This document shows positions 1-64,000 of a stretch of 64,000 nt of DNA, one piece after another (position 1 is the stretch's first letter; each line of letters starts with the position of its first letter). Source of the DNA: Spirosoma oryzae (GTDB taxonomy: Bacteria; Bacteroidota; Bacteroidia; Cytophagales; Spirosomataceae). A program made the translations under genes and the position numbers. Location of the stretch: contig NZ_PVTE01000029.1 of the NCBI RefSeq assembly GCF_003002825.1, forward strand, positions 1 through 64,000, in the 5' to 3' direction. Under the pieces are notes generated by a model. That model was not told the origin of the DNA. It made no database searches and saw nothing but the letters and a program-made list of their open reading frames with translations.

Positions 1-546
1 TTCAGCATTACCAGTGTGAGCCTGACCGGCTGCGAGCAGGTGACGGCCAGCGAGCGCCGGGTAACGCTGCTGCCCAACTACGCGGGCCTGACGGGGGAGG
101 TCATCCGCTTCCGGGTGGCCAACGAGATCGACGCCACCACGTCGGCTGGTCCCTACACCCTGCGCTTGTACACTGACAACCCGGTCATCAGCCTGCGGGC
201 TATTCAGGGCAGCGGTGCTGAGGTGAGCTACAGCTACAACTGGCTGGCGGCTTGCACCAGCAATGGCCGGGTCCGAGCGCAGGAACAAACCGAGCCATTG
301 ACTGTAACCGTACTGGGTAACCCGGTCATTGGTGAAACGGTCGACGTGGAGATTCGCGGAGTCGAAGGGCAGGCGGTTCGCGTTCTGGCCGTCGATGGAC
401 GCGGGCATACCGTTAGCGACAGCCGTATTGAGCAGGCGACTGGCGTTGAAAAAACGTCGGTACGACTCGGTCGCGCACCGGGTATCTACCTGCTACAGAT
501 CAGCACAGCCAGTCAACAGCAAACGGTTAAGCTGATCCGGGAGTAA
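1..546 (+). CDS. 3' end of a secreted protein with a type IX secretion C-terminal sorting domain
   Basis: The frame is open from the first base, so the gene starts upstream of the window; the GTG at 16 is only the first in-frame start-like codon and is unlikely to be real. About 181 residues are visible: a beta-rich stretch, then an 80-residue tail of the Por-secretion (TIGR04183) kind, with the pattern NPV...VEI...GQAVRV...GIYLLQIS...VKLIRE. In this family the tail directs export through the outer membrane by T9SS and is then removed. The T9SS regulator PorX is encoded at 48583-50148. What the main body does cannot be told from this fragment. A perfect hairpin terminator follows 18 bases after the stop. 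Confidence 0.8.
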   Translation, partial: FSITSVSLTGCEQVTASERRVTLLPNYAGLTGEVIRFRVANEIDATTSAGPYTLRLYTDNPVISLRAIQGSGAEVSYSYNWLAACTSNGRVRAQEQTEPLTVTVLGNPVIGETVDVEIRGVEGQAVRVLAVDGRGHTVSDSRIEQATGVEKTSVRLGRAPGIYLLQISTASQQQTVKLIRE

Positions 547-563
547 AAGCCAGCCTGACCAAC

Positions 564-605
564 AAACAGGAGGGGGCTTCCTGCGCAGGAAGCCCCCTCC
601 TGTTT
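564..605. terminator. Perfect 21-bp inverted-repeat terminator
   Basis: Arms 564-584 and 585-605 are exact reverse complements. The ends are AAACAGG and CCTGTTT, so the hairpin carries an A-run on one side and a T-run on the other and could stop transcription from either strand. It lies just after the T9SS-domain gene. Confidence 0.8.
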
Positions 606-648
606 GGCCGATAGGTCAATTGATTTGATGAAAATAACCGTCGTTTTG

Positions 649-722
649 CCTTACCCTCAACCCCCTGAAGGGGGCTTTATTCGTCTGTGAACTGAGCCCC
701 CTTCAAGGGGTTGGGGGTAAGG
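649..722. repeat. Imperfect inverted repeat (28-bp arms)
   Basis: Arms 649-676 and 695-722 are reverse complements with two differences by eye, around an 18-base loop. The core is CCCCCTGAAGGGGG-like. A related palindrome lies upstream of porX at 50267-50332, which suggests a dispersed intergenic repeat. Here it sits between the converging T9SS-domain gene and panC, so it may also act as a terminator. Confidence 0.6.
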
Positions 723-763
723 TAGCTTGCTAATTCGGCTATTGTTTAATTCAACCTACTAAC

Positions 764-1603
764 TCAAAACACCAGATTGTCGATCAGCCGGACCTTGCCG
801 AGGTGCGCGGCAATACAGATGGCGGTCTGCCCCGGTGCCAGTACCTCGTCGGCGGGCATTAGCGTATCAGCGTTGGCAATTTCGATGTATTCCAGCCGGA
901 ATGTCGGTTTGGCGCTCATAAAGTCGCGTACAGCGGCTTTTGCCTGCGCCGGTGTCCGTCCATCAATGAGTCGGTCATGGGCCAGTGTGAGGGCTGCAAA
1001 CAGCGTTGTCGCCTGCTCACGTTCGTCGGGCGTCAGGTTACGATTGCGGGACGACATGGCTAGTCCGTCGGTTTCGCGCACGGTTGGGCAGCGGACCAGT
1101 TCAACGGGAAAACTCAGGTTGCGAATCAGACTGCGGATCACGGCAACCTGCTGTAGATCCTTTTGGCCGAAAAAGGCTTTGTCGGGCTGAATGATGTTGA
1201 ACAGTTTGGCCACGACCAGTCCGACGCCGTTGAAATGACCGGGGCGGAATGCGCCTTCCATTACTGTCTCTAACGCGCCGAAATTGAGCGTCAGGCTGGG
1301 GGCTTCCGGATACATCTCGTCGGCAGAGGGCGCGAACACAATATCGCAGCCCACTGTTTCGAGCAAGGCACAATCGGCGTCGAGCGTACGCGGGTAGCGG
1401 GCCAGATCGTCGGCGTTGTTAAATTGAACAGGGTTGACGAAGATGCTGCACACCACGACGTCGGCTTGCTGACGGGCCTGTTGAATGAGCGTCAGGTGGC
1501 CGTCGTGCAGGGCACCCATCGTTGGCACAAGACCGATCGACTGGTTGGCGCGCAGGCCGGCGAGATGCTGACGGAGGCTGGCAATTGTATCGAAGCGAAG
1601 CAT
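764..1603 (-). CDS. panC: Pantoate--beta-alanine ligase
   Basis: Makes pantothenate from pantoate and beta-alanine with ATP, in the cytoplasm. The 279-residue length is normal for the family. Visible motifs are PTMGALHDGH (residues about 27-36, the HIGH-like ATP site), FVNPVQFN, FFGQKDLQQ and MSSRNRNL (the KMSKS-like loop). The start is the ATG directly before LRFDTIASL. It is divergent from the glycogen-synthase-like gene at 1738, with 134 bases between them. No panB or panD is seen in the window. Confidence 0.95.
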   Translation of the reverse strand: MLRFDTIASLRQHLAGLRANQSIGLVPTMGALHDGHLTLIQQARQQADVVVCSIFVNPVQFNNADDLARYPRTLDADCALLETVGCDIVFAPSADEMYPEAPSLTLNFGALETVMEGAFRPGHFNGVGLVVAKLFNIIQPDKAFFGQKDLQQVAVIRSLIRNLSFPVELVRCPTVRETDGLAMSSRNRNLTPDEREQATTLFAALTLAHDRLIDGRTPAQAKAAVRDFMSAKPTFRLEYIEIANADTLMPADEVLAPGQTAICIAAHLGKVRLIDNLVF

Positions 1604-1665
1604 AGCGATAGGCAGGATTGAATCTGCAATGATACAGGATCGCTATCTTTTATGGCCAAATCGTA

Positions 1666-1696
1666 TTGAAATACGAGAAAAATTTGTATAATTTTG
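1666..1696 (+). promoter_or_regulatory. Bacteroidota-type promoter for the glycogen-synthase-like gene
   Basis: TTG at 1666-1668, a 20-base gap, then TAATTTTG at 1689-1696. This matches the known Bacteroidota consensus (-33 TTTG, -7 TAnnTTTG, 19-21 base spacer). The expected start of transcription is near 1703, about 35 bases before the ATG at 1738. Confidence 0.6.
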
Positions 1697-1737
1697 CAAG
1701 TTTTTCGGTGATCTAATTAACACACCCAGCCCGGTTT

Positions 1738-2544
1738 ATGAGCAAATTACGTATTCTTTATGTGGCCAGCGAAATCAATCCGTTCCTGAAAACATCCGAT
1801 GTTGCCGACTTCGTCCGGAAGTTACCACAGGCCATGCAGGAGCGGGGAATGGAAATCCGAATTCTGGTGCCGCGCTTCGGTCTCATCAACGAACGTAAGA
1901 ACCGGTTGCACGAAGTTGTTCGTCTGTCAGGCATCAACATTGCCGTCGGCGACGAAGAAAAGCCGTTGATTATCAAGGTGGCTTCTATCCCAACGGCAAA
2001 ATTACAGGTCTATTTTATCGACAACGAAGATTACTTCCAGCGGAAGTATGTCTTCCACGACAAAGAGAACCGGTTCTATTCTGATAACGATGAGCGGGCA
2101 ATTTTCTTCTGCAAAGGCGTTCTGGAAACGGTGAAAAAGCTTGGTTGGGCACCGGATATCGTCCACTGCAGCGACTGGATGACTTCGCTGATTCCGCTGT
2201 ACCTCAAAACGACGTACAAGAACGACCCGATGTTCAAAGACACCAAGTCGGTGTTCACGGTCTACAACAACGCGTTCGAGCACCGCTTCGACGGCGACAT
2301 TCTGGAAAAAGCCCGGATGATGGACATTGACGATTCGATGCTGGCTGAGCTGAAAACCGCCGATTTCTCGGGCTTTACCCGTATCGGCTGCGCCTATGCC
2401 GACGCGGTCGTTCGCGCCGAAGAGGAGTCGAACGAGAGCCTGAACGCCATTCTGAACGACCTGCCGGAGCATAAATTCGACAGCGCCGACGACGAAGACG
2501 TGACCGAACGGTACTACAATCTGTACAACCAGTTGGTGAGCTAA
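1738..2544 (+). CDS. Short glycogen/starch synthase-like protein (GT5 N-terminal domain only)
   Basis: The 268 residues cover only the N-terminal Rossmann half of a GT5 glycogen synthase: ILYVASEINPF at the start, then a region like the ADP-glucose-binding loop, then the DIVHCSDWMTSLIPLYLK helix and a YNNAFEHRF stretch. The C-terminal half of a normal enzyme (about 470-500 residues, with the second nucleotide-sugar domain) is absent. The usual KTGGL motif reads KTSDV. Both changes argue against normal glucan synthesis. Similar short proteins next to panC occur in other Bacteroidota as far as I recall, so this is probably a conserved form rather than a fresh truncation. It has its own promoter and terminator. 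Function unknown; a regulatory or binding role is possible. Confidence 0.75.
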   Translation: MSKLRILYVASEINPFLKTSDVADFVRKLPQAMQERGMEIRILVPRFGLINERKNRLHEVVRLSGINIAVGDEEKPLIIKVASIPTAKLQVYFIDNEDYFQRKYVFHDKENRFYSDNDERAIFFCKGVLETVKKLGWAPDIVHCSDWMTSLIPLYLKTTYKNDPMFKDTKSVFTVYNNAFEHRFDGDILEKARMMDIDDSMLAELKTADFSGFTRIGCAYADAVVRAEEESNESLNAILNDLPEHKFDSADDEDVTERYYNLYNQLVS

Positions 2545-2574
2545 CCGTACTACCACGTAATACTATTCGACGAC

Positions 2575-2600
2575 AAAAAGCCGGGGTTTCCCGGCTTTTT
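2575..2600. terminator. Hairpin terminator
   Basis: Arms 2575-2585 and 2590-2600 pair perfectly (AAAAAGCCGGG / CCCGGCTTTTT) with a four-base loop, ending in five T. It separates the glycogen-synthase-like gene from glmS, 66 bases before the glmS start. Confidence 0.85.
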
Positions 2601-2665
2601 GCATTACTTTACTATTGAATCTCAGGATTCAGCTACCTTGATAAACCTATTTTAACAGACTGATT

Positions 2666-4504
2666 ATGTGTGGAATTGTGGCCTATGTGGGGCATCGCGA
2701 TGCGTGTCCACTTGTCATTAAAGGCTTGAAACGACTTGAATATCGGGGCTACGACAGCGCCGGTATTGCGCTGATGAACGATAGTGGACTGGCCGTCTAC
2801 AAGAAAAAAGGAAAGGTCTCGGCACTGGAGCAGGAACTAGCGGGGAAAGCGGTTCAGTCGCACATCGGTATGGGCCACACCCGCTGGGCTACCCACGGCG
2901 AACCCAACGACGTCAACGCGCACCCGCACTACTCGTTTCACCGCAAACTGGCGATCATCCATAACGGGATCATCGAAAACTACGCGGCCATCAAGCAACG
3001 ATTGCTCGACAAGGGTCACACCTTTGCGAGTCAGACGGATACCGAGGTGCTGGGGCAGTTTATCGAAGACATCTGGGAGAACGCCGGTGGTACGCTGGAA
3101 GAAGCCGTCCGGCTCGCGTTGCAGGAAGTGGTCGGGGCCTATGCTATTGTCGTCATGAACGAAGCCGAGCCGACCCAGCTGATTGCTGCCCGCAAAGGCT
3201 CACCGCTGGTGATTGGCGTGGGCGAAGACGAATATTTCCTGGCTTCCGACGCGACCCCGATTGTCGAGTACACCAAGGAGGTGATCTACCTGAACGACTA
3301 CGAAATCGCGGTTATCAAAGACGGTAATTTGCGGGTCGTTACGCTCGATAACACGATTACGACGCCCTACGTGCAACGCGTAGAACTGGAACTGGAAGCC
3401 ATCGAGAAAGGCGGCTACGACCACTTCATGCTTAAGGAGATTTTCGAGCAACCCCGCTCTATTGCCGATTCTATGCGCGGGCGGGTGCAGGCTGAAGCCG
3501 GCCTGTTGCAGCTCGGGGGCCTGCGCGACTACATGGACAAGCTGGCGAAGTCGAAACGTATCGTGATCGTTGGCTGTGGCACGTCGTGGCACGCGGGGCT
3601 GGTGGCCGAATACATCTTCGAAGAACTAGCCCGTATCCCGGTCGAGGTCGAGTACGCGTCGGAGTTTCGGTATCGCAATCCGATTATTAAAGAGGGGGAC
3701 ATTGTCATTGCCATTTCCCAGTCGGGTGAAACGGCCGATACGCTGGCGGCTATCGAACTGGCGAAGTCGAAAGGCGCGATCATCTTCGGCGTTTGTAATG
3801 TCGTCGGCTCGTCGATTGCACGGGCGACGCACGCGGGTGCCTATACACACGCTGGCCCCGAGATTGGTGTTGCCAGTACGAAAGCCTTCACGGCGCAGGT
3901 GACGGTGCTGACACTGATGGCGCTGGCAGCGGCTCAGCGTAAAGGCACCATCTCCGACTCCCTGTTCCGGCAGTTGCTGGTCGAGCTGGAAAGCATACCC
4001 GCGAAGGTGGAAAAGGTGCTACAGTCGGCTAATAAGATCAAGGAGATTGCGTACATCTTTACCTACGCCCGTAACTTCATCTACCTCGGCCGGGGACTGA
4101 ATTTCCCCGTCGCGCTGGAGGGAGCACTAAAACTGAAAGAGATCAGCTACATCCACGCCGAGGGCTACCCCGCTGCCGAGATGAAGCACGGCCCCATCGC
4201 CCTGATCGATGAAGACATGCCCGTCGTCGTGAACGCTACGAAAGACAGCTCGTACGAGAAGGTCGTCTCGAATATTCAGGAGGTGAAAGCCCGCAAAGGG
4301 CGCGTCATTGCCATCACAACCGAAGGCGATACGCTGTTACCCGGCATGGTCGACTTCACGATCGAGATCCCGAACGTACACGAGATGCTCATGCCATTGG
4401 TGTCAGTGATTCCGCTGCAACTGCTGGCCTACGACATCGCCGTCATGCGCGGCCGCAACGTCGACCAACCCCGCAACCTCGCCAAGTCGGTAACGGTAGA
4501 ATAG
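2666..4504 (+). CDS. glmS: Glutamine--fructose-6-phosphate aminotransferase (isomerizing)
   Basis: First step of UDP-GlcNAc synthesis: fructose-6-phosphate plus glutamine gives glucosamine-6-phosphate. The protein is 612 residues, full length. It begins MCGIVAYVG, so Cys2 becomes the N-terminal nucleophile of the class II glutamine amidotransferase domain (to about residue 220). Two SIS sugar-isomerase domains follow (about 285-420 and 455-590), with SQSGETADT and the C-terminal NLAKSVTVE tail that closes the active site. No ribozyme-like leader is evident in the 66-base gap upstream. It is transcribed alone. Confidence 0.97.
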   Translation: MCGIVAYVGHRDACPLVIKGLKRLEYRGYDSAGIALMNDSGLAVYKKKGKVSALEQELAGKAVQSHIGMGHTRWATHGEPNDVNAHPHYSFHRKLAIIHNGIIENYAAIKQRLLDKGHTFASQTDTEVLGQFIEDIWENAGGTLEEAVRLALQEVVGAYAIVVMNEAEPTQLIAARKGSPLVIGVGEDEYFLASDATPIVEYTKEVIYLNDYEIAVIKDGNLRVVTLDNTITTPYVQRVELELEAIEKGGYDHFMLKEIFEQPRSIADSMRGRVQAEAGLLQLGGLRDYMDKLAKSKRIVIVGCGTSWHAGLVAEYIFEELARIPVEVEYASEFRYRNPIIKEGDIVIAISQSGETADTLAAIELAKSKGAIIFGVCNVVGSSIARATHAGAYTHAGPEIGVASTKAFTAQVTVLTLMALAAAQRKGTISDSLFRQLLVELESIPAKVEKVLQSANKIKEIAYIFTYARNFIYLGRGLNFPVALEGALKLKEISYIHAEGYPAAEMKHGPIALIDEDMPVVVNATKDSSYEKVVSNIQEVKARKGRVIAITTEGDTLLPGMVDFTIEIPNVHEMLMPLVSVIPLQLLAYDIAVMRGRNVDQPRNLAKSVTVE

Positions 4505-4539
4505 TCGGTTTACGGTTTACAGCAATCCGGTTTACGGTG

Positions 4540-4596
4540 GTCCGGCGTGTTAGTATATGGTGGTTCCTTGAGCTACCGTAGACTAACACGCCGGAC
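4540..4596. terminator. Inverted repeat after glmS
   Basis: Arms 4540-4554 and 4582-4596 (GTCCGGCGTGTTAGT and its exact complement) surround a 27-base loop in the gap between the converging glmS and TonB-receptor genes. There is no clear T-run directly after either arm, so this may be a palindromic repeat rather than a strong terminator. Confidence 0.5.
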
Positions 4597-4623
4597 TTCT
4601 GGCTTTCCAATGGTTTGTTTTCT

Positions 4624-7485
4624 CTACTTGAACAGCTCGTCGAAGGTGAGGCTGACGTAGTACATAGCACCGACGCGGGCTAGGCCATAACCCTGCGCGT
4701 AGTAAGTGTTGAACAGGTTAGTGCCGCCGAGTTTCAGCACTGACTTGAACTCGGGTAGTTTGCACGAAAACTGCGCGTCGATGCTGCCCCAGGCGGGAAC
4801 CCACACGTCGCCCTGTGTAACGCCTTGCTCGTACCACATCCGGTCGGTCCAGCGGTAGGCGAGTGCTATCCCCAGTCGGTTAGTCAGGTAGGGATTACTT
4901 AGGGTAATCGTGTAGCGGTTGGCAGGTGAATTAAAATAGGTGCGCCCCAATTGAGTAACGGCCGGATCGCTTGTCGGCCGCTGTACGATGGGGGTACCGG
5001 ACAGGTCGTTGCGGACAGCACCTGCTGCGTTGCGCAGGGTGACGAGGCCTACCTGGTGGGTAAAATTGCCGCTGAGCGTGTACCCTCTGGCGAAGTTGTA
5101 GTCAAGGCTGACGCTGGCACCCCGGACAAAGAAGTCATTCGGACTGTTGCGGTTTAGCAGGAGCGTCCGGTAGCTGGCTGGCGTAAGCAGGGCCGTTGCG
5201 CCAGCCGTTGCCGACAGGGGCTGATACAATACCTCAGGCGTTATCAGGTTGGTGTAGCGACTGCTGAAGAGCGATGCATCGATAGCCAGTTTGCCGTTGA
5301 TTAACGCTTTGTAGCCTACTTCCCAAGAGCGTACTGTCTCGGTCTGGAGTGGGGCGTTGGAAAGGGTAAGCGACTGGGGCGTTGTCGCCGTCGACGGGTT
5401 GCGCTGGTAGGCAACCGCGTCGGATTGGCGGTAAGCCCGGTTTGTATCGAGTCCGGCAGCCCGGTAAGCGGCACGCAGCCCGCCCACATCACCGGCGATA
5501 CCGGCCGGGGTTAAGCCAAATAGCTGTTGGGGCGACGGGTTCCGAAAGGCCGACTGCCACGAAGCCCGAAATACGTGAATACCCGCTTGTACCGCGACCG
5601 ACGCGCGGGGTGTGAAACCACCGTTGACGAACTGGTTTTTGTCGTACCGGACAGCCAGCAGTGGGCGTATCGTGACCGCACCCAACGCCAGTGTTTTCGC
5701 GGCCTGTACGTACCCGCCGGTTTCGTCGATGGTGTATTCCGACCCATTGGCCTGGCGGGCAAACAAGGTTCCGCCCGACGCCAGCACGTACCGGCGAAAA
5801 CTGGCACCCACGGTCAGTTCGACCAGCTCGCTGAGGGCCGCAACGGTGTACATGCCTTCGTAATGCCACAGCTGCGAATTATCCCGAAAGCGTAGCCCGC
5901 GTGCTCGGGGCAGACCGGGAATCGAATCGGTGTTGAACGTCGTCGCAAAGGCGTTGCGCACCCGGTTGAAATCGACCGAACCGGGCAGATACCGGCCCCG
6001 GTTGGCGGTGAAGCGGGCATCACCGATCGATACTTTGTTCTCGACATAGGCCAGCCCGAACTCGGTCGCCCACTGATTCAGCGATTTCCAGCTGTCGTTG
6101 ATGGCGCGGGCCGTCTGACCAATGTTCCATCCTTCGGCCTGCTGCTGCGTCGTGTATGCACGAATATAGAAGTTGTCGCCCTTGAGTTCGGCTTTAAACT
6201 GATGGCGTCTGTAGTCGGGAATGTAGTTCCGAAAGGCGCTGGTTTCGATCAGGTTGCCGTTGCCGAAATACCAGCCCAGGCTTGCTTCGACGCTGTTGCC
6301 GAAGCGATAGTGTACCGACGCATTCGCCCGGTTGTTGAACACCTTGCCTTGGTTGCCTAGCACGTCGAGTTCCCGGTAGCCGGTACGGGTAACAAATTGG
6401 TTCTGGAGTGTGGTGTTGGCGTAAGTAGCCGGGTAGCGGAATACACCCCCGTTATTCACGTCATCGCCGTAGATATTGACGCCGTCGTAGTCGAAACTGG
6501 TGTTGGGGTCGATGCCGGGACGGAAGGTAATACCCGTTGCAACACCACTCCGACCGGCATCTGTTGCGAAGAAGCCGGGCCGGGCCGTGGTCGAGCGGTC
6601 GGCATAATCGTCGGCGATAAAGTCTGTACCGGTCAGTCGCTGGAAGTTTACCTTGATAGCGAAACGTTCGTTCAGAACTAGTGCGTAGCGGAAGCCGTAG
6701 TCCGAATACATTTTCGGGCCAAAGCCCGGCTTGCCCACGTTGTTGGCCCCTAGCCGGGCCTGAACGCTAAGCCCTTGGTAATCGAAAGGACTTTTACTGG
6801 TTGTCTGCATCAGCCCCAGTATGGCGTCAGGGCCGTGCTGCGCCGACGAAGCGCCGGGTCGTACCTCAATTGTCTCGACGTCCAGATCGGGCAGCCCCGC
6901 CACGTTTCCGAAGCCAAATCCCAGACCCGGCGATCGATTATCCATGCCGTCGATCAGCTGTACGACACGCCCATTAGTTGTCGAGCCAAACCCGCGCATG
7001 TTTACCGACTTGAACAGAAAACTCGACGTCAGCAGGTCGACTCCGTTGGTGTATTGCAGCGCATCGGCTGGCGATAGGGCGGGGGAGTTGGCAGCAGCGT
7101 GGGCGCGAATCGTCTCGACGGTTACTCCGCTGATCGCCTGTTCATCGACCGGTTCGCTGGCTGACGAAAGGGTCGATTCTGGAATGACGACTTCCGCTTT
7201 CAGCCGGACTTCGATTGCGCGAAAGTTACTATTGCGTACCCGTACCCGCTCCGGTGCATAGCCAGTTCGCGAAACCAGCAGGGTCAACGGCAGCGGCTGA
7301 TCGGTTGGTAGATTAAACGAACCATCCGACTGCGTTGACGTACTGGTCGATGTCCCCTGAACGGTAAGTTTAACGCCCGCTAACGGTAAGTTCTGTTCAC
7401 TAACAACGCTGCCACCCAGAATAAGCTGGGCCTGAACCGCCGACCAGGTCAGCCAGCACAGGAGCGTCAATGCGTAACGTTTCAT
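4624..7485 (-). CDS. TonB-dependent receptor with carboxypeptidase-like regulatory domain
   Basis: Outer-membrane transporter of 953 residues, driven by TonB. Residues 1-19 are a signal peptide ending AVQAQ. A carboxypeptidase-regulatory-like beta-sandwich follows (about 20-105), then the plug (about 115-230, with VNMRGFGS, IDGMDNRSPG, IEVRPGASSAQHGPDAILG) and a 22-strand-type barrel to the end (SLTFDELFK). The substrate is not evident: there is no SusD partner next door, which argues against a glycan-uptake pair and leaves iron-siderophore, vitamin or peptide uptake open. It stands alone between glmS and the YbhB-like gene. Confidence 0.92.
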   Translation of the reverse strand: MKRYALTLLCWLTWSAVQAQLILGGSVVSEQNLPLAGVKLTVQGTSTSTSTQSDGSFNLPTDQPLPLTLLVSRTGYAPERVRVRNSNFRAIEVRLKAEVVIPESTLSSASEPVDEQAISGVTVETIRAHAAANSPALSPADALQYTNGVDLLTSSFLFKSVNMRGFGSTTNGRVVQLIDGMDNRSPGLGFGFGNVAGLPDLDVETIEVRPGASSAQHGPDAILGLMQTTSKSPFDYQGLSVQARLGANNVGKPGFGPKMYSDYGFRYALVLNERFAIKVNFQRLTGTDFIADDYADRSTTARPGFFATDAGRSGVATGITFRPGIDPNTSFDYDGVNIYGDDVNNGGVFRYPATYANTTLQNQFVTRTGYRELDVLGNQGKVFNNRANASVHYRFGNSVEASLGWYFGNGNLIETSAFRNYIPDYRRHQFKAELKGDNFYIRAYTTQQQAEGWNIGQTARAINDSWKSLNQWATEFGLAYVENKVSIGDARFTANRGRYLPGSVDFNRVRNAFATTFNTDSIPGLPRARGLRFRDNSQLWHYEGMYTVAALSELVELTVGASFRRYVLASGGTLFARQANGSEYTIDETGGYVQAAKTLALGAVTIRPLLAVRYDKNQFVNGGFTPRASVAVQAGIHVFRASWQSAFRNPSPQQLFGLTPAGIAGDVGGLRAAYRAAGLDTNRAYRQSDAVAYQRNPSTATTPQSLTLSNAPLQTETVRSWEVGYKALINGKLAIDASLFSSRYTNLITPEVLYQPLSATAGATALLTPASYRTLLLNRNSPNDFFVRGASVSLDYNFARGYTLSGNFTHQVGLVTLRNAAGAVRNDLSGTPIVQRPTSDPAVTQLGRTYFNSPANRYTITLSNPYLTNRLGIALAYRWTDRMWYEQGVTQGDVWVPAWGSIDAQFSCKLPEFKSVLKLGGTNLFNTYYAQGYGLARVGAMYYVSLTFDELFK

Positions 7486-7686
7486 AGTTGGTTGGTAAAG
7501 CCATCAGCCGGATAAGTGCTGTAACGATTGGCAAAAATAGTCCCTAAACGACAGACGCCGACCATCAGACTGCTGATCTTGCTCGTTTGCCCCTACATCC
7601 GAAAAGCAGGAAACCGGACGAACCTGCCCGCTATACGCAGCGACTGACTACCAACACAGCAGCCCATCGCCCTGGTTTTTTATGAC

Positions 7687-8277
7687 TCACCGTTGAAACG
7701 AACCGGTCAGTTCACCATAGCCCAGCACATGGCCATGCATCGCATCGAGCAGATCCTGACGGGTCGGAAGGCGGGTAAAGGAAAGACGGGTGTCCAGTGC
7801 GTACACCCGGAATGTATACCGGTGCCGGTCGAAGGGCGGGCAGGGTGGAATAAAGGTTTGCTCACCCATTCCGTTGTCGCCGATCCTGCCGCCCAGCAAC
7901 AGTAGCTGCTCACTGGTAACGCCTTCGGGTAAGCTACGGACGCTCGGCGGCAGATTGTACAGAACCCAGTGGGAGAAATTGGCGATTGGGAAGCGAGCCA
8001 GTACCGCGTCGTAGTCGGTGGTTAGCAGTGCGTAGCTTTTCACACCCGGTATGCGGCTTTTCCAGGTAAGCGATGGCGAATGACCGGAGCCTTTACAGCT
8101 ACAGGCCAGGGGAAGGTCGCCACCGGGGGGAAATGACTGACTGGACAGCGTGATGGCTTTGGGGAGCGTCGACAACGTCAGTTCTTCTTCCCGACGATTT
8201 CCCCGCGCCCGAACGTGTAGTACAAGGAGCAGTAGAGTCAGTACAATCAGAACACCTGTCAGGATTCGCCAAACCAT
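7687..8277 (-). CDS. YbhB/YbcL family (PEBP/Raf-kinase-inhibitor-like) protein, membrane anchored
   Basis: The 196 residues begin with one hydrophobic segment (about 4-22), probably an uncleaved anchor. The PEBP fold then shows its usual marks: CSCKGSGHSPSLTW, FSHWVLYNLPP, a GDNGMGEQTFIPPCPPFDRHRYTF block and VYALD. Bacterial members bind small anionic ligands; the physiological role is generally unknown. The gene lies downstream of the Crp/Fnr-like gene in the same direction, but a terminator hairpin at 8289-8328 separates them, so it is probably transcribed on its own. Confidence 0.9.
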   Translation of the reverse strand: MVWRILTGVLIVLTLLLLVLHVRARGNRREEELTLSTLPKAITLSSQSFPPGGDLPLACSCKGSGHSPSLTWKSRIPGVKSYALLTTDYDAVLARFPIANFSHWVLYNLPPSVRSLPEGVTSEQLLLLGGRIGDNGMGEQTFIPPCPPFDRHRYTFRVYALDTRLSFTRLPTRQDLLDAMHGHVLGYGELTGSFQR

Positions 8278-8288
8278 ACCAAATACAA

Positions 8289-8328
8289 AAGCCGGTTGTG
8301 TACGTTTGTCGTAGCTACCAACCGGCTT
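8289..8328 (-). terminator. Hairpin terminator of the Crp/Fnr-like gene
   Basis: Arms 8289-8298 and 8319-8328 are exact complements (10 bp). Read on the minus strand, the stem is followed by TTTTGTATTT. It lies between the Crp/Fnr-like stop and the YbhB-like start. Confidence 0.7.
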
Positions 8329-8355
8329 CTGGACAGAAAGTTTAACCGATGCCCG

Positions 8356-9057
8356 TTAGGCTGCCCTGCTGCTCGATGGCCGACGCAGCGGCACGGCGCG
8401 CGGAGCAGGCTTGCTGTTCAGTGTTTCTTCGACTACCTGCTCGGATACCATGCCCAGGTGGTTGGCCCGCTTCAGCACGTAGTTGAAGGGCAGGTTGAAA
8501 TAGTTTGCTACTTCACTGCGGAAACTATCGGGGAACTTCGACAGGCGCAGGCCAAAGAATTTCTGCACCTCCGATTCCGGTAGCAGGGCGGCCAGGGCGG
8601 CCCGTTCGGCTTCGGCGAGTAGTTGCGCGCGCGACGTGTACAGGTGGTTGAGCCCAACCGATGCCGCCAGTATGTTCAGGAACAGATTTTTGTACATGGC
8701 CGACAGTTCGGCGGGCAGAATGATCCAGCCCTGCTGCCGGAACGTGGCCGAGAAGCCGGTCAGACCCTGCTCTCCGCGAATTTCGCCGGCAATCAGTTCG
8801 TCCGGGAAGTGCATCCGGTTGTCACCACTGTCGGTATCCAGCTTTTTAAGCCGGAACACGACCGCTTCGACGGGGCTTTTCTGAAACAGCAGGTCGCCGG
8901 GAATCACCTGCGTGTTCTCCCACTGATCGGTCATACGCATGAACAGGCTCTCGTTGACGGGCAGGTTTTCCGGCCCGCCCAGACTGATAAGCATCCGGCG
9001 GAAAGCCGCCAGAAAATCAATTTGAAGTTGGTTTGAATTCGCGCGTCCTCGCTTCAT
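8356..9057 (-). CDS. Putative Crp/Fnr-like transcriptional regulator
   Basis: The 233 residues follow the layout of Bacteroidota Crp/Fnr proteins: an N-terminal helical and beta part (about 1-115) in the place of the cyclic-nucleotide-binding domain, a long helix (about 115-150), and a C-terminal stretch (about 160-205, KFFGLRLSKFPDSFRSEVAN then YFNLPFNYVLKRANHLG) resembling the usual 'ASYLGITPETLSRIR' helix-turn-helix. The match is weak and the ligand-binding motif cannot be pinned down, so the ligand is unknown. A promoter (9137-9166) and terminator flank it, so it is a single-gene unit. Confidence 0.55.
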   Translation of the reverse strand: MKRGRANSNQLQIDFLAAFRRMLISLGGPENLPVNESLFMRMTDQWENTQVIPGDLLFQKSPVEAVVFRLKKLDTDSGDNRMHFPDELIAGEIRGEQGLTGFSATFRQQGWIILPAELSAMYKNLFLNILAASVGLNHLYTSRAQLLAEAERAALAALLPESEVQKFFGLRLSKFPDSFRSEVANYFNLPFNYVLKRANHLGMVSEQVVEETLNSKPAPRAVPLRRPSSSRAA

Positions 9058-9136
9058 CGGGTTGAGGTCATTGGGTAGCGTATGAAAGCCCCCGCCGACG
9101 CATTAGTATGGTTGTTTGTTGCTTGACTTAGAAGGA

Positions 9137-9166
9137 TAAAGATACGCAATAAACGGCTGATAACAA
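9137..9166 (-). promoter_or_regulatory. Possible promoter of the Crp/Fnr-like gene
   Basis: On the minus strand: TTG (9166-9164), 19 bases, then TATCTTTA (9144-9137), close to the Bacteroidota TTTG / TAnnTTTG pattern. The leader would be about 75 bases. Confidence 0.4.
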
Positions 9167-9231
9167 GGTAGTATTGTGAAGAGATTGTGATGATTTAGCT
9201 CGATGGTAGATTTGTCGTTACGTCAACGAAA

Positions 9232-9273
9232 GAAGCCCCCTGATAACACCAAAATGGGTCATCAGGGGGCTTC
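9232..9273 (-). terminator. Hairpin after mutS2
   Basis: Arms 9232-9244 and 9261-9273 (GAAGCCCCCTGAT and its exact complement) form a 13-bp stem with a 16-base loop, 20 bases past the mutS2 stop. Between mutS2 and the Crp/Fnr-like promoter nothing else is seen. Confidence 0.7.
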
Positions 9274-9292
9274 CTGTACGGGCTAAATCAGC

Positions 9293-11755
9293 TTATTTCA
9301 TCGTCACGACGGTCACGCCCGCACCACCGCGATCGGCGTGTTCGTCGGCCATCCGGGCGACCTGCTTGTAGCCGCGCAGGTGATTGCGGACCAGCGTGCG
9401 CAGAATGCCGTCGCCCTTGCCGTGAACGATGCGCAGTTCGGGGAAACCCAGCATCAGCGCGTCGTCGACAAAGCGGTCAACCTCACCGATGGCTTCCTCG
9501 CCCCGCTTACCCCGTATGTCCAGGTTGAAGTTGAAGTTTTGCATCTTCTCGTTGATATCCATGCCCCGGCTGCGGGGGGTATCGTCTTTCTTCTCGGTCG
9601 CATTGCGGAACTCCTTCCGGCTGACTTTTTCAAGTCGGTTGAGCTTTACGTTCGATTTCAGATCGCCGATGCGTACTTCCGCATCCTTGCCCCGCATCGA
9701 CTGCACCTGACCAATCGCGTTCTGCCCGGCGATACGGACGTAACTGCCCACGCCGATTACGCCACCGTCGGTTTCGAACTCGTCTTCGACGGCCTGCGGT
9801 TTCTCAACGATCAGGGCTTCGGGCTGCAATTGTGTCCGGTCGAATTTTTCCAGCTCCTGCCGGACTTGCTTGGTCGGTTCGCGCTCGGCCTTGTTTTCCT
9901 TGATTTCTCGAATCGTATTTTCGATGCGTTGGTTGGCTTCCTGCACCAGCGACTTGGCTTTCTGCTTGGCGTCGTTGATGAGTTGCTTCTGCTCGTTGTC
10001 GAGTCGCGTTTTCAGGGCGGTGTATTCGGCGAGTTGCTGCGCGGCCTTGCGCTGATTGATACCGATCTCCAGGTTCTTCTCGGCAAACACGCGCCGTTCG
10101 ATGTCCAGCTCTTTCAGCAGCTTTTCGAAGTTGACCTGCTGATTGCCCAGTTTCTCCTTGGCCCGCTCGATAACGCCTTTCGGTAGTCCGATTTTCTGCG
10201 CAATCTCGAAGGCAAACGACGAGCCCGGCCGACCAATTTCCAACTGGTACAGCGGTTCCAGGTGTTCGCCATCGAACCGCATGGCCCCGTTGACAAGGCC
10301 CGGCGTTTTATCGGCGAACACTTTCAGGTTCGTATAGTGCGTGTTGATGACACCATACGCAGCCGACTTGTTCAGCTCTTCCAGAATCGACTCGGCAATC
10401 GCGCCACCCAGCCCCGGCTCGGTACCCGTACCAAATTCATCAATTAGAAACAGCGTCCGCTTGTTGGCACCGATAACAAACTGCTTCATTGCCGTCAGGT
10501 GCGACGAGTAGGTACTCAGGTCGTTTTCCAGCGATTGCTCGTCGCCAATGTCGATGAACAGGTTCTGGAAGACGCCCATCTCGGAGAAGTCGGCCATGGG
10601 CACCAGCATACCACACTGTAGCATGTACTGAATCAGGCCAATGGTTTTCAGCGCCACCGACTTACCACCCGCGTTGGGGCCGGAAATAATCAGGATACGC
10701 GCCTTTTCATCGAGTCGAACGCTGAGGGGTACGACTGATTTACGTTCGCCAGGGCTACCGTCGGCGTTAGGGACGGGTTTCTGAAAGGAGAGAAACAGCA
10801 GCGGATGCCGGGCGTTGGTCCAGTCGATCAACGGACGATCTACCAGCTTCGGCAGAACCGCGTCGAGTTGCAGGGCCAGCTTGGCTTTGGCGCGGATGAA
10901 GTCGATCTGCGCCAGAAAATTAACCGCTTTTCTAACCTCTTCTAGGTGTGGGCGCAACTGATCGGTCAGCGCCAGCAGGATACGGTGGATCTCACGCCGT
11001 TCTTCGTATTCCAGTTCGCGGATTTCGTTGTTGGCATCGAATACTTCGGCGGGTTCCAGAAACACGGTCTGTCCCGTCTGCGATTCGTCGTGTACAAATC
11101 CTTTGATCTTGCGCTTGTGCTCGGCGGCAATCGGAATCACCAGCCGCCCACCGCGTACGGTCAGGCTCAGATCATCGGGTATCCAGCCATTTTGCCGGGC
11201 CTGCCGCAGGATGCTGTCCAGCCGTTTGCGCAGGTTCGCCTGTTCGCTGATAATGCGCCGACGAATGCTCGCCAGTTCGGGCGACGCCGAGTCACGAACA
11301 AGTCCCCGGTCGTCGATAACCCGTTCGATCGCGTCGGTCAGTTTTTTGTCGACGCCCGTCGCGCCGGTACCGCCCATCTGGGCCAGCTCACGCAGGTACG
11401 GAAAGGCGTTGGTTTCGGCGCGTTTGGCCAGAAAGCGGAAACAGTCCTGTACGGTACGCAGGGCCAGCTTGATATCGAAAAACTCGGCTTCGCTGAGCGC
11501 CAGTCCTTCGACACGGGCACGGCTCAGATGCGCCCGAATATCGATGTAATTACTGCTCGGAAAGTCAGTTTCAAACTGTACGATCTGCCGAAACTCGTCG
11601 GTTTGGCGCAGCAGTTTGTCGATCAGCTGACTATTGTCGGTGAACCGTATTTTGTCCACGTAATCCTGCCCCAGCGGACTGATGCATGCTTCTTTCAGCC
11701 GTTGGCGGATCGTGTCGAAACCAAGTTTGTGTTCTAATGTAGTAGGGTATAGCAT
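9293..11755 (-). CDS. mutS2: Endonuclease MutS2
   Basis: 820 residues with the full MutS2 layout: a MutS core and lever (about 1-310), the ATPase with Walker A GPNAGGKSVALKTIG (near residue 358) and Walker B LFLIDEFGTGTEPGLGG, a long coiled coil (about 520-640), a KOW-like linker, and a C-terminal Smr nuclease domain (about 740-820) with LDIRGKRGEEA and VHGKGDGILR. MutS2 proteins act on recombination intermediates and, in some bacteria, on collided ribosomes; they lack the mismatch-reading domain of MutS. Single gene. Confidence 0.96.
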   Translation of the reverse strand: MLYPTTLEHKLGFDTIRQRLKEACISPLGQDYVDKIRFTDNSQLIDKLLRQTDEFRQIVQFETDFPSSNYIDIRAHLSRARVEGLALSEAEFFDIKLALRTVQDCFRFLAKRAETNAFPYLRELAQMGGTGATGVDKKLTDAIERVIDDRGLVRDSASPELASIRRRIISEQANLRKRLDSILRQARQNGWIPDDLSLTVRGGRLVIPIAAEHKRKIKGFVHDESQTGQTVFLEPAEVFDANNEIRELEYEERREIHRILLALTDQLRPHLEEVRKAVNFLAQIDFIRAKAKLALQLDAVLPKLVDRPLIDWTNARHPLLFLSFQKPVPNADGSPGERKSVVPLSVRLDEKARILIISGPNAGGKSVALKTIGLIQYMLQCGMLVPMADFSEMGVFQNLFIDIGDEQSLENDLSTYSSHLTAMKQFVIGANKRTLFLIDEFGTGTEPGLGGAIAESILEELNKSAAYGVINTHYTNLKVFADKTPGLVNGAMRFDGEHLEPLYQLEIGRPGSSFAFEIAQKIGLPKGVIERAKEKLGNQQVNFEKLLKELDIERRVFAEKNLEIGINQRKAAQQLAEYTALKTRLDNEQKQLINDAKQKAKSLVQEANQRIENTIREIKENKAEREPTKQVRQELEKFDRTQLQPEALIVEKPQAVEDEFETDGGVIGVGSYVRIAGQNAIGQVQSMRGKDAEVRIGDLKSNVKLNRLEKVSRKEFRNATEKKDDTPRSRGMDINEKMQNFNFNLDIRGKRGEEAIGEVDRFVDDALMLGFPELRIVHGKGDGILRTLVRNHLRGYKQVARMADEHADRGGAGVTVVTMK

Positions 11756-11835
11756 TCAGCCAGAAAAAGACGGGTGGTCGAATCGTGGTTCCGTCTATAT
11801 GGTAAACACCGGTTGACGGCGGCAGGTTCGGTAGC

Positions 11836-12083
11836 CTGGACTAGTGTAGCCTGGACCTCCAGGTCCGGGTGGGCGCGCCAGCGACCCAAAAAGCTGCCGC
11901 TACCAACAGTTGCCCTAACGGGCACCCGGACCTGGAGGTCCAGGCTACAGCGGCTAAAAAAGCTGCCGCTATCAACAGTTGCCCTAACGGGCACCCGGAC
12001 GTGGACGTCCAGACTACTATAGCTGCCGCTACCGACAGTTGCCCTGCCGGGCACCCGCGCCGGCGGACCGGTCCAGGCTATTG
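11836..12083. repeat. Intergenic block of palindrome-bearing tandem repeats
   Basis: Three units start at 11892, 11961 and 12021 (spacing 69 and 60). Each opens AGCTGCCGCTA(C/T)C(A/G)ACAGTTGCCCT and ends with a G-C-rich palindrome of the type CCGGACCTGGAGGTCCAGGCTA. An inverted piece of the palindrome also lies at about 11842-11866. The 447-base gap between mutS2 and the S41 protease is otherwise empty. A related palindrome is at 26713-26812. It could serve as a terminator or protein-binding repeat; no role is shown by the sequence. Confidence 0.75.
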
Positions 12084-12203
12084 GGTTGACATTCAGCTTA
12101 CTTCTCTTTTTTTTGGTGATAGCTCTCTTTTGACAAACATTTCGCTGCCTTTCAAACGTTTAGGGGGTATATACGACGCCAAACGGAAGGTACCGACAAA
12201 CGA

Positions 12204-13949
12204 ATGGAGCACGAAGAAAAGAAGCAGGAGGACGCGCTGCGTCGGGAGAATGCGGCCCGTCGTCATCAGCAGGAAGGCATACACAATGATCGGGCAACGG
12301 TACGGCTACCCATGCTACTAGGTGTCGCGCTGGCTGGCGGCATACTGATCGGGGCTACCTTTTTTGGCAACACGAAAAGTCTGAACACAATCGGGCGGGG
12401 GTACACCAAATACCGCGAGATTCTGCAACTGATCGAAAACAACTACGTCGACTCGGTCAATACCGACGAGCTGGTCGATTATTCGATCGAAAAGATGCTG
12501 ACGAAACTCGATCCGCATACGGCTTATCTGAACGCACAGGACGCCGTAGCGGCCCGGTCACAGCTGGAAGGTGGCTTCGACGGTATCGGTGTGGAGTTCA
12601 ACATCTACAAAGACACAGTCTACGTCGTGACGCCGATTTCAGGCGGGCCGTCGGAAACGGCGGGTATCCTGAGTGGCGACCGGATCGTCAAGGTCGATGA
12701 AACACCGCTGGTGGGTGGTAAAATCGAGAATTCGCAGGTCTTCAAGGCGCTCCGGGGTAAGCGCGGTACACCGGTCAAACTGACTATCCTGCGCAAAGGC
12801 AGCAAGGACCCGCGCGTGTTCACCGTCACTCGTGAACGCATTCCGACCTATTCCGTCGATGCGGTTTACATGGTCGACAACAAGACGGGTTATATCAAAG
12901 TCAACCGATTCTCGGAAACGACTTACGATGAGTTCAAGGCCGCCCTGGCGTCGCTGAAGGAAAAGGGAATGACGCAGTTGCTGATGGACCTGCGCAACAA
13001 CCCCGGCGGCTACATGGACCGCGCGACAAGCCTGGCCGACGAGTTTATCTCGGGTAACAAACTGCTGGTGTATACCAAGGGAAAAGACACGCGCTACGAC
13101 CGGCAGACGTTCGCCCGCATCGCCGGACAGTTTGAATCCGGTCCGCTGGTAGTGCTGATCGATGAGGGCAGCGCGTCGGCGTCGGAGATTGTAGCGGGTG
13201 CCTTGCAGGACCACGATCGGGCGCTGATCGCCGGTCGTCGCTCGTTCGGCAAAGGGCTGGTGCAGATGCCGGTTCAACTAAGCGATGGTTCTGAACTTCG
13301 CCTGACGATTTCACGCTACTACACGCCCAGTGGCCGCAGCATTCAGAAGCCGTACGTGATGGGGCAGGAGGGCGACTACGAGAAAGATCTCGAACTGCGC
13401 TCGAAGCGGGGTGAATACTACATTGCCGACTCGATTCGAAACGATCCGAAACTGAAGTTCAAAACCGATCATGGCCGTACTGTCTACGGCGGTGGCGGCA
13501 TTACGCCCGACTACTTTATTCCCCGCGATTCGACCTGGCAGACGAACTACCTGATTCAGCTCTACAGCAAAAATATCGTGCGGGAGTTTGCGATGGAATA
13601 TACCAACGAGAACCGGAAGCGGCTGGAAAAGATGCCGTTTGCCGAGTTCGACAAGTCGGTAATCATCACCGATCAGCAACTAAACAAGCTGCTTGACGAC
13701 GCTACGGCGGAGGGAATTCGGTTCAATGAAAAAGAGTACCTGCGTTCGAGAAACTATATCCGCAATCAGATAAAGGCACTGGTCGCCCGGTCGATTTATC
13801 AGAAAGGCAATAAAGCCGGGCAGAACAACGAATTTTTCCAGGTCGTTAACAATACCGACGATACGTACAAAAAAGCGCTGCAACTGTTCGACCGCGCCAA
13901 TCGCCTGCAACTCGGCGAGGTAACGTACAACGACGCCGACAAGAAATAA
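12204..13949 (+). CDS. S41 family carboxy-terminal processing protease
   Basis: 581 residues. A charged cytoplasmic N-terminus, one membrane anchor (about 33-54), then a CtpA-like region: helical N-part, PDZ domain (about 115-200, GIGVEFN...GDRIVKVDE) and the S41 core with EGSASASEIVAG and SFGKGLVQ. By analogy with Prc/CtpA the catalytic pair is Ser325 and Lys350. Such enzymes trim C-termini of periplasmic proteins; the target is unknown. It ends before a shared terminator with the converging NlpC/P60 gene. An ATG at 12204 fits the anchor position. Confidence 0.93.
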   Translation: MEHEEKKQEDALRRENAARRHQQEGIHNDRATVRLPMLLGVALAGGILIGATFFGNTKSLNTIGRGYTKYREILQLIENNYVDSVNTDELVDYSIEKMLTKLDPHTAYLNAQDAVAARSQLEGGFDGIGVEFNIYKDTVYVVTPISGGPSETAGILSGDRIVKVDETPLVGGKIENSQVFKALRGKRGTPVKLTILRKGSKDPRVFTVTRERIPTYSVDAVYMVDNKTGYIKVNRFSETTYDEFKAALASLKEKGMTQLLMDLRNNPGGYMDRATSLADEFISGNKLLVYTKGKDTRYDRQTFARIAGQFESGPLVVLIDEGSASASEIVAGALQDHDRALIAGRRSFGKGLVQMPVQLSDGSELRLTISRYYTPSGRSIQKPYVMGQEGDYEKDLELRSKRGEYYIADSIRNDPKLKFKTDHGRTVYGGGGITPDYFIPRDSTWQTNYLIQLYSKNIVREFAMEYTNENRKRLEKMPFAEFDKSVIITDQQLNKLLDDATAEGIRFNEKEYLRSRNYIRNQIKALVARSIYQKGNKAGQNNEFFQVVNNTDDTYKKALQLFDRANRLQLGEVTYNDADKK

Positions 13950-13973
13950 GTAACCATACTGCGTGAACGCAAA

Positions 13974-14004
13974 AGGGGCCGCTTCGACAGTCGAAGCGGC
14001 CCCT
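13974..14004. terminator. Bidirectional terminator between converging genes
   Basis: Arms 13974-13988 and 13990-14004 (AGGGGCCGCTTCGAC and its exact complement). The minus side runs into an A/T stretch and the plus side into CTTTGTT. It serves the S41 protease and the NlpC/P60 gene. Confidence 0.85.
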
Positions 14005-14025
14005 CTTTGTTAGGTGATCTATCTA

Positions 14026-14592
14026 CTAGGATTCGTTGCTGGCCATCGACGTGTCAATCCGGCGGATGTCAACAAAACGACGCTGGTAGTAATCGGCCCG
14101 CAGGTAGTCGTAGCGAACGCCCCCGTTCCAGGCCGAGTGAATAAACTTGATCTGGTCGCCAATGACTTCGGTAATCATACCGACGTGGCCAATGCGGCTT
14201 CCCTTCGAACTGTGGCCTTTAAATAGGATCAGATCACCGGGCTGGGCCTCCCCTTTGTCGACCGAGTGACCGACGTTGCCCTGAGCGGCACTGGAGTGGG
14301 GCAGTGCTATGCCAAAGTGACTATAACAGAACCGGGTGAAACCCGAACAATCGAAGCCTTTGCGGGTGGTACCACCCGAGCGATAGCGGATGGATAAGTG
14401 TTGTTTGGCGAAACTGATGACGTCGTTTACCAGCGGAATGCGTTCGTAAAACGAGGTTTCTTCGGTGGTTTCGGCCGATGTTGATGAAACAGCTACGGTG
14501 GATACGTTTTCGGTAACGGTGGGTACGGATTGTGCCTTACAGATGCCAAGCGAGCCGGCGAGGAGCGCCGTCAGGAGCATTTTTTTCGTCAT
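14026..14592 (-). CDS. C40 family (NlpC/P60) peptidoglycan hydrolase, secreted
   Basis: 188 residues with a signal peptide (about 1-20, ending GICKAQ). The NlpC/P60 core shows FDCSGFTRFCYSHFG (catalytic Cys in DCSG), LPHSSAAQGN, GDLILFKG and IGHVGMIT (catalytic His in GHVG). Such enzymes cut the peptide stem of peptidoglycan (gamma-D-Glu-dibasic acid type) in the periplasm. No cell-wall-binding module such as LysM or SH3 is visible. Confidence 0.92.
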   Translation of the reverse strand: MTKKMLLTALLAGSLGICKAQSVPTVTENVSTVAVSSTSAETTEETSFYERIPLVNDVISFAKQHLSIRYRSGGTTRKGFDCSGFTRFCYSHFGIALPHSSAAQGNVGHSVDKGEAQPGDLILFKGHSSKGSRIGHVGMITEVIGDQIKFIHSAWNGGVRYDYLRADYYQRRFVDIRRIDTSMASNES

Positions 14593-14897
14593 GAGAAAGC
14601 GGTTAAAACCGAGTCAGGTTGCATAAAACTAAGGCGCTGTGGAACAAATGCCAAACAAATGGGGATCAAATTCCACAATCTTAATACAAAATTTTTATAC
14701 CATTTTTTGTAGATAGCTGGTTTTCAGTGGGGTTAGTTAGTAAACGGTAAGGAGCGACGAGGACTATTTTAATGTCAGTCTATAGGTAAAATAGATAATT
14801 GTAAAAGCGTAGTATTGGCTGTACTCCAAGCCTTAGCCATTGACTAATGACCAGACCTAAACGATTTTCAAAACCGTTTAGGGCCAGACTGTGGGTG
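14593..14897. other. 305-base gap, AT-rich
   Basis: No gene seen. It should hold the promoter of the NlpC/P60 gene (minus strand). Near its right end, an 8-bp stem (14856-14863 with 14875-14882, CCTAAACG / CGTTTAGG) lies just after the stop of the next outer-membrane gene and may be its weak terminator. Confidence 0.4.
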
Positions 14898-17882
14898 CTA
14901 GTCGTTCTGGCGGAAGCCGCGATTGCCACCGTTACCCCGGTTGCCCCGGTTCTGCTGATCGAAGGGGGAGGAGGGAACGCTTGTGCCAGCTACAAATCGG
15001 CGCAGGTTATAAACGAAGCTGACCATGAAATACTGGGTGAGTACCTGGCTTTGTACTTCTTCGACGTAAGTATCGGTCACGTTCCGCACGACGCTGCGGT
15101 TCTGATTCAGCAGGTCGAATACAGATAGGCGGAGCTCACCCTGCTTCTGCTTGAAGAGTTGCCGCGACAGAGCCGCATTCCACAGCGTGAACGACTGACT
15201 GAACGAGGACGAGCTGCCACCGTAATGACTGAACAGCACGTTGCTGGTAAACGTGAAGCGGAAGGGGAGCTGGTAGAACAGATCGAGCGAGGCTGTCTGG
15301 TTCAGGAAGGTCGTGTTCTGTTGAGGCTGTAGCGAGTATTTCGCCGATTGCAGCGTGATGTCGCCCCGTAGCGTAACGTCGAGTTTGTCGTTGATATTCG
15401 TGTTGAAACCGAGACTCTGTGTGAGTAACCAGTTCTGCGACCGGTTGGCCTGGTCGTTGATAAAGCTTGTACCGGTATTGTACGTCAGGTTGGTACCCAG
15501 ATTCAGGTTGACGCGTTGCTCATCGAAGCGGAGCGGCCGGCCCAGCGAAAGGCTACCGTTGACGGTGTAATAGCCGTCGGTGTTGACCGGTCGGGTCGTT
15601 TGCGCCCCCGCGTTGCTGAACGTCGTCGAGTTGACAATTTTGTTGTCGGTCCGGCTGGCGTTGATGAACACAAACATACTGCGGAACGTCGCCGGGTTGA
15701 AGCGGTTATAATTGAGGTTCAGGTTATGGCTGTATTCCGGTTGCAGGTCGGGATTGCCCAGTTGAATATTAAGCGGGTTGACGTTGTTGGGTACGGGTTG
15801 TAACTGATTGATCGACGGCGCGTTGACGCGGGTGCGGTAGTTGAATCGCAGCCGCTGATTCTTGGCAAAGTTGTACGTAAACAGTGCGTTGGGCAGCAGG
15901 TTGTTGAACGACCGACTGATAAGCACGTCGCGGGTCAGGTTGTCGGATCGGAGCGTGGCCTGCTGCGCATCGAGCCCGATGGCGTAGGTGTATTTGAGTC
16001 GGTTGGTCTGCCAGGTGAGCCCCCCCCGATTGGTCATGAACGTATTATCGAAGTTGTTGGTCAGCGTCTGGTTGAGCCGGTCATATTGCTGTGTTTCGGT
16101 ATTTCGGTCGAACACCGTCCGATTCGACGTGTTCCGGTTGTTCGACAGGAAATAATGAAACTCCAGTGTCTGCCGCATCGACAGCGGCTCGGTATACGAT
16201 AGGTTGATGCTGTTCGTCATCGACCGTGTCTGCTGCTGACTAAGCTGATCGATGGTCGTTGCGAACAGGCCACCGTTGGCCGTACCAGAATTTGCGGACG
16301 TAGATACGGCCGACGTGGATACGGCCGTCGATGAGGTGGGGGTGTTGGGCCGGTTGAACCGGTTGACAGACATATTGTAACCGACGTTGTCCTGATCGTT
16401 GATGGCGGTGTTCCAGTTCAGCGAAATCGTACGACCCCGTTTGCGAAACTTGCGCATGAATAGCGCCGTATTGTTGCCCGTAAAGCCCGATCCCGTCGAG
16501 TTGTAGTTGGTCCGGCTCGTGTTGGTCGTATCGCCGGACGCGCCGAACGTGGCCGACTGACTATTGTTCTGGTAGCTGGAATTCAGCCACGATACACTGG
16601 GAATAAGTCGAATCGTCGTCATCGAGTCGAGTCGATAGTCGAGCCGGAGGTTTGCGCGGTGATTCGTGTTGGTATTGTCGGAGTTGTTGGCGCGGTTTGT
16701 GACGAAGGCGGAGTCGGTACGGGTTGTGCTGCCCGTCGTGGTTGTCGGCAGAATATTGTCCCGGCGACTCGTCTGACTGGTCAGCGTATTCGTGTTCGAT
16801 GCGTTGTAACTGCCGACCACGTCGATTTTCTTGCCCCAGCCGTCGCGGTAGTTGAGTCCGGCCGCCCAGGACTGCGTAATGGCGTTGTTCCCAACCTGTC
16901 CGCTGCCGGAACCGGCGCCCCCACCACCGCCCCCGCCCCGGATTACGTTGCCGCCCCCGCCGGCTCCGCCACCCTGCCCCTGACCAGCACCACCGAAGTT
17001 ACTGCCCAGCCCGAGGTCCTGCCCGGTGAAGCCCTGCTGATTGATGTTGTTGGCCATGCCCATTACCGAAAGCTGCTGCCCGTCGTTGAAGCGATTGAGC
17101 GTTGCCCGAACCGAATAACGCGGGTCGGAGCCGGGCCGGGGGCCGATGCCTGCCGACTGCTGTCCGAAGGTGCCTTTGCGTTTGTCACGCTTGGTGGTGA
17201 TGTTGATGGTCTTTTCGCGATCACCATCATCGACACCCGAGAACTGCGACTGTTCTGACGCCTGATCGAATACCTGCACTTTGTCGATGATGTCGGCCGG
17301 GAGGTTGCGGGTAGCCATCTTCGCGTCGTTCCCGAAAAAAGGCTTACCGTCGATCAGGACTTTCGATACCTGTTGCCCCTGCGCTTTTACGGTGCCGTCG
17401 GTGGCGACTTCCACGCCCGGTAATTTCTTGAGCAGGTCCTCGACAATGGCGTTGGGCTGGGTCTTGAACGAACCGGCGTTGAATTCCAGCGTGTCGCCTT
17501 TTACGGCAACAGGCGCTTTTTCACCCTGAACCGTCACCTCCGTCAGCGCGTTGGCCTGCCCGATCAGCTCAAAGACGCTCATGTCTGTTGTGGGCTTGTC
17601 GGCGCTAACCGATACCCGGCGCGCCTGACTCCGGTAGCCTACGTAACTAACCAGCACCCGGTAGCTGCCTTCTTTCACACCCGTAAACGTAAACTGCCCA
17701 TCGCCATCGGTAATGCCAAACGTAACCAGCGACGAATCGCGTCCTGACAACAGCGATACCGAGGCTTCCAGTAACGGCTTGCGGGTTGTCGAGTCGACAA
17801 CGGAGCCGCGAATGGTACCGGGTGTCTGCGCCAGTGACATGAGCGGAAGCAGGAGGAACAGCAGGAGATAGAACGAGCGCAT
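14898..17882 (-). CDS. Outer-membrane beta-barrel family protein (TonB-receptor-like, OMP_b-brl_3 type)
   Basis: About 994 residues. I start at the ATG at 17882 because the signal peptide (MRSFYLLLFLLLPLMSLAQ) begins there; an in-frame ATG at 17924 would add 14 residues before it. A carboxypeptidase-regulatory-like domain comes first (about 22-105), then a plug-like region with LLKKLPGVEVATDGTVKAQG and the signature LIDGKPFFGND, then a Gly-rich run (about 300-340) and a large Asn/Thr-rich barrel. Members of this group are often paired with a GLPGLI protein, as here (18066-18917, same strand, 183 bases upstream). Substrate unknown. Confidence 0.88.
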   Translation of the reverse strand: MRSFYLLLFLLLPLMSLAQTPGTIRGSVVDSTTRKPLLEASVSLLSGRDSSLVTFGITDGDGQFTFTGVKEGSYRVLVSYVGYRSQARRVSVSADKPTTDMSVFELIGQANALTEVTVQGEKAPVAVKGDTLEFNAGSFKTQPNAIVEDLLKKLPGVEVATDGTVKAQGQQVSKVLIDGKPFFGNDAKMATRNLPADIIDKVQVFDQASEQSQFSGVDDGDREKTINITTKRDKRKGTFGQQSAGIGPRPGSDPRYSVRATLNRFNDGQQLSVMGMANNINQQGFTGQDLGLGSNFGGAGQGQGGGAGGGGNVIRGGGGGGGAGSGSGQVGNNAITQSWAAGLNYRDGWGKKIDVVGSYNASNTNTLTSQTSRRDNILPTTTTGSTTRTDSAFVTNRANNSDNTNTNHRANLRLDYRLDSMTTIRLIPSVSWLNSSYQNNSQSATFGASGDTTNTSRTNYNSTGSGFTGNNTALFMRKFRKRGRTISLNWNTAINDQDNVGYNMSVNRFNRPNTPTSSTAVSTSAVSTSANSGTANGGLFATTIDQLSQQQTRSMTNSINLSYTEPLSMRQTLEFHYFLSNNRNTSNRTVFDRNTETQQYDRLNQTLTNNFDNTFMTNRGGLTWQTNRLKYTYAIGLDAQQATLRSDNLTRDVLISRSFNNLLPNALFTYNFAKNQRLRFNYRTRVNAPSINQLQPVPNNVNPLNIQLGNPDLQPEYSHNLNLNYNRFNPATFRSMFVFINASRTDNKIVNSTTFSNAGAQTTRPVNTDGYYTVNGSLSLGRPLRFDEQRVNLNLGTNLTYNTGTSFINDQANRSQNWLLTQSLGFNTNINDKLDVTLRGDITLQSAKYSLQPQQNTTFLNQTASLDLFYQLPFRFTFTSNVLFSHYGGSSSSFSQSFTLWNAALSRQLFKQKQGELRLSVFDLLNQNRSVVRNVTDTYVEEVQSQVLTQYFMVSFVYNLRRFVAGTSVPSSPFDQQNRGNRGNGGNRGFRQND

Positions 17883-17942
17883 GGGAAGAGGAACGATTGA
17901 GCGGAAGAACGATTGGTTGGCCATTGACGGCTCACTTATTTT

Positions 17943-18045
17943 CCAGGGTCTGTGGTTTCACGGACCCTGGGGTAGGAGCCGTAGTGATGGCGTAATTAGG
18001 GCAGGGGCCACTTAGCCAGGGTCTGTGCCTTCACAGACCTTAGGG
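17943..18045. repeat. Two hairpin copies of a CCAGGGTCTGTG palindrome
   Basis: Copy 1: arms 17943-17954 and 17959-17970, one mismatch. Copy 2: 18016-18027 pairing with about 18032-18045, less perfect. Both start CCAGGGTCTGTG, in the same orientation, 73 bases apart, in the gap between the GLPGLI gene and the outer-membrane gene. They look like short dispersed palindromic repeats. Confidence 0.6.
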
Positions 18046-18065
18046 TGTAGATCGTTGAAAATCGA

Positions 18066-18917
18066 CTAGTTACGACTGGGGAAGCCACCATTCTGCATCA
18101 TGCGCTGCCGAAAATCAGCCATTTGCTTACGCCGAATCTGATCCAGTTCTTCCTGCGAGATAGTCTTCACGTCGGTTGGTGGTTGCAGACTAGCTGCGTC
18201 GACGGGTTCCAGCGAGACGGCCGATGCTTTGAACGATTCGTCGTCGGATTCGATCTGAAGCACTACGCCTTTGTCGGGTGTCAGGTCGGCGATGGGGGAG
18301 TAGGTAAAGGGCAGATCGGTGGTGTACCAGATCGTGTAGGGGGCGTTTCGGCGCGTGACGGTCGCTTTGTGGCAAACGTAGCCCGCAATCTTTTTGGTCT
18401 TGTCGCTTGTCTCCCAGCCTTCGGCCTTTGGAAATGGCCGCTCGGTGCGGTACCGCTGCGTCGTCGAGTCGCGCCGAACTGTCAGGATGCTGATTCGCTG
18501 GCGGCTGGCCATATCAAGATACGTTTCCTGATCGTTCATACGCGTCATCCGCATGTCGGCTCTGCCAGCCGGTGCGCCACTTGCCGAAGCTCCGTTGGGC
18601 GAACTGTTCGCATCGCCCGCCCGGTTTGGTCGCATCGGATTCTGCGTCCGGTCGCGTTCTTCTTTGGCGTACGAGCCGGCAAAAATCAGTTTCTGCGTAA
18701 ATGAAACCACGTCGGGCATACCTTCCGGTACGTCGCCACTACCGGGCCGTATTTCCTGTCCGTTGACACTCATGCGTATCCGGGACATATCGACCCGGCG
18801 AAGGCCTTCGTAGGTGATTTTGCCTGATGGGGCGGTGGAGGCTGACTGGGCGTGTGCCAGTGTACAGAGGCCGGTCAATAGCAGGGCCAGCAAACGTGAA
18901 GTGGAAAAACGGATCAT
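18066..18917 (-). CDS. GLPGLI family protein
   Basis: 283 residues with a signal peptide (about 1-23, ALLLTGLCTLAHAQ). The C-terminal half carries family marks: KKIAGYVCHKATVTRR and IWYTTDLPFTYSP, as in TIGR01200. The signature GLPGLI itself is not kept; the matching place reads TPDKGVVLQIES. Residues 100-130 form a low-complexity Asn/Ala/Gly linker. The function of the family is unknown, but it is commonly next to TonB-receptor-like genes, as with the gene downstream. Likely a two-gene unit. Confidence 0.8.
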   Translation of the reverse strand: MIRFSTSRLLALLLTGLCTLAHAQSASTAPSGKITYEGLRRVDMSRIRMSVNGQEIRPGSGDVPEGMPDVVSFTQKLIFAGSYAKEERDRTQNPMRPNRAGDANSSPNGASASGAPAGRADMRMTRMNDQETYLDMASRQRISILTVRRDSTTQRYRTERPFPKAEGWETSDKTKKIAGYVCHKATVTRRNAPYTIWYTTDLPFTYSPIADLTPDKGVVLQIESDDESFKASAVSLEPVDAASLQPPTDVKTISQEELDQIRRKQMADFRQRMMQNGGFPSRN

Positions 18918-19007
18918 GCGTGAAAGATGCGTTTTGGTGCGACATGTTGCGTAAATTTCCGAAATTCAACGATTTTCTTCGGGTGACTTACCGACAGATA
19001 CCGCGCA

Positions 19008-19775
19008 ATGACCGATTTAATGCGCCGAATTACTGAATATCCGCGCCGATTGGTGTCGGTTGTTCCCTCCCAAACGGAACTGCTTTTTGATCTGGGCCTT
19101 GATGCGGAGATTGTCGGCCTGACGCGCTATTGCACATACCCCACCGACCAGGTTCAGAATCGAACAATTGTTGGCGGGACGAAGGCGCTGAAACTCGATC
19201 TGATCGATGCGCTTCGACCCGATCTGATTATCGCAAACAAGGAAGAGAATGACCGCGAGCAGATTGAGTACCTGGCCCAGCGGTACCCCGTTCACGTCAC
19301 CGACATAGCTACTCTGCCGGAGGCTTTGCAGATGATTCAGAACGTAGGGCAACTGGTTGGAAAACAGCCGCAGGCGGAGCAATTGGTGGATCGAATCCGC
19401 GCGTCGATGCCCCCGCCGATCGTGCCGACGCTGCGGGTTGCGTACCTGATCTGGCGTAAGCCGTACATGGCAGCTGCCAGTCACACGTTTATCGATGATA
19501 TGCTGCGGGTAGCCGGATTCCGTAATGCGCTGGCTGAACAGACCCGCTACCCCGTATTGACCCCCGACGACCTGCGAGCAGCCCATCCTGATCTGATTTT
19601 TTTGTCGTCGGAACCCTACCCGTTCGCCGATAAACACCGGGTGGAGCTGGAAACGATCTGCCCCGACGCACGGGTCGAACTGGTCGATGGGGAACTGTTT
19701 TCGTGGTACGGCAGTCGATTGGTAAAAGTGGGCGCTTACTTTGCGCAGTTACGCCGACAATTTAGTCAACGATGA
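19008..19775 (+). CDS. Helical-backbone metal/cobalamin-binding protein (BtuF-like)
   Basis: 255 residues in the class III periplasmic-binding fold: RRLVSVVPSQTELLFDLG near the start, VGGTKALKLDLIDALRPDLI, a long backbone helix (about 110-140), and LTPDDLRAAHPDLIFLSSEP. These are the marks of cobalamin or siderophore-binding proteins. No signal peptide is seen, which is odd for a transport receptor; it may be cytoplasmic or the true start may differ. No ABC transporter genes are adjacent. Its stop overlaps the start of the AraC-type gene by four bases (ATGA), so the two are co-expressed. Confidence 0.8.
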   Translation: MTDLMRRITEYPRRLVSVVPSQTELLFDLGLDAEIVGLTRYCTYPTDQVQNRTIVGGTKALKLDLIDALRPDLIIANKEENDREQIEYLAQRYPVHVTDIATLPEALQMIQNVGQLVGKQPQAEQLVDRIRASMPPPIVPTLRVAYLIWRKPYMAAASHTFIDDMLRVAGFRNALAEQTRYPVLTPDDLRAAHPDLIFLSSEPYPFADKHRVELETICPDARVELVDGELFSWYGSRLVKVGAYFAQLRRQFSQR

Positions 19776-20791
19776 CTCATTTACCCATCACCAACACGCT
19801 GTCTGTCGCGTCGGTCAACATGATTCTGGGTGCGGCCCGGCAGCAGGGTATCGATACGAACGCGCTCGTTGAGACGATTGGTATTTCGCACGATAGTCTG
19901 CGCGACCCGGATAGTCGCCTTTCGATTCAGCAGGTGCAGGCGATCTGGCGTGAACTGTCGGCGCAAACGGATACCAACCGGATCTCGTTGCGACTGGGCG
20001 AGCTGATTAGCCCGTCGGCGGTGGGTGTGGTGGCCTACGTGATGATGCACAGCCTGACACTGGGCCGGGCGATCACGCAGTTGTGCCGGTATCAGGACAT
20101 CATCTGCGATGGAACGCGCCTGCTGATGCGGTCGGAAGGCGATCAGGTGGCGCTTGTCTCGCAGGTTACCAGTACCGAAATCGTTTATCCGGCGCTGGTC
20201 TACAATTCGGAACTATCGATCATTTTGTCGGCCTTTCGGGCCTTGACTGGCCTGCTCATTACGCCCGCTGAAGTGCGTTTTGCCTACCCCCGTCCGGCTG
20301 ATGTGGGTGAACACGAGCGGGCCTTTTCCCCGGCCCGCCTGGTCTTCGACGCGCCCGAAACGGCCCTGCTCTTTTCCGCCAGCCTGCTCGATACGCCCGT
20401 GTTGAACGCCAGCCCCGGTATGATGCCGTTGTTCGAGCAGCATGCCGACGCGCTGCTGAGTCGGCTCACGACGCCTTCACTGGCGGGGCGGGTACGTACC
20501 GAAATTGTGACTCTGATGAAAGGCGAAGAACCGACACTAGCGGGCGTTGCTGACCGGCTGGCGATGGGTGTCCGGACGTTGCAGGGGCATCTGCGCAGCG
20601 AAGGGCTGACCTACCAGAACCTACTCGATGAGGTACGGAAAGAACTGGCGCAACGACACCTGCGTGATCCGTTTCTCAGCACCACCGACATTGCCTACCT
20701 GCTTGGCTACGCTGAACCGAGTGTCTTTTTCCGGTCGTTCAAGAAGTGGACGGGACAAACGCCTGGTGCCTATCGTCAACTCGCTCACTGA
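19772..20791 (+). CDS. AraC family transcriptional regulator (Arabinose_bd N-terminal domain)
   Basis: 339 residues. The N-terminal part (about 20-200) resembles the PF12625 ligand-binding domain of OruR/ArgR-like AraC proteins (RLSIQQVQAIWRELS, GVVAYVMMHSLTLGRAI). The C-terminal 100 residues are the double helix-turn-helix: LAGVADRLAMGVRTLQGHLR, then DIAYLLGYAEPSVFFRSFKK and TGQTPGAYR. Effector unknown. It overlaps the BtuF-like gene upstream and faces the DUF4260-epimerase pair; control of either is possible but not shown. Confidence 0.9.
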   Translation: MTHLPITNTLSVASVNMILGAARQQGIDTNALVETIGISHDSLRDPDSRLSIQQVQAIWRELSAQTDTNRISLRLGELISPSAVGVVAYVMMHSLTLGRAITQLCRYQDIICDGTRLLMRSEGDQVALVSQVTSTEIVYPALVYNSELSIILSAFRALTGLLITPAEVRFAYPRPADVGEHERAFSPARLVFDAPETALLFSASLLDTPVLNASPGMMPLFEQHADALLSRLTTPSLAGRVRTEIVTLMKGEEPTLAGVADRLAMGVRTLQGHLRSEGLTYQNLLDEVRKELAQRHLRDPFLSTTDIAYLLGYAEPSVFFRSFKKWTGQTPGAYRQLAH

Positions 20792-20807
20792 GCATGGACT
20801 ACCTGAG

Positions 20808-21161
20808 TTATGGTCGGCCAATCCAGCCCAGGCTGGTATGCTTGAAGTCGTCCGGGTATTTCAGGCCATAGCCCAGCATCCGGTCGAAGCTCGTGTGCGC
20901 GACCAGCATGATCCCCGCCAGCATCAGCCACTGACTACTTAATGCCAGTCCGCACAAACCGACGACGATCCCTGCGGCCCGGTGATGGACAATGTTGTAC
21001 GTGAATGCGCCGACCGCTGGATTGAGCACGTAGCCAAGCATACTCAAATCGGGCGTCAGTAGCAGCGCCGGGAACCACCACCAGCCAAACGACAGGCGGG
21101 AAAACAGATACACACAGCCAAGAAACAGGGCCAGCTCTTCCAGTTTAAGTAACGTTTTCAT
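20808..21161 (-). CDS. DUF4260 family membrane protein
   Basis: 117 residues with about three hydrophobic segments and the family pattern: LLKLEELALFLGCVYLF, FPALLLTPDLSMLGYV, AYNIVHH-like TYNIVHHRA, AHTSFDRMLGYGLKYPDDFK and HTSLGWIG. Such small integral membrane proteins are common in Bacteroidota; function unknown. It lies 27 bases downstream of the epimerase-like gene on the same strand, so probably one operon, and converges with the AraC gene. Confidence 0.88.
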   Translation of the reverse strand: MKTLLKLEELALFLGCVYLFSRLSFGWWWFPALLLTPDLSMLGYVLNPAVGAFTYNIVHHRAAGIVVGLCGLALSSQWLMLAGIMLVAHTSFDRMLGYGLKYPDDFKHTSLGWIGRP

Positions 21162-21188
21162 GGTGAGTAATGTGGGGTCGTGTGGTTG

Positions 21189-22214
21189 TTAGTTCAACTG
21201 TGTTTCGGCGAACCAGCGCAGCGTATCGCGTAAGGCCTGATCCATTGGGGTTGGGCGGAAATCAGGCAGGGCCGCCAGCGTAGCGCGGTCGTCGAGCAGG
21301 ATCGTATTTTCGTAGAGGTAGAGCATCTCCTTGACCTCCCGCATAACTGGATTGACCAGACCCAGGACCGAAAAAAGCCAGCGCGGATAGACCCGAACGG
21401 ACGACGGTTTTCCGGTTAGCTGCGTGATTTGGGAAAACCAGTCGCGCATCGACGAAAGCGTGGTGCCCCCGTAGTTCCAGACACGATACGCAGCCACGTC
21501 GCCGGGCGATGTCAGGCGCTGGGTCCACTGTTGTTCCATCAAACGAACGATTACCTCGCCCGCGTCGGGGGTATAAACAGACTGGTGCGGAATATCGGCG
21601 TTCAAGAGCCAGGGCATTGGTTTACCCGTGAGCGCACCCAGGAAAACCGGGCGGATGCCTTCGTTCAGGACGTTGGGTCCCCAGAAGTCGGGCAGGCGAA
21701 CCGTCAGTACACGACACTGCCCAGCGTCGGCAGCCTGCTCCAGCATCGCTTCCAGCTCGACCCGCAACTGCCCTTTCCGGGTACAGGGTGCCGGCCGACT
21801 GTCGGGGCGGATCGGCTGGTTCGTGTTGCCGAAGTTGTACACATTCCCGGGGAACACAACCGTTGCCGGGCCGGGCAGCGTTCGGCCGGCTATTGTTCGG
21901 TCCGGTCGGGGTTTTGCGGCTTCGATGACATGACGCGTAACCGACTCCATCCGGCCAAACCACTGGTGGTACGGATAATTGATGGCGTGTACGATGAAGT
22001 CCGCGCTGCCGGCTAGTGAATCGACCTTGGCGGCATCCTGTGCGTCGCCTTCGGCAATGGTAAGCAGTGGATTGTCGGCAAAAAGTGCAGCAGCTTTGCT
22101 CCGGGTACGAACCAGTATCGTTACCGGCCACTGGCGGGCGAGCAGGCTGTTGGTAATGGCGTAACCGATACCGCCGGTTGCGCCCAGTACCAGTGTTTTT
22201 GGGTGCGTTGACAT
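21189..22214 (-). CDS. NAD(P)-dependent epimerase/dehydratase family protein
   Basis: 341 residues from the ATG at 22214 (MSTHPKTLVLGATGGIGYAI). The frame is open further upstream to 22325, but the Rossmann strand begins right after this ATG. It has the TGGxGxxG-type motif LGATGGIGYA, an acidic EGDAQD turn and VFPGNVYNFG in the place of the catalytic strand, as in extended short-chain dehydrogenases that act on sugar-like or other small substrates. Substrate not evident. Probably an operon with the DUF4260 gene; divergent from the acyltransferase. Confidence 0.85.
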   Translation of the reverse strand: MSTHPKTLVLGATGGIGYAITNSLLARQWPVTILVRTRSKAAALFADNPLLTIAEGDAQDAAKVDSLAGSADFIVHAINYPYHQWFGRMESVTRHVIEAAKPRPDRTIAGRTLPGPATVVFPGNVYNFGNTNQPIRPDSRPAPCTRKGQLRVELEAMLEQAADAGQCRVLTVRLPDFWGPNVLNEGIRPVFLGALTGKPMPWLLNADIPHQSVYTPDAGEVIVRLMEQQWTQRLTSPGDVAAYRVWNYGGTTLSSMRDWFSQITQLTGKPSSVRVYPRWLFSVLGLVNPVMREVKEMLYLYENTILLDDRATLAALPDFRPTPMDQALRDTLRWFAETQLN

Positions 22215-22374
22215 AACAAAGCGTGTTTGTGTAGGGACGCAGCAAAGGTGGGGGGGAGCGCCCGGCCAGCTGGTGACCAACGACGCAAATCGACTGACCA
22301 ATGACGAAAATAGGACGATGAGCATGCTAACGGCCGTTCGCTGCCTATCTTCACCGTCGATTTATACCGTTTAT

Positions 22375-23016
22375 ATGAATGAGTTGAAGCGACTATATGC
22401 GCTGTGTCAGAAGTCAGATTCTGTTTTTCTCGTTGTACTGATGCGCTATCTGCGCTACCGGATGTCGGGTAAGATGATCTTCGCACACCAGCAAGCCATT
22501 ATCAAATGGGCCGACCATATCTCAACGAATGGCCCATTGAAAGTCGGTCTCGACTATGCCGGGTTTGCACACCGCAATGATGTAACGTATCTGAACGTCG
22601 ATGGACGGCTCGACTGTAAGGGGGCCGTGTCGATTGGGCGGGGTTGCCGGATGGCTATTGGGGCGCAGGGCCGTATCGAACTGGGGAGTCGGGTGTTTAT
22701 CAATGCGCTGTCTACCTTCATCATCATGCACACCCTGCGCATCGGCGACGATTGCAATATCTCGTGGGAGTGCCAGTTTCTCGATGATGATTTTCACGAG
22801 ATTGAGTATGAAGGCCGTAAAGTACAGCCTTCGTCAGACATCACGTTGGGTAAGCACGTTTGGGTCGGGTCGCGGGTGTCGATTTACAAAGGTACGACCA
22901 TCGCTGACGGCTGTGTAATAGCCGCCAACTCGGTCGTCAGGGGGATATTCGATGAACCAAATGCACTAATTGCCGGGAATCCGGCCCGCGTGGTGAAGCG
23001 GAACGTAAGCTGGTAG
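22375..23016 (+). CDS. Acyltransferase with left-handed beta-helix (hexapeptide repeats)
   Basis: 213 residues from the ATG at 22375 (MNELKRLYALCQ); an in-frame ATG at 22273 would add 34 residues of poor, non-protein-like sequence. The helical N-part is followed by hexapeptide repeats (IGRGCRMAIGAQGRIELGSR, VWVGSRVSIYKGTTI, GCVIAANSVV) ending IAGNPARVVKR. This is the serine-O-acetyltransferase/maltose-acetyltransferase-like fold, often used for O-acetylation or N-acetylation of surface sugars. Acceptor unknown; no polysaccharide cluster is adjacent. It ends one base before the converging aroA stop. Confidence 0.85.
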   Translation: MNELKRLYALCQKSDSVFLVVLMRYLRYRMSGKMIFAHQQAIIKWADHISTNGPLKVGLDYAGFAHRNDVTYLNVDGRLDCKGAVSIGRGCRMAIGAQGRIELGSRVFINALSTFIIMHTLRIGDDCNISWECQFLDDDFHEIEYEGRKVQPSSDITLGKHVWVGSRVSIYKGTTIADGCVIAANSVVRGIFDEPNALIAGNPARVVKRNVSW

Positions 23017-23017
23017 G

Positions 23018-24262
23018 TTACGCTTCTTCGACCGTCACGACCCGCGCCATATCTTCCCAGAAGCTTGGGTATGACTTGGCTACTACGCCCGGCTCATGAA
23101 TGACGACGGGGTGCAGCATGGCCACAGGCGCAAACGCCATGGCCATTCGGTGATCGTCGTAGGTATCAATTTCGGGGACCGCCAGCGTTTCCAGCGGTTG
23201 CATTAGCCGACGCACTTCGTAGCGGTGGTTTGTTTCGACCTCAACCAGTTCGGCACCGAGTTTCTGTAGCTCGGCCTGCAAAGCTGCCACCCGGTCGGTC
23301 TCCTTGATTTTCAGACTTTCGATACCCGTCAGCGTCAGCCGGATGCCTTTCATAGCCGCGCAAACCGCTACCGTCTGCGCCAGATCGGGGCAATCGGTGA
23401 AGTCCCATTCGAGCGCAGGCTCCGCCGGACGTTTAGTTAGCCGGACACCGGTTTCCGTAAAGGTGCTCTCAACGCCTAATGGCCGCATGATGTCGACAAT
23501 GGCGCTGTCGCCCTGTAGCGAGCGGGCTTTGAGTCCCAGCAGTTCCAGCTCGGCCGTATCATCGTCAGCAAGAGCCGCGACACTGTACCAGTAGCTGGCA
23601 CCCGACCAGTCGGATTCGACAGCGTAGCTTTGGGGCGTGTACGGCGTGGGCTGAACGTGCAACTGATTGGCTGTCCAGTCGGTATCGACAACGGCACCGA
23701 AATGGCGCATCTGCTCGATGGTCATTTCGATATACGGCCGTGAGCCAACCGCACCCGTCAGATTGATCGTCAGGCCGTTGGGAAGCAGGGGCGCAATCAT
23801 CAGCAGCGCTGAAACGTATTGGCTGCTCACGTCGCCCCGGATGCTTAGTTCGCTGGTGCCGTTTGCCGTAAACCCGTTGAGTTGCAGGGGGGGATAGCCG
23901 TCGTTTTTCAGATACGTAATATCGGCTCCCAGCGAACGCAGGGCATCGACCAGAATACCGATAGGTCGCTCGCACATACGCGCCGTACCGGTCATGACTT
24001 TCTGCTGGTTGGTGACGGTGAAATACGCTGTCAGAAAGCGCATCGTCGTACCGGCATCCAGCACATCGGCGGTCTGATCGGTACTTTTCAGCAGCCGGAT
24101 CATGGTTTGCGTGTCGCGGGCGCTGGCGAGATTGGTCAGGTCGCAGCGGAAACCGGTCAGTGCATCGATGATGAGGGCGCGGTTGCTTTCACTTTTGGAA
24201 GAAGCCAGCGGAATCGTAGCCCGGACGGGGCGGTGGGGTTGGGAGAGTCGAACGGCAGTCAT
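23018..24262 (-). CDS. aroA: 3-phosphoshikimate 1-carboxyvinyltransferase (EPSP synthase)
   Basis: 414 residues, usual length. Sixth step of the shikimate pathway, joining PEP to shikimate-3-phosphate. Motifs: LASSKSESNRALI (phosphate-binding Lys), DAGTTMRFLTAYF, the ESDWSGASYWY strand, IKETDRVAALQ and DDHRMAMAFAP. The Gly of the glyphosate-sensitive 'GNAGT' loop corresponds here to LDAGTT, so the enzyme is of the more divergent Bacteroidota kind. The stop lies directly against the converging acyltransferase stop. Confidence 0.95.
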   Translation of the reverse strand: MTAVRLSQPHRPVRATIPLASSKSESNRALIIDALTGFRCDLTNLASARDTQTMIRLLKSTDQTADVLDAGTTMRFLTAYFTVTNQQKVMTGTARMCERPIGILVDALRSLGADITYLKNDGYPPLQLNGFTANGTSELSIRGDVSSQYVSALLMIAPLLPNGLTINLTGAVGSRPYIEMTIEQMRHFGAVVDTDWTANQLHVQPTPYTPQSYAVESDWSGASYWYSVAALADDDTAELELLGLKARSLQGDSAIVDIMRPLGVESTFTETGVRLTKRPAEPALEWDFTDCPDLAQTVAVCAAMKGIRLTLTGIESLKIKETDRVAALQAELQKLGAELVEVETNHRYEVRRLMQPLETLAVPEIDTYDDHRMAMAFAPVAMLHPVVIHEPGVVAKSYPSFWEDMARVVTVEEA

Positions 24263-24300
24263 TGCCGCAAAGATAGGGGGCTACTCCCTGTTCGGCCAAC

Positions 24301-24876
24301 TCAATACGTCCGCAATACCCGCAGCCGGTGGTTTTTATTGATGCGAATATGTGGATTACTCATCAGGTGAAAAATTGCTCCGCTGAGAATCAACCCCCCC
24401 GCGACGGGTATGACGCCCGTGTTGAACCGGGAATCGCGAATCAGATCGGCCGCGCCGTAAATGACGCCCGCCAGTGGGAACAGCGTGCCGGCTGCCGTTA
24501 CGAACGGGATGCGCCGATGTAGGTACACCTTTTCCACTTCGTCGAAACGAAACGATACCGGCTCGTCGCGGTTCATCACTTCATTGGCCATCAGAATCGT
24601 AAACGTGGTGTCACTAACGGCGTACAGTTCTTCGCGGTATTTTTCGCCCCGCGCCTTGAAGTGCAGCTCATCGCCCTCGAAAAAACGGTAGCGGTGAAAG
24701 CCGCCGATGGTGTGATTCACGTCGAGCGCCAGGTATGTGGTGGGTCGCGTCTGTGCCAGGTAAACGCCACCCCGCCGGGCCAGTTGCTGCTCGATCGTCA
24801 GTGTATCACGGGGTTGCGCGTGGCCGAACAGCGAGAAACCAATGGTGAATAGGGTCGTGATGAGAAGCCGGATCAT
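24301..24876 (-). CDS. Secreted or membrane protein of unknown function
   Basis: 191 residues from the ATG at 24876 (MIRLLITTLFTIGFSLFGHAQ, a clear signal peptide); the frame stays open to 24915 upstream. The body has a beta-rich stretch (FFEGDELHFKARG, SDTTFTILMANEVMNRDE) followed by two hydrophobic segments (about 125-150 and 155-175: FVTAAGTLFPLAGVIYGAAD, GVIPVAGGLILSGAIFHLM). Similar architecture is common in Cytophagales but I do not recognise a named family. It starts 38 bases before aroA ends on the same strand direction, so it lies upstream of aroA's neighbour and may be its own unit. Confidence 0.7.
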   Translation of the reverse strand: MIRLLITTLFTIGFSLFGHAQPRDTLTIEQQLARRGGVYLAQTRPTTYLALDVNHTIGGFHRYRFFEGDELHFKARGEKYREELYAVSDTTFTILMANEVMNRDEPVSFRFDEVEKVYLHRRIPFVTAAGTLFPLAGVIYGAADLIRDSRFNTGVIPVAGGLILSGAIFHLMSNPHIRINKNHRLRVLRTY

Positions 24877-24992
24877 GGTGTCACAGGTAGCGAAACGGTG
24901 TATACCTATAAACACGCTATTTTCTTATCTGTTTGTTCGACGGAGGCCGCGAACGAGCGAATTTGATGGCGTAAAGGCGCTGTAAACAAAAA

Positions 24993-25019
24993 ACCGGCTC
25001 TGCTATGAGCGGAGCCGGT
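24993..25019 (-). terminator. Terminator of the DUF4139 gene
   Basis: Arms 24993-25004 and 25008-25019 pair with one G-T change. On the minus strand the stem is followed by TTTTTTGTTT, directly after the DUF4139 stop. Confidence 0.8.
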
Positions 25020-25040
25020 CGAAAGAGCACGGGTACCCAG

Positions 25041-26687
25041 TTATTGGGTAATGACTTTTCCTTTCGGAAATTTAACCTCATAGCGGAACGTCAGCGCCTG
25101 ACTTTCGCCGGGTTTGAGCGCCAGCCGCCAGGTAAGTTTGCCCGTTTCCGGATTACGTTGTGCGCCACTACCGTCGGTCAACTGAACGACAATCCGCTCG
25201 TCGGTCGATACCGGAATCTGGTCATAAACCGTCAGGTTGACCGGTTCCTGCCGCGTATTGCGGAGCGTGATACGATAGGCGTGGGCGTCGCGCTGATTAC
25301 CACCGAACGTCTGCCGCGAGTTGACGTCCTCGATCTGTTCGCGCTTGGCGATGATGCGCTTATCGCGACCCAGTGAGAGCGACAGCGTGTCTTTGGCTTC
25401 GGCCAGACTCACCCGCGACTCGCCCACGAACGTGCCTTCGAAGTAAATGCGGGCCGTGCCGTTGAGCAGGTTTAGCTTGTCCCAGCCCGTGATCTGTGCG
25501 GTCAGGAAGGCGTCGGGGTCGAGTTTGGGCGTGATTTCGTAGCGATACGACGCCGGTAGTTCCGCCGTCTGTACGTCGACCAGTTGCGGACGACCATTGG
25601 TCAGAATCGTGTACGGAATCGCAATGTCGAAGCTGACGTTCGTCGGCTGATCGACGGCCTGCGTAAACGTAGCGGTGTTTGTCAGGTTAGCCGCCATTGG
25701 GTTCGGAATAACTTCTTCCGCATTAGGATCGCCTTCCTGACTTGCTAGTTTCGCACGGGCACTCCGACGAAGCATTGGCACCGCTTCGGGGGCTTCCTGA
25801 TCGTATTTAGCTTCTACCTTCGGATCGTAAAAGCTGACGTAGTCGGTATTCAGTGTGGGTTGTGAGCCGGGCAGGGCGGGGTTCGCCGTCGAGAGCGTGA
25901 GTTTAACATTCTGCCAGTCGAAACCCGTGTTCTGAAACACCTGTGCTTTCATCGCCAGCGACGCCGGGCTTTTCGTATCGCGTACCCGTACGTCGTACAC
26001 GGGCGACCAACCCGCGCTGTTGACGATATAACTCAGGTTCAGCGACACGGCCGTGCGGTTGCGGGCGGTCAGCGTCACTTCGATTTCGCCCACTGGCCGT
26101 TCCCGTTTAGCATCCTGTTCTTTTACCTGCGCATCCAGCCGGTCGACGCGCTTTTTTTGTTCGGTAATGCGCCGGTTAAGTGCCAGCAAGTCCTGTCCAA
26201 TCCGGGTCAGGCGTTCGCGGTAAAAAGCCGCCATTTCGGCTACGGCTTTCACGGTTGCGCCCTGATCTTTCCCGGCGACTTCCTTGTTGGCCAGAATCAG
26301 GTTCCGCTCCTGCTCAAGCACGTCTTTCTGCACCAGCAGCGATTCGTAGGCTTCGCGCGTCGTGCGGAGCGAATCGTCCAGTCGTTGCAACGAGGCTGGA
26401 CGTGGGGCTTTGTCGAGAAAGTTGGTGCGGAATTGGACGCCCTGAATAACGGCATCGCCCTTACCGGACACCTGAATACTCTGCGGATCGGTTTGCGCCG
26501 GCGCATTGTCGATAATGAGTCGGGTGGTTCCCGCGTCGATGGTCGCCGTCGCCTGCGCTGCGAGCTGTGCGCGGTTCAGAAAAACGGTGGCCTGCCGAAG
26601 CGTAGCCTGCACGCGCAACTCATCGGCCGACTGGCCCTGCGCAAGCGTGGATAGAAAAACGAAAAGTAACAACGGTAATCGGTTCAT
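25041..26687 (-). CDS. DUF4139 / mucoidy-inhibitor MuiA family protein
   Basis: 548 residues from the ATG at 26687 (MNRLPLLLFVFLSTLAQGQ, signal peptide). N-terminal DUF4140-like domain (about 25-110, VTVFLNRAQL-like ATVFLNRAQLAAQ), a coiled coil (about 110-200), then the DUF4139 beta-rich domain (about 205-548; LNLSYIVNSAGWSPVYDVR, VFQNTGFDWQNVKLTLSTA, KPGESQALTFRYEVKFPKG). This is the TIGR02231 layout. The name comes from suppression of mucoid growth in an E. coli screen; the biochemical role is unknown. Probably periplasmic or cell-surface. Single gene with its own terminator. Confidence 0.9.
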   Translation of the reverse strand: MNRLPLLLFVFLSTLAQGQSADELRVQATLRQATVFLNRAQLAAQATATIDAGTTRLIIDNAPAQTDPQSIQVSGKGDAVIQGVQFRTNFLDKAPRPASLQRLDDSLRTTREAYESLLVQKDVLEQERNLILANKEVAGKDQGATVKAVAEMAAFYRERLTRIGQDLLALNRRITEQKKRVDRLDAQVKEQDAKRERPVGEIEVTLTARNRTAVSLNLSYIVNSAGWSPVYDVRVRDTKSPASLAMKAQVFQNTGFDWQNVKLTLSTANPALPGSQPTLNTDYVSFYDPKVEAKYDQEAPEAVPMLRRSARAKLASQEGDPNAEEVIPNPMAANLTNTATFTQAVDQPTNVSFDIAIPYTILTNGRPQLVDVQTAELPASYRYEITPKLDPDAFLTAQITGWDKLNLLNGTARIYFEGTFVGESRVSLAEAKDTLSLSLGRDKRIIAKREQIEDVNSRQTFGGNQRDAHAYRITLRNTRQEPVNLTVYDQIPVSTDERIVVQLTDGSGAQRNPETGKLTWRLALKPGESQALTFRYEVKFPKGKVITQ

Positions 26688-26712
26688 CGAATTTGTGTTT
26701 GTGAATGGATAT

Positions 26713-26812
26713 GTAACCCAGACGTCCACGTCTGGAGGCCGTCAGGCCAACTGGTTCTGGCGTCAGCTACTTGGCCGCTGCGCGTCCTCCAGACCTGGAG
26801 GTCTGGGCTACA
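26713..26812. repeat. Inverted repeat of the CCAGACCTGGAGGTCTGG type
   Basis: Left part 26713-26738 (GTAACCCAGACGTCCACGTC...) and right part about 26787-26812 are near-complements, and the right part is itself a palindrome. It resembles the palindrome in the 11836-12083 block. It lies in the gap between the DUF4139 and Ldh genes. Confidence 0.6.
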
Positions 26813-26960
26813 CTACTGACACTGATGCGCTGGCGACAGCTATTCCATAGACCCCACTCGACACGGCTCCGTTTAATCACAACGGTAAACTTTTCAGTCA
26901 GGTTGACCAACGAACTGAGGGCAGAAACTGGACGGGGGGATGGCAAAGCGCAGAAAGGCG

Positions 26961-26968
26961 TATTTTTG
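26961..26968 (+). promoter_or_regulatory. -7 promoter element of the Ldh-type gene
   Basis: TATTTTTG matches TAnnTTTG and ends 4 bases before the ATG at 26973, so the message would be nearly leaderless. No convincing -33 TTTG is seen at the right distance. Confidence 0.4.
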
Positions 26969-26972
26969 CGCC

Positions 26973-28046
26973 ATGATTTCCGCTAACGCACTACGCTCCT
27001 TTACCGAACAGATATTTCTGGCCATCGGCTGCTCCGAATCCGACGCCCGACTAGCCGCCGACGTGCTGGTCAGCGCCGACCTGCGCGGGGTCGACTCGCA
27101 CGGGGTGGCCCGCCTGCCGGGTTACGTCCGGCTGTACGACCACGGCCGTATCAACCCGCAGCCCCGCATTCAGATCGTCCACGAAACCCCGTCCACGGCC
27201 GTTATCGATGGCGATAAAGGATTGGGGCTAGTCGTCGGTCCCTGGGCGATGCAGGTAGCGATCGAAAAGGCGCGGACGGCCGGAACGGGCTGGGTGGCCG
27301 TGCGCAACTCCAACCACTTCGGCATTGCCGGTTACCACGCGCTGCTGGCCGCCGACCACGACATGATCGGGCAGGCCATGACCCACGCGGCACCGCTCGT
27401 CGCGCCGACTTATTCGCTGGATAAGTTACTGGGTACCAATCCAATTGCTGTTGCCGTGCCAGCCGCCACTGAACCGACGTTTCTGGCTGATTTCGCCAGT
27501 ACGGCCGTGGCATACGGGAAACTCGAAATCCTGCAACGTAAAGGGCAGGATATTCCGTTGGGCTGGGCACAGGACGCCGAGGGTAATCCCACGACCGATG
27601 CCAATGCCGTTCGCAACGGGGGCGCACTCGTGCCGCTGGGTACCGACCGCGAGCATGGGTCGCACAAGGGCTACGGGCTGGGTGCGATCGTCGATATTTT
27701 CTCGGGTGTGCTGTCGGGCGCGAACTACGGGCCGTGGGTGCCGCCTTTCGCTACTGCCGGGTTTATGGCTGCCAACGAAGGCGTTGGGCAGGGGACGGGC
27801 CATTTCTTCGGGGCGATGCGTATCGATGCGTTCCGCCCCGCCGACGAATTTAAAACGCATATGGATACCTGGATTCAGCGCTTCCGGCAGGCTAAGGCGG
27901 TTGAGGGCAAGCAGGTTCTGATTCCCGGCGACCCCGAGCGGATGATGGAAGCCGACCGACTCGCCAACGGTATCCCCGTGGTCGAGCCGGTGGTGAAAAG
28001 CCTGCTCGAACTGGGCGAACGTTTTGGCGTTACCCTGACGCAGTAA
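26973..28046 (+). CDS. Ldh family (malate/L-lactate/ureidoglycolate type) NAD(P)-dependent dehydrogenase
   Basis: 357 residues from the ATG at 26973; an ATG at 26940 in frame would add 11 residues but overlaps the promoter-like TATTTTTG. Family marks: DLRGVDSHGVARLPGYVRLY, AVRNSNHFGIAGYHALLA, GTNPIAVAVPA and a C-terminal DREHGSHKGYGLGAIVDIFSG block. These enzymes oxidise 2-hydroxy acids to 2-oxo acids with NAD(P); members act on malate, lactate, sulfolactate, ureidoglycolate or delta1-piperideine-2-carboxylate, and the substrate cannot be read here. Single gene with a strong terminator. Confidence 0.9.
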   Translation: MISANALRSFTEQIFLAIGCSESDARLAADVLVSADLRGVDSHGVARLPGYVRLYDHGRINPQPRIQIVHETPSTAVIDGDKGLGLVVGPWAMQVAIEKARTAGTGWVAVRNSNHFGIAGYHALLAADHDMIGQAMTHAAPLVAPTYSLDKLLGTNPIAVAVPAATEPTFLADFASTAVAYGKLEILQRKGQDIPLGWAQDAEGNPTTDANAVRNGGALVPLGTDREHGSHKGYGLGAIVDIFSGVLSGANYGPWVPPFATAGFMAANEGVGQGTGHFFGAMRIDAFRPADEFKTHMDTWIQRFRQAKAVEGKQVLIPGDPERMMEADRLANGIPVVEPVVKSLLELGERFGVTLTQ

Positions 28047-28055
28047 TAAAAAAAC

Positions 28056-28109
28056 AACGAAGCCGTTTGTTTGTCCTGTGTTACAACGGGGTCAACAAAT
28101 GGCTTCGTT
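28056..28109 (+). terminator. Terminator of the Ldh-type gene
   Basis: Arms 28056-28071 and 28094-28109 pair over 16 bp with one G-T change, 9 bases after the stop codon. Confidence 0.75.
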
Positions 28110-28179
28110 ATGCTAATAGCAGCGAGGCTTTTTGATAGTTGCTAGGATCAATAAATCGCTGGCAGTTAAAGAGCTATTT

Positions 28180-28257
28180 GTCATCCCGAGCCTGCGAGGG
28201 ATCTTCGGTAGCAGGCTATTTTCTTTTACCGAAGATCCCTCGCAGGCTCGGGATGAC
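28180..28257. repeat. Perfect 31-bp inverted repeat (dispersed palindromic element)
   Basis: Arms 28180-28210 and 28227-28257 are exact complements, beginning GTCATCCCGAGCCTGCGAGG. The same sequence, less perfect, recurs at 53726-53808, and a relative begins at 56689. Each lies between genes. This is a multi-copy element of the region; nothing in it codes for protein. Confidence 0.85.
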
Positions 28258-28356
28258 AGAAAAAACACTACGACTAGCGACCCGGTGGAACGGGAGCCGG
28301 AACCACGTTTGCGACCAGCTTCGTCGATTTGAGATAGGCGAAAAGCAGCATAAAAA

Positions 28357-28390
28357 CAGTCGGGGCAACCCGTATGAATCGCCCCGACTG
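28357..28390 (-). terminator. Terminator of the tdh-kbl operon
   Basis: Arms 28357-28366 and 28381-28390 (CAGTCGGGGC and its exact complement). On the minus strand a TTTTTA run follows. It lies 25 bases after the kbl stop. Confidence 0.8.
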
Positions 28391-28414
28391 TCTGCGTTGT
28401 GTTTGATCAACCAA

Positions 28415-29623
28415 TTAGCTTACCGCTTCCTGCGTCTTGAGTACGCCGAGTTCCTGCCCCACTTTCGTGAAAGCTGCTACCGCCCGTTCCAGGTGTTCCG
28501 GTTCGTGACTGGCCGAAATCTGCACCCGAATGCGGGCCTTACCATTGGGCACGACGGGGTAAAAGAAGCCGATGACGTAGATACCTTCCTGCAACAGTCG
28601 GGCGGCAAATTCCTGCGCGAGTGGAGCATCGTACAGCATGATCGGCACGATCGGGTGTTCGCCGGGGAGAATGTCGAAACCGGCGTCGGTCATGGCCTTG
28701 CGGAAGTAGCGGGTGTTGTCTTCCAGTTTGTCGCGCAGTGCTGTCGAACGTTCCAGAATGTCCAGCACGCGCAGCGATGCGCCGACGATGGCGGGGGCCA
28801 GTGTGTTGGAGAACAGGTAAGGTCGTGAACGCTGCCGGAGCAGCTCCACGATCTCCTTTCGGGCCGCCGTAAATCCACCCGATGCACCCCCCAGAGCCTT
28901 GCCGTACGTACCGGTGATGATGTCGATACGGCCCAGTACGTTCCGGTATTCGGGGGTTCCCCGGCCGGTCTTACCCATGAACCCGCTGGCGTGGCATTCA
29001 TCGACCATAACCATCGCCCCGTATTGGTCGGCCAGGTCGCAGATTTTGTCCAGCTGCGCGATGGTACCGTCCATCGAGAAAACACCGTCGGTAACGATCA
29101 GCGTCCGGCGGGCCGATGAAGCCGCCTGTAGCTGCGTCTCCAGGTCGGCCATGTCGTTGTGTTTGTAGCGGAACCGCTTGGCCTTGCATAGCCGAATCCC
29201 GTCGATGATCGACGCATGGTTCAGCTCGTCGGAGATAATGGCATCTGCCTCACCCAACAGGGGCTCGAATACGCCCCCGTTGGCGTCGAAGGCAGCCGCG
29301 TACAGAATGCAGTCTTCGGCACCGACGAAGGCCGCCGTCCGTTGCTCAAGCTCCTTGTGAATATCCTGCGTACCGCAGATGAACCGTACCGACGACAGGC
29401 CGAAACCGTGATTGTCGAGCGTTTCGTGCGCGGCCGCTACGACGTCGGGGTGGGAGGATAAGCCCAGGTAGTTGTTCGCGCAGAAGTTCAGTACCTGCTT
29501 ACCGTCGTGCAGGGCAATGACCGACGACTGTGGCGATACGATGATCCGTTCGGCCTTGTACAGACCTGCTTCTCTGATGGCAGTCAGCTCCTGCTGAAGT
29601 TGTTCTTTGATCGATCCGTACAT
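28415..29623 (-). CDS. kbl: Glycine C-acetyltransferase (2-amino-3-ketobutyrate CoA ligase)
   Basis: 402 residues. Splits 2-amino-3-oxobutyrate with CoA into glycine and acetyl-CoA, the second step of threonine breakdown. It is a PLP-dependent alpha-oxoamine synthase: [14 protein letters not shown] near residue 47, [11 protein letters not shown] (Asp/His that hold PLP, about 208-217) and [10 protein letters not shown], where Lys242 should bind PLP. It starts two bases after tdh ends on the same strand, so the two enzymes form one operon; the unstable intermediate is passed between them. The divergent lrp is the likely regulator. Confidence 0.96.
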
Positions 29624-29625
29624 GA

Positions 29626-30588
29626 TTATAGCGTTGGAATAAGCGTATTGTGAAAAGCAGTTAGTCGGGTAATCATTTCCTGCGTCATGCTGGTCAGGTC
29701 AAACGCGGGTTGCCAGCCCCAGTCGTGGCGGGCAACGGAATCGTCGATTGATCGGGGCCAGGAATCCGCAATGACCTGGCGAAAATCGGGTTCATAACGC
29801 ACCGTGAACGCGGGAAAATGGCGCTGAATGGCGGCTGTCAGTTCGGCGGGCGTAAAGCTCATACCCGCCAGATTGTATGACGTCCGGACGCTGATACGGT
29901 CTTCGGGTGCATCCATCAGTTCCAATGTAGCCCGCAGCGCATCGTCCATGTAAATCATGGGGAGGAGCGTATCGGGTGCCAGAAAGCAGGTGTACGGCTG
30001 TTCGCGCACGGCTTCGTGGAAAATGGCGACGGCATAATCGGTAGTGCCGCCACCCGGCATCGACTGGTAGCTGATTACGCCCGGATAGCGCAGTGAGCGC
30101 ACATCGAGCCCGTAGCGTTTGTGGTAGTACAGCAGCCAGTTTTCAGTGGCTACCTTACTGATGCCGTACACCGTAGCCGGATCCAGCAGCGTCGATTGCG
30201 GTGTTCCGTCTTTGGGCGCGTGTTCGCCGAAGGCTGCAATCGAACTGGGCACGAACACCTTCCTGATGCCGTGCAGCCGGGCGACTTCCAGTACATTGAG
30301 GCTGGTCTGCATGTTCAGGTTCCAGGCCCAAATGGGATCGCTCTCGCCCTTCGCCGACAGAATGGCGGCCAGGTGATAAATCTGGGTCACCCGATACCTG
30401 CGCACAATGTCGACAAGAGCGTCGGGTTTGGTGGCATCGAGCAGCTCGAAAATGCCGGTTTCCGTTTGGGGTTTTCGTAGATCGGCCGCAACAACGTGCT
30501 GCATACCAAACTGCGCCTGCAGTCGGGGTAACAGCGCTGTTCCGATTTGCCCGTTGGCACCGATAACTAACAGGGTTTCTCGTTGCAT
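29626..30588 (-). CDS. L-threonine 3-dehydrogenase (short-chain epimerase-type)
   Basis: 320 residues from the ATG at 30588 ([16 protein letters not shown]); 17 extra in-frame residues upstream lack domain signal. NAD-binding GANGQIG (10-16), and the catalytic YGISK with Tyr141 and Lys145. This is the SDR-type threonine dehydrogenase of Bacteroidota and archaea, not the zinc MDR type. It oxidises threonine to 2-amino-3-oxobutyrate for Kbl, two bases downstream. Divergent from lrp over 209 bases. Confidence 0.88.
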
Positions 30589-30797
30589 AGCGTGAGAATA
30601 AGGGACTAGTTTGACTGATGAGTGGCCATTAGCTGACACTAATTGATAGCTAGTGTTTACGGTACAAAGTTATTTTTACGGTTAATACGTCGATAAAAAG
30701 AGAGAATATTAGAAAATATTGTTAATTAGTATTGATTATATAGATAATTTAACGGTTTCTGATTGGTTAAGGAAGTCGCCACGGAAAAATTTTCGGT
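30589..30797. promoter_or_regulatory. Divergent control region between tdh-kbl and lrp
   Basis: 209 bases, with the lrp-proximal 130 strongly AT-rich (runs such as ATTAGTATTGATTATATAG). Both promoters must lie here. Lrp proteins often bind AT-rich DNA and control the gene next to them, so binding here is expected, but no clear operator dyad can be picked out. Confidence 0.5.
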
Positions 30798-31262
30798 ATG
30801 GAGCCACTGGACGCTATTGATAAGCAATTACTTCGTCTGTTACAGAACGACGCGAAGCAGACGACAAAAGAATTGGCCGCTCATCTGGGGCTGACGCTGT
30901 CACCGGTTTATGAGCGTGTCAGGCGACTGGAAAACCTGGGCTACATCAAACAGTACATTGCCGTGCTGGACAAAAACCTGCTGGGGCAGCCGATCACTAC
31001 CTTTTGTCAGGTGTCGATGCGCTACCACGACAAAGCGTTTATCGATAAGTTCGAGGAGGAGGTGCAGAAGCTGGAGGAAGTGCAGGAGTGCTACCACATG
31101 GCCGGGCAGGTCGACTTTCTGCTGAAGATTCATGTCGGTAGTCTCAACGAGTACCACGACTTCGTCAAATACAAACTGTCGCAGATTGAGAACATCGGCG
31201 TCCTGAACAGCACCTTCGTCCTGAAAGAGATCAAACGCGACATCGGCTATCACATACACTAG
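30798..31262 (+). CDS. lrp: Lrp/AsnC family transcriptional regulator
   Basis: 154 residues. N-terminal winged helix-turn-helix (about 8-55: LLQNDAKQTTKELAAHLG, SPVYERVRRLENLGYI), then the RAM ligand-binding domain (about 70-148; YHMAGQVDFLLKIHVG). Lrp-type proteins sense amino acids such as leucine, alanine or glycine. Placed divergently from tdh-kbl, it likely controls threonine use. The 3' end is special: it is repeated three more times downstream (32384, 34495, 45304), and a 14-bp dyad spans its stop codon. GC is 33 of 60 in 31081-31140, like the core genome. Confidence 0.93.
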   Translation: MEPLDAIDKQLLRLLQNDAKQTTKELAAHLGLTLSPVYERVRRLENLGYIKQYIAVLDKNLLGQPITTFCQVSMRYHDKAFIDKFEEEVQKLEEVQECYHMAGQVDFLLKIHVGSLNEYHDFVKYKLSQIENIGVLNSTFVLKEIKRDIGYHIH

Positions 31263-31279
31263 TGCGATAGCCGATGTCG
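31238..31279 (+). terminator. 14-bp dyad spanning the lrp stop codon
   Basis: Arms 31238-31251 (CGACATCGGCTATC) and 31266-31279 (GATAGCCGATGTCG) are exact complements, and the 14-base loop contains the TAG at 31260-31262. It is followed by a G-rich stretch and no T-run, so it may be an intrinsic terminator of poor type or a recombination site. The same dyad, with one changed pair, is kept in the second downstream copy (34531-34572). Confidence 0.65.
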
Positions 31280-31302
31280 ACAGGCCGGGGGATTCATTAG
31301 AG

Positions 31303-31310
31303 TACCTTTG
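31303..31310 (+). promoter_or_regulatory. -7 promoter element of the Rpn-type gene
   Basis: TACCTTTG is a perfect TAnnTTTG and ends 4 bases before the ATG at 31315, so a transcript from here would be leaderless or nearly so. No -33 element is obvious; that position falls in the lrp dyad's downstream arm. Confidence 0.5.
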
Positions 31311-31314
31311 TAGC

Positions 31315-32178
31315 ATGGATACACCCGTTTACATTCCCGTTATTTCAGACTATGGGTTCAAGGCTACTTTCGGTAACGAAGCTAATACCTTATTTCTACG
31401 TACAGCCTTACAGGCGCTGATCAAATCAGCGATACCCATTCGAGAAGTGCATTTTGATAAGAATGTATTTGAAGCGTTAACCATCGACAGCAGAAGTGGC
31501 ATTTTTGATCTAGCCTGTACTGACGAGAACGGAAGCCAGTTTATTGTCGAAATGCAATTGGGCTTAGCCCCGCACTTTGTCCAACGCATGAAATTCTATG
31601 CTTTACATAAGTTCAACACAGTAGTAGAGCGTGGTGAGTTTGATTATGCCAATTTGCCCAAGATATATGCTATTGCCATTTTAGCCAAGAGTATCTTACC
31701 AACTACTCATTTTCATACGATTGCTAATTTGAGGAGTGAAATGGGGGAAATCATTGATAACCAGATGACATTCATTACCGTAGAACTAGCTAAATTTAAC
31801 AAGCAAGTAACCCAGATAGAGACTGACTTAGAAAAACTGGTTTATACGATGAAGACACTGCATACGACCGAACCGACTCAGTATCCTGCTTTCTGGAACG
31901 AGGAGTGGCTAAAGCGGGCTATTGACGAGTTGGATACCAGGAAAATGACCCCGGAAGAGCGGGCATATTTTGCTCGTGTGACAGCTGCCAACGCTGAAGC
32001 GGTTAAGGCTGAGAAGCAAAAAATTCAGGAAGCTGAAGATCGCAGGGAGAATCTGGTAAGAAGCGAAACGGTTAAGACTGCCCTTCAAATGGGCCTGGCG
32101 GTCGAACAAGTGGCTAGGTTGGCGAATGTGTCGATTGAGTTTGTTGCTCAGATTCAGACTCAACTATCTGTCGATTAA
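31315..32178 (+). CDS. Rpn/PD-(D/E)XK nuclease family transposase-like protein
   Basis: 287 residues of the PF12784 group: YIPVISDYGFKATFGNEAN at the start, then SGIFDLACTDENGSQFIVEM with the nuclease residues Asp65, Glu79 and Gln81 (the D...ExQ variant of PD-(D/E)XK), and a C-terminal helical part ending in a AVEQVARLANVSIEFV repeat motif typical of the family. E. coli Rpn relatives are DNA nucleases that promote RecA-independent recombination. GC is only 21 of 60 in 31681-31740, against 33 of 60 in the end of lrp, so it is foreign. It sits alone between lrp and the first lrp 3'-end copy. The active-site residues are intact. Confidence 0.9.
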   Translation: MDTPVYIPVISDYGFKATFGNEANTLFLRTALQALIKSAIPIREVHFDKNVFEALTIDSRSGIFDLACTDENGSQFIVEMQLGLAPHFVQRMKFYALHKFNTVVERGEFDYANLPKIYAIAILAKSILPTTHFHTIANLRSEMGEIIDNQMTFITVELAKFNKQVTQIETDLEKLVYTMKTLHTTEPTQYPAFWNEEWLKRAIDELDTRKMTPEERAYFARVTAANAEAVKAEKQKIQEAEDRRENLVRSETVKTALQMGLAVEQVARLANVSIEFVAQIQTQLSVD

Positions 32179-32383
32179 CGATTAATGTTTCTAGTTCGAG
32201 ACGTAGTAGCCAACTATTCGTGTATAAGAATCTTGAGTCAACGTAAGCATCCGTTGGCTTTAGTCAAGTATGATAAAAATTTGTTTACAGATCTCTTATA
32301 GGCTTACATACTACTCTGTTCTATCAAGCGCCCGGTGCGACAGACAATTTCTGAGTACGTTTTGTATGAAAATGAGCTGATAA

Positions 32384-32536
32384 GTCGACTTTCTGCTGAA
32401 GATTCACGTCGGTAGTCTCAACGAGTACCACGATTTCGTCAAATACAAACTGTCGCAGATTGAGAACATCGGCGTCCTGAACAGCACCTTCGTCCTGAAA
32501 GAGATTAAACGCGACATCGGCTATCACATACACTAG
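32384..32536 (+). pseudogene. Copy 1 of the lrp 3' end (153 bp)
   Basis: Matches 31110-31262 without gaps, from GTCGACTTTCTGC to the TAG, with three differences by eye (CAT/CAC, GAC/GAT, ATC/ATT), all third-position and silent. It has no start codon or N-terminal half. After the stop the match ends at once, so the right arm of the dyad is missing. It marks the right edge of the Rpn block. Confidence 0.9.
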
Positions 32537-32759
32537 TACGTTGGGTGTAACGCAAAAAATAGTGTGGGTTCGGCGAGTTGCGGGCGACAGAAGAAGTAAT
32601 TTGAATACCAGACGTCTGGTTCGAAAATTCACTACTTCGGCGACAGAGAAAACGCTCCGGTTTGTCAGGTCTGGACTTGTGAAGTGAGTTTTGGCTGGCA
32701 AGTCGGACGCCCTGAGTTAGGTAGACTAAGAGCAAGTCTTTCGGTAGTATTGTGTCAAC

Positions 32760-32809
32760 ACCGAAATTCCTTCATTAAAAAAGAGATTTTTTAATGAAGG
32801 AATTTCGGT
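32760..32809. repeat. Perfect 23-bp inverted repeat with 4-base loop
   Basis: Arms 32760-32782 and 32787-32809 (ACCGAAATTCCTTC then an A-run; exact complement) with loop GAGA. Long A and T runs sit at the loop end of each arm. It could be a strong hairpin terminator, or a folded pair of mobile-element ends; no gene is adjacent on either side. The rest of 32179-32383 and 32537-32760 shows nothing recognisable. Confidence 0.75.
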
Positions 32810-32927
32810 TCACTAATAAATAGTTGTGAAGGACGAATAGTAAGTGCTTTATAGTATTGGTGTTAGCTTATTTCGCACATTCACATTTGTAATGCATAAA
32901 TCTCCTTCTGTACGAATTCAGTTGGTC

Positions 32928-33060
32928 TTAAATAAGCCAACGTTTTTCGGGGCGCTGATTCAGCTGGTTTTCAATCCAACGGGCCCGCTCGATTGGATAT
33001 GTAACTGGGCCGGATAATGCTGATCGATCATGATCACCCGACAGTTGCCCACGTGGAGCG
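32928..33060 (-). pseudogene. Possible remnant of a calcineurin-like metallophosphoesterase
   Basis: Reading the minus strand from 33060, one frame gives CISLHVGNCRVIMIDQHYP, and another frame then gives TYPIERARWIENQLNQRPEK and RWLI before a stop at 32930. Joined across a frameshift, this resembles the 'YSF..GN..FI.LD...WL...L' part of metallophosphoesterases. The metal-binding residues of the family are not present in this short piece. Weak evidence; it may be chance. Confidence 0.3.
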
Positions 33061-33074
33061 AGATGCATATACCC

Positions 33075-34091
33075 TCACTTTGGTTTTTTTGCAGTTGTAC
33101 TTTTATAACCCTTCTGAGAGGAAACCTTTTTTACGCTAATTTTGGCCGAAGTTACAGGCTTTTTTGATGAATTTCGCTTCTTAACTTTTGGCTTTAGTGT
33201 TGTGTATGGTATGTCAATGTCGTTTGTGTCTGCTGCTGTAATTTCTTCAGAATCATCTTCATCTTGCAAAATAGTTGGAACGGGCTTGGGAGCAACGTAG
33301 TATTTCATGGCTTCGGGCATCTCTCTTTGCAAATCCCGAACCCGGCGTTCATCGGATGGATGTGTACTCATAAATTCGGGGGGCTTCTGACCACCATTAC
33401 TAGCCATACGCTGCCAGAAGACAACAGCTTGCTGCGGGTCGTAACCTGCCATGGCCATAAAAATTAGGCCGAGGTGGTCAGCTTCCGACTCGTGCGTTCG
33501 ACTGTGCGGAAGGGCTAGGCCGTACTGATAGCCTATTCCGACGGCCTGTAACAACAGCAGATTGGCCTGTCTTTTTTTTTCAGGCGAGTAAGCATTGATA
33601 AGTATCTGACCACTCTCCATCAATCCATTAGCAAGTAACGCTTCGCTCAGGCGTTCTGCGCCATGAGCTGCAATGGCATGGGCAATCTCGTGTCCCATAA
33701 CCGTTGCCACACCTGATTCATTTTGGGTATAGGGCAGAATTCCCGTATAAAAAACTACCTTTCCACCTGGCAAACAGGTTGCATTAACATCCTCTTTGTG
33801 AATGAGGTTAAATTCCCATTGAAACCCTTTGATTCGATCACCATAGCCGTTGCGGTTGAGATAGTTTTCCATGGCCACCCGCAACCGATTGCCCACTCGC
33901 TGAATCATCTGGTAATTAGAACCACTATATATCACTTGGCTCTCGTTTAGCTCTTCTTTGTATCGACCTGCACTCAGTGCAAGCAGCTCGTTGCTATCAA
34001 CCATGATAAATTGCTTTCGGCCTGTTAAGGGTACTTTTTGACAGCCAATCGTCAAGCCAATAATAAGCATTAGTAGTAGCGATCTTTTCAT
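33075..34091 (-). CDS. M48 family zinc metalloprotease, lipoprotein
   Basis: 338 residues from the ATG at 34091 (MKRSLLLMLIIGLTIGC); the frame runs on to 34148 but would overlap the small membrane protein. The lipobox places the lipidated residue at Cys17. Zinc site: HEIAH at 134-138 and the third ligand in ESEADHLG (201-208), as in BepA/LoiP-like periplasmic M48 proteases that watch outer-membrane protein quality. A basic, Lys/Ser-rich tail (about 285-338) is unusual for the family. AT-rich against the neighbours of lrp. Same strand, 13 bases after the small membrane-protein gene. Confidence 0.92.
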   Translation of the reverse strand: MKRSLLLMLIIGLTIGCQKVPLTGRKQFIMVDSNELLALSAGRYKEELNESQVIYSGSNYQMIQRVGNRLRVAMENYLNRNGYGDRIKGFQWEFNLIHKEDVNATCLPGGKVVFYTGILPYTQNESGVATVMGHEIAHAIAAHGAERLSEALLANGLMESGQILINAYSPEKKRQANLLLLQAVGIGYQYGLALPHSRTHESEADHLGLIFMAMAGYDPQQAVVFWQRMASNGGQKPPEFMSTHPSDERRVRDLQREMPEAMKYYVAPKPVPTILQDEDDSEEITAADTNDIDIPYTTLKPKVKKRNSSKKPVTSAKISVKKVSSQKGYKSTTAKKPK

Positions 34092-34104
34092 AGTCGTTTT
34101 ACAA

Positions 34105-34422
34105 TTATACTTGCTTTCGTTTGCGCCTATTTTTAGAGGAAGAAACAAGTACTTTAGATGCTAAAAACACTGAAAAGTAAACTAAACCATCACCAACCAA
34201 ACCTTCTTTGACGAATAGTGAATAATTTTGTTCTTGAGATGTCGGCCACGCAAGCACAATGCTGCCTACTGTGAAGATAATGAGTGTTACGTATCTAAAT
34301 TTTCTTCGAGTATTCGTCGCATCATTCAGTTCAATTAAGTTTTTGAAAAAAGCAATTTTCTGAATCGCCGGTTGGAGCCAGACTAAGCACTTCAACCTTT
34401 CATATTGAGCCTTGTCAGCCAA
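34105..34422 (-). CDS. Small membrane protein of unknown function
   Basis: 105 residues with two hydrophobic segments (about 42-60, RYVTLIIFTVGSIVLAW, and about 75-92, GLVGDGLVYFSVFLASKVL) and a basic tail NRRKRKQ. I do not recognise a family. It lies 13 bases upstream of the M48 lipoprotein on the same strand, so they may be co-transcribed. AT-rich. Confidence 0.55.
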   Translation of the reverse strand: MADKAQYERLKCLVWLQPAIQKIAFFKNLIELNDATNTRRKFRYVTLIIFTVGSIVLAWPTSQEQNYSLFVKEGLVGDGLVYFSVFLASKVLVSSSKNRRKRKQV

Positions 34423-34494
34423 GACCCGGAAACCAAACCCAAACCTGCCTGACCGGGGCGTTTAAACTGTCGTACAAAATCCGGAAAATGGAAG

Positions 34495-34576
34495 CCTGAA
34501 CAGCACCTTCGTCCTAAAAGAGATCAAACGCGACATCGGCTATTACATACAATAGTGCGATAGCCGATGCCGACGG
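34495..34576 (+). pseudogene. Copy 2 of the lrp 3' end, with the dyad kept
   Basis: 34495-34555 matches 31202-31262 with three differences in 61 bases (one silent; His to Tyr and His to Gln near the end). Unlike the other copies, the match goes on past the stop through TGCGATAGCCGATG to about 34576, so the stop-spanning dyad (34531-34544 with 34559-34572) is kept. It marks the right edge of the M48 block. Confidence 0.85.
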
Positions 34577-34590
34577 TGGGGTATCTTATA

Positions 34591-36312
34591 TTATTGCTTT
34601 TTCAGATCGCTGAACTTACCATACACTGACAGCCTGTAATTGCCCGTGCCACTCGTACTGATGCCGGGCGTGACGACGATCTTGTGCGTTCCTTTATTCA
34701 CCTTCTCAATCGCATAAACATAGTTGGTGGCAGCAGTGCTGTAATCCAGACGGATTCCGCTTGGATTGTAGATATCTATGTTGCCAACAATGTCTGGCGA
34801 ACGCAGGCTGACATCCAGCACCGAGTTATCTTCCGTTACAGTCAGGGTATAGGTAATTGCTGCCTTTTTACCGACATAGCTGCCGGCCTGGATAGCTGAG
34901 TTGTACACCGTCTGCTTCAGGTTCTGCACCTTCCCGGTAACCTCCAGACTGTACTTGCCAATATCGTCACGCTTACCTGTGCCGATATACAAGCCGTAGG
35001 TACCCTTGTTGACTTTCTTGAGGATAGTACGTGGCGTACCAGCCGGTTGCGTACCATACGTGTATGTTTCCTCCCCTGTAGGGGCGCGTAAAACCAGCCA
35101 CACACTCACGTCGGCCGAAGATACATTGATCTCTATAGGGGCATTGTCCTCAGTTATGTCAAAGGTGTAGAAGTGATTACGGGGTGAAATGGGCGGGCGG
35201 TTCCCAAATCCTCCGCCCCCGCCTTCGTCGCCGAAACTAACGTTGGTTGCCTGAAGGCGGGTAGTAGGCAGGGGTGTGAACGCAGCGGCAAGGCCGCTCC
35301 CGGCCAATCGGAAGGTGCCGACGTCAGACTTCTGGCTGGTATACACCATGACGCTATATGTCCCTGCATTGAGGGTCTTGTCCAGCACAACCGAGCGATC
35401 CGTCCCCCGATCAAGAACCAGGTTCCCCAACTGGTCGTAGAGACGAATACCAACGTTAATATCGGGAGACGTCAGCGTTAGCGAAACGGGCTGATTACTG
35501 GTGGCTACGTCGAATGAATAAAACCTGTTGCGTGGTGAATAGTCTGGACCACCGCTGGTGCCATCAGCGGCTGTCCAGCTTCCGTTGACGGATCGAACGG
35601 CCGGAGTGGTAGCCGTGAGCGATACATCCTGCGATACAGCGGGCCAGATACCGTCGGTAACGGTCAAACTCAGAACGTAAGTACCCGCAACGTCGGCGGT
35701 GAACTTGGCAATTGACTCCTTCGTGTCGGTCAGGGCAGCGTTGCTACCGGTCGGTTTGGTTTTGACAGCCCAGGCGTACGTTAGTTTGTCGCCGTCGGGA
35801 TCGCTGGATTTGCTGGCATCGATAGCTGTTTGCTTCCCTGTTTCTACCGTCGTTGACGTTGCGACACTAATGACAGGTGGTTTGCCAGGCAGAGAAACGT
35901 TGATGGTTAGCTCCGTGGTTTTTTTCTGGCCCGTCGCGTCGGTAATCGTCAGAACGAGAACATAGGTGCCTGGTTTATCAGGGATCAGTTCGGCCCGTAA
36001 CGAGTCGGCTTTGAGTAGTGTGGCCTTACTATCAGCGGGTGCCGACTTGATGGTCCAGGCGTAAGTCAGCGTACCCTGCCCACCCGTAGATACCGAAGAA
36101 GGAGCATCCAGTATGGTTTTGGTGTTTACCGTTCCGTTTGCAGTGGCCGTAGATACGTCGGGTGTGGGAGCTGGATCTGGATCTGGCTTTTTCCCGCAGG
36201 ACACGAGAATCGAGCCAGACAACGCCAGCCAAAAAAGGAAAGCAAGTGCACGATTACATATTATCCGAAGATAACAGAAGACTGTACTTTTTATGAAGTT
36301 GATCGCTTTCAT
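34591..36312 (-). CDS. Lipoprotein with PKD-like and pre-peptidase-C-like domains
   Basis: 573 residues from the ATG at 36312 (MKAINFIKS); the open frame reaches 36465 but the signal peptide begins here, with lipobox LVSC (Cys near 38). A proline-aspartate linker (KKPDPDPAPTPD) is followed by two PKD-like domains (about 50-135 and 145-235, each with TYAW and YVLVLTITD/YVLSLTVTD), then three or four pre-peptidase-C-like beta domains with the recurrent 'SPRN.FYSFD / YDQLGN / GTYSVMVYT' pattern (about 240-573). A surface adhesion or protein-binding role is likely; no catalytic domain is seen. Starts 15 bases after lrp copy 2. Confidence 0.8.
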   Translation of the reverse strand: MKAINFIKSTVFCYLRIICNRALAFLFWLALSGSILVSCGKKPDPDPAPTPDVSTATANGTVNTKTILDAPSSVSTGGQGTLTYAWTIKSAPADSKATLLKADSLRAELIPDKPGTYVLVLTITDATGQKKTTELTINVSLPGKPPVISVATSTTVETGKQTAIDASKSSDPDGDKLTYAWAVKTKPTGSNAALTDTKESIAKFTADVAGTYVLSLTVTDGIWPAVSQDVSLTATTPAVRSVNGSWTAADGTSGGPDYSPRNRFYSFDVATSNQPVSLTLTSPDINVGIRLYDQLGNLVLDRGTDRSVVLDKTLNAGTYSVMVYTSQKSDVGTFRLAGSGLAAAFTPLPTTRLQATNVSFGDEGGGGGFGNRPPISPRNHFYTFDITEDNAPIEINVSSADVSVWLVLRAPTGEETYTYGTQPAGTPRTILKKVNKGTYGLYIGTGKRDDIGKYSLEVTGKVQNLKQTVYNSAIQAGSYVGKKAAITYTLTVTEDNSVLDVSLRSPDIVGNIDIYNPSGIRLDYSTAATNYVYAIEKVNKGTHKIVVTPGISTSGTGNYRLSVYGKFSDLKKQ

Positions 36313-36409
36313 ACTGACGGACATGAGTGAGAAATGTACCAACGCCAAAGCATCTGGAATATGTGATTCGTGCTGATTGTTACTGAAAATGACTTTTCCA
36401 GTCTCCTTA

Positions 36410-37009
36410 CTATTTTCTAAAACTGATGGCTTGACCTTCCTTTGTGCCGTCAAAATAAAATCCATCTATTCCATTTACGCCGTATAGCTTATTTACTATC
36501 TTTTCTACATCCTCCTCTATGGAGTTATTGATTACGCCTGCGGTAAACGCTGATTTCCACTTTATACCACCTCCTCTTGATTGGAGTACCCGGTAGCTTT
36601 TCAGTGGCTCACACATGATAAAAAGAGGCATCCCTTTTATTTTGGAGACTCTCGCAATTCCTTTGTTTTTAGCAGTTGCTTTCTGTTCGAATTTTACACC
36701 AACTATTCTTTTGCCGGATGAATAGACTACTGCATCTACATTTGCATTTTCTTTTTTTACTCTATTTATAAACTGCTCTACTCGTCCGGAAATCGACTTG
36801 TTTATTAGGCCTCCTGTCAGCAAAGACTCCGCTTTCAAGCCCGTATTTACGTCAGCAACTACCTCGTAATCAACTAAGGGTTCATTCATAATATAAACCT
36901 CTACGCCGTTTACTTTTTTGACCCTTGCTAAATAGTCACCTTGTTCCTGAGCAAAAGCGCATACGCTTGTAATCAGGAGGAGTAAGCTGGATAGTAGCGT
37001 TCTTTTCAT
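36410..37009 (-). CDS. Secreted protein with two tandem homologous modules, unknown family
   Basis: 199 residues, signal peptide 1-20 (LLLLITSVCAFAQ). Two related modules of about 85 residues follow. Each has a 'ARV.K..G...(Y/F)IM.EPL..Y.V' strand and a '(S/A).L/FT.G.IN.SI...VE...N...' helix, so an internal duplication is clear by eye. No known domain recognised. AT-rich. It lies just upstream of the PKD/PPC lipoprotein on the same strand, 97 bases away, and 74 bases downstream of the beta-barrel gene. Confidence 0.75.
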   Translation of the reverse strand: MKRTLLSSLLLLITSVCAFAQEQGDYLARVKKVNGVEVYIMNEPLVDYEVVADVNTGLKAESLLTGGLINKSISGRVEQFINRVKKENANVDAVVYSSGKRIVGVKFEQKATAKNKGIARVSKIKGMPLFIMCEPLKSYRVLQSRGGGIKWKSAFTAGVINNSIEEDVEKIVNKLYGVNGIDGFYFDGTKEGQAISFRK

Positions 37010-37083
37010 AGTTGATGCTGAATTGAAAAAAGAGCAGTTGTAGGAGTAATTGAAAAATGAATTTCGATGAAAAAGGATCTTAC

Positions 37084-38025
37084 TTATCTGGACAAAAAGT
37101 AGCCAACGCCAAGTCCAAATGTCCTGTTTCTGATAGCAGGATCGATCAGACCCACGCTAGGATTGATATTGGAGAGCCCTAAATTGTAGAACACGTTCAG
37201 CGTCAGACCTGCAGACAGGTCGTACCAGCCAGAAAGGCGTAATCCAAAGTCAGTCGTAGTAAAATCGTCCTTCTGGGCACTCCCTATTTTTGCATCTCGT
37301 GTTCCTATTTTTCCACCTAGTGTGTAGCCAAAATATCCACCGCCACCCAGCAAAAGCTGGCCGCTCGACGTGGGAATTTTATATAACACGTCGACGGGTA
37401 CTTCCAGATAGTTGGTTTTATAGGAAGAAACATTGCCATTAATAAGGGTGCACCCCTTACCCGAATACAGTAGTTGCGGACGAACCGTCAACGCCGTATT
37501 GAGGGGTACGTCGAGTAACAGACCCACTTGAAAACCAAGAATACCTTTGGTCGATAAACCTGTTAACGTGAAGTAGCCGCCACTCTGTGTGGCACTCTGA
37601 ATGCCGCCCTTGAGCCCAAATCGTATACCCTCCGACGTCGCAACCGCCCGGGAGCGGTCAACTGGAGCAGGGATGTATCGAGGCTCAGAGTCTACTGGCC
37701 TATTGTCGGTGAAAGATCCTTGCCGAACGACTTTCGTAAACTGCTCTATCTCTCCGTTGCTCCCATATTGGAGATAACTAAAATCAGTTTTCTTCGATCG
37801 AAAAACGGGGCCATCAGGATTGCTAGCTCGCTTATAAACGACCTCATTGTCCGTAATTTCGGTAACCAGTACTTCCAGTTGCGTGCCATCGCGCCGAACC
37901 AGTAAATCAGGTTTTGGCACAGGGCGCGTGGTAGTTGATTTTTTGTGGGGGGATTGAGCCTGAACTGTGGTTACAGAAACAAGCATCAAACTAGCAAACG
38001 AAATGGTGAGTAAGCATCTACGCAT
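37084..38025 (-). CDS. Outer-membrane beta-barrel protein (porin-family type)
   Basis: 313 residues, signal peptide 1-23 (SLMLVSVTTVQAQ). A middle region (about 40-105) resembles the small beta-domain often put before such barrels (LEVLVTEITDNEVVYKR). The C-terminal 190 residues form an 8-strand-like barrel: FGLKGGIQSATQSG, GFQVGLLLDVPL, LEVPVDVLYKIP, GGYFGYTLGG, GLRLSGWYDLSAGL and a final FGLGVGYFLSR. Part of the minus-strand set 34591-38934 inside block 3. Confidence 0.8.
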   Translation of the reverse strand: MRRCLLTISFASLMLVSVTTVQAQSPHKKSTTTRPVPKPDLLVRRDGTQLEVLVTEITDNEVVYKRASNPDGPVFRSKKTDFSYLQYGSNGEIEQFTKVVRQGSFTDNRPVDSEPRYIPAPVDRSRAVATSEGIRFGLKGGIQSATQSGGYFTLTGLSTKGILGFQVGLLLDVPLNTALTVRPQLLYSGKGCTLINGNVSSYKTNYLEVPVDVLYKIPTSSGQLLLGGGGYFGYTLGGKIGTRDAKIGSAQKDDFTTTDFGLRLSGWYDLSAGLTLNVFYNLGLSNINPSVGLIDPAIRNRTFGLGVGYFLSR

Positions 38026-38071
38026 GATTGTGAATAATCGTCTTAGGATGAACGTCGGTGTGATTATCGCA

Positions 38072-38512
38072 CTATTTTTTGGTGAAGACTTCTGTGAAAT
38101 CGACCGAGATGCGCCTTGTCGTCGACTCTGAGTAGAGGGAGTATTTAAGCGTTAATTCGCCGTTTGTTACACTTCCCGTCAGATTCTGTATGTATAGTAT
38201 TCCTTTCGTGTTATCACTGAACGTGTAGGATGAACCAGTACTGATGCTCTTATTATCAGCCTTAAAACCAGAACCGCTGATTGATGCCTTAATATCATTC
38301 GATGTCAGGTCGCTTATCGTTAAACCAGTTCCGGATTTAGCGATTGTGATCTCATCATCCGTGTCGGGCTTCCCGTTGAGCATAGTCTCGATCCAGGTGC
38401 CTACGTATTGATCGAGTGGGTCCGGGTCTGATTTCGGGCTACAAGCTGAAAACAGCAGGACGAACGTAAACAGGGCTAATAAGGGGCGGACAGATTTGAC
38501 GATTGTCTTCAT
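38072..38512 (-). CDS. Small lipoprotein, lipocalin-like
   Basis: 146 residues from the ATG at 38512 (MKTIVKSVRPLLALFTFVLL), lipobox FSAC (Cys near 24). The body begins DQYVGTWIETMLNG and continues as alternating short strands (LTISDLTSNDIKASISGSG, YTFSDNTKGILYIQNLTG), fitting a small beta-barrel of the lipocalin-like kind seen in many Bacteroidota lipoproteins. Exact family uncertain. It lies 59 bases after the LytTR gene on the same strand. Confidence 0.65.
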   Translation of the reverse strand: MKTIVKSVRPLLALFTFVLLFSACSPKSDPDPLDQYVGTWIETMLNGKPDTDDEITIAKSGTGLTISDLTSNDIKASISGSGFKADNKSISTGSSYTFSDNTKGILYIQNLTGSVTNGELTLKYSLYSESTTRRISVDFTEVFTKK

Positions 38513-38571
38513 AAAAACAGAATTGGATTGTGTGAACAGGGATACGAGATAAGTACACGCTTCGTCAGTGT

Positions 38572-38934
38572 TCACTGACTCGCGCTAGTCAGTCGGGTCT
38601 GCAGGATCGGTAGCCGGCTTAGCAGGTTTTCGCGATAGTGCCGCCCTATAAGTATGGGATGCCCCCGAATCGACAACTCGTTGCCACGCAGCGAATCGAT
38701 ACGGTGCAGATTCACGATGTGTTTGCGGGATACGCGGCAGAACATCACATCGTCGACCTGTTGCTCGATCGTACCCAGATTGGTGGCAAGCCGGTACGAT
38801 TGAGCCGTCGTTACGATGTCGACCCAGGCCCCTTCAGCCTGAATGAAAAGGATCGATTCCTTGGTAATCTTTTCATAGCGCTGTTTGGACGTAATGACAA
38901 ATACACAATCAGCTAATTGAATCGGTGTGGACAT
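38572..38934 (-). CDS. LytTR-type DNA-binding protein without receiver domain
   Basis: 120 residues, all LytTR domain: ILFIQAEGAWVDIVTT, YRLATNLGTIEQQ and FCRVSRKHIVNLHRID, RGNELSIRG, ending LIGRHYRENLLSRLP. Most LytTR regulators in Bacteroidota have a receiver or sensor; this one does not, so its signal is unclear. It is the first gene of the minus-strand set and faces the sigma-factor operon over about 290 bases, so it may control both. Confidence 0.85.
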   Translation of the reverse strand: MSTPIQLADCVFVITSKQRYEKITKESILFIQAEGAWVDIVTTAQSYRLATNLGTIEQQVDDVMFCRVSRKHIVNLHRIDSLRGNELSIRGHPILIGRHYRENLLSRLPILQTRLTSASQ

Positions 38935-39224
38935 AAGCGAAAAGGCCGACAGTATTCAGTGGGTTTATGGCTGATAATGCTGGAGGTAACCATCTTTTTC
39001 ACTTTTTTTTTCGGGACGTAGTCATGCCGAATTTTTGTAAAAGTGCTGACTGACCAGAAAAAGACCGTCGAAGCGCGATCAATCATATGATTGTTTTGAC
39101 AAAGGCCTGTTCTGTGCGAACAAACAGCATATCAGTAGGGCGGTCGTGGTCTTTTTCGGTTGCCTGGCTGTTGGGAGCCTGCCGGTTTATTGCTACTTTT
39201 CAGCGCGTTACCGGATATCCACCC

Positions 39225-39809
39225 ATGCTCGCTTCCAGCCCATTTACGAACCAGCAACTGCTGTATCGCTCGCTACTGGCGGGTGAAGATGCCGCTTTCG
39301 AGTACCTGTACCGGCTACTTTATCAGCGTATATCAGGCTACATTTTTGCTTCGGGCGGCACACGTGATGATACCAAGCACGTGGTTCATGAAAGCATTAT
39401 TACGTTCCTGTTCAATCTGCATTACGAAAAATACCAATGGCGCGAAGAAGCTGAACTCGCGACCTATGTCGTTAGCATTGCCCGGCACAAATGGAGCGAA
39501 ATGGGCCGTCAGGCCACCCGGATCGTCTCGCTTGATCTTACTACATTACCCCCCGATGCCGAACCCATGTCAGAAAACGATACCGACGAACCTGATTTTG
39601 AGCAACGCCGTCTGCTGGTCGATCAGAACATGAAACTCCTTGGCGACAAATGTCGAACCTGCATCGATCTGTTTTATTTCCAGAAGAAATCAATGCAGGA
39701 AATAGCCGCCCACCTCGGCTGGGCCAATGAAGACGTAGCGAAAAAAGAGAAATACCGATGCCTCAGAAAACTCCGTCTGCTGATAGGTCTACGCCCCTGG
39801 AACGATTAA
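39225..39809 (+). CDS. ECF-type sigma-70 factor of the caspase-CHAT operon
   Basis: 194 residues from the ATG at 39225 (MLASSPFTNQQLLYRSLLAG); the frame is open to 39087 but the upstream 46 residues lack sigma features. Region 2 (about 20-90, with AAFEYLYRLLYQRISGYIF and ATYVVSIARHKWSE) and region 4 (about 140-190, CIDLFYFQKKSMQEIAAHLG) are present. It starts a four-gene operon: 12 bases to the TPR protein, which overlaps the caspase gene, which is 22 bases before the CHAT gene. Confidence 0.85.
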   Translation: MLASSPFTNQQLLYRSLLAGEDAAFEYLYRLLYQRISGYIFASGGTRDDTKHVVHESIITFLFNLHYEKYQWREEAELATYVVSIARHKWSEMGRQATRIVSLDLTTLPPDAEPMSENDTDEPDFEQRRLLVDQNMKLLGDKCRTCIDLFYFQKKSMQEIAAHLGWANEDVAKKEKYRCLRKLRLLIGLRPWND

Positions 39810-39821
39810 CCGACTAGTCAC

Positions 39822-40592
39822 ATGACGTACGACCAGTTCGACCTCTTCGACCAGTATACCAATAAAACGCTGCCCGATGCGAAACGGCAGGCGTTGGAAG
39901 ATCAACTGCGGGATGATCCAGCCCTGCGGGATAGCCTGCGCGATTATCAACAGTTCCGGCACAGTCTCGATGCCGTGCCATTGAACCGACAACTGAATCG
40001 CATTCATGATCGGTTGGCAGCGCAGGGGTTCTTTGACGAAAACACGTCTGATCGGCCACCCGTACCACTGTCGTCCTCGTTCCGTCGTCGTCGCCTGGTC
40101 CTGGTCAGTTCGGTCGTGGTGCTGGCTGGGCTACTGATCGGCGCAGGTTATTGGCTCACCAAACCTACACTGGCCGAGCAAACATTTCTGACGTATTACC
40201 AACCCGAACCCGTAGCGCGCGGAGAGATGGCCTGTTCGCCCGGTCTGCTGCCCGGTATCCAGCTGTACCGGACTCAGCAGTATGAACCGGCGCTTCAACA
40301 ATTCACTGCACTCTCTGCCAGTCAGCCGTGCGTATCGTATTACGTAGGGCTGACGCAACTGGCTACCGACCAGCCCGAACTGGCTGTCCATTCGTTGGAG
40401 TCTGCTCTGAAACCGGCGATCACATCGCCCCCGCTGATTCGTCAGAAAGCCGAGTGGTATCTGGCAATGGCGTATCTGAAAGCCAATCAGCTGACTAAGG
40501 CAAAAAGCCAGCTGATACGTATCGCCCAACAACCCGACCAGCCGTTTCGGAACGTAGCGCAGCAGGCTCTAGCCGACCTCAGTCATGATTAA
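39822..40592 (+). CDS. Membrane-anchored TPR protein, anti-sigma-like layout
   Basis: 256 residues. The N-terminal 85 (YDQFDLFDQYTNKTLPDAKR, ALEDQLRDDPALRDSLRDYQ) resemble the cytoplasmic part of zinc-less anti-sigma factors. One membrane helix follows (about 91-110, LVLVSSVVVLAGLLIGAGYW), then a periplasmic part with TPR-like helices (about 150-250, YEPALQQFTALSASQPCVSY, LAMAYLKANQLTKAKSQLI). A sensor that holds the sigma factor and reads an envelope signal is plausible. It overlaps the caspase gene by 8 bases. Confidence 0.7.
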   Translation: MTYDQFDLFDQYTNKTLPDAKRQALEDQLRDDPALRDSLRDYQQFRHSLDAVPLNRQLNRIHDRLAAQGFFDENTSDRPPVPLSSSFRRRRLVLVSSVVVLAGLLIGAGYWLTKPTLAEQTFLTYYQPEPVARGEMACSPGLLPGIQLYRTQQYEPALQQFTALSASQPCVSYYVGLTQLATDQPELAVHSLESALKPAITSPPLIRQKAEWYLAMAYLKANQLTKAKSQLIRIAQQPDQPFRNVAQQALADLSHD

Positions 40593-42378
40593 CCGGTTGA
40601 CTTACGGGATACTGGCGATTTGGCTGACAAGTTGCGCCATCAGACCCGAACGCGGCCCCGCCGGCGGGAGCGACATAGTCGTTCCTCTCTGGGAAGACGT
40701 AAGTCAGGACGCTGTCCCGGCAGGCTCGTCCCGGTGTGATAACGTAGTGGCCCTGTTGATTGGCATCGGACAGTATAAGCCAGCCACTGGATGGGAACCC
40801 CTACAGGCCCAGAATGACGTAGCCCACCTGGCCGACGTACTGAAAAAACAAGGCGTTCCAGCCAGAAATATCCATTCGCTGCTGGACCATCAGGCCACCC
40901 GTGCCGGCATCATACAGGCGTTACAGACGCTGGCCGATACCGTGCGTAGCGGAACCCACGTGCTGATTCTGTACGGTGGGCATGCCCGGCAGATACCCGA
41001 CGATAACCATGACGAAGCCGATGGGCAGGACGAAGCCCTTGTGCCTTTCGACGCCCCTCCGGTCAGCCAGACCGACGTTCAGGGCTATCTGCGCGACGAT
41101 GAACTGAATCAGTATTTTACCCGGATCAGGTCGACGCTTGGGTCTACCGGATTGCTCTGGTTTCTGTTCGACTCCTGTCATTCACAAACCCTGAACCGGG
41201 GAAAAACAACGCATCAGCGCGGAGGAGTTGCCGCCTTGAAGCAGGCCCGGTCAGCCACCAGTATCCGGTACAAACCACCAGGCTATTCATCCGAATGGTT
41301 CGAGAAGTCGACCGATCGGCTCGGCCTTGCTCCCTACGTGTTGTTTGCGGCCGCCACCGACGGTGCCCCCAGCTTTGAAACCACCGACGCGCAGGGTCGG
41401 TCGCTGGGGCCCTTGACCCGAGCCGTTGGCGAGACCTGGATGACCGTGACAGCGGGAGAAACGTACCGAACGTTCTTTAATCGGGTTACGGCTGCGATGG
41501 CGCAATTTGCGCCCTATCAACAGCCTACTCTCGAAGGTGACGGTAACCGCGCTTTTTCCAGTTGCGTGCCGCGTTCCGTCGATGCGTCATTCCGCACACG
41601 GGCAGAACCTGTACGGATTACCTGGCCCCGAACGGACAGAGAACTGACTCCGTTGCTGGCCGCTTTGCCATTCGTTCAGCCGGCCGCTACCCGACCCGAC
41701 ATCCGTATCGTCCGCCGAAGCCGTGGTTATACGCTCGTACTGCCTGACGCGCAACCCCTGACAACCACCCCGGTTTCGGCCGGCGAGTGTGTCGAATGGA
41801 TTCGCCAGTTTTTTGCCCGGAACGTGCTGTTAAACCTGCACCAGACCAGTCCTGATTTTCAGGTACGAGCGACGCTGCAACGCCTGTTGGTCCGTAACGA
41901 AGGGGGGCAGCCTATCGTGACCGATACGTTACAGGCTGAATCCTCGGCGGGCGTGCCTGCGTTCCGGATTTCAGCCGATGAGCGGATGCTACTTACGCTG
42001 ACCAATACCGGCCCGAAACCGTTCTACGTCACCGTCGTGGATCTGCTCCCCGACGGCAAATTGCACGTACTGCTTCCCGAAGCCGATCATGCGTCCGGGG
42101 AATACCAGCTACAACCCGGCCAATCGCTGCGCAGACGAATACGACTGACGGAACCCACCGGTACCGAGGTCTATAAACTGTTGCTGACACCGACTCCCAT
42201 TGCGCTGCGTTCCGTTCTGCAAACGCGCGGCAACCAGCCCGTTCAGCATCCTTACGAAACTCTTTTTGACCGCATCTACACCACGCGCGGAGCAGCCAAA
42301 ATTTCCCCCTTGTCACTATCGACAAGAACAGGAGCCACTGCTGACGTCGCATTCTGGGTCGAGCCACAAAAATATTGA
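40585..42378 (+). CDS. Caspase family (peptidase C14) lipoprotein
   Basis: 597 residues. The start MINRLTYGILAIWLTSC is a lipoprotein signal with Cys17, so the protein should sit outside the cytoplasm. The caspase-like p20 region (about 50-200) has VALLIGIGQY, DVAHLADVLKKQGV, and the catalytic pair: His133 in LYGGHARQIP and Cys198 in FLFDSCHSQT. A linker follows, then a C-terminal beta-rich domain like DUF4384 (about 450-570, LTLTNTGPKPFYVTVVDLLP, LHVLLPEADH). Known bacterial caspase-like proteases act in cell death, defence and signalling. Partner: the CHAT protease 22 bases downstream. Confidence 0.9.
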   Translation: MINRLTYGILAIWLTSCAIRPERGPAGGSDIVVPLWEDVSQDAVPAGSSRCDNVVALLIGIGQYKPATGWEPLQAQNDVAHLADVLKKQGVPARNIHSLLDHQATRAGIIQALQTLADTVRSGTHVLILYGGHARQIPDDNHDEADGQDEALVPFDAPPVSQTDVQGYLRDDELNQYFTRIRSTLGSTGLLWFLFDSCHSQTLNRGKTTHQRGGVAALKQARSATSIRYKPPGYSSEWFEKSTDRLGLAPYVLFAAATDGAPSFETTDAQGRSLGPLTRAVGETWMTVTAGETYRTFFNRVTAAMAQFAPYQQPTLEGDGNRAFSSCVPRSVDASFRTRAEPVRITWPRTDRELTPLLAALPFVQPAATRPDIRIVRRSRGYTLVLPDAQPLTTTPVSAGECVEWIRQFFARNVLLNLHQTSPDFQVRATLQRLLVRNEGGQPIVTDTLQAESSAGVPAFRISADERMLLTLTNTGPKPFYVTVVDLLPDGKLHVLLPEADHASGEYQLQPGQSLRRRIRLTEPTGTEVYKLLLTPTPIALRSVLQTRGNQPVQHPYETLFDRIYTTRGAAKISPLSLSTRTGATADVAFWVEPQKY

Positions 42379-42400
42379 TCACACTTGTTGTTACACGGCC

Positions 42401-45298
42401 ATGTCAATTACACAATTCTGTTGGCGTTTTCTTTTCGTAATAAGTCTTCAGGTGCCGGTAACGGCTTTATACGCCCAAGATTGGAAAGCGGTAATTAATA
42501 AAGCCGATTCATTGCAAAAAGCCCAGAACTTCCCGGCGGCAATCAAGGTATCGAAGGAAGCCTTGAAACTAGCGAAGGCATCTTTTGGAGAAATACACCT
42601 TAATTGTGCTGCAACACTCATGCAATTGGGTGAGATACAAGCTGAACTTGGCGATTATATGGCCTCTGACTCGACCACTTCCGCTAGCCGGAATTTGTTG
42701 AGAAAATTAAATCTGACTGATCACCAATATTATTTAAATACAACAGTCACATTAGCGCTGTTACGTAGTATTCAGAACAAATTTAGTCAGTCGGAAACCT
42801 ACTATCAGGAAGCGCTTCAACTGATCGAAAAGGCCAAAGGAAAAGAGTCATTTGACTATGTGGACATCATTGGCGATATGGGAAGCATGTATTTGAGCAG
42901 TGGTAACTATGCTAAAGCTGAAGAATGGCTTTTGCTTGCCCTGGGTCTTAAAGCGAAGCTGGTAGGAAAGCAAAGCGAACCGTATGCCAATTCACTCAAC
43001 AATCTGGGGCAATTGTATGCCGAAAAGGATGATTTCGCCCGAGCTGAATCATATCTACAGGAATCAATACGCATCCGGGAAAAATTGTTTGGCTCCGATG
43101 GTTTGGCGCTGGGTGCTCCACTTAGTAATCTAGCCTATGCGTATGGCAGGCAGGGTGACTATCAGGCATCATTGAAACTGGCGCTTCGAGTTATTAAGCT
43201 ACAAGAAGATAAGGGGGTAAAGGATAGGGTATACCTCACTCAGCTCAACAATGCAGCTACTATGTATACCCGACTACGGGAATTCAGTAAAGCCGATAGC
43301 CTGTACGTAAAACTACACCCGATGATCGCTGCAAGTGTTGGTACCAGTCATCGACAATATGCGGTGCTACTTAGCAATCGTGGGGTGGTCCAATTATATC
43401 TCAATAATTACGAATCAGCCCGTCAGTTGCTGGAGAAAGCCTATGGAATCAATGTAGCCAATGTAGGCGAAAAACACCCCGGCTCACTAAATATGCTGGC
43501 TAGTCTGGCTCAAGTATATAGCTATTTAAATAGACCACAGGAAGCCGATTCATTGTATCGAAAAGTGAGAGTTTTGGGAGCAACGGAGTTAGGTATGCAA
43601 AACCTTGACTACTCGGAGTATTTGAATAAGTATAGTCAATTCTATCTCCATACTAATCAGGTAGACAGCGCTTTGGCGATGACCGGTAAAGTAGTGGCAG
43701 CCGTTAGTGTAAATCTCACCAGAAGCTTTCTTTATCAAACAACTCGTCAACAAGAAAATCTTCTGGTTAAGTGTGCGCCATTTGTGAGTACAGCTTTTGA
43801 GATCGCATACAACGCTCCTCGAAACGTCGATGCTATTCAACTCGCCTATTCAGGAAATTTATTCTTAAAAAACTTACTGCTTAACCAACACGTAAATCAA
43901 TTTAACGGTAACACACAAGCCAATGATCGTCTTCATTCGTTGACCGATACGCTTCGTCTGGTTAGTAATCAGATCGCTACTCAGTACACCCTGCCCGTTG
44001 CCCAACGCACAGACCTGGATTCGCTCGAAACGAAGGCAGAAACGCTGGAAAAAGAACTGGCGCGCCAATCGGCTCCGTTTCGGCAGGCGCAGCAAGACGT
44101 ACGGACGCGTTGGGAGGATATACGGAACGCCCTCAAACCGCATGAGGCCGCTATTGAGTTTGTCAGCTTCCCATTCCACAACGGCCGGACACAAACCGAT
44201 TCGATCCGGTATCTGGCGCTGGTGCTACGTCCCAATGACCCGGCTCCACACCTCGTTCCGCTACTGACCGATGAAGCGCCACTGCGCCGACTGTTGGCCC
44301 GCCGACGGGGAGCAGCGTTGTACGCAACGCGCGGCTCCGAAATCGACACGGATCAACTCGCGCAGGGTGATTCATTATACCGGCTCATCTGGCATCCGAT
44401 TGAACAGTTGCTTGCTGATACAAAGACCGTTTATTTTTCTCCAGCTGGCTTACTCCATCAGGTGGCCTTTGCCGCTTTACCCTATCACAGCAAATCGGGC
44501 AACGGAGCGAATTACCTCATCGACCGGTATCAGCTAAAGCAGGTCAGCAGTACCCGACAGGTCGTTACGCAGGCAGCAGACGTAGCCTATTCCGCTGTTG
44601 AGTCGGTGCACTTGTATGGCGGTATTCAGTATGATTCGACGGGAGGTTCGACGGAAGGCTGGCCGTACCTGCCCGGCACGCAGCAGGAAGCAGAGCAGAT
44701 CGGCCAGCTTGTCGGCTCGAAAGCTCAATTGATCACCGGAAGCAATGCTACGGAAACACACCTCAAGCGTGTGTCCGGCCAATCGCCGACCGTATTGCAC
44801 CTGGCCACGCATGGGTTCTCATTTCCAGAACCGACGGTCTCCGCCATCAGCACCGTTGGTGGTGGAAACACGTTCCGGCGTATCAGCAACCCCCTGTTTC
44901 GGACGGGCTTACTGATGGCCGATGCCAATCGGGTCTGGCAGGGTGGTACACCGGCCCTGGGTAAAGACGACGGAGTACTGACGGCTTACGAAGTGGCCAG
45001 TCTGAATTTATCGACAACCAAACTCGTGGTGCTGTCGGCCTGCGAAACAGCTATGGGCGACATTCGGGGGAGTGAAGGCGTATTCGGCTTGCAACGGGCG
45101 TTCAAAATGGCCGGGGTTCGCTATCTGCTGATGAGTCTATGGCCCGTATCCGATCAGGCAACCAGTCATCTAATGACCCGGTTTTATCGCAACTGGAAGA
45201 AGTATAAAACCACCAGACGGGCTTTTGAGCAAACCCTGACCCAGATGCGCCGACAATACCCACCTGCCGTCTGGGCCTCGTTCATACTGGTTGAGTGA
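42401..45298 (+). CDS. TPR-CHAT domain protease, exported
   Basis: 965 residues from the ATG at 42401, chosen because a signal peptide begins there (MSITQFCWRFLFVISLQVPV, then TALYAQ); the open frame to 42200 overlaps the caspase gene. About ten TPR repeats (40-430) precede a helical linker and a CHAT domain (about 640-965). CHAT cysteine-protease residues are intact: His804 in HLATHGF and Cys881 in LSACETAMGD. CHAT with TPR is the layout of the Csx29 protease in type III-E CRISPR; here no CRISPR is present and the protein looks periplasmic or surface-bound. GC jumps inside the gene near 43980 (see findings). Ends 5 bases before lrp copy 3. Confidence 0.93.
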   Translation: MSITQFCWRFLFVISLQVPVTALYAQDWKAVINKADSLQKAQNFPAAIKVSKEALKLAKASFGEIHLNCAATLMQLGEIQAELGDYMASDSTTSASRNLLRKLNLTDHQYYLNTTVTLALLRSIQNKFSQSETYYQEALQLIEKAKGKESFDYVDIIGDMGSMYLSSGNYAKAEEWLLLALGLKAKLVGKQSEPYANSLNNLGQLYAEKDDFARAESYLQESIRIREKLFGSDGLALGAPLSNLAYAYGRQGDYQASLKLALRVIKLQEDKGVKDRVYLTQLNNAATMYTRLREFSKADSLYVKLHPMIAASVGTSHRQYAVLLSNRGVVQLYLNNYESARQLLEKAYGINVANVGEKHPGSLNMLASLAQVYSYLNRPQEADSLYRKVRVLGATELGMQNLDYSEYLNKYSQFYLHTNQVDSALAMTGKVVAAVSVNLTRSFLYQTTRQQENLLVKCAPFVSTAFEIAYNAPRNVDAIQLAYSGNLFLKNLLLNQHVNQFNGNTQANDRLHSLTDTLRLVSNQIATQYTLPVAQRTDLDSLETKAETLEKELARQSAPFRQAQQDVRTRWEDIRNALKPHEAAIEFVSFPFHNGRTQTDSIRYLALVLRPNDPAPHLVPLLTDEAPLRRLLARRRGAALYATRGSEIDTDQLAQGDSLYRLIWHPIEQLLADTKTVYFSPAGLLHQVAFAALPYHSKSGNGANYLIDRYQLKQVSSTRQVVTQAADVAYSAVESVHLYGGIQYDSTGGSTEGWPYLPGTQQEAEQIGQLVGSKAQLITGSNATETHLKRVSGQSPTVLHLATHGFSFPEPTVSAISTVGGGNTFRRISNPLFRTGLLMADANRVWQGGTPALGKDDGVLTAYEVASLNLSTTKLVVLSACETAMGDIRGSEGVFGLQRAFKMAGVRYLLMSLWPVSDQATSHLMTRFYRNWKKYKTTRRAFEQTLTQMRRQYPPAVWASFILVE

Positions 45299-45303
45299 AC
45301 GGG

Positions 45304-45428
45304 GGTAGTCTTAACGAGTACCACGCTTTATCAATTATAAGTCGTCACAGATTCAAAACATCGGTGTCCTGAACAGCATTTTCGTACTAAAGGAAATAAA
45401 ACGCAACATCGGCTACCACATACAGTAG
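45304..45428 (+). pseudogene. Copy 3 of the lrp 3' end, decayed
   Basis: Aligns to 31137-31262 with about 22 mismatches and one single-base deletion (after TACCACG), which breaks the frame, and ends at a TAG (45426-45428). It begins 5 bases after the CHAT stop. The dyad's right arm is absent; the match ends at the stop with a G-run. It marks the right edge of block 3. Confidence 0.85.
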
Positions 45429-45490
45429 TGGGGGGGGACTAGCCAATAAGCAAGTGTTTTGCGTCTCAATCGACAACATATAACTGACCG

Positions 45491-45814
45491 ATGGCATCTG
45501 ATCAAAATTTCGTAAACTTCGTCCTTGATCAAATCAAAAATGTAGGCGTAGTGACTGCTAAAAAAATGTTTGGTGAATACGGTATTTATGTTGACGAGAA
45601 ATTAGTTGGGCTGATATGTGACAATAAATTATTCATCAAGCCAACCAATGCGGGCCGAGAGTTTATAGAGAATGTTTTAGAAGCACCAGCATACGAAGGC
45701 GCAAAACCAAGCTTTTTAATAGAAGATAAAATTGAAGATAGCGAATGGCTAAGTGAATTAGTCAGAATATCAGTAAAAGAACTGCCAACACCTAAACCAA
45801 AAAAGAAGAAGTAA
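45491..45814 (+). CDS. TfoX/Sxy N-terminal domain protein
   Basis: 107 residues, one TfoX_N domain: VVTAKKMFGEYGIYVDEKLV, GLICDNKLFIKPTNAGREFI, and a final FLIEDKIEDSEWLSELVRI, with a Lys-rich tail. In gamma-proteobacteria Sxy/TfoX turns on competence genes, but small stand-alone N-terminal domains are widespread and their role is unknown. AT-rich. It follows lrp copy 3 by 62 bases and may belong to the same accessory zone. Confidence 0.85.
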   Translation: MASDQNFVNFVLDQIKNVGVVTAKKMFGEYGIYVDEKLVGLICDNKLFIKPTNAGREFIENVLEAPAYEGAKPSFLIEDKIEDSEWLSELVRISVKELPTPKPKKKK

Positions 45815-46180
45815 AACACGACCAGCGTGAGCAAGTTTTTTACGGTGTAGTTTGTGCGTCGGTCGACACGAGACACTTGAGTTGTGGGTGGGTTTTACAA
45901 CATAGAAAGCTGGTACATCAGGCTCAGCGCTCATTGATGGTCGGAAAGTGCGTTCGTTGGCGGCTTGTCGGGTGGCAGGATAATTGACAACAGGTCAGGC
46001 GGTGCAGTTCAACCGGCAGTGGGGTGTAAAGTTGTGATGTACGTTCGTTCTGGTTAACTTATAGTCACGCCATCAACTCCTAGGGCGGTGTATGGTTAAA
46101 ATGCCGTGCTCGTTTGTCAGCGTGTATGCGACAGCTTGTATGCCCCGTGGCACTTGTGTAGAGATCATTATCAACAGTGA
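45815..46180. other. 366-base gap with no recognised feature
   Basis: No open gene, hairpin or repeat stands out on either strand. A promoter for the alpha/beta hydrolase must lie at its right end. It may be eroded sequence from the accessory zone. Confidence 0.4.
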
Positions 46181-46819
46181 ATGAAGCGTATCTATATATT
46201 CAGCGGACTTGGAGCCGATGAGCGAGTTTTTCAGTACTTAGATTTTTCTGGCTTTACCGTGACGTTTATTCGCTGGCTACAGCCTCTGCAAAACGAAACA
46301 ATAGAGGAGTATGCTAAGCGACTAACGCAGCAGATTACGACAGTACGACCTATTTTAATTGGGCTTTCGTTTGGGGGTATCGTGGCTACGGAAGTAGCCA
46401 AGCTAATTGACACTGAAAAAATTATTCTTGTCGCGTCAGCTAAGACACGACAAGAGATTCCTTTCTACTACCGTCTTGCAGGTCGATTGCGTTTGCATAA
46501 ATTGTTGCCAGTTGATTTATTGAAGCGGCCAAATGCGTTGAGCAATTGGTTTTTTGGGGTCTGCAGCCAATCAGACAAAAAAATGCTGGCTACCATTTTA
46601 CGCGATACTGATGGCCAATTTTTGTGGTGGGCAATTGATAAAATTATTACGTGGAAAAATCAGCTTGTGCATTCAAACTCGATTCATATTCACGGGACGG
46701 CCGACAGGATTTTGCCTATTCGTTATGTGGTTAGTGATCGGCAAGTGGATGGTGGTGGGCATTTTATGACGGTGAATAAAGCCAAAGAGCTCACGGCGGC
46801 AATAAGAAGTCTGCTATAA
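46181..46819 (+). CDS. Alpha/beta hydrolase fold protein
   Basis: 212 residues. Nucleophile elbow GLSFGG (Ser near 73), acid in HGTADRILP (Asp near 171) and a catalytic His in DGGGHFMTV (near 190). The start IYIFSGLGADERVFQYLDFS is the usual oxyanion-hole strand. The substrate is unknown; the small size and lack of signal peptide suggest a cytoplasmic esterase or thioesterase. AT-rich, possibly accessory. No partner gene is close. Confidence 0.85.
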   Translation: MKRIYIFSGLGADERVFQYLDFSGFTVTFIRWLQPLQNETIEEYAKRLTQQITTVRPILIGLSFGGIVATEVAKLIDTEKIILVASAKTRQEIPFYYRLAGRLRLHKLLPVDLLKRPNALSNWFFGVCSQSDKKMLATILRDTDGQFLWWAIDKIITWKNQLVHSNSIHIHGTADRILPIRYVVSDRQVDGGGHFMTVNKAKELTAAIRSLL

Positions 46820-46952
46820 CACACGTCTTATTAATGAGAAGGGGAACCTTCTGTCAGATAGCCAGCAGAAACAGCGTCAAACTTTCCAACTACCTGAGTA
46901 AACTCATTTTGCTTACCTGCCGTTCTTCGGTCGATTCTTACAACCTGTACTA

Positions 46953-48512
46953 ATGACGGCAACACAGTCCGCCCACTCCGTAACGTCCAGTCAACCGATA
47001 CAACCTGCCAACGGTAACCTGAAAACCGGGCTGACGGGGGTGCACTACGAAATCTTCGTGCGCTCCTTTGCCGATACCAATGGTGACGGTATCGGCGACC
47101 TAAACGGCGTAACGGCTAACCTCGATTACTTGCAGGACCTGGGTATTTCGGCCATTTGGCTGATGCCTATTAGCCCGTCGCCGACCTACCATAAATACGA
47201 CGTTACCGACTATTACGGCATCGACCCGGAGTATGGTACGCTGGACGATTTTCGGCGATTGATCGCGGAAGCGCACCGGCGCAGTATCGACGTGATTATC
47301 GATCTGGTGCTGCACCACACAAGTACCAAACATCCGTGGTTTGTGGAAGCGTCGAAGGGCCCGAACAATTCATACCGAAACTATTATCACTGGCTGACGC
47401 CCGACGAGATTCGTCGGCGAAAACTCAACACGCGCGACATCACCGCCGATTCCGGGGAGCGTAATCCGTGGCATGCGGTGCCGGGCGCGCGGTATTCTGA
47501 GAAGTATTACGGCATGTTCTGGAGTGGGATGCCCGATCTGAATTTCGACTACCCGCCCGTCCGGGAAGCGATGTTTACACTTGCCCGGTACTGGCTCAAC
47601 GACGTGGGCGTCGACGGGTTTCGGCTCGACGCGGCCCGGCATCTCTACCGCGAGTTCGACGAGCCGAAGAATCATCAGTTCTGGTATGAGTTTGGGCAGG
47701 TAGTCGAAGCCGCCAAACCGGGTGCGTACACGGTCGGCGAAGTCTGGACCCGACCCGAGCGTATCGCACCTTATTTCCGGGGGCTGCGCGCCAACTTCAA
47801 CTTCGACTTGGCCGAAACCATCGAGTCGGTTGTACGCCGGGAGTACGATTGCGACGATCTGGTGGAGTTTGTGACGTACGTGCAGGGGGCTTTTGCCGAC
47901 GTAAATCCGCAGTTCATCGACGGAATTATCCTGTCGAATCACGATCAGAACCGCATCGGCAGTATGGTGAAAGGCAACCAGAAGCACCTAACCACCGCTG
48001 CCAATCTGCTGTTGACGCTGCCGGGGAATCCATACCTGTATTACGGCGAGGAAATTGGAATGCTCGGTATGAAGCCCGACGAAAGCATCCGGGAGCCGTT
48101 TCTTTGGGCCAACCGCGCGCAGGACAAGCAGCGAACGTCGTGGCGACGGGGTCGTTACTCAACCAGTCAGACCATTCGCCCCTTATCGGAGCAGCGCGAC
48201 GACCCGAACTCGCTGTTTAGCCACTACCGGCGCGTGATTCACTTCCGCAACAGCCATCCGGTGTTGAACGACAACCTGAGCCGTATCGGCGAAACGGGTA
48301 TCCGGCAGCGGGGTACACTGGCTTTTACCCGACAATCGGCCGATGGGCAGCGTGTGCTGATCGTGCATAACCTGTCGCGGAAGGCCATCGACGTGGTGCT
48401 GTCGCCCAACGAAGGCTGGTGCAAGCAACTGGTCTGGTCATCGGTAAACGGAACTTTGTTTCAAGATGGCGTGGTGACCCTGCCAGCCTATTGCTTTTCA
48501 GTTCTGGCGTAG
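46953..48512 (+). CDS. GH13 alpha-amylase/alpha-glucosidase family enzyme
   Basis: 519 residues, no signal peptide, so probably cytoplasmic. Clear GH13 conserved regions: DLVLHHTS (region I), GFRLDAARH with nucleophile Asp226, GEVWT with acid/base Glu263 and SNHDQNR with Asp331. Domain B is small (about 130-190) and a C-terminal beta domain follows (about 420-519). Members with this pattern include oligo-1,6-glucosidases and trehalose synthase-like enzymes; exact substrate not decided. It converges with porX over a shared terminator. Confidence 0.93.
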   Translation: MTATQSAHSVTSSQPIQPANGNLKTGLTGVHYEIFVRSFADTNGDGIGDLNGVTANLDYLQDLGISAIWLMPISPSPTYHKYDVTDYYGIDPEYGTLDDFRRLIAEAHRRSIDVIIDLVLHHTSTKHPWFVEASKGPNNSYRNYYHWLTPDEIRRRKLNTRDITADSGERNPWHAVPGARYSEKYYGMFWSGMPDLNFDYPPVREAMFTLARYWLNDVGVDGFRLDAARHLYREFDEPKNHQFWYEFGQVVEAAKPGAYTVGEVWTRPERIAPYFRGLRANFNFDLAETIESVVRREYDCDDLVEFVTYVQGAFADVNPQFIDGIILSNHDQNRIGSMVKGNQKHLTTAANLLLTLPGNPYLYYGEEIGMLGMKPDESIREPFLWANRAQDKQRTSWRRGRYSTSQTIRPLSEQRDDPNSLFSHYRRVIHFRNSHPVLNDNLSRIGETGIRQRGTLAFTRQSADGQRVLIVHNLSRKAIDVVLSPNEGWCKQLVWSSVNGTLFQDGVVTLPAYCFSVLA

Positions 48513-48532
48513 GTATAATCCTTACAAAACGC

Positions 48533-48563
48533 ACGGCCCGGCTCTTTGTCAGAGTCGGGCCGT
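48533..48563. terminator. Bidirectional terminator between amylase and porX
   Basis: Arms 48533-48545 and 48551-48563 (ACGGCCCGGCTCT) pair over 13 bp with one G-T change, 20 bases after each stop. Confidence 0.8.
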
Positions 48564-48582
48564 ATCGTTAGCTACCAAAGTC

Positions 48583-50148
48583 TCACCGGGCTTTCAGGTA
48601 AGCAAACGGAATAATCACCTCTTCCAGCGATACGCCCCCGTGCTGGAACGTATTGCGGTAGTGATTCACGTAGTAGTTGTAATTGTTCGGATATGCGAAG
48701 AAATAATCTTCCAGCGTAAAGACATAGGCCGTCGAGACGTGCGGCTTGGGCAGAAACAACCGCTCGGGTTTACGGCCGACGAACAGGTGATTATCGTCGA
48801 AGCCCAGGTTTTTGCCCTGTTTGTAGCGCAGGTTGGTGTTCGTTTCGCGGTAGCCGACAATCTTGGCAGGCTTCTGCACTCGGATCATACCGTGGTCGGT
48901 CGTTACGATAAGCCGTCCACCTTTAGCCGCGACCTTCTGCACGAATTCAAGCAGGGGCGAGTGCAGGAACCACGACCGCATGATCGAGCGGTACGCCGAC
49001 TCATCGGGGGCCAGCTCCTTAATCATCGCCATGTCGGTACGGGCGTGGGAAAGCATATCCACAAAGTTGAAGACGACCACATTGAGCTGGTTTTGCAGCA
49101 GATTGTTGAAATTGTCGACCAGACTCTTGCCCTGATTGACGTTCAGAATCTTGTGGTACGACATCTTCACGTTCAAACGGCTCTGCTCCAGCTGACGACG
49201 TAGAAACTCGTCTTCGTGGTTGTTCAGCCCTTCGTCTTCGTTGTCGTCATTGACCCACAGGTCGGGGTGCTTGCGCTCCATCTCGCTCGGCATCATCCCC
49301 GAGAAAATGGCGTTCCGGGCAAAGCCGGTTGTCGTGGGCAGAATCGAGTAGTAAGGCGTTTCTTCTTCCACCGTAAAGTACTCGGCCAGCAGCGGCTCGA
49401 TCACTTTCCACTGGTCGTAACGCAGGTTATCGATCAGCAGAAAAAACAGCGGAGGCTGGTTGCTGCCCGCTTCGAGTAGCGGAAACACCTTTTTTCGCAT
49501 CAACTGATGCGACATGATTGGGTGGGGTGCTTTGGGATCGTTGAGCCAGTCTTCGTAATTGTCCATGAGGAACTTACAGAAGGTCGCGTTAGCTTCGCTC
49601 TTCTGCATGTTCATCACTTCCAGCATACTCTTGTCCTGCGAACTGTCGAGTTCCAACTCCCAGTAAATGAGCTTTTTGTAAACGTCCGCCCATTCGTTGA
49701 AATCCATACGGTCGTTGTACTGCATGGATATATTGCGGAAGTCCTGCTGATACCCGATGTTGGTGCGTTCGGTAACCAGGCGCTTGTTATCGAGAATTTT
49801 TTTGACCGACAGCAGGATTTGGTTCGGGTTGAGCGGCTTGATGAGGTAATCGGCGATTTTGGAGCCGATCGCTTCTTCCATGATATGCTCTTCTTCGCTC
49901 TTCGTAATCATCACGACGGGCAGATTCGGGCGCATCTGCTTGATCTGACCGAGCGTTTCCAGCCCCGTCATACCCGGCATCATTTCATCGAGAAAAACGA
50001 CGTCATAGTTGGTTTGTTCGACCTGATCGATCGCATCGGCTCCGCTGTTGACGGGCGTTACGTCGTACCCTTTGTTCTTCAAAAACAGGATGTGGGGCTT
50101 GAGCAGATCAATCTCGTCGTCGGCCCAAAGTATCGAATAGTTTTGCAT
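48583..50148 (-). CDS. porX: PorX-type response regulator with PglZ domain (T9SS control)
   Basis: 521 residues from the ATG at 50148 (MQNYSILWADDE); the frame is open to 50313 but the receiver begins here. Receiver domain 1-120 with Asp10/Asp11, phospho-acceptor Asp54 in VVFLDEMMPG and Lys104 in YLIKPL. A helical link follows, then a PglZ/alkaline-phosphatase-like domain (about 270-521; FFLLIDNLRYDQWKVI, VVFNFVDMLSHARTDM, RLIVTTDHGMIRVQ). In known members PorX works with the kinase PorY and the sigma factor SigP to control T9SS genes. No porY is seen next door. A T9SS-tailed protein starts this window. Confidence 0.93.
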   Translation of the reverse strand: MQNYSILWADDEIDLLKPHILFLKNKGYDVTPVNSGADAIDQVEQTNYDVVFLDEMMPGMTGLETLGQIKQMRPNLPVVMITKSEEEHIMEEAIGSKIADYLIKPLNPNQILLSVKKILDNKRLVTERTNIGYQQDFRNISMQYNDRMDFNEWADVYKKLIYWELELDSSQDKSMLEVMNMQKSEANATFCKFLMDNYEDWLNDPKAPHPIMSHQLMRKKVFPLLEAGSNQPPLFFLLIDNLRYDQWKVIEPLLAEYFTVEEETPYYSILPTTTGFARNAIFSGMMPSEMERKHPDLWVNDDNEDEGLNNHEDEFLRRQLEQSRLNVKMSYHKILNVNQGKSLVDNFNNLLQNQLNVVVFNFVDMLSHARTDMAMIKELAPDESAYRSIMRSWFLHSPLLEFVQKVAAKGGRLIVTTDHGMIRVQKPAKIVGYRETNTNLRYKQGKNLGFDDNHLFVGRKPERLFLPKPHVSTAYVFTLEDYFFAYPNNYNYYVNHYRNTFQHGGVSLEEVIIPFAYLKAR

Positions 50149-50266
50149 AAAATCCGTGGTTAAGTAGGCTAGTTTACGAATAAATGAAGCCCGAACTGGT
50201 TTAACTCCAAACGTCTGCTTCTGTTCGGCGGGTTCAGAATTAAGGTTTTTTAACAGCAGATCAACA

Positions 50267-50332
50267 CCCCCCGTCCCCCTGAAGGGGGAGACATTAAGTT
50301 CGGATTTTCTCACCCGTCAGGGGGACGGGGGG
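50267..50332. repeat. Inverted repeat upstream of porX
   Basis: Arms 50267-50282 (CCCCCCGTCCCCCTGA) and 50317-50332 are exact complements. The same CCCCCTGA.GGGGG theme occurs at 649-722. The rest of the 310-base gap between porX and the LysM gene shows only a TACTTTTAC near 50413 that may be part of the LysM gene's promoter. Confidence 0.6.
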
Positions 50333-50459
50333 GAATGCTTACATTGCCAGCAGTACAGACAGAAAAGCGGTACAAAGACGTTTATTAGCGGAACGAACCG
50401 TAAATTTTACCGTACTTTTACAACGGTCTTTTGCTCCCCGGAGGCTCTATATAACACCT

Positions 50460-51539
50460 ATGAAGCAGTTCCTATTGAGTTTGTTTGGTTTGCTTGCCCT
50501 GAGTGCTACTGCGTATGCCCGGCCGGTACCTTTTGATTCGGTTGGCGTGGAAAAGAAAGACGGCAAACGATTCATTCTTCACCGGGTTGATCAGGGGCAG
50601 ACGCTCTTTTCCATCGCCCGGCGCTACAAGCGATCGGTCAGTGCGATCAAAGCTGCCAACCCGGATCTGGGCGACGGTGTCCGGTCCGATCAGGTTATCC
50701 GTATCCCGATTCCGGCCAACGCGCTGACACCCAAGCAGGCAGTAGCCATCGATAAGGCAATCATCAAAGAAGACCGTACCGTAAAGGCAGCTGCGAAAGC
50801 CGCCGATCCGGCCCGGACGGGGATTCACGTCGTTGAAAAAGGACAAACCTTATATAGCCTGGCGACGCGCTACGGTGTCTCGCAGGATCAGCTTCGGCAG
50901 TGGAATAACCTTCCCTCGAATAACGTGCTGATCGGACAGGCGCTGATCGTAACGGAAAAGGCGCATCAGGAACGGGTGCCCGGTCCGTCGGTAGCGGCTA
51001 ATACGCCCCGCCCCGAACCGACGAAGACCGAAACGCGGAATGCCGAAACAAAGCCGAAGAGCCAACCGTCGAAACCCGACATAGCCAGGGCCGAACCAAC
51101 GCGCCCGGAGCCAGTCAAGACGGAGCCGCGTTCTGCTGAACCGAAGCCCGCTGCTACTGAACCTGCATCAACGCGCCCGACGGAGTCCCGTCCGGTATCG
51201 ACCGTGCCGATTGCGGAGGTTGAATTACCACATCCCGGCAACGACGCTCCCATGCCAACGCGGGGTCGTCGTTTATCGACCACGGGTGTCGCCGAAATGA
51301 TCGAAGGACCCGACGGATCGGGCAAATACCTGGCTCTGCACCGTACGGCTCCCATCGGTACGCTGGTGCAGGTGCGCAACGCGTTCAACAGCCAGAGTAT
51401 CTGGGTAAAAGTGATTGGCCGACTGCCCGATACGGGGGTCAACGACAAAATTCTGATTAAGCTGTCGAGTCAGGCATTTGCGAAACTTTCCCCCGACGAC
51501 CGGCGTTTCCGAGCCGAAGTCAGTTACATCGCGCCGTAG
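50460..51539 (+). CDS. LysM protein with C-terminal RlpA-like domain
   Basis: 359 residues, signal peptide 1-20 (FGLLALSATAYA). Two LysM peptidoglycan-binding domains: about 42-85 (HRVDQGQTLFSIARRYKRSV) and about 122-166 (HVVEKGQTLYSLATRYGVSQ). A long Pro/Glu/Thr/Lys-rich linker (about 175-270) leads to a degenerate double-psi beta-barrel like that of RlpA (about 285-359; ALHRTAPIGTLVQVRNAFNS, VKVIGRLPDTGVND). It should sit at the cell wall, perhaps at division sites. The enzyme residues of RlpA are not clearly kept. Confidence 0.85.
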   Translation: MKQFLLSLFGLLALSATAYARPVPFDSVGVEKKDGKRFILHRVDQGQTLFSIARRYKRSVSAIKAANPDLGDGVRSDQVIRIPIPANALTPKQAVAIDKAIIKEDRTVKAAAKAADPARTGIHVVEKGQTLYSLATRYGVSQDQLRQWNNLPSNNVLIGQALIVTEKAHQERVPGPSVAANTPRPEPTKTETRNAETKPKSQPSKPDIARAEPTRPEPVKTEPRSAEPKPAATEPASTRPTESRPVSTVPIAEVELPHPGNDAPMPTRGRRLSTTGVAEMIEGPDGSGKYLALHRTAPIGTLVQVRNAFNSQSIWVKVIGRLPDTGVNDKILIKLSSQAFAKLSPDDRRFRAEVSYIAP

Positions 51540-51616
51540 TGCCAAAGGCGCAGGTTACAGTATTCGGTTGTCAGTACACCGTATACTGTAAACCGAATAC
51601 CGGCTAACTATAACGT

Positions 51617-51829
51617 ATGGAAACCAAGGAAGAACGCTTTGCCCGACGGCATCAGGAACGGGATAAGAAAATGAGAGCCACGCCCGGCTATATGACGTTC
51701 AACGTCATGTTCACGCTGGCGTATCCCTTCATCGCGGTTTTCACGTTTGTCATGTCGACCCTGCTGGCTGTTTTTTCGGGCATATCGAAAGCAATGGCGT
51801 GGGTCGTTAGCGGAGGGCGGTCGCGTTGA
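51617..51829 (+). CDS. Small membrane protein of unknown function
   Basis: 70 residues: a charged start (METKEERFARRHQERDKKMR) and one or two hydrophobic segments (about 28-46 and 45-63; FNVMFTLAYPFIAVFTFVMS). Its TGA overlaps the TTG start of the next gene (TTGA at 51826-51829), which ties the two together in translation. No family recognised. Confidence 0.7.
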   Translation: METKEERFARRHQERDKKMRATPGYMTFNVMFTLAYPFIAVFTFVMSTLLAVFSGISKAMAWVVSGGRSR

Positions 51830-52617
51830 TTCGGGCGGAAGTCGCGGACCTGCTCAACCGCAAAGCCGATCAGTACAACCGATCACCGTTTATCGAGCGT
51901 GACCCGGTTTCCATCCCCCATCTATTCACGGCCCGGCAGGACATCGAGATCATGGGCTTCTGGTCGGCGGTACTGGCCTGGGGGCAGCGACCGGTTATTC
52001 TGCGCAAAGCCGCTGAGTTGATTGATCTGATGGATGGCGCACCTTATGAATTTATTCGCTCGCATCAGGAGATCGATCTAAAACGGTTTCTGGCGTTCAA
52101 GCACCGCACCTTCAACGCGACTGACGCCTTATACTTCATTCACTTTTTTCGGGAGTACTACCAGCAACACGCGTCGCTGGAAGACGCCTTCGTCGACGGA
52201 GTTAACCCAGGCGCGGCCGACGTTGGCCCTGCGCTGATGGCGTTCCACGACCGGTTCTGCGCCGAAAGTGAGTATTTCCCCGCCCGTACCCGCAAGCACA
52301 TTGCTACCCCGGCCCGTAACTCGTCGTGCAAACGATTGCTGATGTTTCTGCGCTGGATGGTTCGGCAGGACGATCGTGGGGTTGATTTCGGTTTGTGGGC
52401 CCGGCTCAAACCCAGTCAGCTCGTCATTCCCATCGACGTTCACGTCAACCGGGTGGCGCATCGGCTTGGTCTGCTCGAAAGCCGCGACGAGAAACCTGCC
52501 CCGCCCGACTGGAAAACCGCCCTGCGATTGACCGATACCCTACGCGAACTCGATCCGGCCGATCCGGTGCGGTATGACTTCGCGCTCTTCGGCTTAGGCG
52601 TCGAAGGTGAACTGTAG
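51826..52617 (+). CDS. TIGR02757 family protein
   Basis: 263 residues from a TTG start that overlaps the stop of the small membrane-protein gene. Helical throughout, with the family stretches ARQDIEIMGFWSAVLAWGQR, KRFLAFKHRTFNATDALYFI, ARNSSCKRLLMFLRWMVRQD and LVIPIDVHVNRVAHRLGLL. It is related in fold to HhH-type base-excision glycosylases as far as I recall, but its reaction is unknown. Widespread in Bacteroidota. An internal ATG near 51952 is less likely since the N-terminus is conserved in length. Confidence 0.85.
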   Translation: MIRAEVADLLNRKADQYNRSPFIERDPVSIPHLFTARQDIEIMGFWSAVLAWGQRPVILRKAAELIDLMDGAPYEFIRSHQEIDLKRFLAFKHRTFNATDALYFIHFFREYYQQHASLEDAFVDGVNPGAADVGPALMAFHDRFCAESEYFPARTRKHIATPARNSSCKRLLMFLRWMVRQDDRGVDFGLWARLKPSQLVIPIDVHVNRVAHRLGLLESRDEKPAPPDWKTALRLTDTLRELDPADPVRYDFALFGLGVEGEL

Positions 52618-52696
52618 GAGCAATCGATCGGGCTTTATCAAACAAAAGCAGTTCGGAATGGCTTATTTTCGCGTATCACTACCCGAAAATAGCCGT

Positions 52697-53683
52697 ATGG
52701 CCTACACAATCACGTCAGAACCGTTTGGTGTGCTACCCGATCAGCACGATCCCATTCTCGAATATACTATCACCGACACGGAAACGGGCGAATACATGAC
52801 TATCGTACCGGGCTATGGCGGTATCGTTCGGCGGCTGGCGCTGCGTAAGAACGAGAAACTGATTCCTATCCTTTACGCGCCGATCTCGCTCGAAGGCATG
52901 ATTGCCGATGAGTCGTACGCTAGCGCACTGATGTTTCCCTATCCGAGCCGGATCAAGCACGGTACCTACCGTTTCGAAGGCGAAGCATACGCGCTCCGAC
53001 TCAACGAGCTTAATCGCGACAACTCCATTCACGGATTCGTCAACGACAAGCCGTTTGAGGTTACGAATAAAGAAGTTACGTCGACCGAAGCCTGCCTGAC
53101 GATCCGGTATCAGAACAAGGGCGACGTGGTTGGTTATCCCTTCCCATTCGATTTTACCGTGACGTACTCGCTGCGCAAAACGGCCGGACCAACGGTGATG
53201 CACCTGACGTACGAAGCGCTCAACACGGGGTCGCGTACGTGTCCGGTAGCCTTCGGCTGGCACCCCTATTTTACGTTCAACGGGCAGTCGGTCGATACAC
53301 TGACGATTACGATGGCTGACCGGGCTCCGATCGTGCTGGACCAGAAAACGATGATTCCAACCGGCCGGGAGGAGTTTCGGGAGAAAGGCCCACTACCACT
53401 GGCCAATGTTCAGCTCGACAATGCGTATGAACTGAAGCCGAACGAGGAGGGGTTTGTCGAAACAAGCCTGCGCTCGGACGCTGCGGATGCGAGTATCGTC
53501 GTTCGGCAGCAAACGGGTCCGGGGAAACTCAACTACCTGGTTTGCTACACACCACCCCGTCGGGAGAGCGTAGCGATCGAGGCACTGACGGCTAACGTCG
53601 ATGCCTTCAACAATGGTGAGGGACTGGTTGCGCTGGCTCCGGGCCACACATTCTGCGGAGACATCAGCGTTCGCCTTGATTAA
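52697..53683 (+). CDS. Aldose 1-epimerase family protein
   Basis: 328 residues from the ATG at 52697 (MAYTITSEPFG); ATG 52658 is an alternative giving 13 more residues. Galactose-mutarotase-like beta-sandwich: YGGIVRRLALR, SALMFPYPSRIKHGTYRFEG, RDNSIHGFVND (the His of the active site), AFGWHPYFTF (second His) and AIEALTANVDAFNNGEGLVAL. Glu of the C-terminal part fits the base. Such enzymes interconvert alpha and beta sugars; the exact sugar is unknown. Stands alone. Confidence 0.88.
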   Translation: MAYTITSEPFGVLPDQHDPILEYTITDTETGEYMTIVPGYGGIVRRLALRKNEKLIPILYAPISLEGMIADESYASALMFPYPSRIKHGTYRFEGEAYALRLNELNRDNSIHGFVNDKPFEVTNKEVTSTEACLTIRYQNKGDVVGYPFPFDFTVTYSLRKTAGPTVMHLTYEALNTGSRTCPVAFGWHPYFTFNGQSVDTLTITMADRAPIVLDQKTMIPTGREEFREKGPLPLANVQLDNAYELKPNEEGFVETSLRSDAADASIVVRQQTGPGKLNYLVCYTPPRRESVAIEALTANVDAFNNGEGLVALAPGHTFCGDISVRLD

Positions 53684-53725
53684 GCAGATGGTATAGCAAC
53701 TAGCAGAACGGTATCTACGTATGTC

Positions 53726-53808
53726 GTCGTCCCGAGCCTGCGAGGGATCTTTTGAGGCAGGCGGTTTTTGCTGCTATTCTAAGAGACCCCTCGCAGGCTC
53801 GGAACGAC
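53726..53808. repeat. Second copy of the CCCGAGCCTGCGAGGGATCT palindrome
   Basis: Left arm from 53726 (GTCGTCCCGAGCCTGCGAGG) and right arm ending 53808 are imperfect complements. It shares about 25 bases with the perfect repeat at 28180-28257. It stands at the left border of the small accessory islet 53.7-55.2 kb. Confidence 0.75.
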
Positions 53809-53853
53809 AAAACGCTGGGCAAGTTTAATCGGCTTTATCAAATCAAACAGGCC

Positions 53854-54072
53854 ATGAAAGCCGCCGTCCTGGCGCACTACGGATCGCCCGATCAGCTCGT
53901 CATTAAAGATGCTGATGTGGTTAAACCGGAAGAAGGGCAGGTCCTGATTCGGAACCGGGCGTCGTCGGTCAATCCGGCGGATATAGCTGGTTTCTTTTCC
54001 GACTGTACGATGCCCTCGATCGCTATAAAAATCAAATTTGGTAATAAGGTACCGAGCAGGTGCTGGCAATGA
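53854..54072 (+). pseudogene. Truncated zinc-type alcohol dehydrogenase / quinone oxidoreductase
   Basis: 72 residues. The first 45 (MKAAVLAHYGSPDQLVIKDA, VLIRNRASSVNPADI) match the GroES-like N-terminus of MDR-superfamily NAD(P)H:quinone oxidoreductases, which are about 310-330 residues long. After NPADI the sequence leaves the family (FFSDCTMPSIAIKIKFGNKV) and stops. The nucleotide-binding domain is missing, so this is a broken gene, cut at about 53990. Confidence 0.75.
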
Positions 54073-54223
54073 GTAGTTAGCCCAGCGCTCGTTGTTTTAA
54101 CCGCTAGTTTCGGATAGTTATGTACTAATGATAGCTTAGAAATTCTGGTTTTGTATTATGAGGAAACGTCTTGACGGTTAAGTTTTAGTACTTATTTCGA
54201 ACGGTTAATATGAGTAGGAAACT

Positions 54224-54655
54224 ATGCAGCCTGTCAAACCAGATTACGTCAATCTAGGATTGTCTACTCCAATGGGGCCTCAACTCAGGGCATTGGTTGA
54301 GCAGTACTTGTTAACTGATTTAGCTGCGTATGTGGTACTAAACCAAAAGTTAAAATTTGATTGGTCAGGCAGTTGTATTGAAGGGCGTGATAGCACTTAT
54401 TTAGATGGGAGTTTAGAAAATTATTCCGGTATTCTGCTATTTGACGAGCAGGACAATTTGGTTGCCGACGGCTGGATGGAATTTATTCACGAAGATGATT
54501 TCTTTCTGGTGTATTGGGACTATGTAACAGTTTGGCAGGACGGCAAAGAGATTTTTGATAAGCCCGACCCCGGTATTCCAGACCACGTTTGGGCGCAACT
54601 ACCTGATTATAGTAAGCTAATTTGTGAAAAGGCGAGCCGGAGGTATATAAGATAA
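54224..54655 (+). CDS. Hypothetical protein, AT-rich islet
   Basis: 143 residues, acidic and soluble, without signal peptide: YLLTDLAAYVVLNQKLKFDW, YSGILLFDEQDNLVADGWME, FFLVYWDYVTVWQDGKE. No family recognised. Its size, acidity and company recall orphan immunity proteins of polymorphic toxin systems, but no toxin is adjacent, so this is only a guess. Composition is AT-richer than its neighbours. Confidence 0.55.
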   Translation: MQPVKPDYVNLGLSTPMGPQLRALVEQYLLTDLAAYVVLNQKLKFDWSGSCIEGRDSTYLDGSLENYSGILLFDEQDNLVADGWMEFIHEDDFFLVYWDYVTVWQDGKEIFDKPDPGIPDHVWAQLPDYSKLICEKASRRYIR

Positions 54656-54785
54656 GTTTGTAGGGACTAAGTCATACAGTTGTGAATAAATAATAACGGC
54701 TTTGGCGATCGGCAACTGGCCATTGTCAATCCTTCGATTGTTAAACGTTCGGATGGAAAACGCAACTCGCTGATATGGTGAATGT

Positions 54786-55205
54786 ATGGTAGAGATTTCG
54801 CTATTGAGTCCCGAACGATATACGCTTGACGAGCTGATAACAGACGAGTTGAGTCTTGAAAAAATTGTCACTGTTGAAACAGACGGTTATCTAAGCGTTG
54901 AATGCTTCTGTGTTCAGGAACAGAAGAACGTGACTATATTTTTCTCTTTTGTCTTTAACGGTAAGAGTGAATTTTCCCAACTTTACGACCGTAATGGCCT
55001 GACTATTTATGATTTGTCAGGGGTAAAAAGTGAGGTGATTTCATTTGATGAGTTAGAAAATCAATACATAGACTGGTTGAGCCGATCTGGACATGAAAAC
55101 ACGATGGATGAGTACGGAATGTTGTTAGGTGTTGTTGGCTTTATCGAGCGTAATCGACATAGAGAGAATCTGCTGGCTGTCGTTCGCGATATGAGTAAGG
55201 CTTGA
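54786..55205 (+). CDS. Hypothetical protein, AT-rich islet
   Basis: 139 residues, acidic, no signal peptide: LLSPERYTLDELITDELSLE, VTIFFSFVFNGKSEFSQLYD, YIDWLSRSGHENTMDEYGML. It follows the previous unknown gene by 130 bases in the same direction and has the same AT-rich look. No family recognised; an orphan immunity-like protein is one possibility. Confidence 0.55.
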   Translation: MVEISLLSPERYTLDELITDELSLEKIVTVETDGYLSVECFCVQEQKNVTIFFSFVFNGKSEFSQLYDRNGLTIYDLSGVKSEVISFDELENQYIDWLSRSGHENTMDEYGMLLGVVGFIERNRHRENLLAVVRDMSKA

Positions 55206-55240
55206 TTGTTATAGATATGATTTACTGTTATACCTAATCT

Positions 55241-56659
55241 ATGAAACGCTTATTGAGTGTGACGATTGCAGTGATAACCCTGCTTGGCGTCAGTACGGGC
55301 TGCTACCGCTCGACAGTCGGGTACACGGCTACGAAACAGGCGGAATGGTGGCTGACTAACCCGGATGGCTCAGCCCTGTTTGTGAAGCAGCCCACGGCGT
55401 TGTCGTTTGCCAGTGTAGCGAATGCGTACCCAACCATTGGCGTGGATGATAAAGAGACGTACCAATCCATCGACGGGTTTGGCTACACGCTGACGGGCGG
55501 TAGTGCGATGCTGTTGCAGAAGATGGACTCGGCGGCGCGGGCTGCGTTGCTGAACGAGTTGTTCTCAACGCAGAGCAATGGTATTGGCGTCAGTTACCTG
55601 CGCGTCAGCATCGGCGCGTCGGATCTGGACGAGACCGTTTTTTCGTACGACGACCTGCCAGCGGGGCAAACCGATTCTACACTGGCCAATTTTTCGCTCG
55701 ATCCCGATCGGACTTACCTGATTCCTACGCTGAAGCAGATTCTAACCATCAATCCGAACATCAAAATTCTGGGGTCGCCCTGGTCTCCGCCGACCTGGAT
55801 GAAAAGCAATCAAAACTCGAAAGGAGGGAGTCTGCTACCTGCGTTTTACGGTACTTACGCGCAGTATTTCGTCAAATATATTCTGGGGATGCGGGCCGAA
55901 GGGATACCCATCGATGCGATTACGATTCAGAACGAGCCGCTGCATCCGGGTAACAATCCAAGTCTGCTAATGCTGGCAACCGAGCAGGCTACGTTCATCA
56001 AAAATCATCTTGGACCCGCCTTCCGGCAGGCGAAAATCGACACCAAGATTCTGCTGTACGATCACAACGCCGACCACCCTGATTACCCGCTGACGATTCT
56101 GAACGACCCCGATGCTCGTCAGTACGTCGACGGGTCGGCGTTTCATCTTTATGCCGGGCCGGTCACGGCGCTGTCGGAAGTACACAAGGCATACCCTGAT
56201 AAAAACATCTATTTCACCGAACAGTGGGTCGGTGCGCCGGGTAACATGGTCAATGACGTGAACTGGCACGTTAAAACGCTGATTATCGGGGCTACCCGCA
56301 ACTGGGCCCGGACGGTGCTGGAATGGAACCTTGCCGCCGACCCAAACCAGAATCCACACACGCCCGGTGGCTGTACGCAATGTCTGGGAGCCGTTACGAT
56401 CGCTGGTAACGACGTCACCCGTAATCCGGCTTATTATACCGTTGCCGTCGCATCGAAACTGGTGCGGCCGGGATCGATACGGATTGCGTCGAATACATAC
56501 GATACGCTGCCCAACGTGGCGTTCAAAACACCCGACGGCGGCATAACCCTGATCGTGCTGAACGACAGTGAAACATCACAATCATTCAATATTCGCTACA
56601 AAGGACAATCGATCACGAGCGCACTACCCCGCAAGTCGATCGGTACGTTTCATTGGTAA
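55241..56659 (+). CDS. GH30 family glycoside hydrolase (glucosylceramidase-like), lipoprotein
   Basis: 472 residues with a lipoprotein-like signal (VITLLGVSTGC, Cys21). GH30 marks: IDGFGYTLTGGSAMLLQKM, SYLRVSIGASDLDETVFSYD, KILGSPWSPPTWMKSNQN, ITIQNEP with acid/base Glu232 and YFTEQWVG with nucleophile Glu327, ending in the short beta domain (VRPGSIRIAS...VLNDSETSQSFNIRYKGQ). Members cut beta-1,6- or beta-1,3-glucans or glucosylceramides; which one is not clear. It is placed on the cell surface or periplasm. Single gene. Confidence 0.92.
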   Translation: MKRLLSVTIAVITLLGVSTGCYRSTVGYTATKQAEWWLTNPDGSALFVKQPTALSFASVANAYPTIGVDDKETYQSIDGFGYTLTGGSAMLLQKMDSAARAALLNELFSTQSNGIGVSYLRVSIGASDLDETVFSYDDLPAGQTDSTLANFSLDPDRTYLIPTLKQILTINPNIKILGSPWSPPTWMKSNQNSKGGSLLPAFYGTYAQYFVKYILGMRAEGIPIDAITIQNEPLHPGNNPSLLMLATEQATFIKNHLGPAFRQAKIDTKILLYDHNADHPDYPLTILNDPDARQYVDGSAFHLYAGPVTALSEVHKAYPDKNIYFTEQWVGAPGNMVNDVNWHVKTLIIGATRNWARTVLEWNLAADPNQNPHTPGGCTQCLGAVTIAGNDVTRNPAYYTVAVASKLVRPGSIRIASNTYDTLPNVAFKTPDGGITLIVLNDSETSQSFNIRYKGQSITSALPRKSIGTFHW

Positions 56660-56688
56660 CAGCGTACTGATTGTTACCTGGATAAGTT

Positions 56689-56763
56689 GTCATTCTGACG
56701 AAGGAGGGATCTCAAATTCCCCGGTCTGCCACCGTGGCGCGGTGATGACACAGACCGGGGAAT
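56689..56763. repeat. GTCATTCTGACGAAGGAGGG repeat with hairpin
   Basis: 56689-56714 reads TGTCATTCTGACGAAGG then AGGGATCTCA; it is followed by a 13-bp perfect stem (56716-56728 with 56751-56763, ATTCCCCGGTCTG). The first part has the same plan as the 28180 and 53726 repeats (GTCAT/GTCGT...GA(G)GGATCT). It lies between the converging GH30 and ALDH genes. Confidence 0.6.
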
Positions 56764-56819
56764 GAACCATCTTTATGAGTAGCAGCTTGAAGACTGGATC
56801 GGTACAATCCCCCGGTACG

Positions 56820-58343
56820 CTACAACTCGAACGTGATTCCTTGCGCGAGGGGCATTGTTGCCCCGTAGTTGATGGTATTGGTCTGGCGACGCATGTACGC
56901 TTTCCACGCGTCGGACCCCGACTCCCGTCCTCCACCGGTTTCTTTCTCTCCGCCGAATGCTCCGCCGATTTCCGCGCCTGACGTGCCGATGTTGACGTTG
57001 GCAATACCACAATCTGAACCGACTGCCGACAAAAACCGCTCGGCTTCGCGCAGATTCAGCGTGAAAATGGCAGACGACAGACCCTGTGGCACGGCGTTCT
57101 GCTGCGCAATGGCGTCGTCGAGGTGGGTATAGCGGAGCAGGTACAGGATCGGCGCAAACGTTTCGTGTTGAACGATAGGCCAGTTGTTCTCTGCTTCAGC
57201 GATACAGGGTTTTACGTAACAGCCAGACGCAAAGGCTGGCTCATCGAGCAGGCCCGGCTCCACAACAAATTGGCCACCAGCCTGCCGGATGGCGTCGACT
57301 GCCTGCTGATACCCCTTCACGGCGTCGGTGTCGATCAGGGGCCCAACGTGGAACGACTCGTCCAGCGGGTTGCCGATACGAAGCTGGGCGTAGGCGCTGG
57401 CCAGTCGTTTCTTGACGTCGTCGTAAATACTGTCCTGCACAATGATCCGGCGGGTCGTCGTGCAGCGTTGCCCGGCTGTTCCGACAGCACCAAATACGAT
57501 GGCCGGAATCGCCAGATCGAGGTCGGCATGTTCGGTGACAATAATCGCGTTGTTGCCACCCAGTTCGAGCAGGCTCTTACCGAGTCGGCTGGCTACTGCT
57601 GTCGCCACTGCCCGGCCCATACGCGTGCTACCCGTTGCGGAGAGCAGGGCGATGCGTGGGTCGTGCGCCAGCCATTCGCCTGCGGTATGGCCACCTGTAA
57701 TCAGGCAGGAGACACCTTCCGGTACGTCGTTGTTGCGCAACACCTCCGTAATGATTTGTTGACAGGCCAATGCTGTAAGCGGTGTTTTCTCCGATGGTTT
57801 CCAGACACAGACATTCCCGCATACCCAGGCAATCATCGCGTTCCACGACCAGACGGCTACCGGAAAGTTGAAGGCTGAAATGATACCGACGATACCCAGC
57901 GGGTGCCACTGCTCAAGCATACGGTGTGCCGGTCGTTCGGAGTGCATCGACAATCCGTAGAGCTGCCGCGACTGCCCCACCGCGAAGTCGCAGATGTCGA
58001 TGATTTCCTGCACTTCGCCCAAGCCTTCCTGGAGCGATTTTCCCATCTCGTAGCTGACCAGTGTGCCCAGCTCGCGTTTGTAGCGCCGGAACTGCTCGCC
58101 CATCTGCCGGACAATTTCACCCCGGCGCGGGGCTGGTACCTGCCGCCATTCGGTAAAAGCTGCCTGCGCCGTTTCGACTACGCGGTCATAGTCCGCGCGG
58201 GTCGATGGATGGACGCGCGCGATAAGCTGCCCATCGGCAGGTGAGTAGGAGTCGATGGTTTTCTCGGTCGAACTCCAGAACTGCTGGCCAGTGCTGGTAC
58301 CGGGTTTTACCGGTTGGGTCGGTAAGGGAAGTATCGTCTGCAT
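56820..58343 (-). CDS. ALDH7-type aldehyde dehydrogenase (aminoadipate-semialdehyde dehydrogenase-like)
   Basis: 507 residues from the ATG at 58343 (MQTILPLPTQPVKPG); the frame is open to 58448. Catalytic Glu260 in LELGGNN and Cys294 in AGQRCTTTRR. The C-terminus (NVNIGTSGAEIGGAFGGEKE, then GGGRESGSDAWKAYMRRQT) is diagnostic of the ALDH7A1/antiquitin group, which oxidises alpha-aminoadipic semialdehyde to aminoadipate in lysine breakdown. No other lysine-degradation gene is adjacent, so the pathway is inferred from the family. Single gene, divergent from the small secreted protein. Confidence 0.9.
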   Translation of the reverse strand: MQTILPLPTQPVKPGTSTGQQFWSSTEKTIDSYSPADGQLIARVHPSTRADYDRVVETAQAAFTEWRQVPAPRRGEIVRQMGEQFRRYKRELGTLVSYEMGKSLQEGLGEVQEIIDICDFAVGQSRQLYGLSMHSERPAHRMLEQWHPLGIVGIISAFNFPVAVWSWNAMIAWVCGNVCVWKPSEKTPLTALACQQIITEVLRNNDVPEGVSCLITGGHTAGEWLAHDPRIALLSATGSTRMGRAVATAVASRLGKSLLELGGNNAIIVTEHADLDLAIPAIVFGAVGTAGQRCTTTRRIIVQDSIYDDVKKRLASAYAQLRIGNPLDESFHVGPLIDTDAVKGYQQAVDAIRQAGGQFVVEPGLLDEPAFASGCYVKPCIAEAENNWPIVQHETFAPILYLLRYTHLDDAIAQQNAVPQGLSSAIFTLNLREAERFLSAVGSDCGIANVNIGTSGAEIGGAFGGEKETGGGRESGSDAWKAYMRRQTNTINYGATMPLAQGITFEL

Positions 58344-58479
58344 AACGTGAAAACAAGTTTGCTGAATGGCTGACAAAGTAATCGACCAGCTTGTAAACAA
58401 CGCAACACCCGCAAAACTTTTCACGCTCGTACCGGTTGATAACAACATACTTACTTACACATCATTAACCCGCCTGGTT

Positions 58480-58830
58480 ATGAAAGCTAGCCTGTTTTTG
58501 CTGTTGGGTGTACTGGCTGTATCTGCTACGCCCGCACTGTCGATTGATCGTAAACCCATTAGTGAGCAGGCCATTGCTCCGGCCGATACAATGCCAAAAT
58601 CGGCCAGGAAGAAAGGTAAGATGGCAACCCGGAAATCAGGTTCGGCAAAGGTGTCGGATCGAGTCGAGGAGATGCGCTATCGGAACAGTGCCACGGACGA
58701 CGGAACCGCGATCAACAACAGTAACGTCACGAACTACAATTCTGACGCTGTCACCAACGCGCCAACCGGGGTAGGAAGCGCTGCCGCTGGCCCCGCTGCA
58801 ACACCAAAACCGAAAAAGCGAAAGAACTAA
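58480..58830 (+). CDS. Small secreted basic protein of unknown function
   Basis: 116 residues from the ATG at 58480 (MKASLFLLLGVLAVSATPAL, signal peptide). The mature part is low in complexity: Lys/Arg-rich (KSARKKGKMATRKSGSAK), then Asn/Thr-rich (INNSNVTNYNSDAVTNAPTG) and a final KPKKRKN. No family recognised. The frame is open upstream to 58366 but overlaps the ALDH start region. Confidence 0.6.
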   Translation: MKASLFLLLGVLAVSATPALSIDRKPISEQAIAPADTMPKSARKKGKMATRKSGSAKVSDRVEEMRYRNSATDDGTAINNSNVTNYNSDAVTNAPTGVGSAAAGPAATPKPKKRKN

Positions 58831-59156
58831 AAGGGGGTCTTCGTTTCGTTTCCACATACCGCGAAAAGAATTCGGGCAGTGATTGTTGCGTCGACTACGA
58901 GTGGTAACGCAGCAATCCTGCCCGCTTCCGTTTAGGCAATGTGGTAATTTATGCTTTAGTTTGGAGTTTCTGTTTATGATCTGGCTTTAACGTATTGTCA
59001 ACGTAACTACTGAAAGGTGTTAGTTGTCTTACCGTAAGGGCGTTGCCGGGCCGCTTGGCTCGTCAAAACAGATCGTCAAACTGATATACCTGTGACTCTG
59101 GTACAGCTATATCTCAGTAAGTAATAGTCTAATTTGGTGCGTATAACTACCCCCTC
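58831..59156. other. 326-base gap before the sigma factor gene
   Basis: No gene seen. A near -7 element (CTAATTTGG, about 59130) lies before the GTG start at 59157 and may serve the sigma/anti-sigma operon. No strong hairpin. Confidence 0.4.
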
Positions 59157-59717
59157 GTGAAACGTCAATCATCCCTGGTCTCGGAAAGTGTCCTGATCGA
59201 GAAGTTGGTCCAGCGCGATCAGAAGGCATTCCACTGGCTATACGATCAGTATTCGCCGGCGCTTTATGGCGTCGTTCTGCGAATCGTGCGTGACGAAGAA
59301 CACGCGCAGGATCTGGTACAGGACATCTTCGTTAAAATCTGGAAAAATCTGGATGCGTATGACTCCAGCAAGGGTCGTTTGTTTACCTGGATGCTGAATG
59401 TGGCACGAAATACCGCCATTGATGCCATCCGGTCACAAAAATCGCAGCCATCGGCAGCGAATGCAATCCGAACAGATGAAGACAACGTACATGTAGTAGA
59501 TCGGCAGCATAATACCCAGCAACCCAACCCCGAACACATTGGCATTCAGGAAGTGGTTGGCCAGTTAAGACCTGATCGTCGACAATTGATCGACCTGGTG
59601 TATTTCGGTGGGTATACCCACGAAGAAGCGGCTGATGAACTCAACTTGCCTCTTGGTACGGTCAAAACCCGTATTCGGGCGGCCTTACAGGAACTGAAAC
59701 AATTGTTTAAGTCATGA
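59157..59717 (+). CDS. ECF sigma-70 family sigma factor (SigK-like)
   Basis: 186 residues from a GTG start (VKRQSSLVSESVLIEKLVQR). Region 2 has FHWLYDQYSPALYGVVLRIV, AQDLVQDIFVKIWKNLDAYD and LFTWMLNVARNTAIDAIRSQ; region 4 has LVYFGGYTHEEAADELNLPL and GTVKTRIRAALQELKQLF. Its stop overlaps the start of the anti-sigma gene by 4 bases (ATGA). It and the anti-sigma factor form a classic membrane-signal pair; the msrB gene downstream suggests, weakly, an oxidative-stress link. Confidence 0.93.
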   Translation: MKRQSSLVSESVLIEKLVQRDQKAFHWLYDQYSPALYGVVLRIVRDEEHAQDLVQDIFVKIWKNLDAYDSSKGRLFTWMLNVARNTAIDAIRSQKSQPSAANAIRTDEDNVHVVDRQHNTQQPNPEHIGIQEVVGQLRPDRRQLIDLVYFGGYTHEEAADELNLPLGTVKTRIRAALQELKQLFKS

Positions 59718-60532
59718 ACCTAGAAGAGTACATAGCTTCAGGCATTTTGGACTCGTACGCCATCGGCGCTGTTAGCGATCAGGAGGTGCGGGAGGTAAAC
59801 TGTCTGTCGTCTATATACCCCGAAATTCGGAAGGAACTGGATGAACTGATGCTGTCGACGGAGAACTATGCCTTGTTGCATAGTATCGAACCGCCGGCTG
59901 GCTTGAAAGACCGCATTATGCGTCAGCTGACGTTTGAGGATGCTGACGAGACGATTGTACGACCGCTACCCATCGACCGCGACTTATCGGCGGAAGCTAC
60001 CCGGCCGTATACGTATAAGACAAGCTGGATGGTGGCCGCTGCCGCTGCCCTGGCCGTACTATTTTTCTCGTACTTTCTGATTACGCAGCTACAGACAAAT
60101 CAGAAGACGATGGCTTCGCTCCGCGAATCGAACGATTCAATGCAGCTGCAACTAAAGCAGTTGCGTACCAGTCAGGGGCAGACGGACCAGATACTGGCGA
60201 TGTTACGTCAGCCGGGTGCCCGTACGCTGGAGTTGCGCGGCAATGAAAAAGCCCCGCAGGGCGACATGCTCGTTTTCTGGAATCCGTCGACGCAGCAGGT
60301 CGCTGTCGAAGTGAAATCGCTACCGGCTCTTCCCGCCGATAAGCAATATCAGCTCTGGTCGCTGGTCGACGGAAAGCCTGTCGATGCCGGGGTATTCGAC
60401 GCTGGTACGGCGGTTCAGAAGATGAACCGGTCAATTGGCAAAGCCGATGCGTTTGCCGTAACAATCGAGAAGCGGGGTGGTAGCCCAACCCCCTCAATGG
60501 CAACGTTATTGGCCATGTCACCGGTAGCGTAA
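59714..60532 (+). CDS. Anti-sigma factor, RskA type
   Basis: 272 residues. N-terminal cytoplasmic part (about 1-95; [20 protein letters not shown]) holds the sigma factor in family members. One membrane helix (about 98-120, [20 protein letters not shown]) follows, then a periplasmic coiled coil and the RskA C-terminal beta domain (about 165-272; [52 protein letters not shown]). The zinc-binding HCC motif of other anti-sigma factors is absent, as usual for this group. Confidence 0.92.
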
Positions 60533-60570
60533 CCGCGCGAACGGAAGCCCTTTATTTTCTGTTTTTATAC

Positions 60571-60598
60571 TGAAGCCCGGCCCTTCCGCCGGGCTTCA
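60571..60598 (+). terminator. Hairpin after the anti-sigma gene
   Basis: Arms 60571-60581 and 60588-60598 (TGAAGCCCGGC and its exact complement), loop of 6. No T-run follows on the plus strand, so stopping may be partial and msrB may be partly read from the sigma operon. Confidence 0.55.
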
Positions 60599-60620
60599 GG
60601 CAACAACTACTGAACGAACT

Positions 60621-61136
60621 ATGAAAAAGGCTTTTTTATCGACACTGTATACTGCTCTTGCAGCGGGTACACTATTGACGCCCAGCTTGTCAACTGCTGC
60701 GGGCGACCCTGTGAAAAAGGCCATTGGCGATGAGTCGCCGGGTGGCCGCCGGGTAGTCAAGACTAACGCGGAATGGAAGAAGATACTGACACCGGAGCAG
60801 TATTACATCCTGCGCGAACATGGTACCGAACGGGCGTTTACCAGTCCGCTCAACGACAATCATGCCCACGGTACGTTTGTGTGTGCCGCCTGCAAGAACC
60901 CGCTGTTCGCATCGGACACCAAATTCGATTCCGGAACGGGCTGGCCTAGCTTCTTCAAGCCCATCGCCAAGGATGCCGTGAAGGAGAAAGTTGACAAAGC
61001 GTACGGCATGGTGCGCACCGAAATCCTGTGCAGCGTGTGCGACGGTCACCTCGGTCACGTCTTCGACGACGGCCCAAAACCAACGGGTCTGCGTTACTGC
61101 ATGAACGGAGACGCCATGTTGTTCGACAAGAAATAA
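60621..61136 (+). CDS. msrB: Peptide-methionine (R)-S-oxide reductase
   Basis: 171 residues with a signal peptide ([20 protein letters not shown]), so the repair of oxidised methionine should take place in the periplasm. Zinc ligands Cys88/Cys91 (VCAACKNP) and Cys137/Cys140 (LCSVCDGH), and catalytic Cys160 in LRYCMNG; also [10 protein letters not shown] and [11 protein letters not shown] second resolving Cys is not obvious. No msrA is adjacent. Confidence 0.95.
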
Positions 61137-61155
61137 AGGCTATTGCCTATAAACG

Positions 61156-61181
61156 CAGCCGACTTCTAGCGAGGTCGGCTG
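61156..61181 (+). terminator. Terminator of msrB
   Basis: Arms 61156-61165 and 61172-61181 (CAGCCGACTT with AGGTCGGCTG, one G-T pair), followed by TTTTGTTGTT. Confidence 0.8.
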
Positions 61182-61248
61182 TTTTGTTGTTACGCTGATC
61201 TGCCGCTTAATCGGGGTGCGTTATGCGCGGGATAGGCCGAAAATACGT

Positions 61249-61256
61249 TATATTTG
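61249..61256 (+). promoter_or_regulatory. -7 promoter element of the penicillin-binding protein gene
   Basis: TATATTTG matches TAnnTTTG, 78 bases before the ATG at 61334. A TTATG about 23 bases upstream may be a weak -33 element. Confidence 0.45.
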
Positions 61257-61333
61257 AGACCCCACCAGTGGGCAAATAACCTTCGGGATACGTAGAAAAA
61301 CCCCGAACCAACCTCTTATTCGCAACTAATCGC

Positions 61334-63919
61334 ATGAGTGAAGATAGGAAGCGATTCCGCGCTGTTCGGCACGCATTCGGGGCGTTTCGGCAGCGGCTTC
61401 GACAACGTCAGGCTACGCTTGGCGACGTCAGACGCGGAGTCGGCCGACACATATACCGGCAAACGGCCCGTGTTGCTGGTGAAGAACGCGTCAACGCCTG
61501 GTCTGATAGCTACTACGAGTACCGCAACCGGCTGCGTTCGTTTGTGCATCAGTACGTCGATCCCGACAGCTGGTACTATCCCTACCTGAAAAATGGCGTT
61601 CGTTTTGGGATGATCGGTGCCCTGCTGCTGGGTCTTTACGTCTTCACCCTGAACTATAACTTCCTGTATCTCACCGGATCGATGCCGAGCGTTGAGGAAC
61701 TGAAGAATCCGAAACTCAACCAGGCGTCGGAGATCTATTCGCAGGATGGGGTGATGATTGGTAAGTTCTACGCCGAGAACCGGACACCAATCAAATACGA
61801 AAATATTCCCAAATCACTGATCGACGCCCTGATCGCGACCGAAGACGTGCGCTTCTACTCGCACGGCGGTATCGATCCACGAGCTATCGGTCGGGCGGTG
61901 CTGGGTTTCGGTCGTGATGGGGGTGGCTCGACGATCACGCAGCAACTGGCCAAAAACCTGTTCAAAACCCGGCGCAAGCAGGACCGGGGGATACTGACCC
62001 GGATTCCGGGTATCCGGGCGATCGTGTACAAATCGAAAGAGTGGCTGATGGCGCTGAAGCTGGAACGCAACTTTTCGAAAGAAGAGATCCTGACGTATTA
62101 CTTCAACACCGTCGACTTCGGTAGTAACTCATTCGGTCTGAAAACAGCGGCCCGTACCTTTTTCAACAAAGAGCCGGATAGCCTGAACGTGCAGGAAGGC
62201 GCGGTACTGGTCGGTCTGCAAAAAGCGACCACGGCATACAACCCGCTGAAAAACCCGAAACGGTCGAAGGAACGACGAAACATCGTACTGGGGCAGATGG
62301 CGAAGTACAAGTTCCTGACGGTAAAACAGGCTGATTCGATCAGTGCTTTGCCGCTCGTAACGGACTTCACGCCAGAAAATCCGTACTCCGGGCCAGCCAG
62401 TTATCTGAAAAACGCCGTTCAGGACTTCGTAAAAAAATGGGGGGAAGAAAACGGCTACGACCTGTACACAGACGGGCTACGCATCGTGACAACCATCGAC
62501 TCGCGCATGCAGACATACGCCGAGAGTGCGACAGCGGAGAAGATGAAAAAGCTGCAACAGAGCTTTAATGACCATTGGGGGGATGAAAACCCGTGGACCG
62601 ACGAAGAGGGCAACGAACTTCCCGGCTTCATTGACTCGGTTGCCCGCCGGACGGAGCGGTACAAGTCGCTGAGCCGCCGATTCCTGCCGCTCTACCCGGA
62701 TTCGATCATGTACTACATGAAGAACAAGAAGTACAAGATGCGGGTGTTCAGCTGGAAAAATAAGCGCGGCTACGACTCGACGGAGATGACGCCCTACGAC
62801 TCGATCGCCTACTACAAGCATTTTCTACAGGCGGGTATGGTCGCGATGGACCCGAATAACGGCTACATCCGGGCGTGGGTCGGCGGACTGGATTACGATT
62901 ATTTCAAATACGATCACGTCAAGCAGGGCAAGCGGCAGCCGGGATCGACATTCAAACCGTTTGTGTACACGACGGCAATCGACGACACACTCAGCAACAT
63001 GAGCCCCTGCGACCGCATTACCGACCGACCGTTCCGCAAAGAATACCGCGAAAATGGCGAAGATAAGGTCTGGGAACCCCGCAACTCGACCGGCTACTAC
63101 ACGTATTCAAACATGACCCTGCGTCGGGCGATGGCACGATCGGTCAACTCCATCACGGCCGAACTAACCGATCGCGTCGGACCGGAGCGCGTGGCGGAAT
63201 ATGCGCACCGGATGGGGATAAAGAGCCGGCTCGACCCTGTGCCGTCGATTGGGCTGGGTTCGTCGGACGTATCGCTGTATGAGCTGGTTGGCGCGTACTG
63301 CACATTCGTCCACGACGGGGAAGCCATCGAGCCCATCATTGTGCAGCGTATCGAAGACCGGGACGGTAAAGAAATTCAGACGTTTACGGCAGAAACCCGA
63401 CGGGCGATCAGTCCGGAATCGGCTTTCCTGATGCGGTACATGTTACAGGGCGGTTTGCAGGAGTCGGGCGGTACGTCGCAGGGTTTATGGCAGTACAACC
63501 TGTTCAAGAACCGCAACGAGATCGGCGCGAAAACGGGTACGACGTCCAATAACTCGGATGGCTGGTTCGTGGCCGTATCCAGCAATCTGGTCGTTGGAGC
63601 CTGGGTAGGGGGGGATGATCGAAGCATTCACTTCCGCTCCACCGATCTGGGCGAGGGGGCACGAACGGCGCTGCCCATCGTCGGTACGTTCCTGGAGAAG
63701 GTATATGCCGACCCCAAATTCAAATCATTGCAGGCGCCTTTCCCCAAGCCTACGTTCACGGTAACGAAGGAATACGATGGATGTGTTTCGCCCGAGGAAG
63801 AAGAGTCGGACGAGTCTGATTCAACCGACGTAAATGGAGAAGCGAGCGATTCGACATTTATTCAGACGGCACCCCCTACTGAACCAACAGCTCCGCCCGA
63901 CACAACGGGCAACCGATGA
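61334..63919 (+). CDS. Class A penicillin-binding protein (PBP1A-like)
   Basis: 861 residues. Cytoplasmic basic start, one membrane helix (about 93-115, FGMIGALLLGLYVFTLNYNF), then a GT51 glycosyltransferase domain (about 150-330; Glu170 in ATEDVRFYSHGGIDPRAIGR, GGSTITQQLAKNLFKTR) and a transpeptidase domain (about 500-800) with Ser538 in PGSTFKPF, SVNS, and the KTGTTSNNSD motif. It builds and cross-links peptidoglycan in the periplasm. A Ser/Asp/Thr/Pro-rich tail ends the protein. Single gene with a strong terminator. Confidence 0.95.
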   Translation: MSEDRKRFRAVRHAFGAFRQRLRQRQATLGDVRRGVGRHIYRQTARVAGEERVNAWSDSYYEYRNRLRSFVHQYVDPDSWYYPYLKNGVRFGMIGALLLGLYVFTLNYNFLYLTGSMPSVEELKNPKLNQASEIYSQDGVMIGKFYAENRTPIKYENIPKSLIDALIATEDVRFYSHGGIDPRAIGRAVLGFGRDGGGSTITQQLAKNLFKTRRKQDRGILTRIPGIRAIVYKSKEWLMALKLERNFSKEEILTYYFNTVDFGSNSFGLKTAARTFFNKEPDSLNVQEGAVLVGLQKATTAYNPLKNPKRSKERRNIVLGQMAKYKFLTVKQADSISALPLVTDFTPENPYSGPASYLKNAVQDFVKKWGEENGYDLYTDGLRIVTTIDSRMQTYAESATAEKMKKLQQSFNDHWGDENPWTDEEGNELPGFIDSVARRTERYKSLSRRFLPLYPDSIMYYMKNKKYKMRVFSWKNKRGYDSTEMTPYDSIAYYKHFLQAGMVAMDPNNGYIRAWVGGLDYDYFKYDHVKQGKRQPGSTFKPFVYTTAIDDTLSNMSPCDRITDRPFRKEYRENGEDKVWEPRNSTGYYTYSNMTLRRAMARSVNSITAELTDRVGPERVAEYAHRMGIKSRLDPVPSIGLGSSDVSLYELVGAYCTFVHDGEAIEPIIVQRIEDRDGKEIQTFTAETRRAISPESAFLMRYMLQGGLQESGGTSQGLWQYNLFKNRNEIGAKTGTTSNNSDGWFVAVSSNLVVGAWVGGDDRSIHFRSTDLGEGARTALPIVGTFLEKVYADPKFKSLQAPFPKPTFTVTKEYDGCVSPEEEESDESDSTDVNGEASDSTFIQTAPPTEPTAPPDTTGNR

Positions 63920-63926
63920 CGCTAAT

Positions 63927-63960
63927 GCCGTGGGCCTACTCGTATGAGTAGGCCCACGGC
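63927..63960 (+). terminator. Terminator of the penicillin-binding protein gene
   Basis: Arms 63927-63941 and 63946-63960 (GCCGTGGGCCTACTC and its exact complement), loop of 4, followed by GTTTA. The last 40 bases of the window show nothing else. Confidence 0.85.
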
Positions 63961-64000
63961 GTTTACTGCGTATGTAATTAGCTCCATCGCCCTAAGGGAA

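Follow-up and report, generated by a model that had tools for sequence, protein, structure and literature searches.

Duplicated core-gene 3′ ends behind an Rpn nuclease gene of Spirosoma oryzae and behind other toxin–antitoxin and defence-like cargo

The DNA analysed here (the window) is a stretch of 64,000 nt from Spirosoma oryzae, contig NZ_PVTE01000029.1, positions 1 to 64,000. It holds an intact gene of the Lrp/AsnC family (lrp) followed by an Rpn-type nuclease gene and by three further copies of the lrp 3′ end, which separate a stack of inserts:

30798–31262, forward strand: lrp, an intact Lrp/AsnC family regulator gene (PF01037, PF13404, PF13412) with a duplicated 3′ end; 86–99% amino acid identity to its counterparts in 13 relatives of the genus.
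31110–31266, forward strand: c1, the in-gene copy of the lrp 3′ end and the reference copy of repeat D1.
31238–31279, forward strand: terminator-like hairpin spanning the lrp stop codon (arms 31238–31250 and 31267–31279), as read from the sequence.
31315–32178, forward strand: intact Rpn-type PD-(D/E)XK nuclease gene (PF12784, TIGR01784; D65, E79 and Q81 invariant), the sole substantial gene of the newest insert (31267–32383).
32384–32540, forward strand: c2, displaced lrp 3′ end of 157 nt, 97% identity, with 3 synonymous and 0 nonsynonymous differences.
32541–34494, no strand: block 2, an older insert devoid of Rpn, with an M48 peptidase gene (33075–34148, reverse strand, PF01435) and a 105-aa ORF (34105–34422, reverse strand).
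34495–34574, forward strand: c3, displaced lrp 3′ end of 80 nt, 95% identity, with 1 synonymous and 2 nonsynonymous differences and states shared with the sister genome G025.
34575–45303, no strand: block 3, an older insert of 10.7 kb devoid of Rpn, with a gene cluster at 34591–45298.
45304–45430, forward strand: c4, displaced lrp 3′ end of 127 nt, 82% identity, with 12 synonymous and 10 nonsynonymous differences; presumably the oldest.
45431–46872, no strand: leftover variable stretch up to the point where G025 rejoins the window, with a TfoX_N gene (45491–45814, PF04993) and a 212-aa ORF (46181–46819).

The lrp end has been displaced three times. A 29-nt core pattern of the repeat, with up to 3 mismatches, occurs three times in the window and zero times in the expectation from shuffles, which far exceeds chance, and beyond c1–c4 no more copies were detected at E ≤ 0.001 in the 6.57-Mb genome (75 contigs). 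Identity to the lrp end drops with distance from the gene, from 97% in c2 to 95% in c3 and 82% in c4. The right arm of the lrp hairpin is also found in c3, with one mismatch, and is missing from c2 and c4 according to a reading of the sequence. Elsewhere in the window, perfect inverted repeats lie at 28179–28258 (32-nt arms, 16-nt loop) and 32760–32809 (23-nt arms, 4-nt loop).

The Rpn gene, which starts 52 nt past lrp, encodes a 287-aa protein of the PDDEXK_2/Rpn family, matching PF12784 at E 1.5e-33 (116.9 bits against a curated cut-off of 27.4) and TIGR01784 at E 5e-24 (85.6 bits against 52.1). Asp65, Glu79 and Gln81, which we take to be the catalytic PD-(D/E)XK residues, are invariant in an alignment of 11 sequences, and the C-terminus of the Rpn proteins compared is variable, in agreement with the published description. 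No other substantial ORF precedes the displaced end at 32384, so that the preliminary description of an intact Rpn gene, first after lrp and alone in the newest block, holds in full. Neither of the older blocks 2 and 3 has an Rpn profile match, and the contig contains no second one. Two further Rpn genes of the same genome (G000; C6:331332-331881 and C27:18522-19164) are each split into two separate matches.

The low GC content that had been pointed out for this gene is also real (43.5%, against 51.4% for lrp and 53.9% for the window). However, Rpn genes of the genus generally have a lower GC content than their own loci, by 5.6 points on average (n = 41), and the low value therefore cannot date the insertion in the window. 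No inverted pair of at least 18 nt flanks rpn in the window, which leaves the gene without the terminal inverted repeats of an IS or transposon. Nucleotide similarity between the window Rpn gene and other Rpn genes stops 11–23 nt ahead of the ATG in most comparisons, and its 3′ limit lies inside the region encoding the C-terminus, with few exceptions; apart from a promoter-like stretch immediately 5′ of the ATG, no conserved element ends were found around these genes.

A DNA match to lrp was found in 13 of 35 relatives of the genus, the remaining 22 having none. None of the 13 has a displaced lrp end in the 12–13 kb or so fetched from each, which in the case of G025 reach just 0.8 kb behind lrp. 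G025, the closest relative by lrp (89% DNA identity), matches window positions 46873–46935 about 715 nt beyond its lrp stop codon. Since this genome resumes the window sequence so shortly after lrp, the intervening 15.6 kb are either extra in the window genome or lost in G025. Furthermore, c3 retains states shared with G025 that have been lost from c1 and c2, and is therefore older than c2. A part of block 2 (33101–34091) has an 84% DNA match in another relative (G021:C28), and parts of block 3 occur in the same order in three (G033:C59, G030:C216 and G014:C1), as compared by sequence, suggesting that this block was probably acquired as one unit. In G033 the block 3 match and lrp are on different contigs, and in G030 and G014 lrp is unmatched.

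The preliminary description had linked the Rpn gene to repeated insertion at one gene end, had made it the only candidate mover, and had proposed a survey of Rpn genes in which an excess of duplicated neighbour ends over random genes would speak for the link and a general lack of such repeats against it. The survey covered 150 distinct Rpn genes with a product of 200 aa or more, partly drawn from 80 named loci (from a scan of genome contigs that kept the best 80 of 539 relatives), with a protein-level test for a neighbour 3′ end duplicated across Rpn; 16 of the 150 had less than 1 kb of flank on one side. The control comprised 468 genes in 592 kb of the same genus, taken from 20 arbitrarily chosen stretches of 20 kb each and from 12 lrp neighbourhoods. 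A gene-end duplication spans Rpn in 7/150 cases, against 0/468 in the control; leaving out the window as the ascertained case, the figures are 6/149 and 0/468 (Fisher p = 2e-4), in slightly different units, given that inserts were counted on the Rpn side and genes were tested on the control side. Within the genus the positives are 3/42 against the same 0/468, and in the wider family 1/42 (L280, from Fibrella). Both of the outcomes foreseen are thus found: the excess over random genes, and 143 of 150 Rpn genes without a scar, that is, without a displaced neighbour end.

The seven positives are the window, L070, L176, L081/L280 (glutaminase end), L087 (molybdopterin-binding family), L092 (methylmalonyl-CoA mutase) and L148 (OMP decarboxylase/SIS), the last from a Methylococcaceae bin. 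At the DNA level, three long gene-end repeats surround Rpn genes in the genus: that of the window, one on contig C18 of the same genome (272 nt, 98%) and one in G005 (243 nt, 98%), which is the end of a hybrid two-component gene. Outside the 150, L108, where Rpn is split into frames of 119 and 183 aa, has a 57-nt scar with 1/5 changes and represents a weak eighth case. L160/L096, a single locus, was dropped because its 113-aa ORF (50% identity) was taken as a spurious frame in an intergenic repeat; adding L160 and L108 would raise the positives to 9. Also dropped were L088 and L115, in which the copy lies on the 5′ side, L123, with its Rpn-like frames in tandem, and loci where the duplicated end is that of Rpn itself (L095, L122, L143 and L152 by protein, L128 and L154 by DNA). 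Direct repeats spanning Rpn with no tie to a gene end, including those of L041 (125 nt, 92%), L046/L096 (147 nt, 92%), L088, L089, L095 and L115, were not counted.

Some further features of these loci deserve mention in their own right. The 3′ end of Rpn is duplicated immediately downstream of the gene in L122, L128, L143, L152, L154 and L095, and these ends are possibly displaced antitoxin (RpnS) modules. Many Spirosoma Rpn genes (L042–L053, L065, L071 and others) end in or beside an interspersed intergenic repeat, GGCGACAGGCAGCACGTCCC...GACAGCCCAACC, and the stop codons of some of them seem to lie inside it. G093:C34:46127-47220 contains another stretch that resembles glutaminase; an inverted match of 191 nt connects it with the end of the first glutaminase gene, some 110 nt away.

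Empty-site searches for three other cases yielded no genome pair with and without an insert. For the C18 case only a 59% homologue in a different context was found; the G005 case has no DNA match (E ≤ 1e-30) elsewhere in the genus; and two Fibrella relatives hold the glutaminase, but the match to the G093 downstream sequence is on other contigs or in other places.

Rpn is not the only gene found between duplicated ends. Apart from the two older lrp blocks, the cargo found there includes a RelE pair, a GrpB gene, a PD_DExK protein and an ART-like protein. Among 1282 non-Rpn genes of the Rpn loci, overlaps between sets being kept in, the downstream positives are L175 (the RelE pair), L283/L099 (GrpB) and L171/L076 (a doubtful 116-aa ORF). 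When the same test was applied to ParE/RelE loci of the genus (70 examined of 87 listed), 4/70 were positive and 66 had no scar. The positives are L361, behind the end of a prephenate dehydrogenase gene, L371, behind that of mutS, L433 and, weakly, L443 (14 aa, with no DNA repeat of 50 nt); the toxins of L361 and L371 match RelE_StbE slightly below its cut-off. With the weak L443 left out, at 3/70, p is 2e-3. The comparison of the ParE/RelE and Rpn scar rates gives p = 0.73. GrpB genes of the genus gave 0/15. RelE-type toxins cut mRNA, while ParE types poison gyrase and could break DNA too.

Similarly, an order-wide search with the Hymenobacter methylmalonyl-CoA mutase end gave matches in 192/390 genomes, and displaced ends lie within 1.5 kb in 6 of the best 30 loci, which were the ones examined. 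The cargo of these six is Rpn in one, PD_DExK in two (PADLOC E 4e-43 and 9e-44) and an ART-like protein in three; one of the three ART-like loci adds a 143-aa protein, and the two ART-like proteins tested match PD-T4-9_A weakly. Across the best 30 loci (L325–L354), the first frame after the mutase is of about 24 kinds, judged by eye from the first residues. This hypervariable locus carries several defence-like cargoes, and the first frame is often preceded by a terminator-like hairpin.

Rpn is therefore one cargo among several. Its association with gene-end insertion is statistically real, and it is shared with other toxin–antitoxin and defence-like cargo; as scars also occur there, Rpn is best read as a passenger. 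This is at odds with the role of mover that had been given to it; in that role, the nuclease would nick DNA, promote template switching independent of RecA and thereby bring about its own insertion behind genes, at their ends. Besides the enrichment at scars (6/149 without the window, against 0/468), such a role could draw on E. coli, where overexpressed Rpn increases recombination that is independent of RecA and involves short exchanges, and where template switching has been proposed as a model (Kingston 2017, PMC5350276). However, ParE/RelE loci are scarred at a similar rate, the older lrp blocks were inserted with no Rpn in them, and most Rpn genes have no scar. Moreover, the available text of Zhong 2023 (PMC10327210) describes no terminal repeats or target duplications and considers transposition highly unlikely. 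Self-driven insertion is accordingly very unlikely in our estimation, and Rpn-specific mobility is rejected as the main reading in view of the same scars at other cargo.

The sequence of the scars bears on their origin. Over the 12 tabulated cases, 75 of the changes separating the two end copies are synonymous and 28 are nonsynonymous, which corresponds to a dN/dS of about 0.11. The synonymous share is 73% (75/103), against about 37% expected, assuming equal times, if the displaced copy drifts freely (p = 3e-13). It is 74% (p = 4e-10) with L092 left out, and 69% (88 against 40, p = 6e-13) with c3 and c4 added. The cases with no synonymous bias are L070 (2/2), L283 (7/8), L108 (1/5), c3 (1/2) and c4 (12/10, synonymous/nonsynonymous). 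The bias implies that most differences arose under selection on both copies, as two alleles; by sequence comparison, the end copies look like two formerly functional alleles, not like a fresh target duplication. One gap is present in 5 of the 12 end alignments, indicating that decay has begun in some cases.

A target duplication would be produced if the cargo entered a break with long overhangs and 60–270 nt of the gene end were copied, as has been proposed for restriction–modification (RM) genes. As this predicts, lone genes are flanked by long direct repeats of variable length (157 nt in the window, 57–272 nt over the 12 cases). However, copies made in this way should begin identical, with the displaced one drifting afterwards, and the synonymous share speaks, indirectly, against such a course. 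Even cases of low divergence are already biased towards synonymous changes (3/0 for c2 of the window, 2/0 for G005 and 2/0 for L361), and the post-stop hairpin arm is common to c1 and c3 and missing in c2. An origin by long target duplication is thus distinctly unlikely.

The geometry of the scars is constrained at one side only. In 12/12 cases the homology ends within -4 to +18 nt of the stop codon. The starting point, by contrast, varies, even within one gene: the lrp scars start at the equivalents of 31110, 31202 and 31137, and those of methylmalonyl-CoA mutase at 214, 273, 279, 364 and 394 of the last 450 nt. The scars measure 57–272 nt even in genes of 1.2–3.4 kb, in a search that filtered out copies covering over 60% of a gene. 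The distance from the cargo stop codon to the scar is 0–8 nt in L325, L087, L329, L330, L331, L361 and L371, among them several co-directional cases, 35 nt in L175, 181 nt in L148 and 205 nt in the window.

Some of these features recall integrase attachment sites. The e14 element and phage 21 use the 3′ end of icd as attachment site, and in these cases identity extends to the stop codon and the differences are mostly synonymous. A tyrosine or serine integrase acting in trans on gene 3′ ends would account for the same two traits in the scars. It would, nevertheless, require one fixed core per target gene, which strains this explanation from the outset: start points are scattered within one gene, no fixed crossover core per target gene was found, and no shared recombination core was seen by eye in the 12 junction sets, nor among the start points in the best 30 mutase loci. 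The newest lrp block, moreover, contains no recombinase or integrase gene, Rpn being its only substantial gene. An integrase in trans is hence scarcely plausible.

The direction of the exchange differs between loci. In the mutase locus L329, the displaced copy is 0.90–0.98 identical to the nearest relatives and the in-gene end 0.87–0.93; the displaced copy fits the relatives as well or better, which is what a newly arrived in-gene end would predict. In the Hymenobacter locus L092/L325 the displaced copy is the outlier, with 0.87–0.88 to L327 and L328 against 0.95–0.96 for the in-gene end, and may be the foreign or decayed one. Of the 5 mutase cases compared, 3 have a displaced end that closely resembles the end of the gene in the same genome (0.92–0.96).

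The L092/L325 case would better suit circular cassettes, in which a small circle made of cargo and one gene end enters through one homologous crossover within that end and may exit likewise, giving rise to arrays. Like the explanation favoured below, this needs no special enzyme, but here the displaced copy can be foreign. The cargo/end/cargo/end array at lrp with its four ends, the mutase array of G424 (ART-like, end, start of a PD_DExK-type frame, second end) and the mainly synonymous differences between the alleles also agree with circles. No circle or free unit was seen, the origin of the first cargo-plus-end unit is left unexplained, the direction in L329 is the opposite, and the window Rpn is nearly absent from plasmids (one distant match among 72,556 records at E ≤ 1e-20) and phages (one match among 50,697 records at E ≤ 1e-10). 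Circular cassettes are therefore rather unlikely, in our assessment.

The explanation favoured here, with modest confidence, is that a piece of foreign DNA with its own allele of a gene end undergoes homologous recombination within the gene, while the other end of the piece is joined illegitimately, with Rpn as cargo. According to this explanation, the lrp 3′ end would have been an entry site for foreign DNA at least three times. Each incoming piece would have borne its own lrp-end allele beside its cargo—the 10.7-kb cluster, then the M48 gene and then Rpn, the latest passenger. Homologous recombination within lrp and an illegitimate join at the far end of the piece would have left lrp intact and shoved the resident end downstream as a 5′-truncated scar. 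The same process may have operated at other core genes, often with toxin–antitoxin or defence-like cargo. The parts of this account that we infer are homology on one side only, transformation or conjugation as the vehicle, and which allele is the foreign one.

One-sided homology followed by an illegitimate second join would directly explain the synonymous bias, as well as the lack of a recombinase, of terminal repeats and of a shared core. The falling identity of the lrp ends, the synteny with G025, the lone-gene inserts, the scattered starts and the non-Rpn cargo point in the same direction. Against it stand the lack of an empty site in the searches described and the direction in L092/L325, opposite to that of L329 and to the simplest form of the proposal. 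The three mutase cases with a displaced end close to that of their own genome, the single cases with no synonymous bias, and the 143 of 150 Rpn genes and 66 of 70 ParE loci without a scar also count against it. That homology stops at the stop codon is explained only if the cargo was already close behind the stop codon in the donor. In addition, a random illegitimate join does not predict scars that are all shorter than 300 nt in genes of 1.2–3.4 kb, and these short scars and the 0–8 nt spacing after the cargo stop codon are not explained by one-sided homology.

Several known systems resemble the loci described here. Minimal mobile elements of Neisseria, considered here as a concept, hold variable cargo between conserved genes and are moved by recombination in the flanks; the variable cargo between conserved genes is the shared trait, and gene-end scars are, to our knowledge, not a feature of those elements. 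T6SS effector arrays show sequential displacement, with orphan 3′ ends of rhs loci, and homology-facilitated illegitimate recombination has been proposed for the displaced ends (Kirchberger 2017, PMC5361080, as far as its available text goes). In both situations, successive insertions occur behind a constant upstream part, and displaced 3′ ends and cargo accumulate in order. In the T6SS arrays, however, the target is the cargo-bearing effector gene, whose 3′ end changes, whereas the targets here are ordinary core genes (lrp, mutS, prephenate dehydrogenase, mutase), which recover their end, the cargo being an unrelated neighbour gene. Homology-facilitated illegitimate recombination itself, as presented in the available part of PMC3240628, likewise proceeds by homology at one end and illegitimate joining at the other; it is experimental there, and here presumed footprints alone are at hand.

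For some RM systems, insertion is accompanied by long target duplications of variable size, on the order of 100 bp (Nobusato 2000 and Furuta 2010, through the review PMC3874152). These systems share with the present loci small addiction-type genes, the lack of a mobility gene and variable repeats of about 100 bp. In the present loci, however, the copies resemble alleles that have diverged mainly by synonymous changes, and they lie directly at stop codons. As for the family, Rpn proteins have been described as toxin–antitoxin systems with a variable C-terminus and anti-phage function that spread horizontally without transposon ends (Zhong 2023, PMC10327210, in the text available). The window Rpn belongs to the same family and agrees in the variable C-terminus and in the lack of transposon ends; unlike the cases in that text, where target duplications are not described, 7/150 Rpn genes here lie within long gene-end repeats. 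No recognisable match for gene-end duplication around Rpn or toxin–antitoxin genes was found in the mostly open-access literature, judged from titles and abstracts. The precedents are thus homology-facilitated illegitimate recombination and sequential effector displacement, and what is new is that the pattern recurs behind ordinary core genes, at their 3′ ends, with toxin–antitoxin or defence cargo.

As a tentative and rather doubtful extension, core-gene 3′ ends of Bacteroidota might serve as integrase-free docking sites, where toxin–antitoxin and defence units carrying a spare tail allele would stack like integron cassettes separated by gene ends, with cargo toxicity, including DNA cleavage by Rpn, favouring capture.

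Single toxin–antitoxin or defence genes spread without a mobility gene, and gene-end scars could record such arrivals. An intact gene followed by cargo and then by a diverged copy of its own tail is a simple genome-wide signature, suited to counts in every family of cargo, and the scars found so far point to core genes—lrp, mutS, prephenate dehydrogenase and methylmalonyl-CoA mutase—as entry points.
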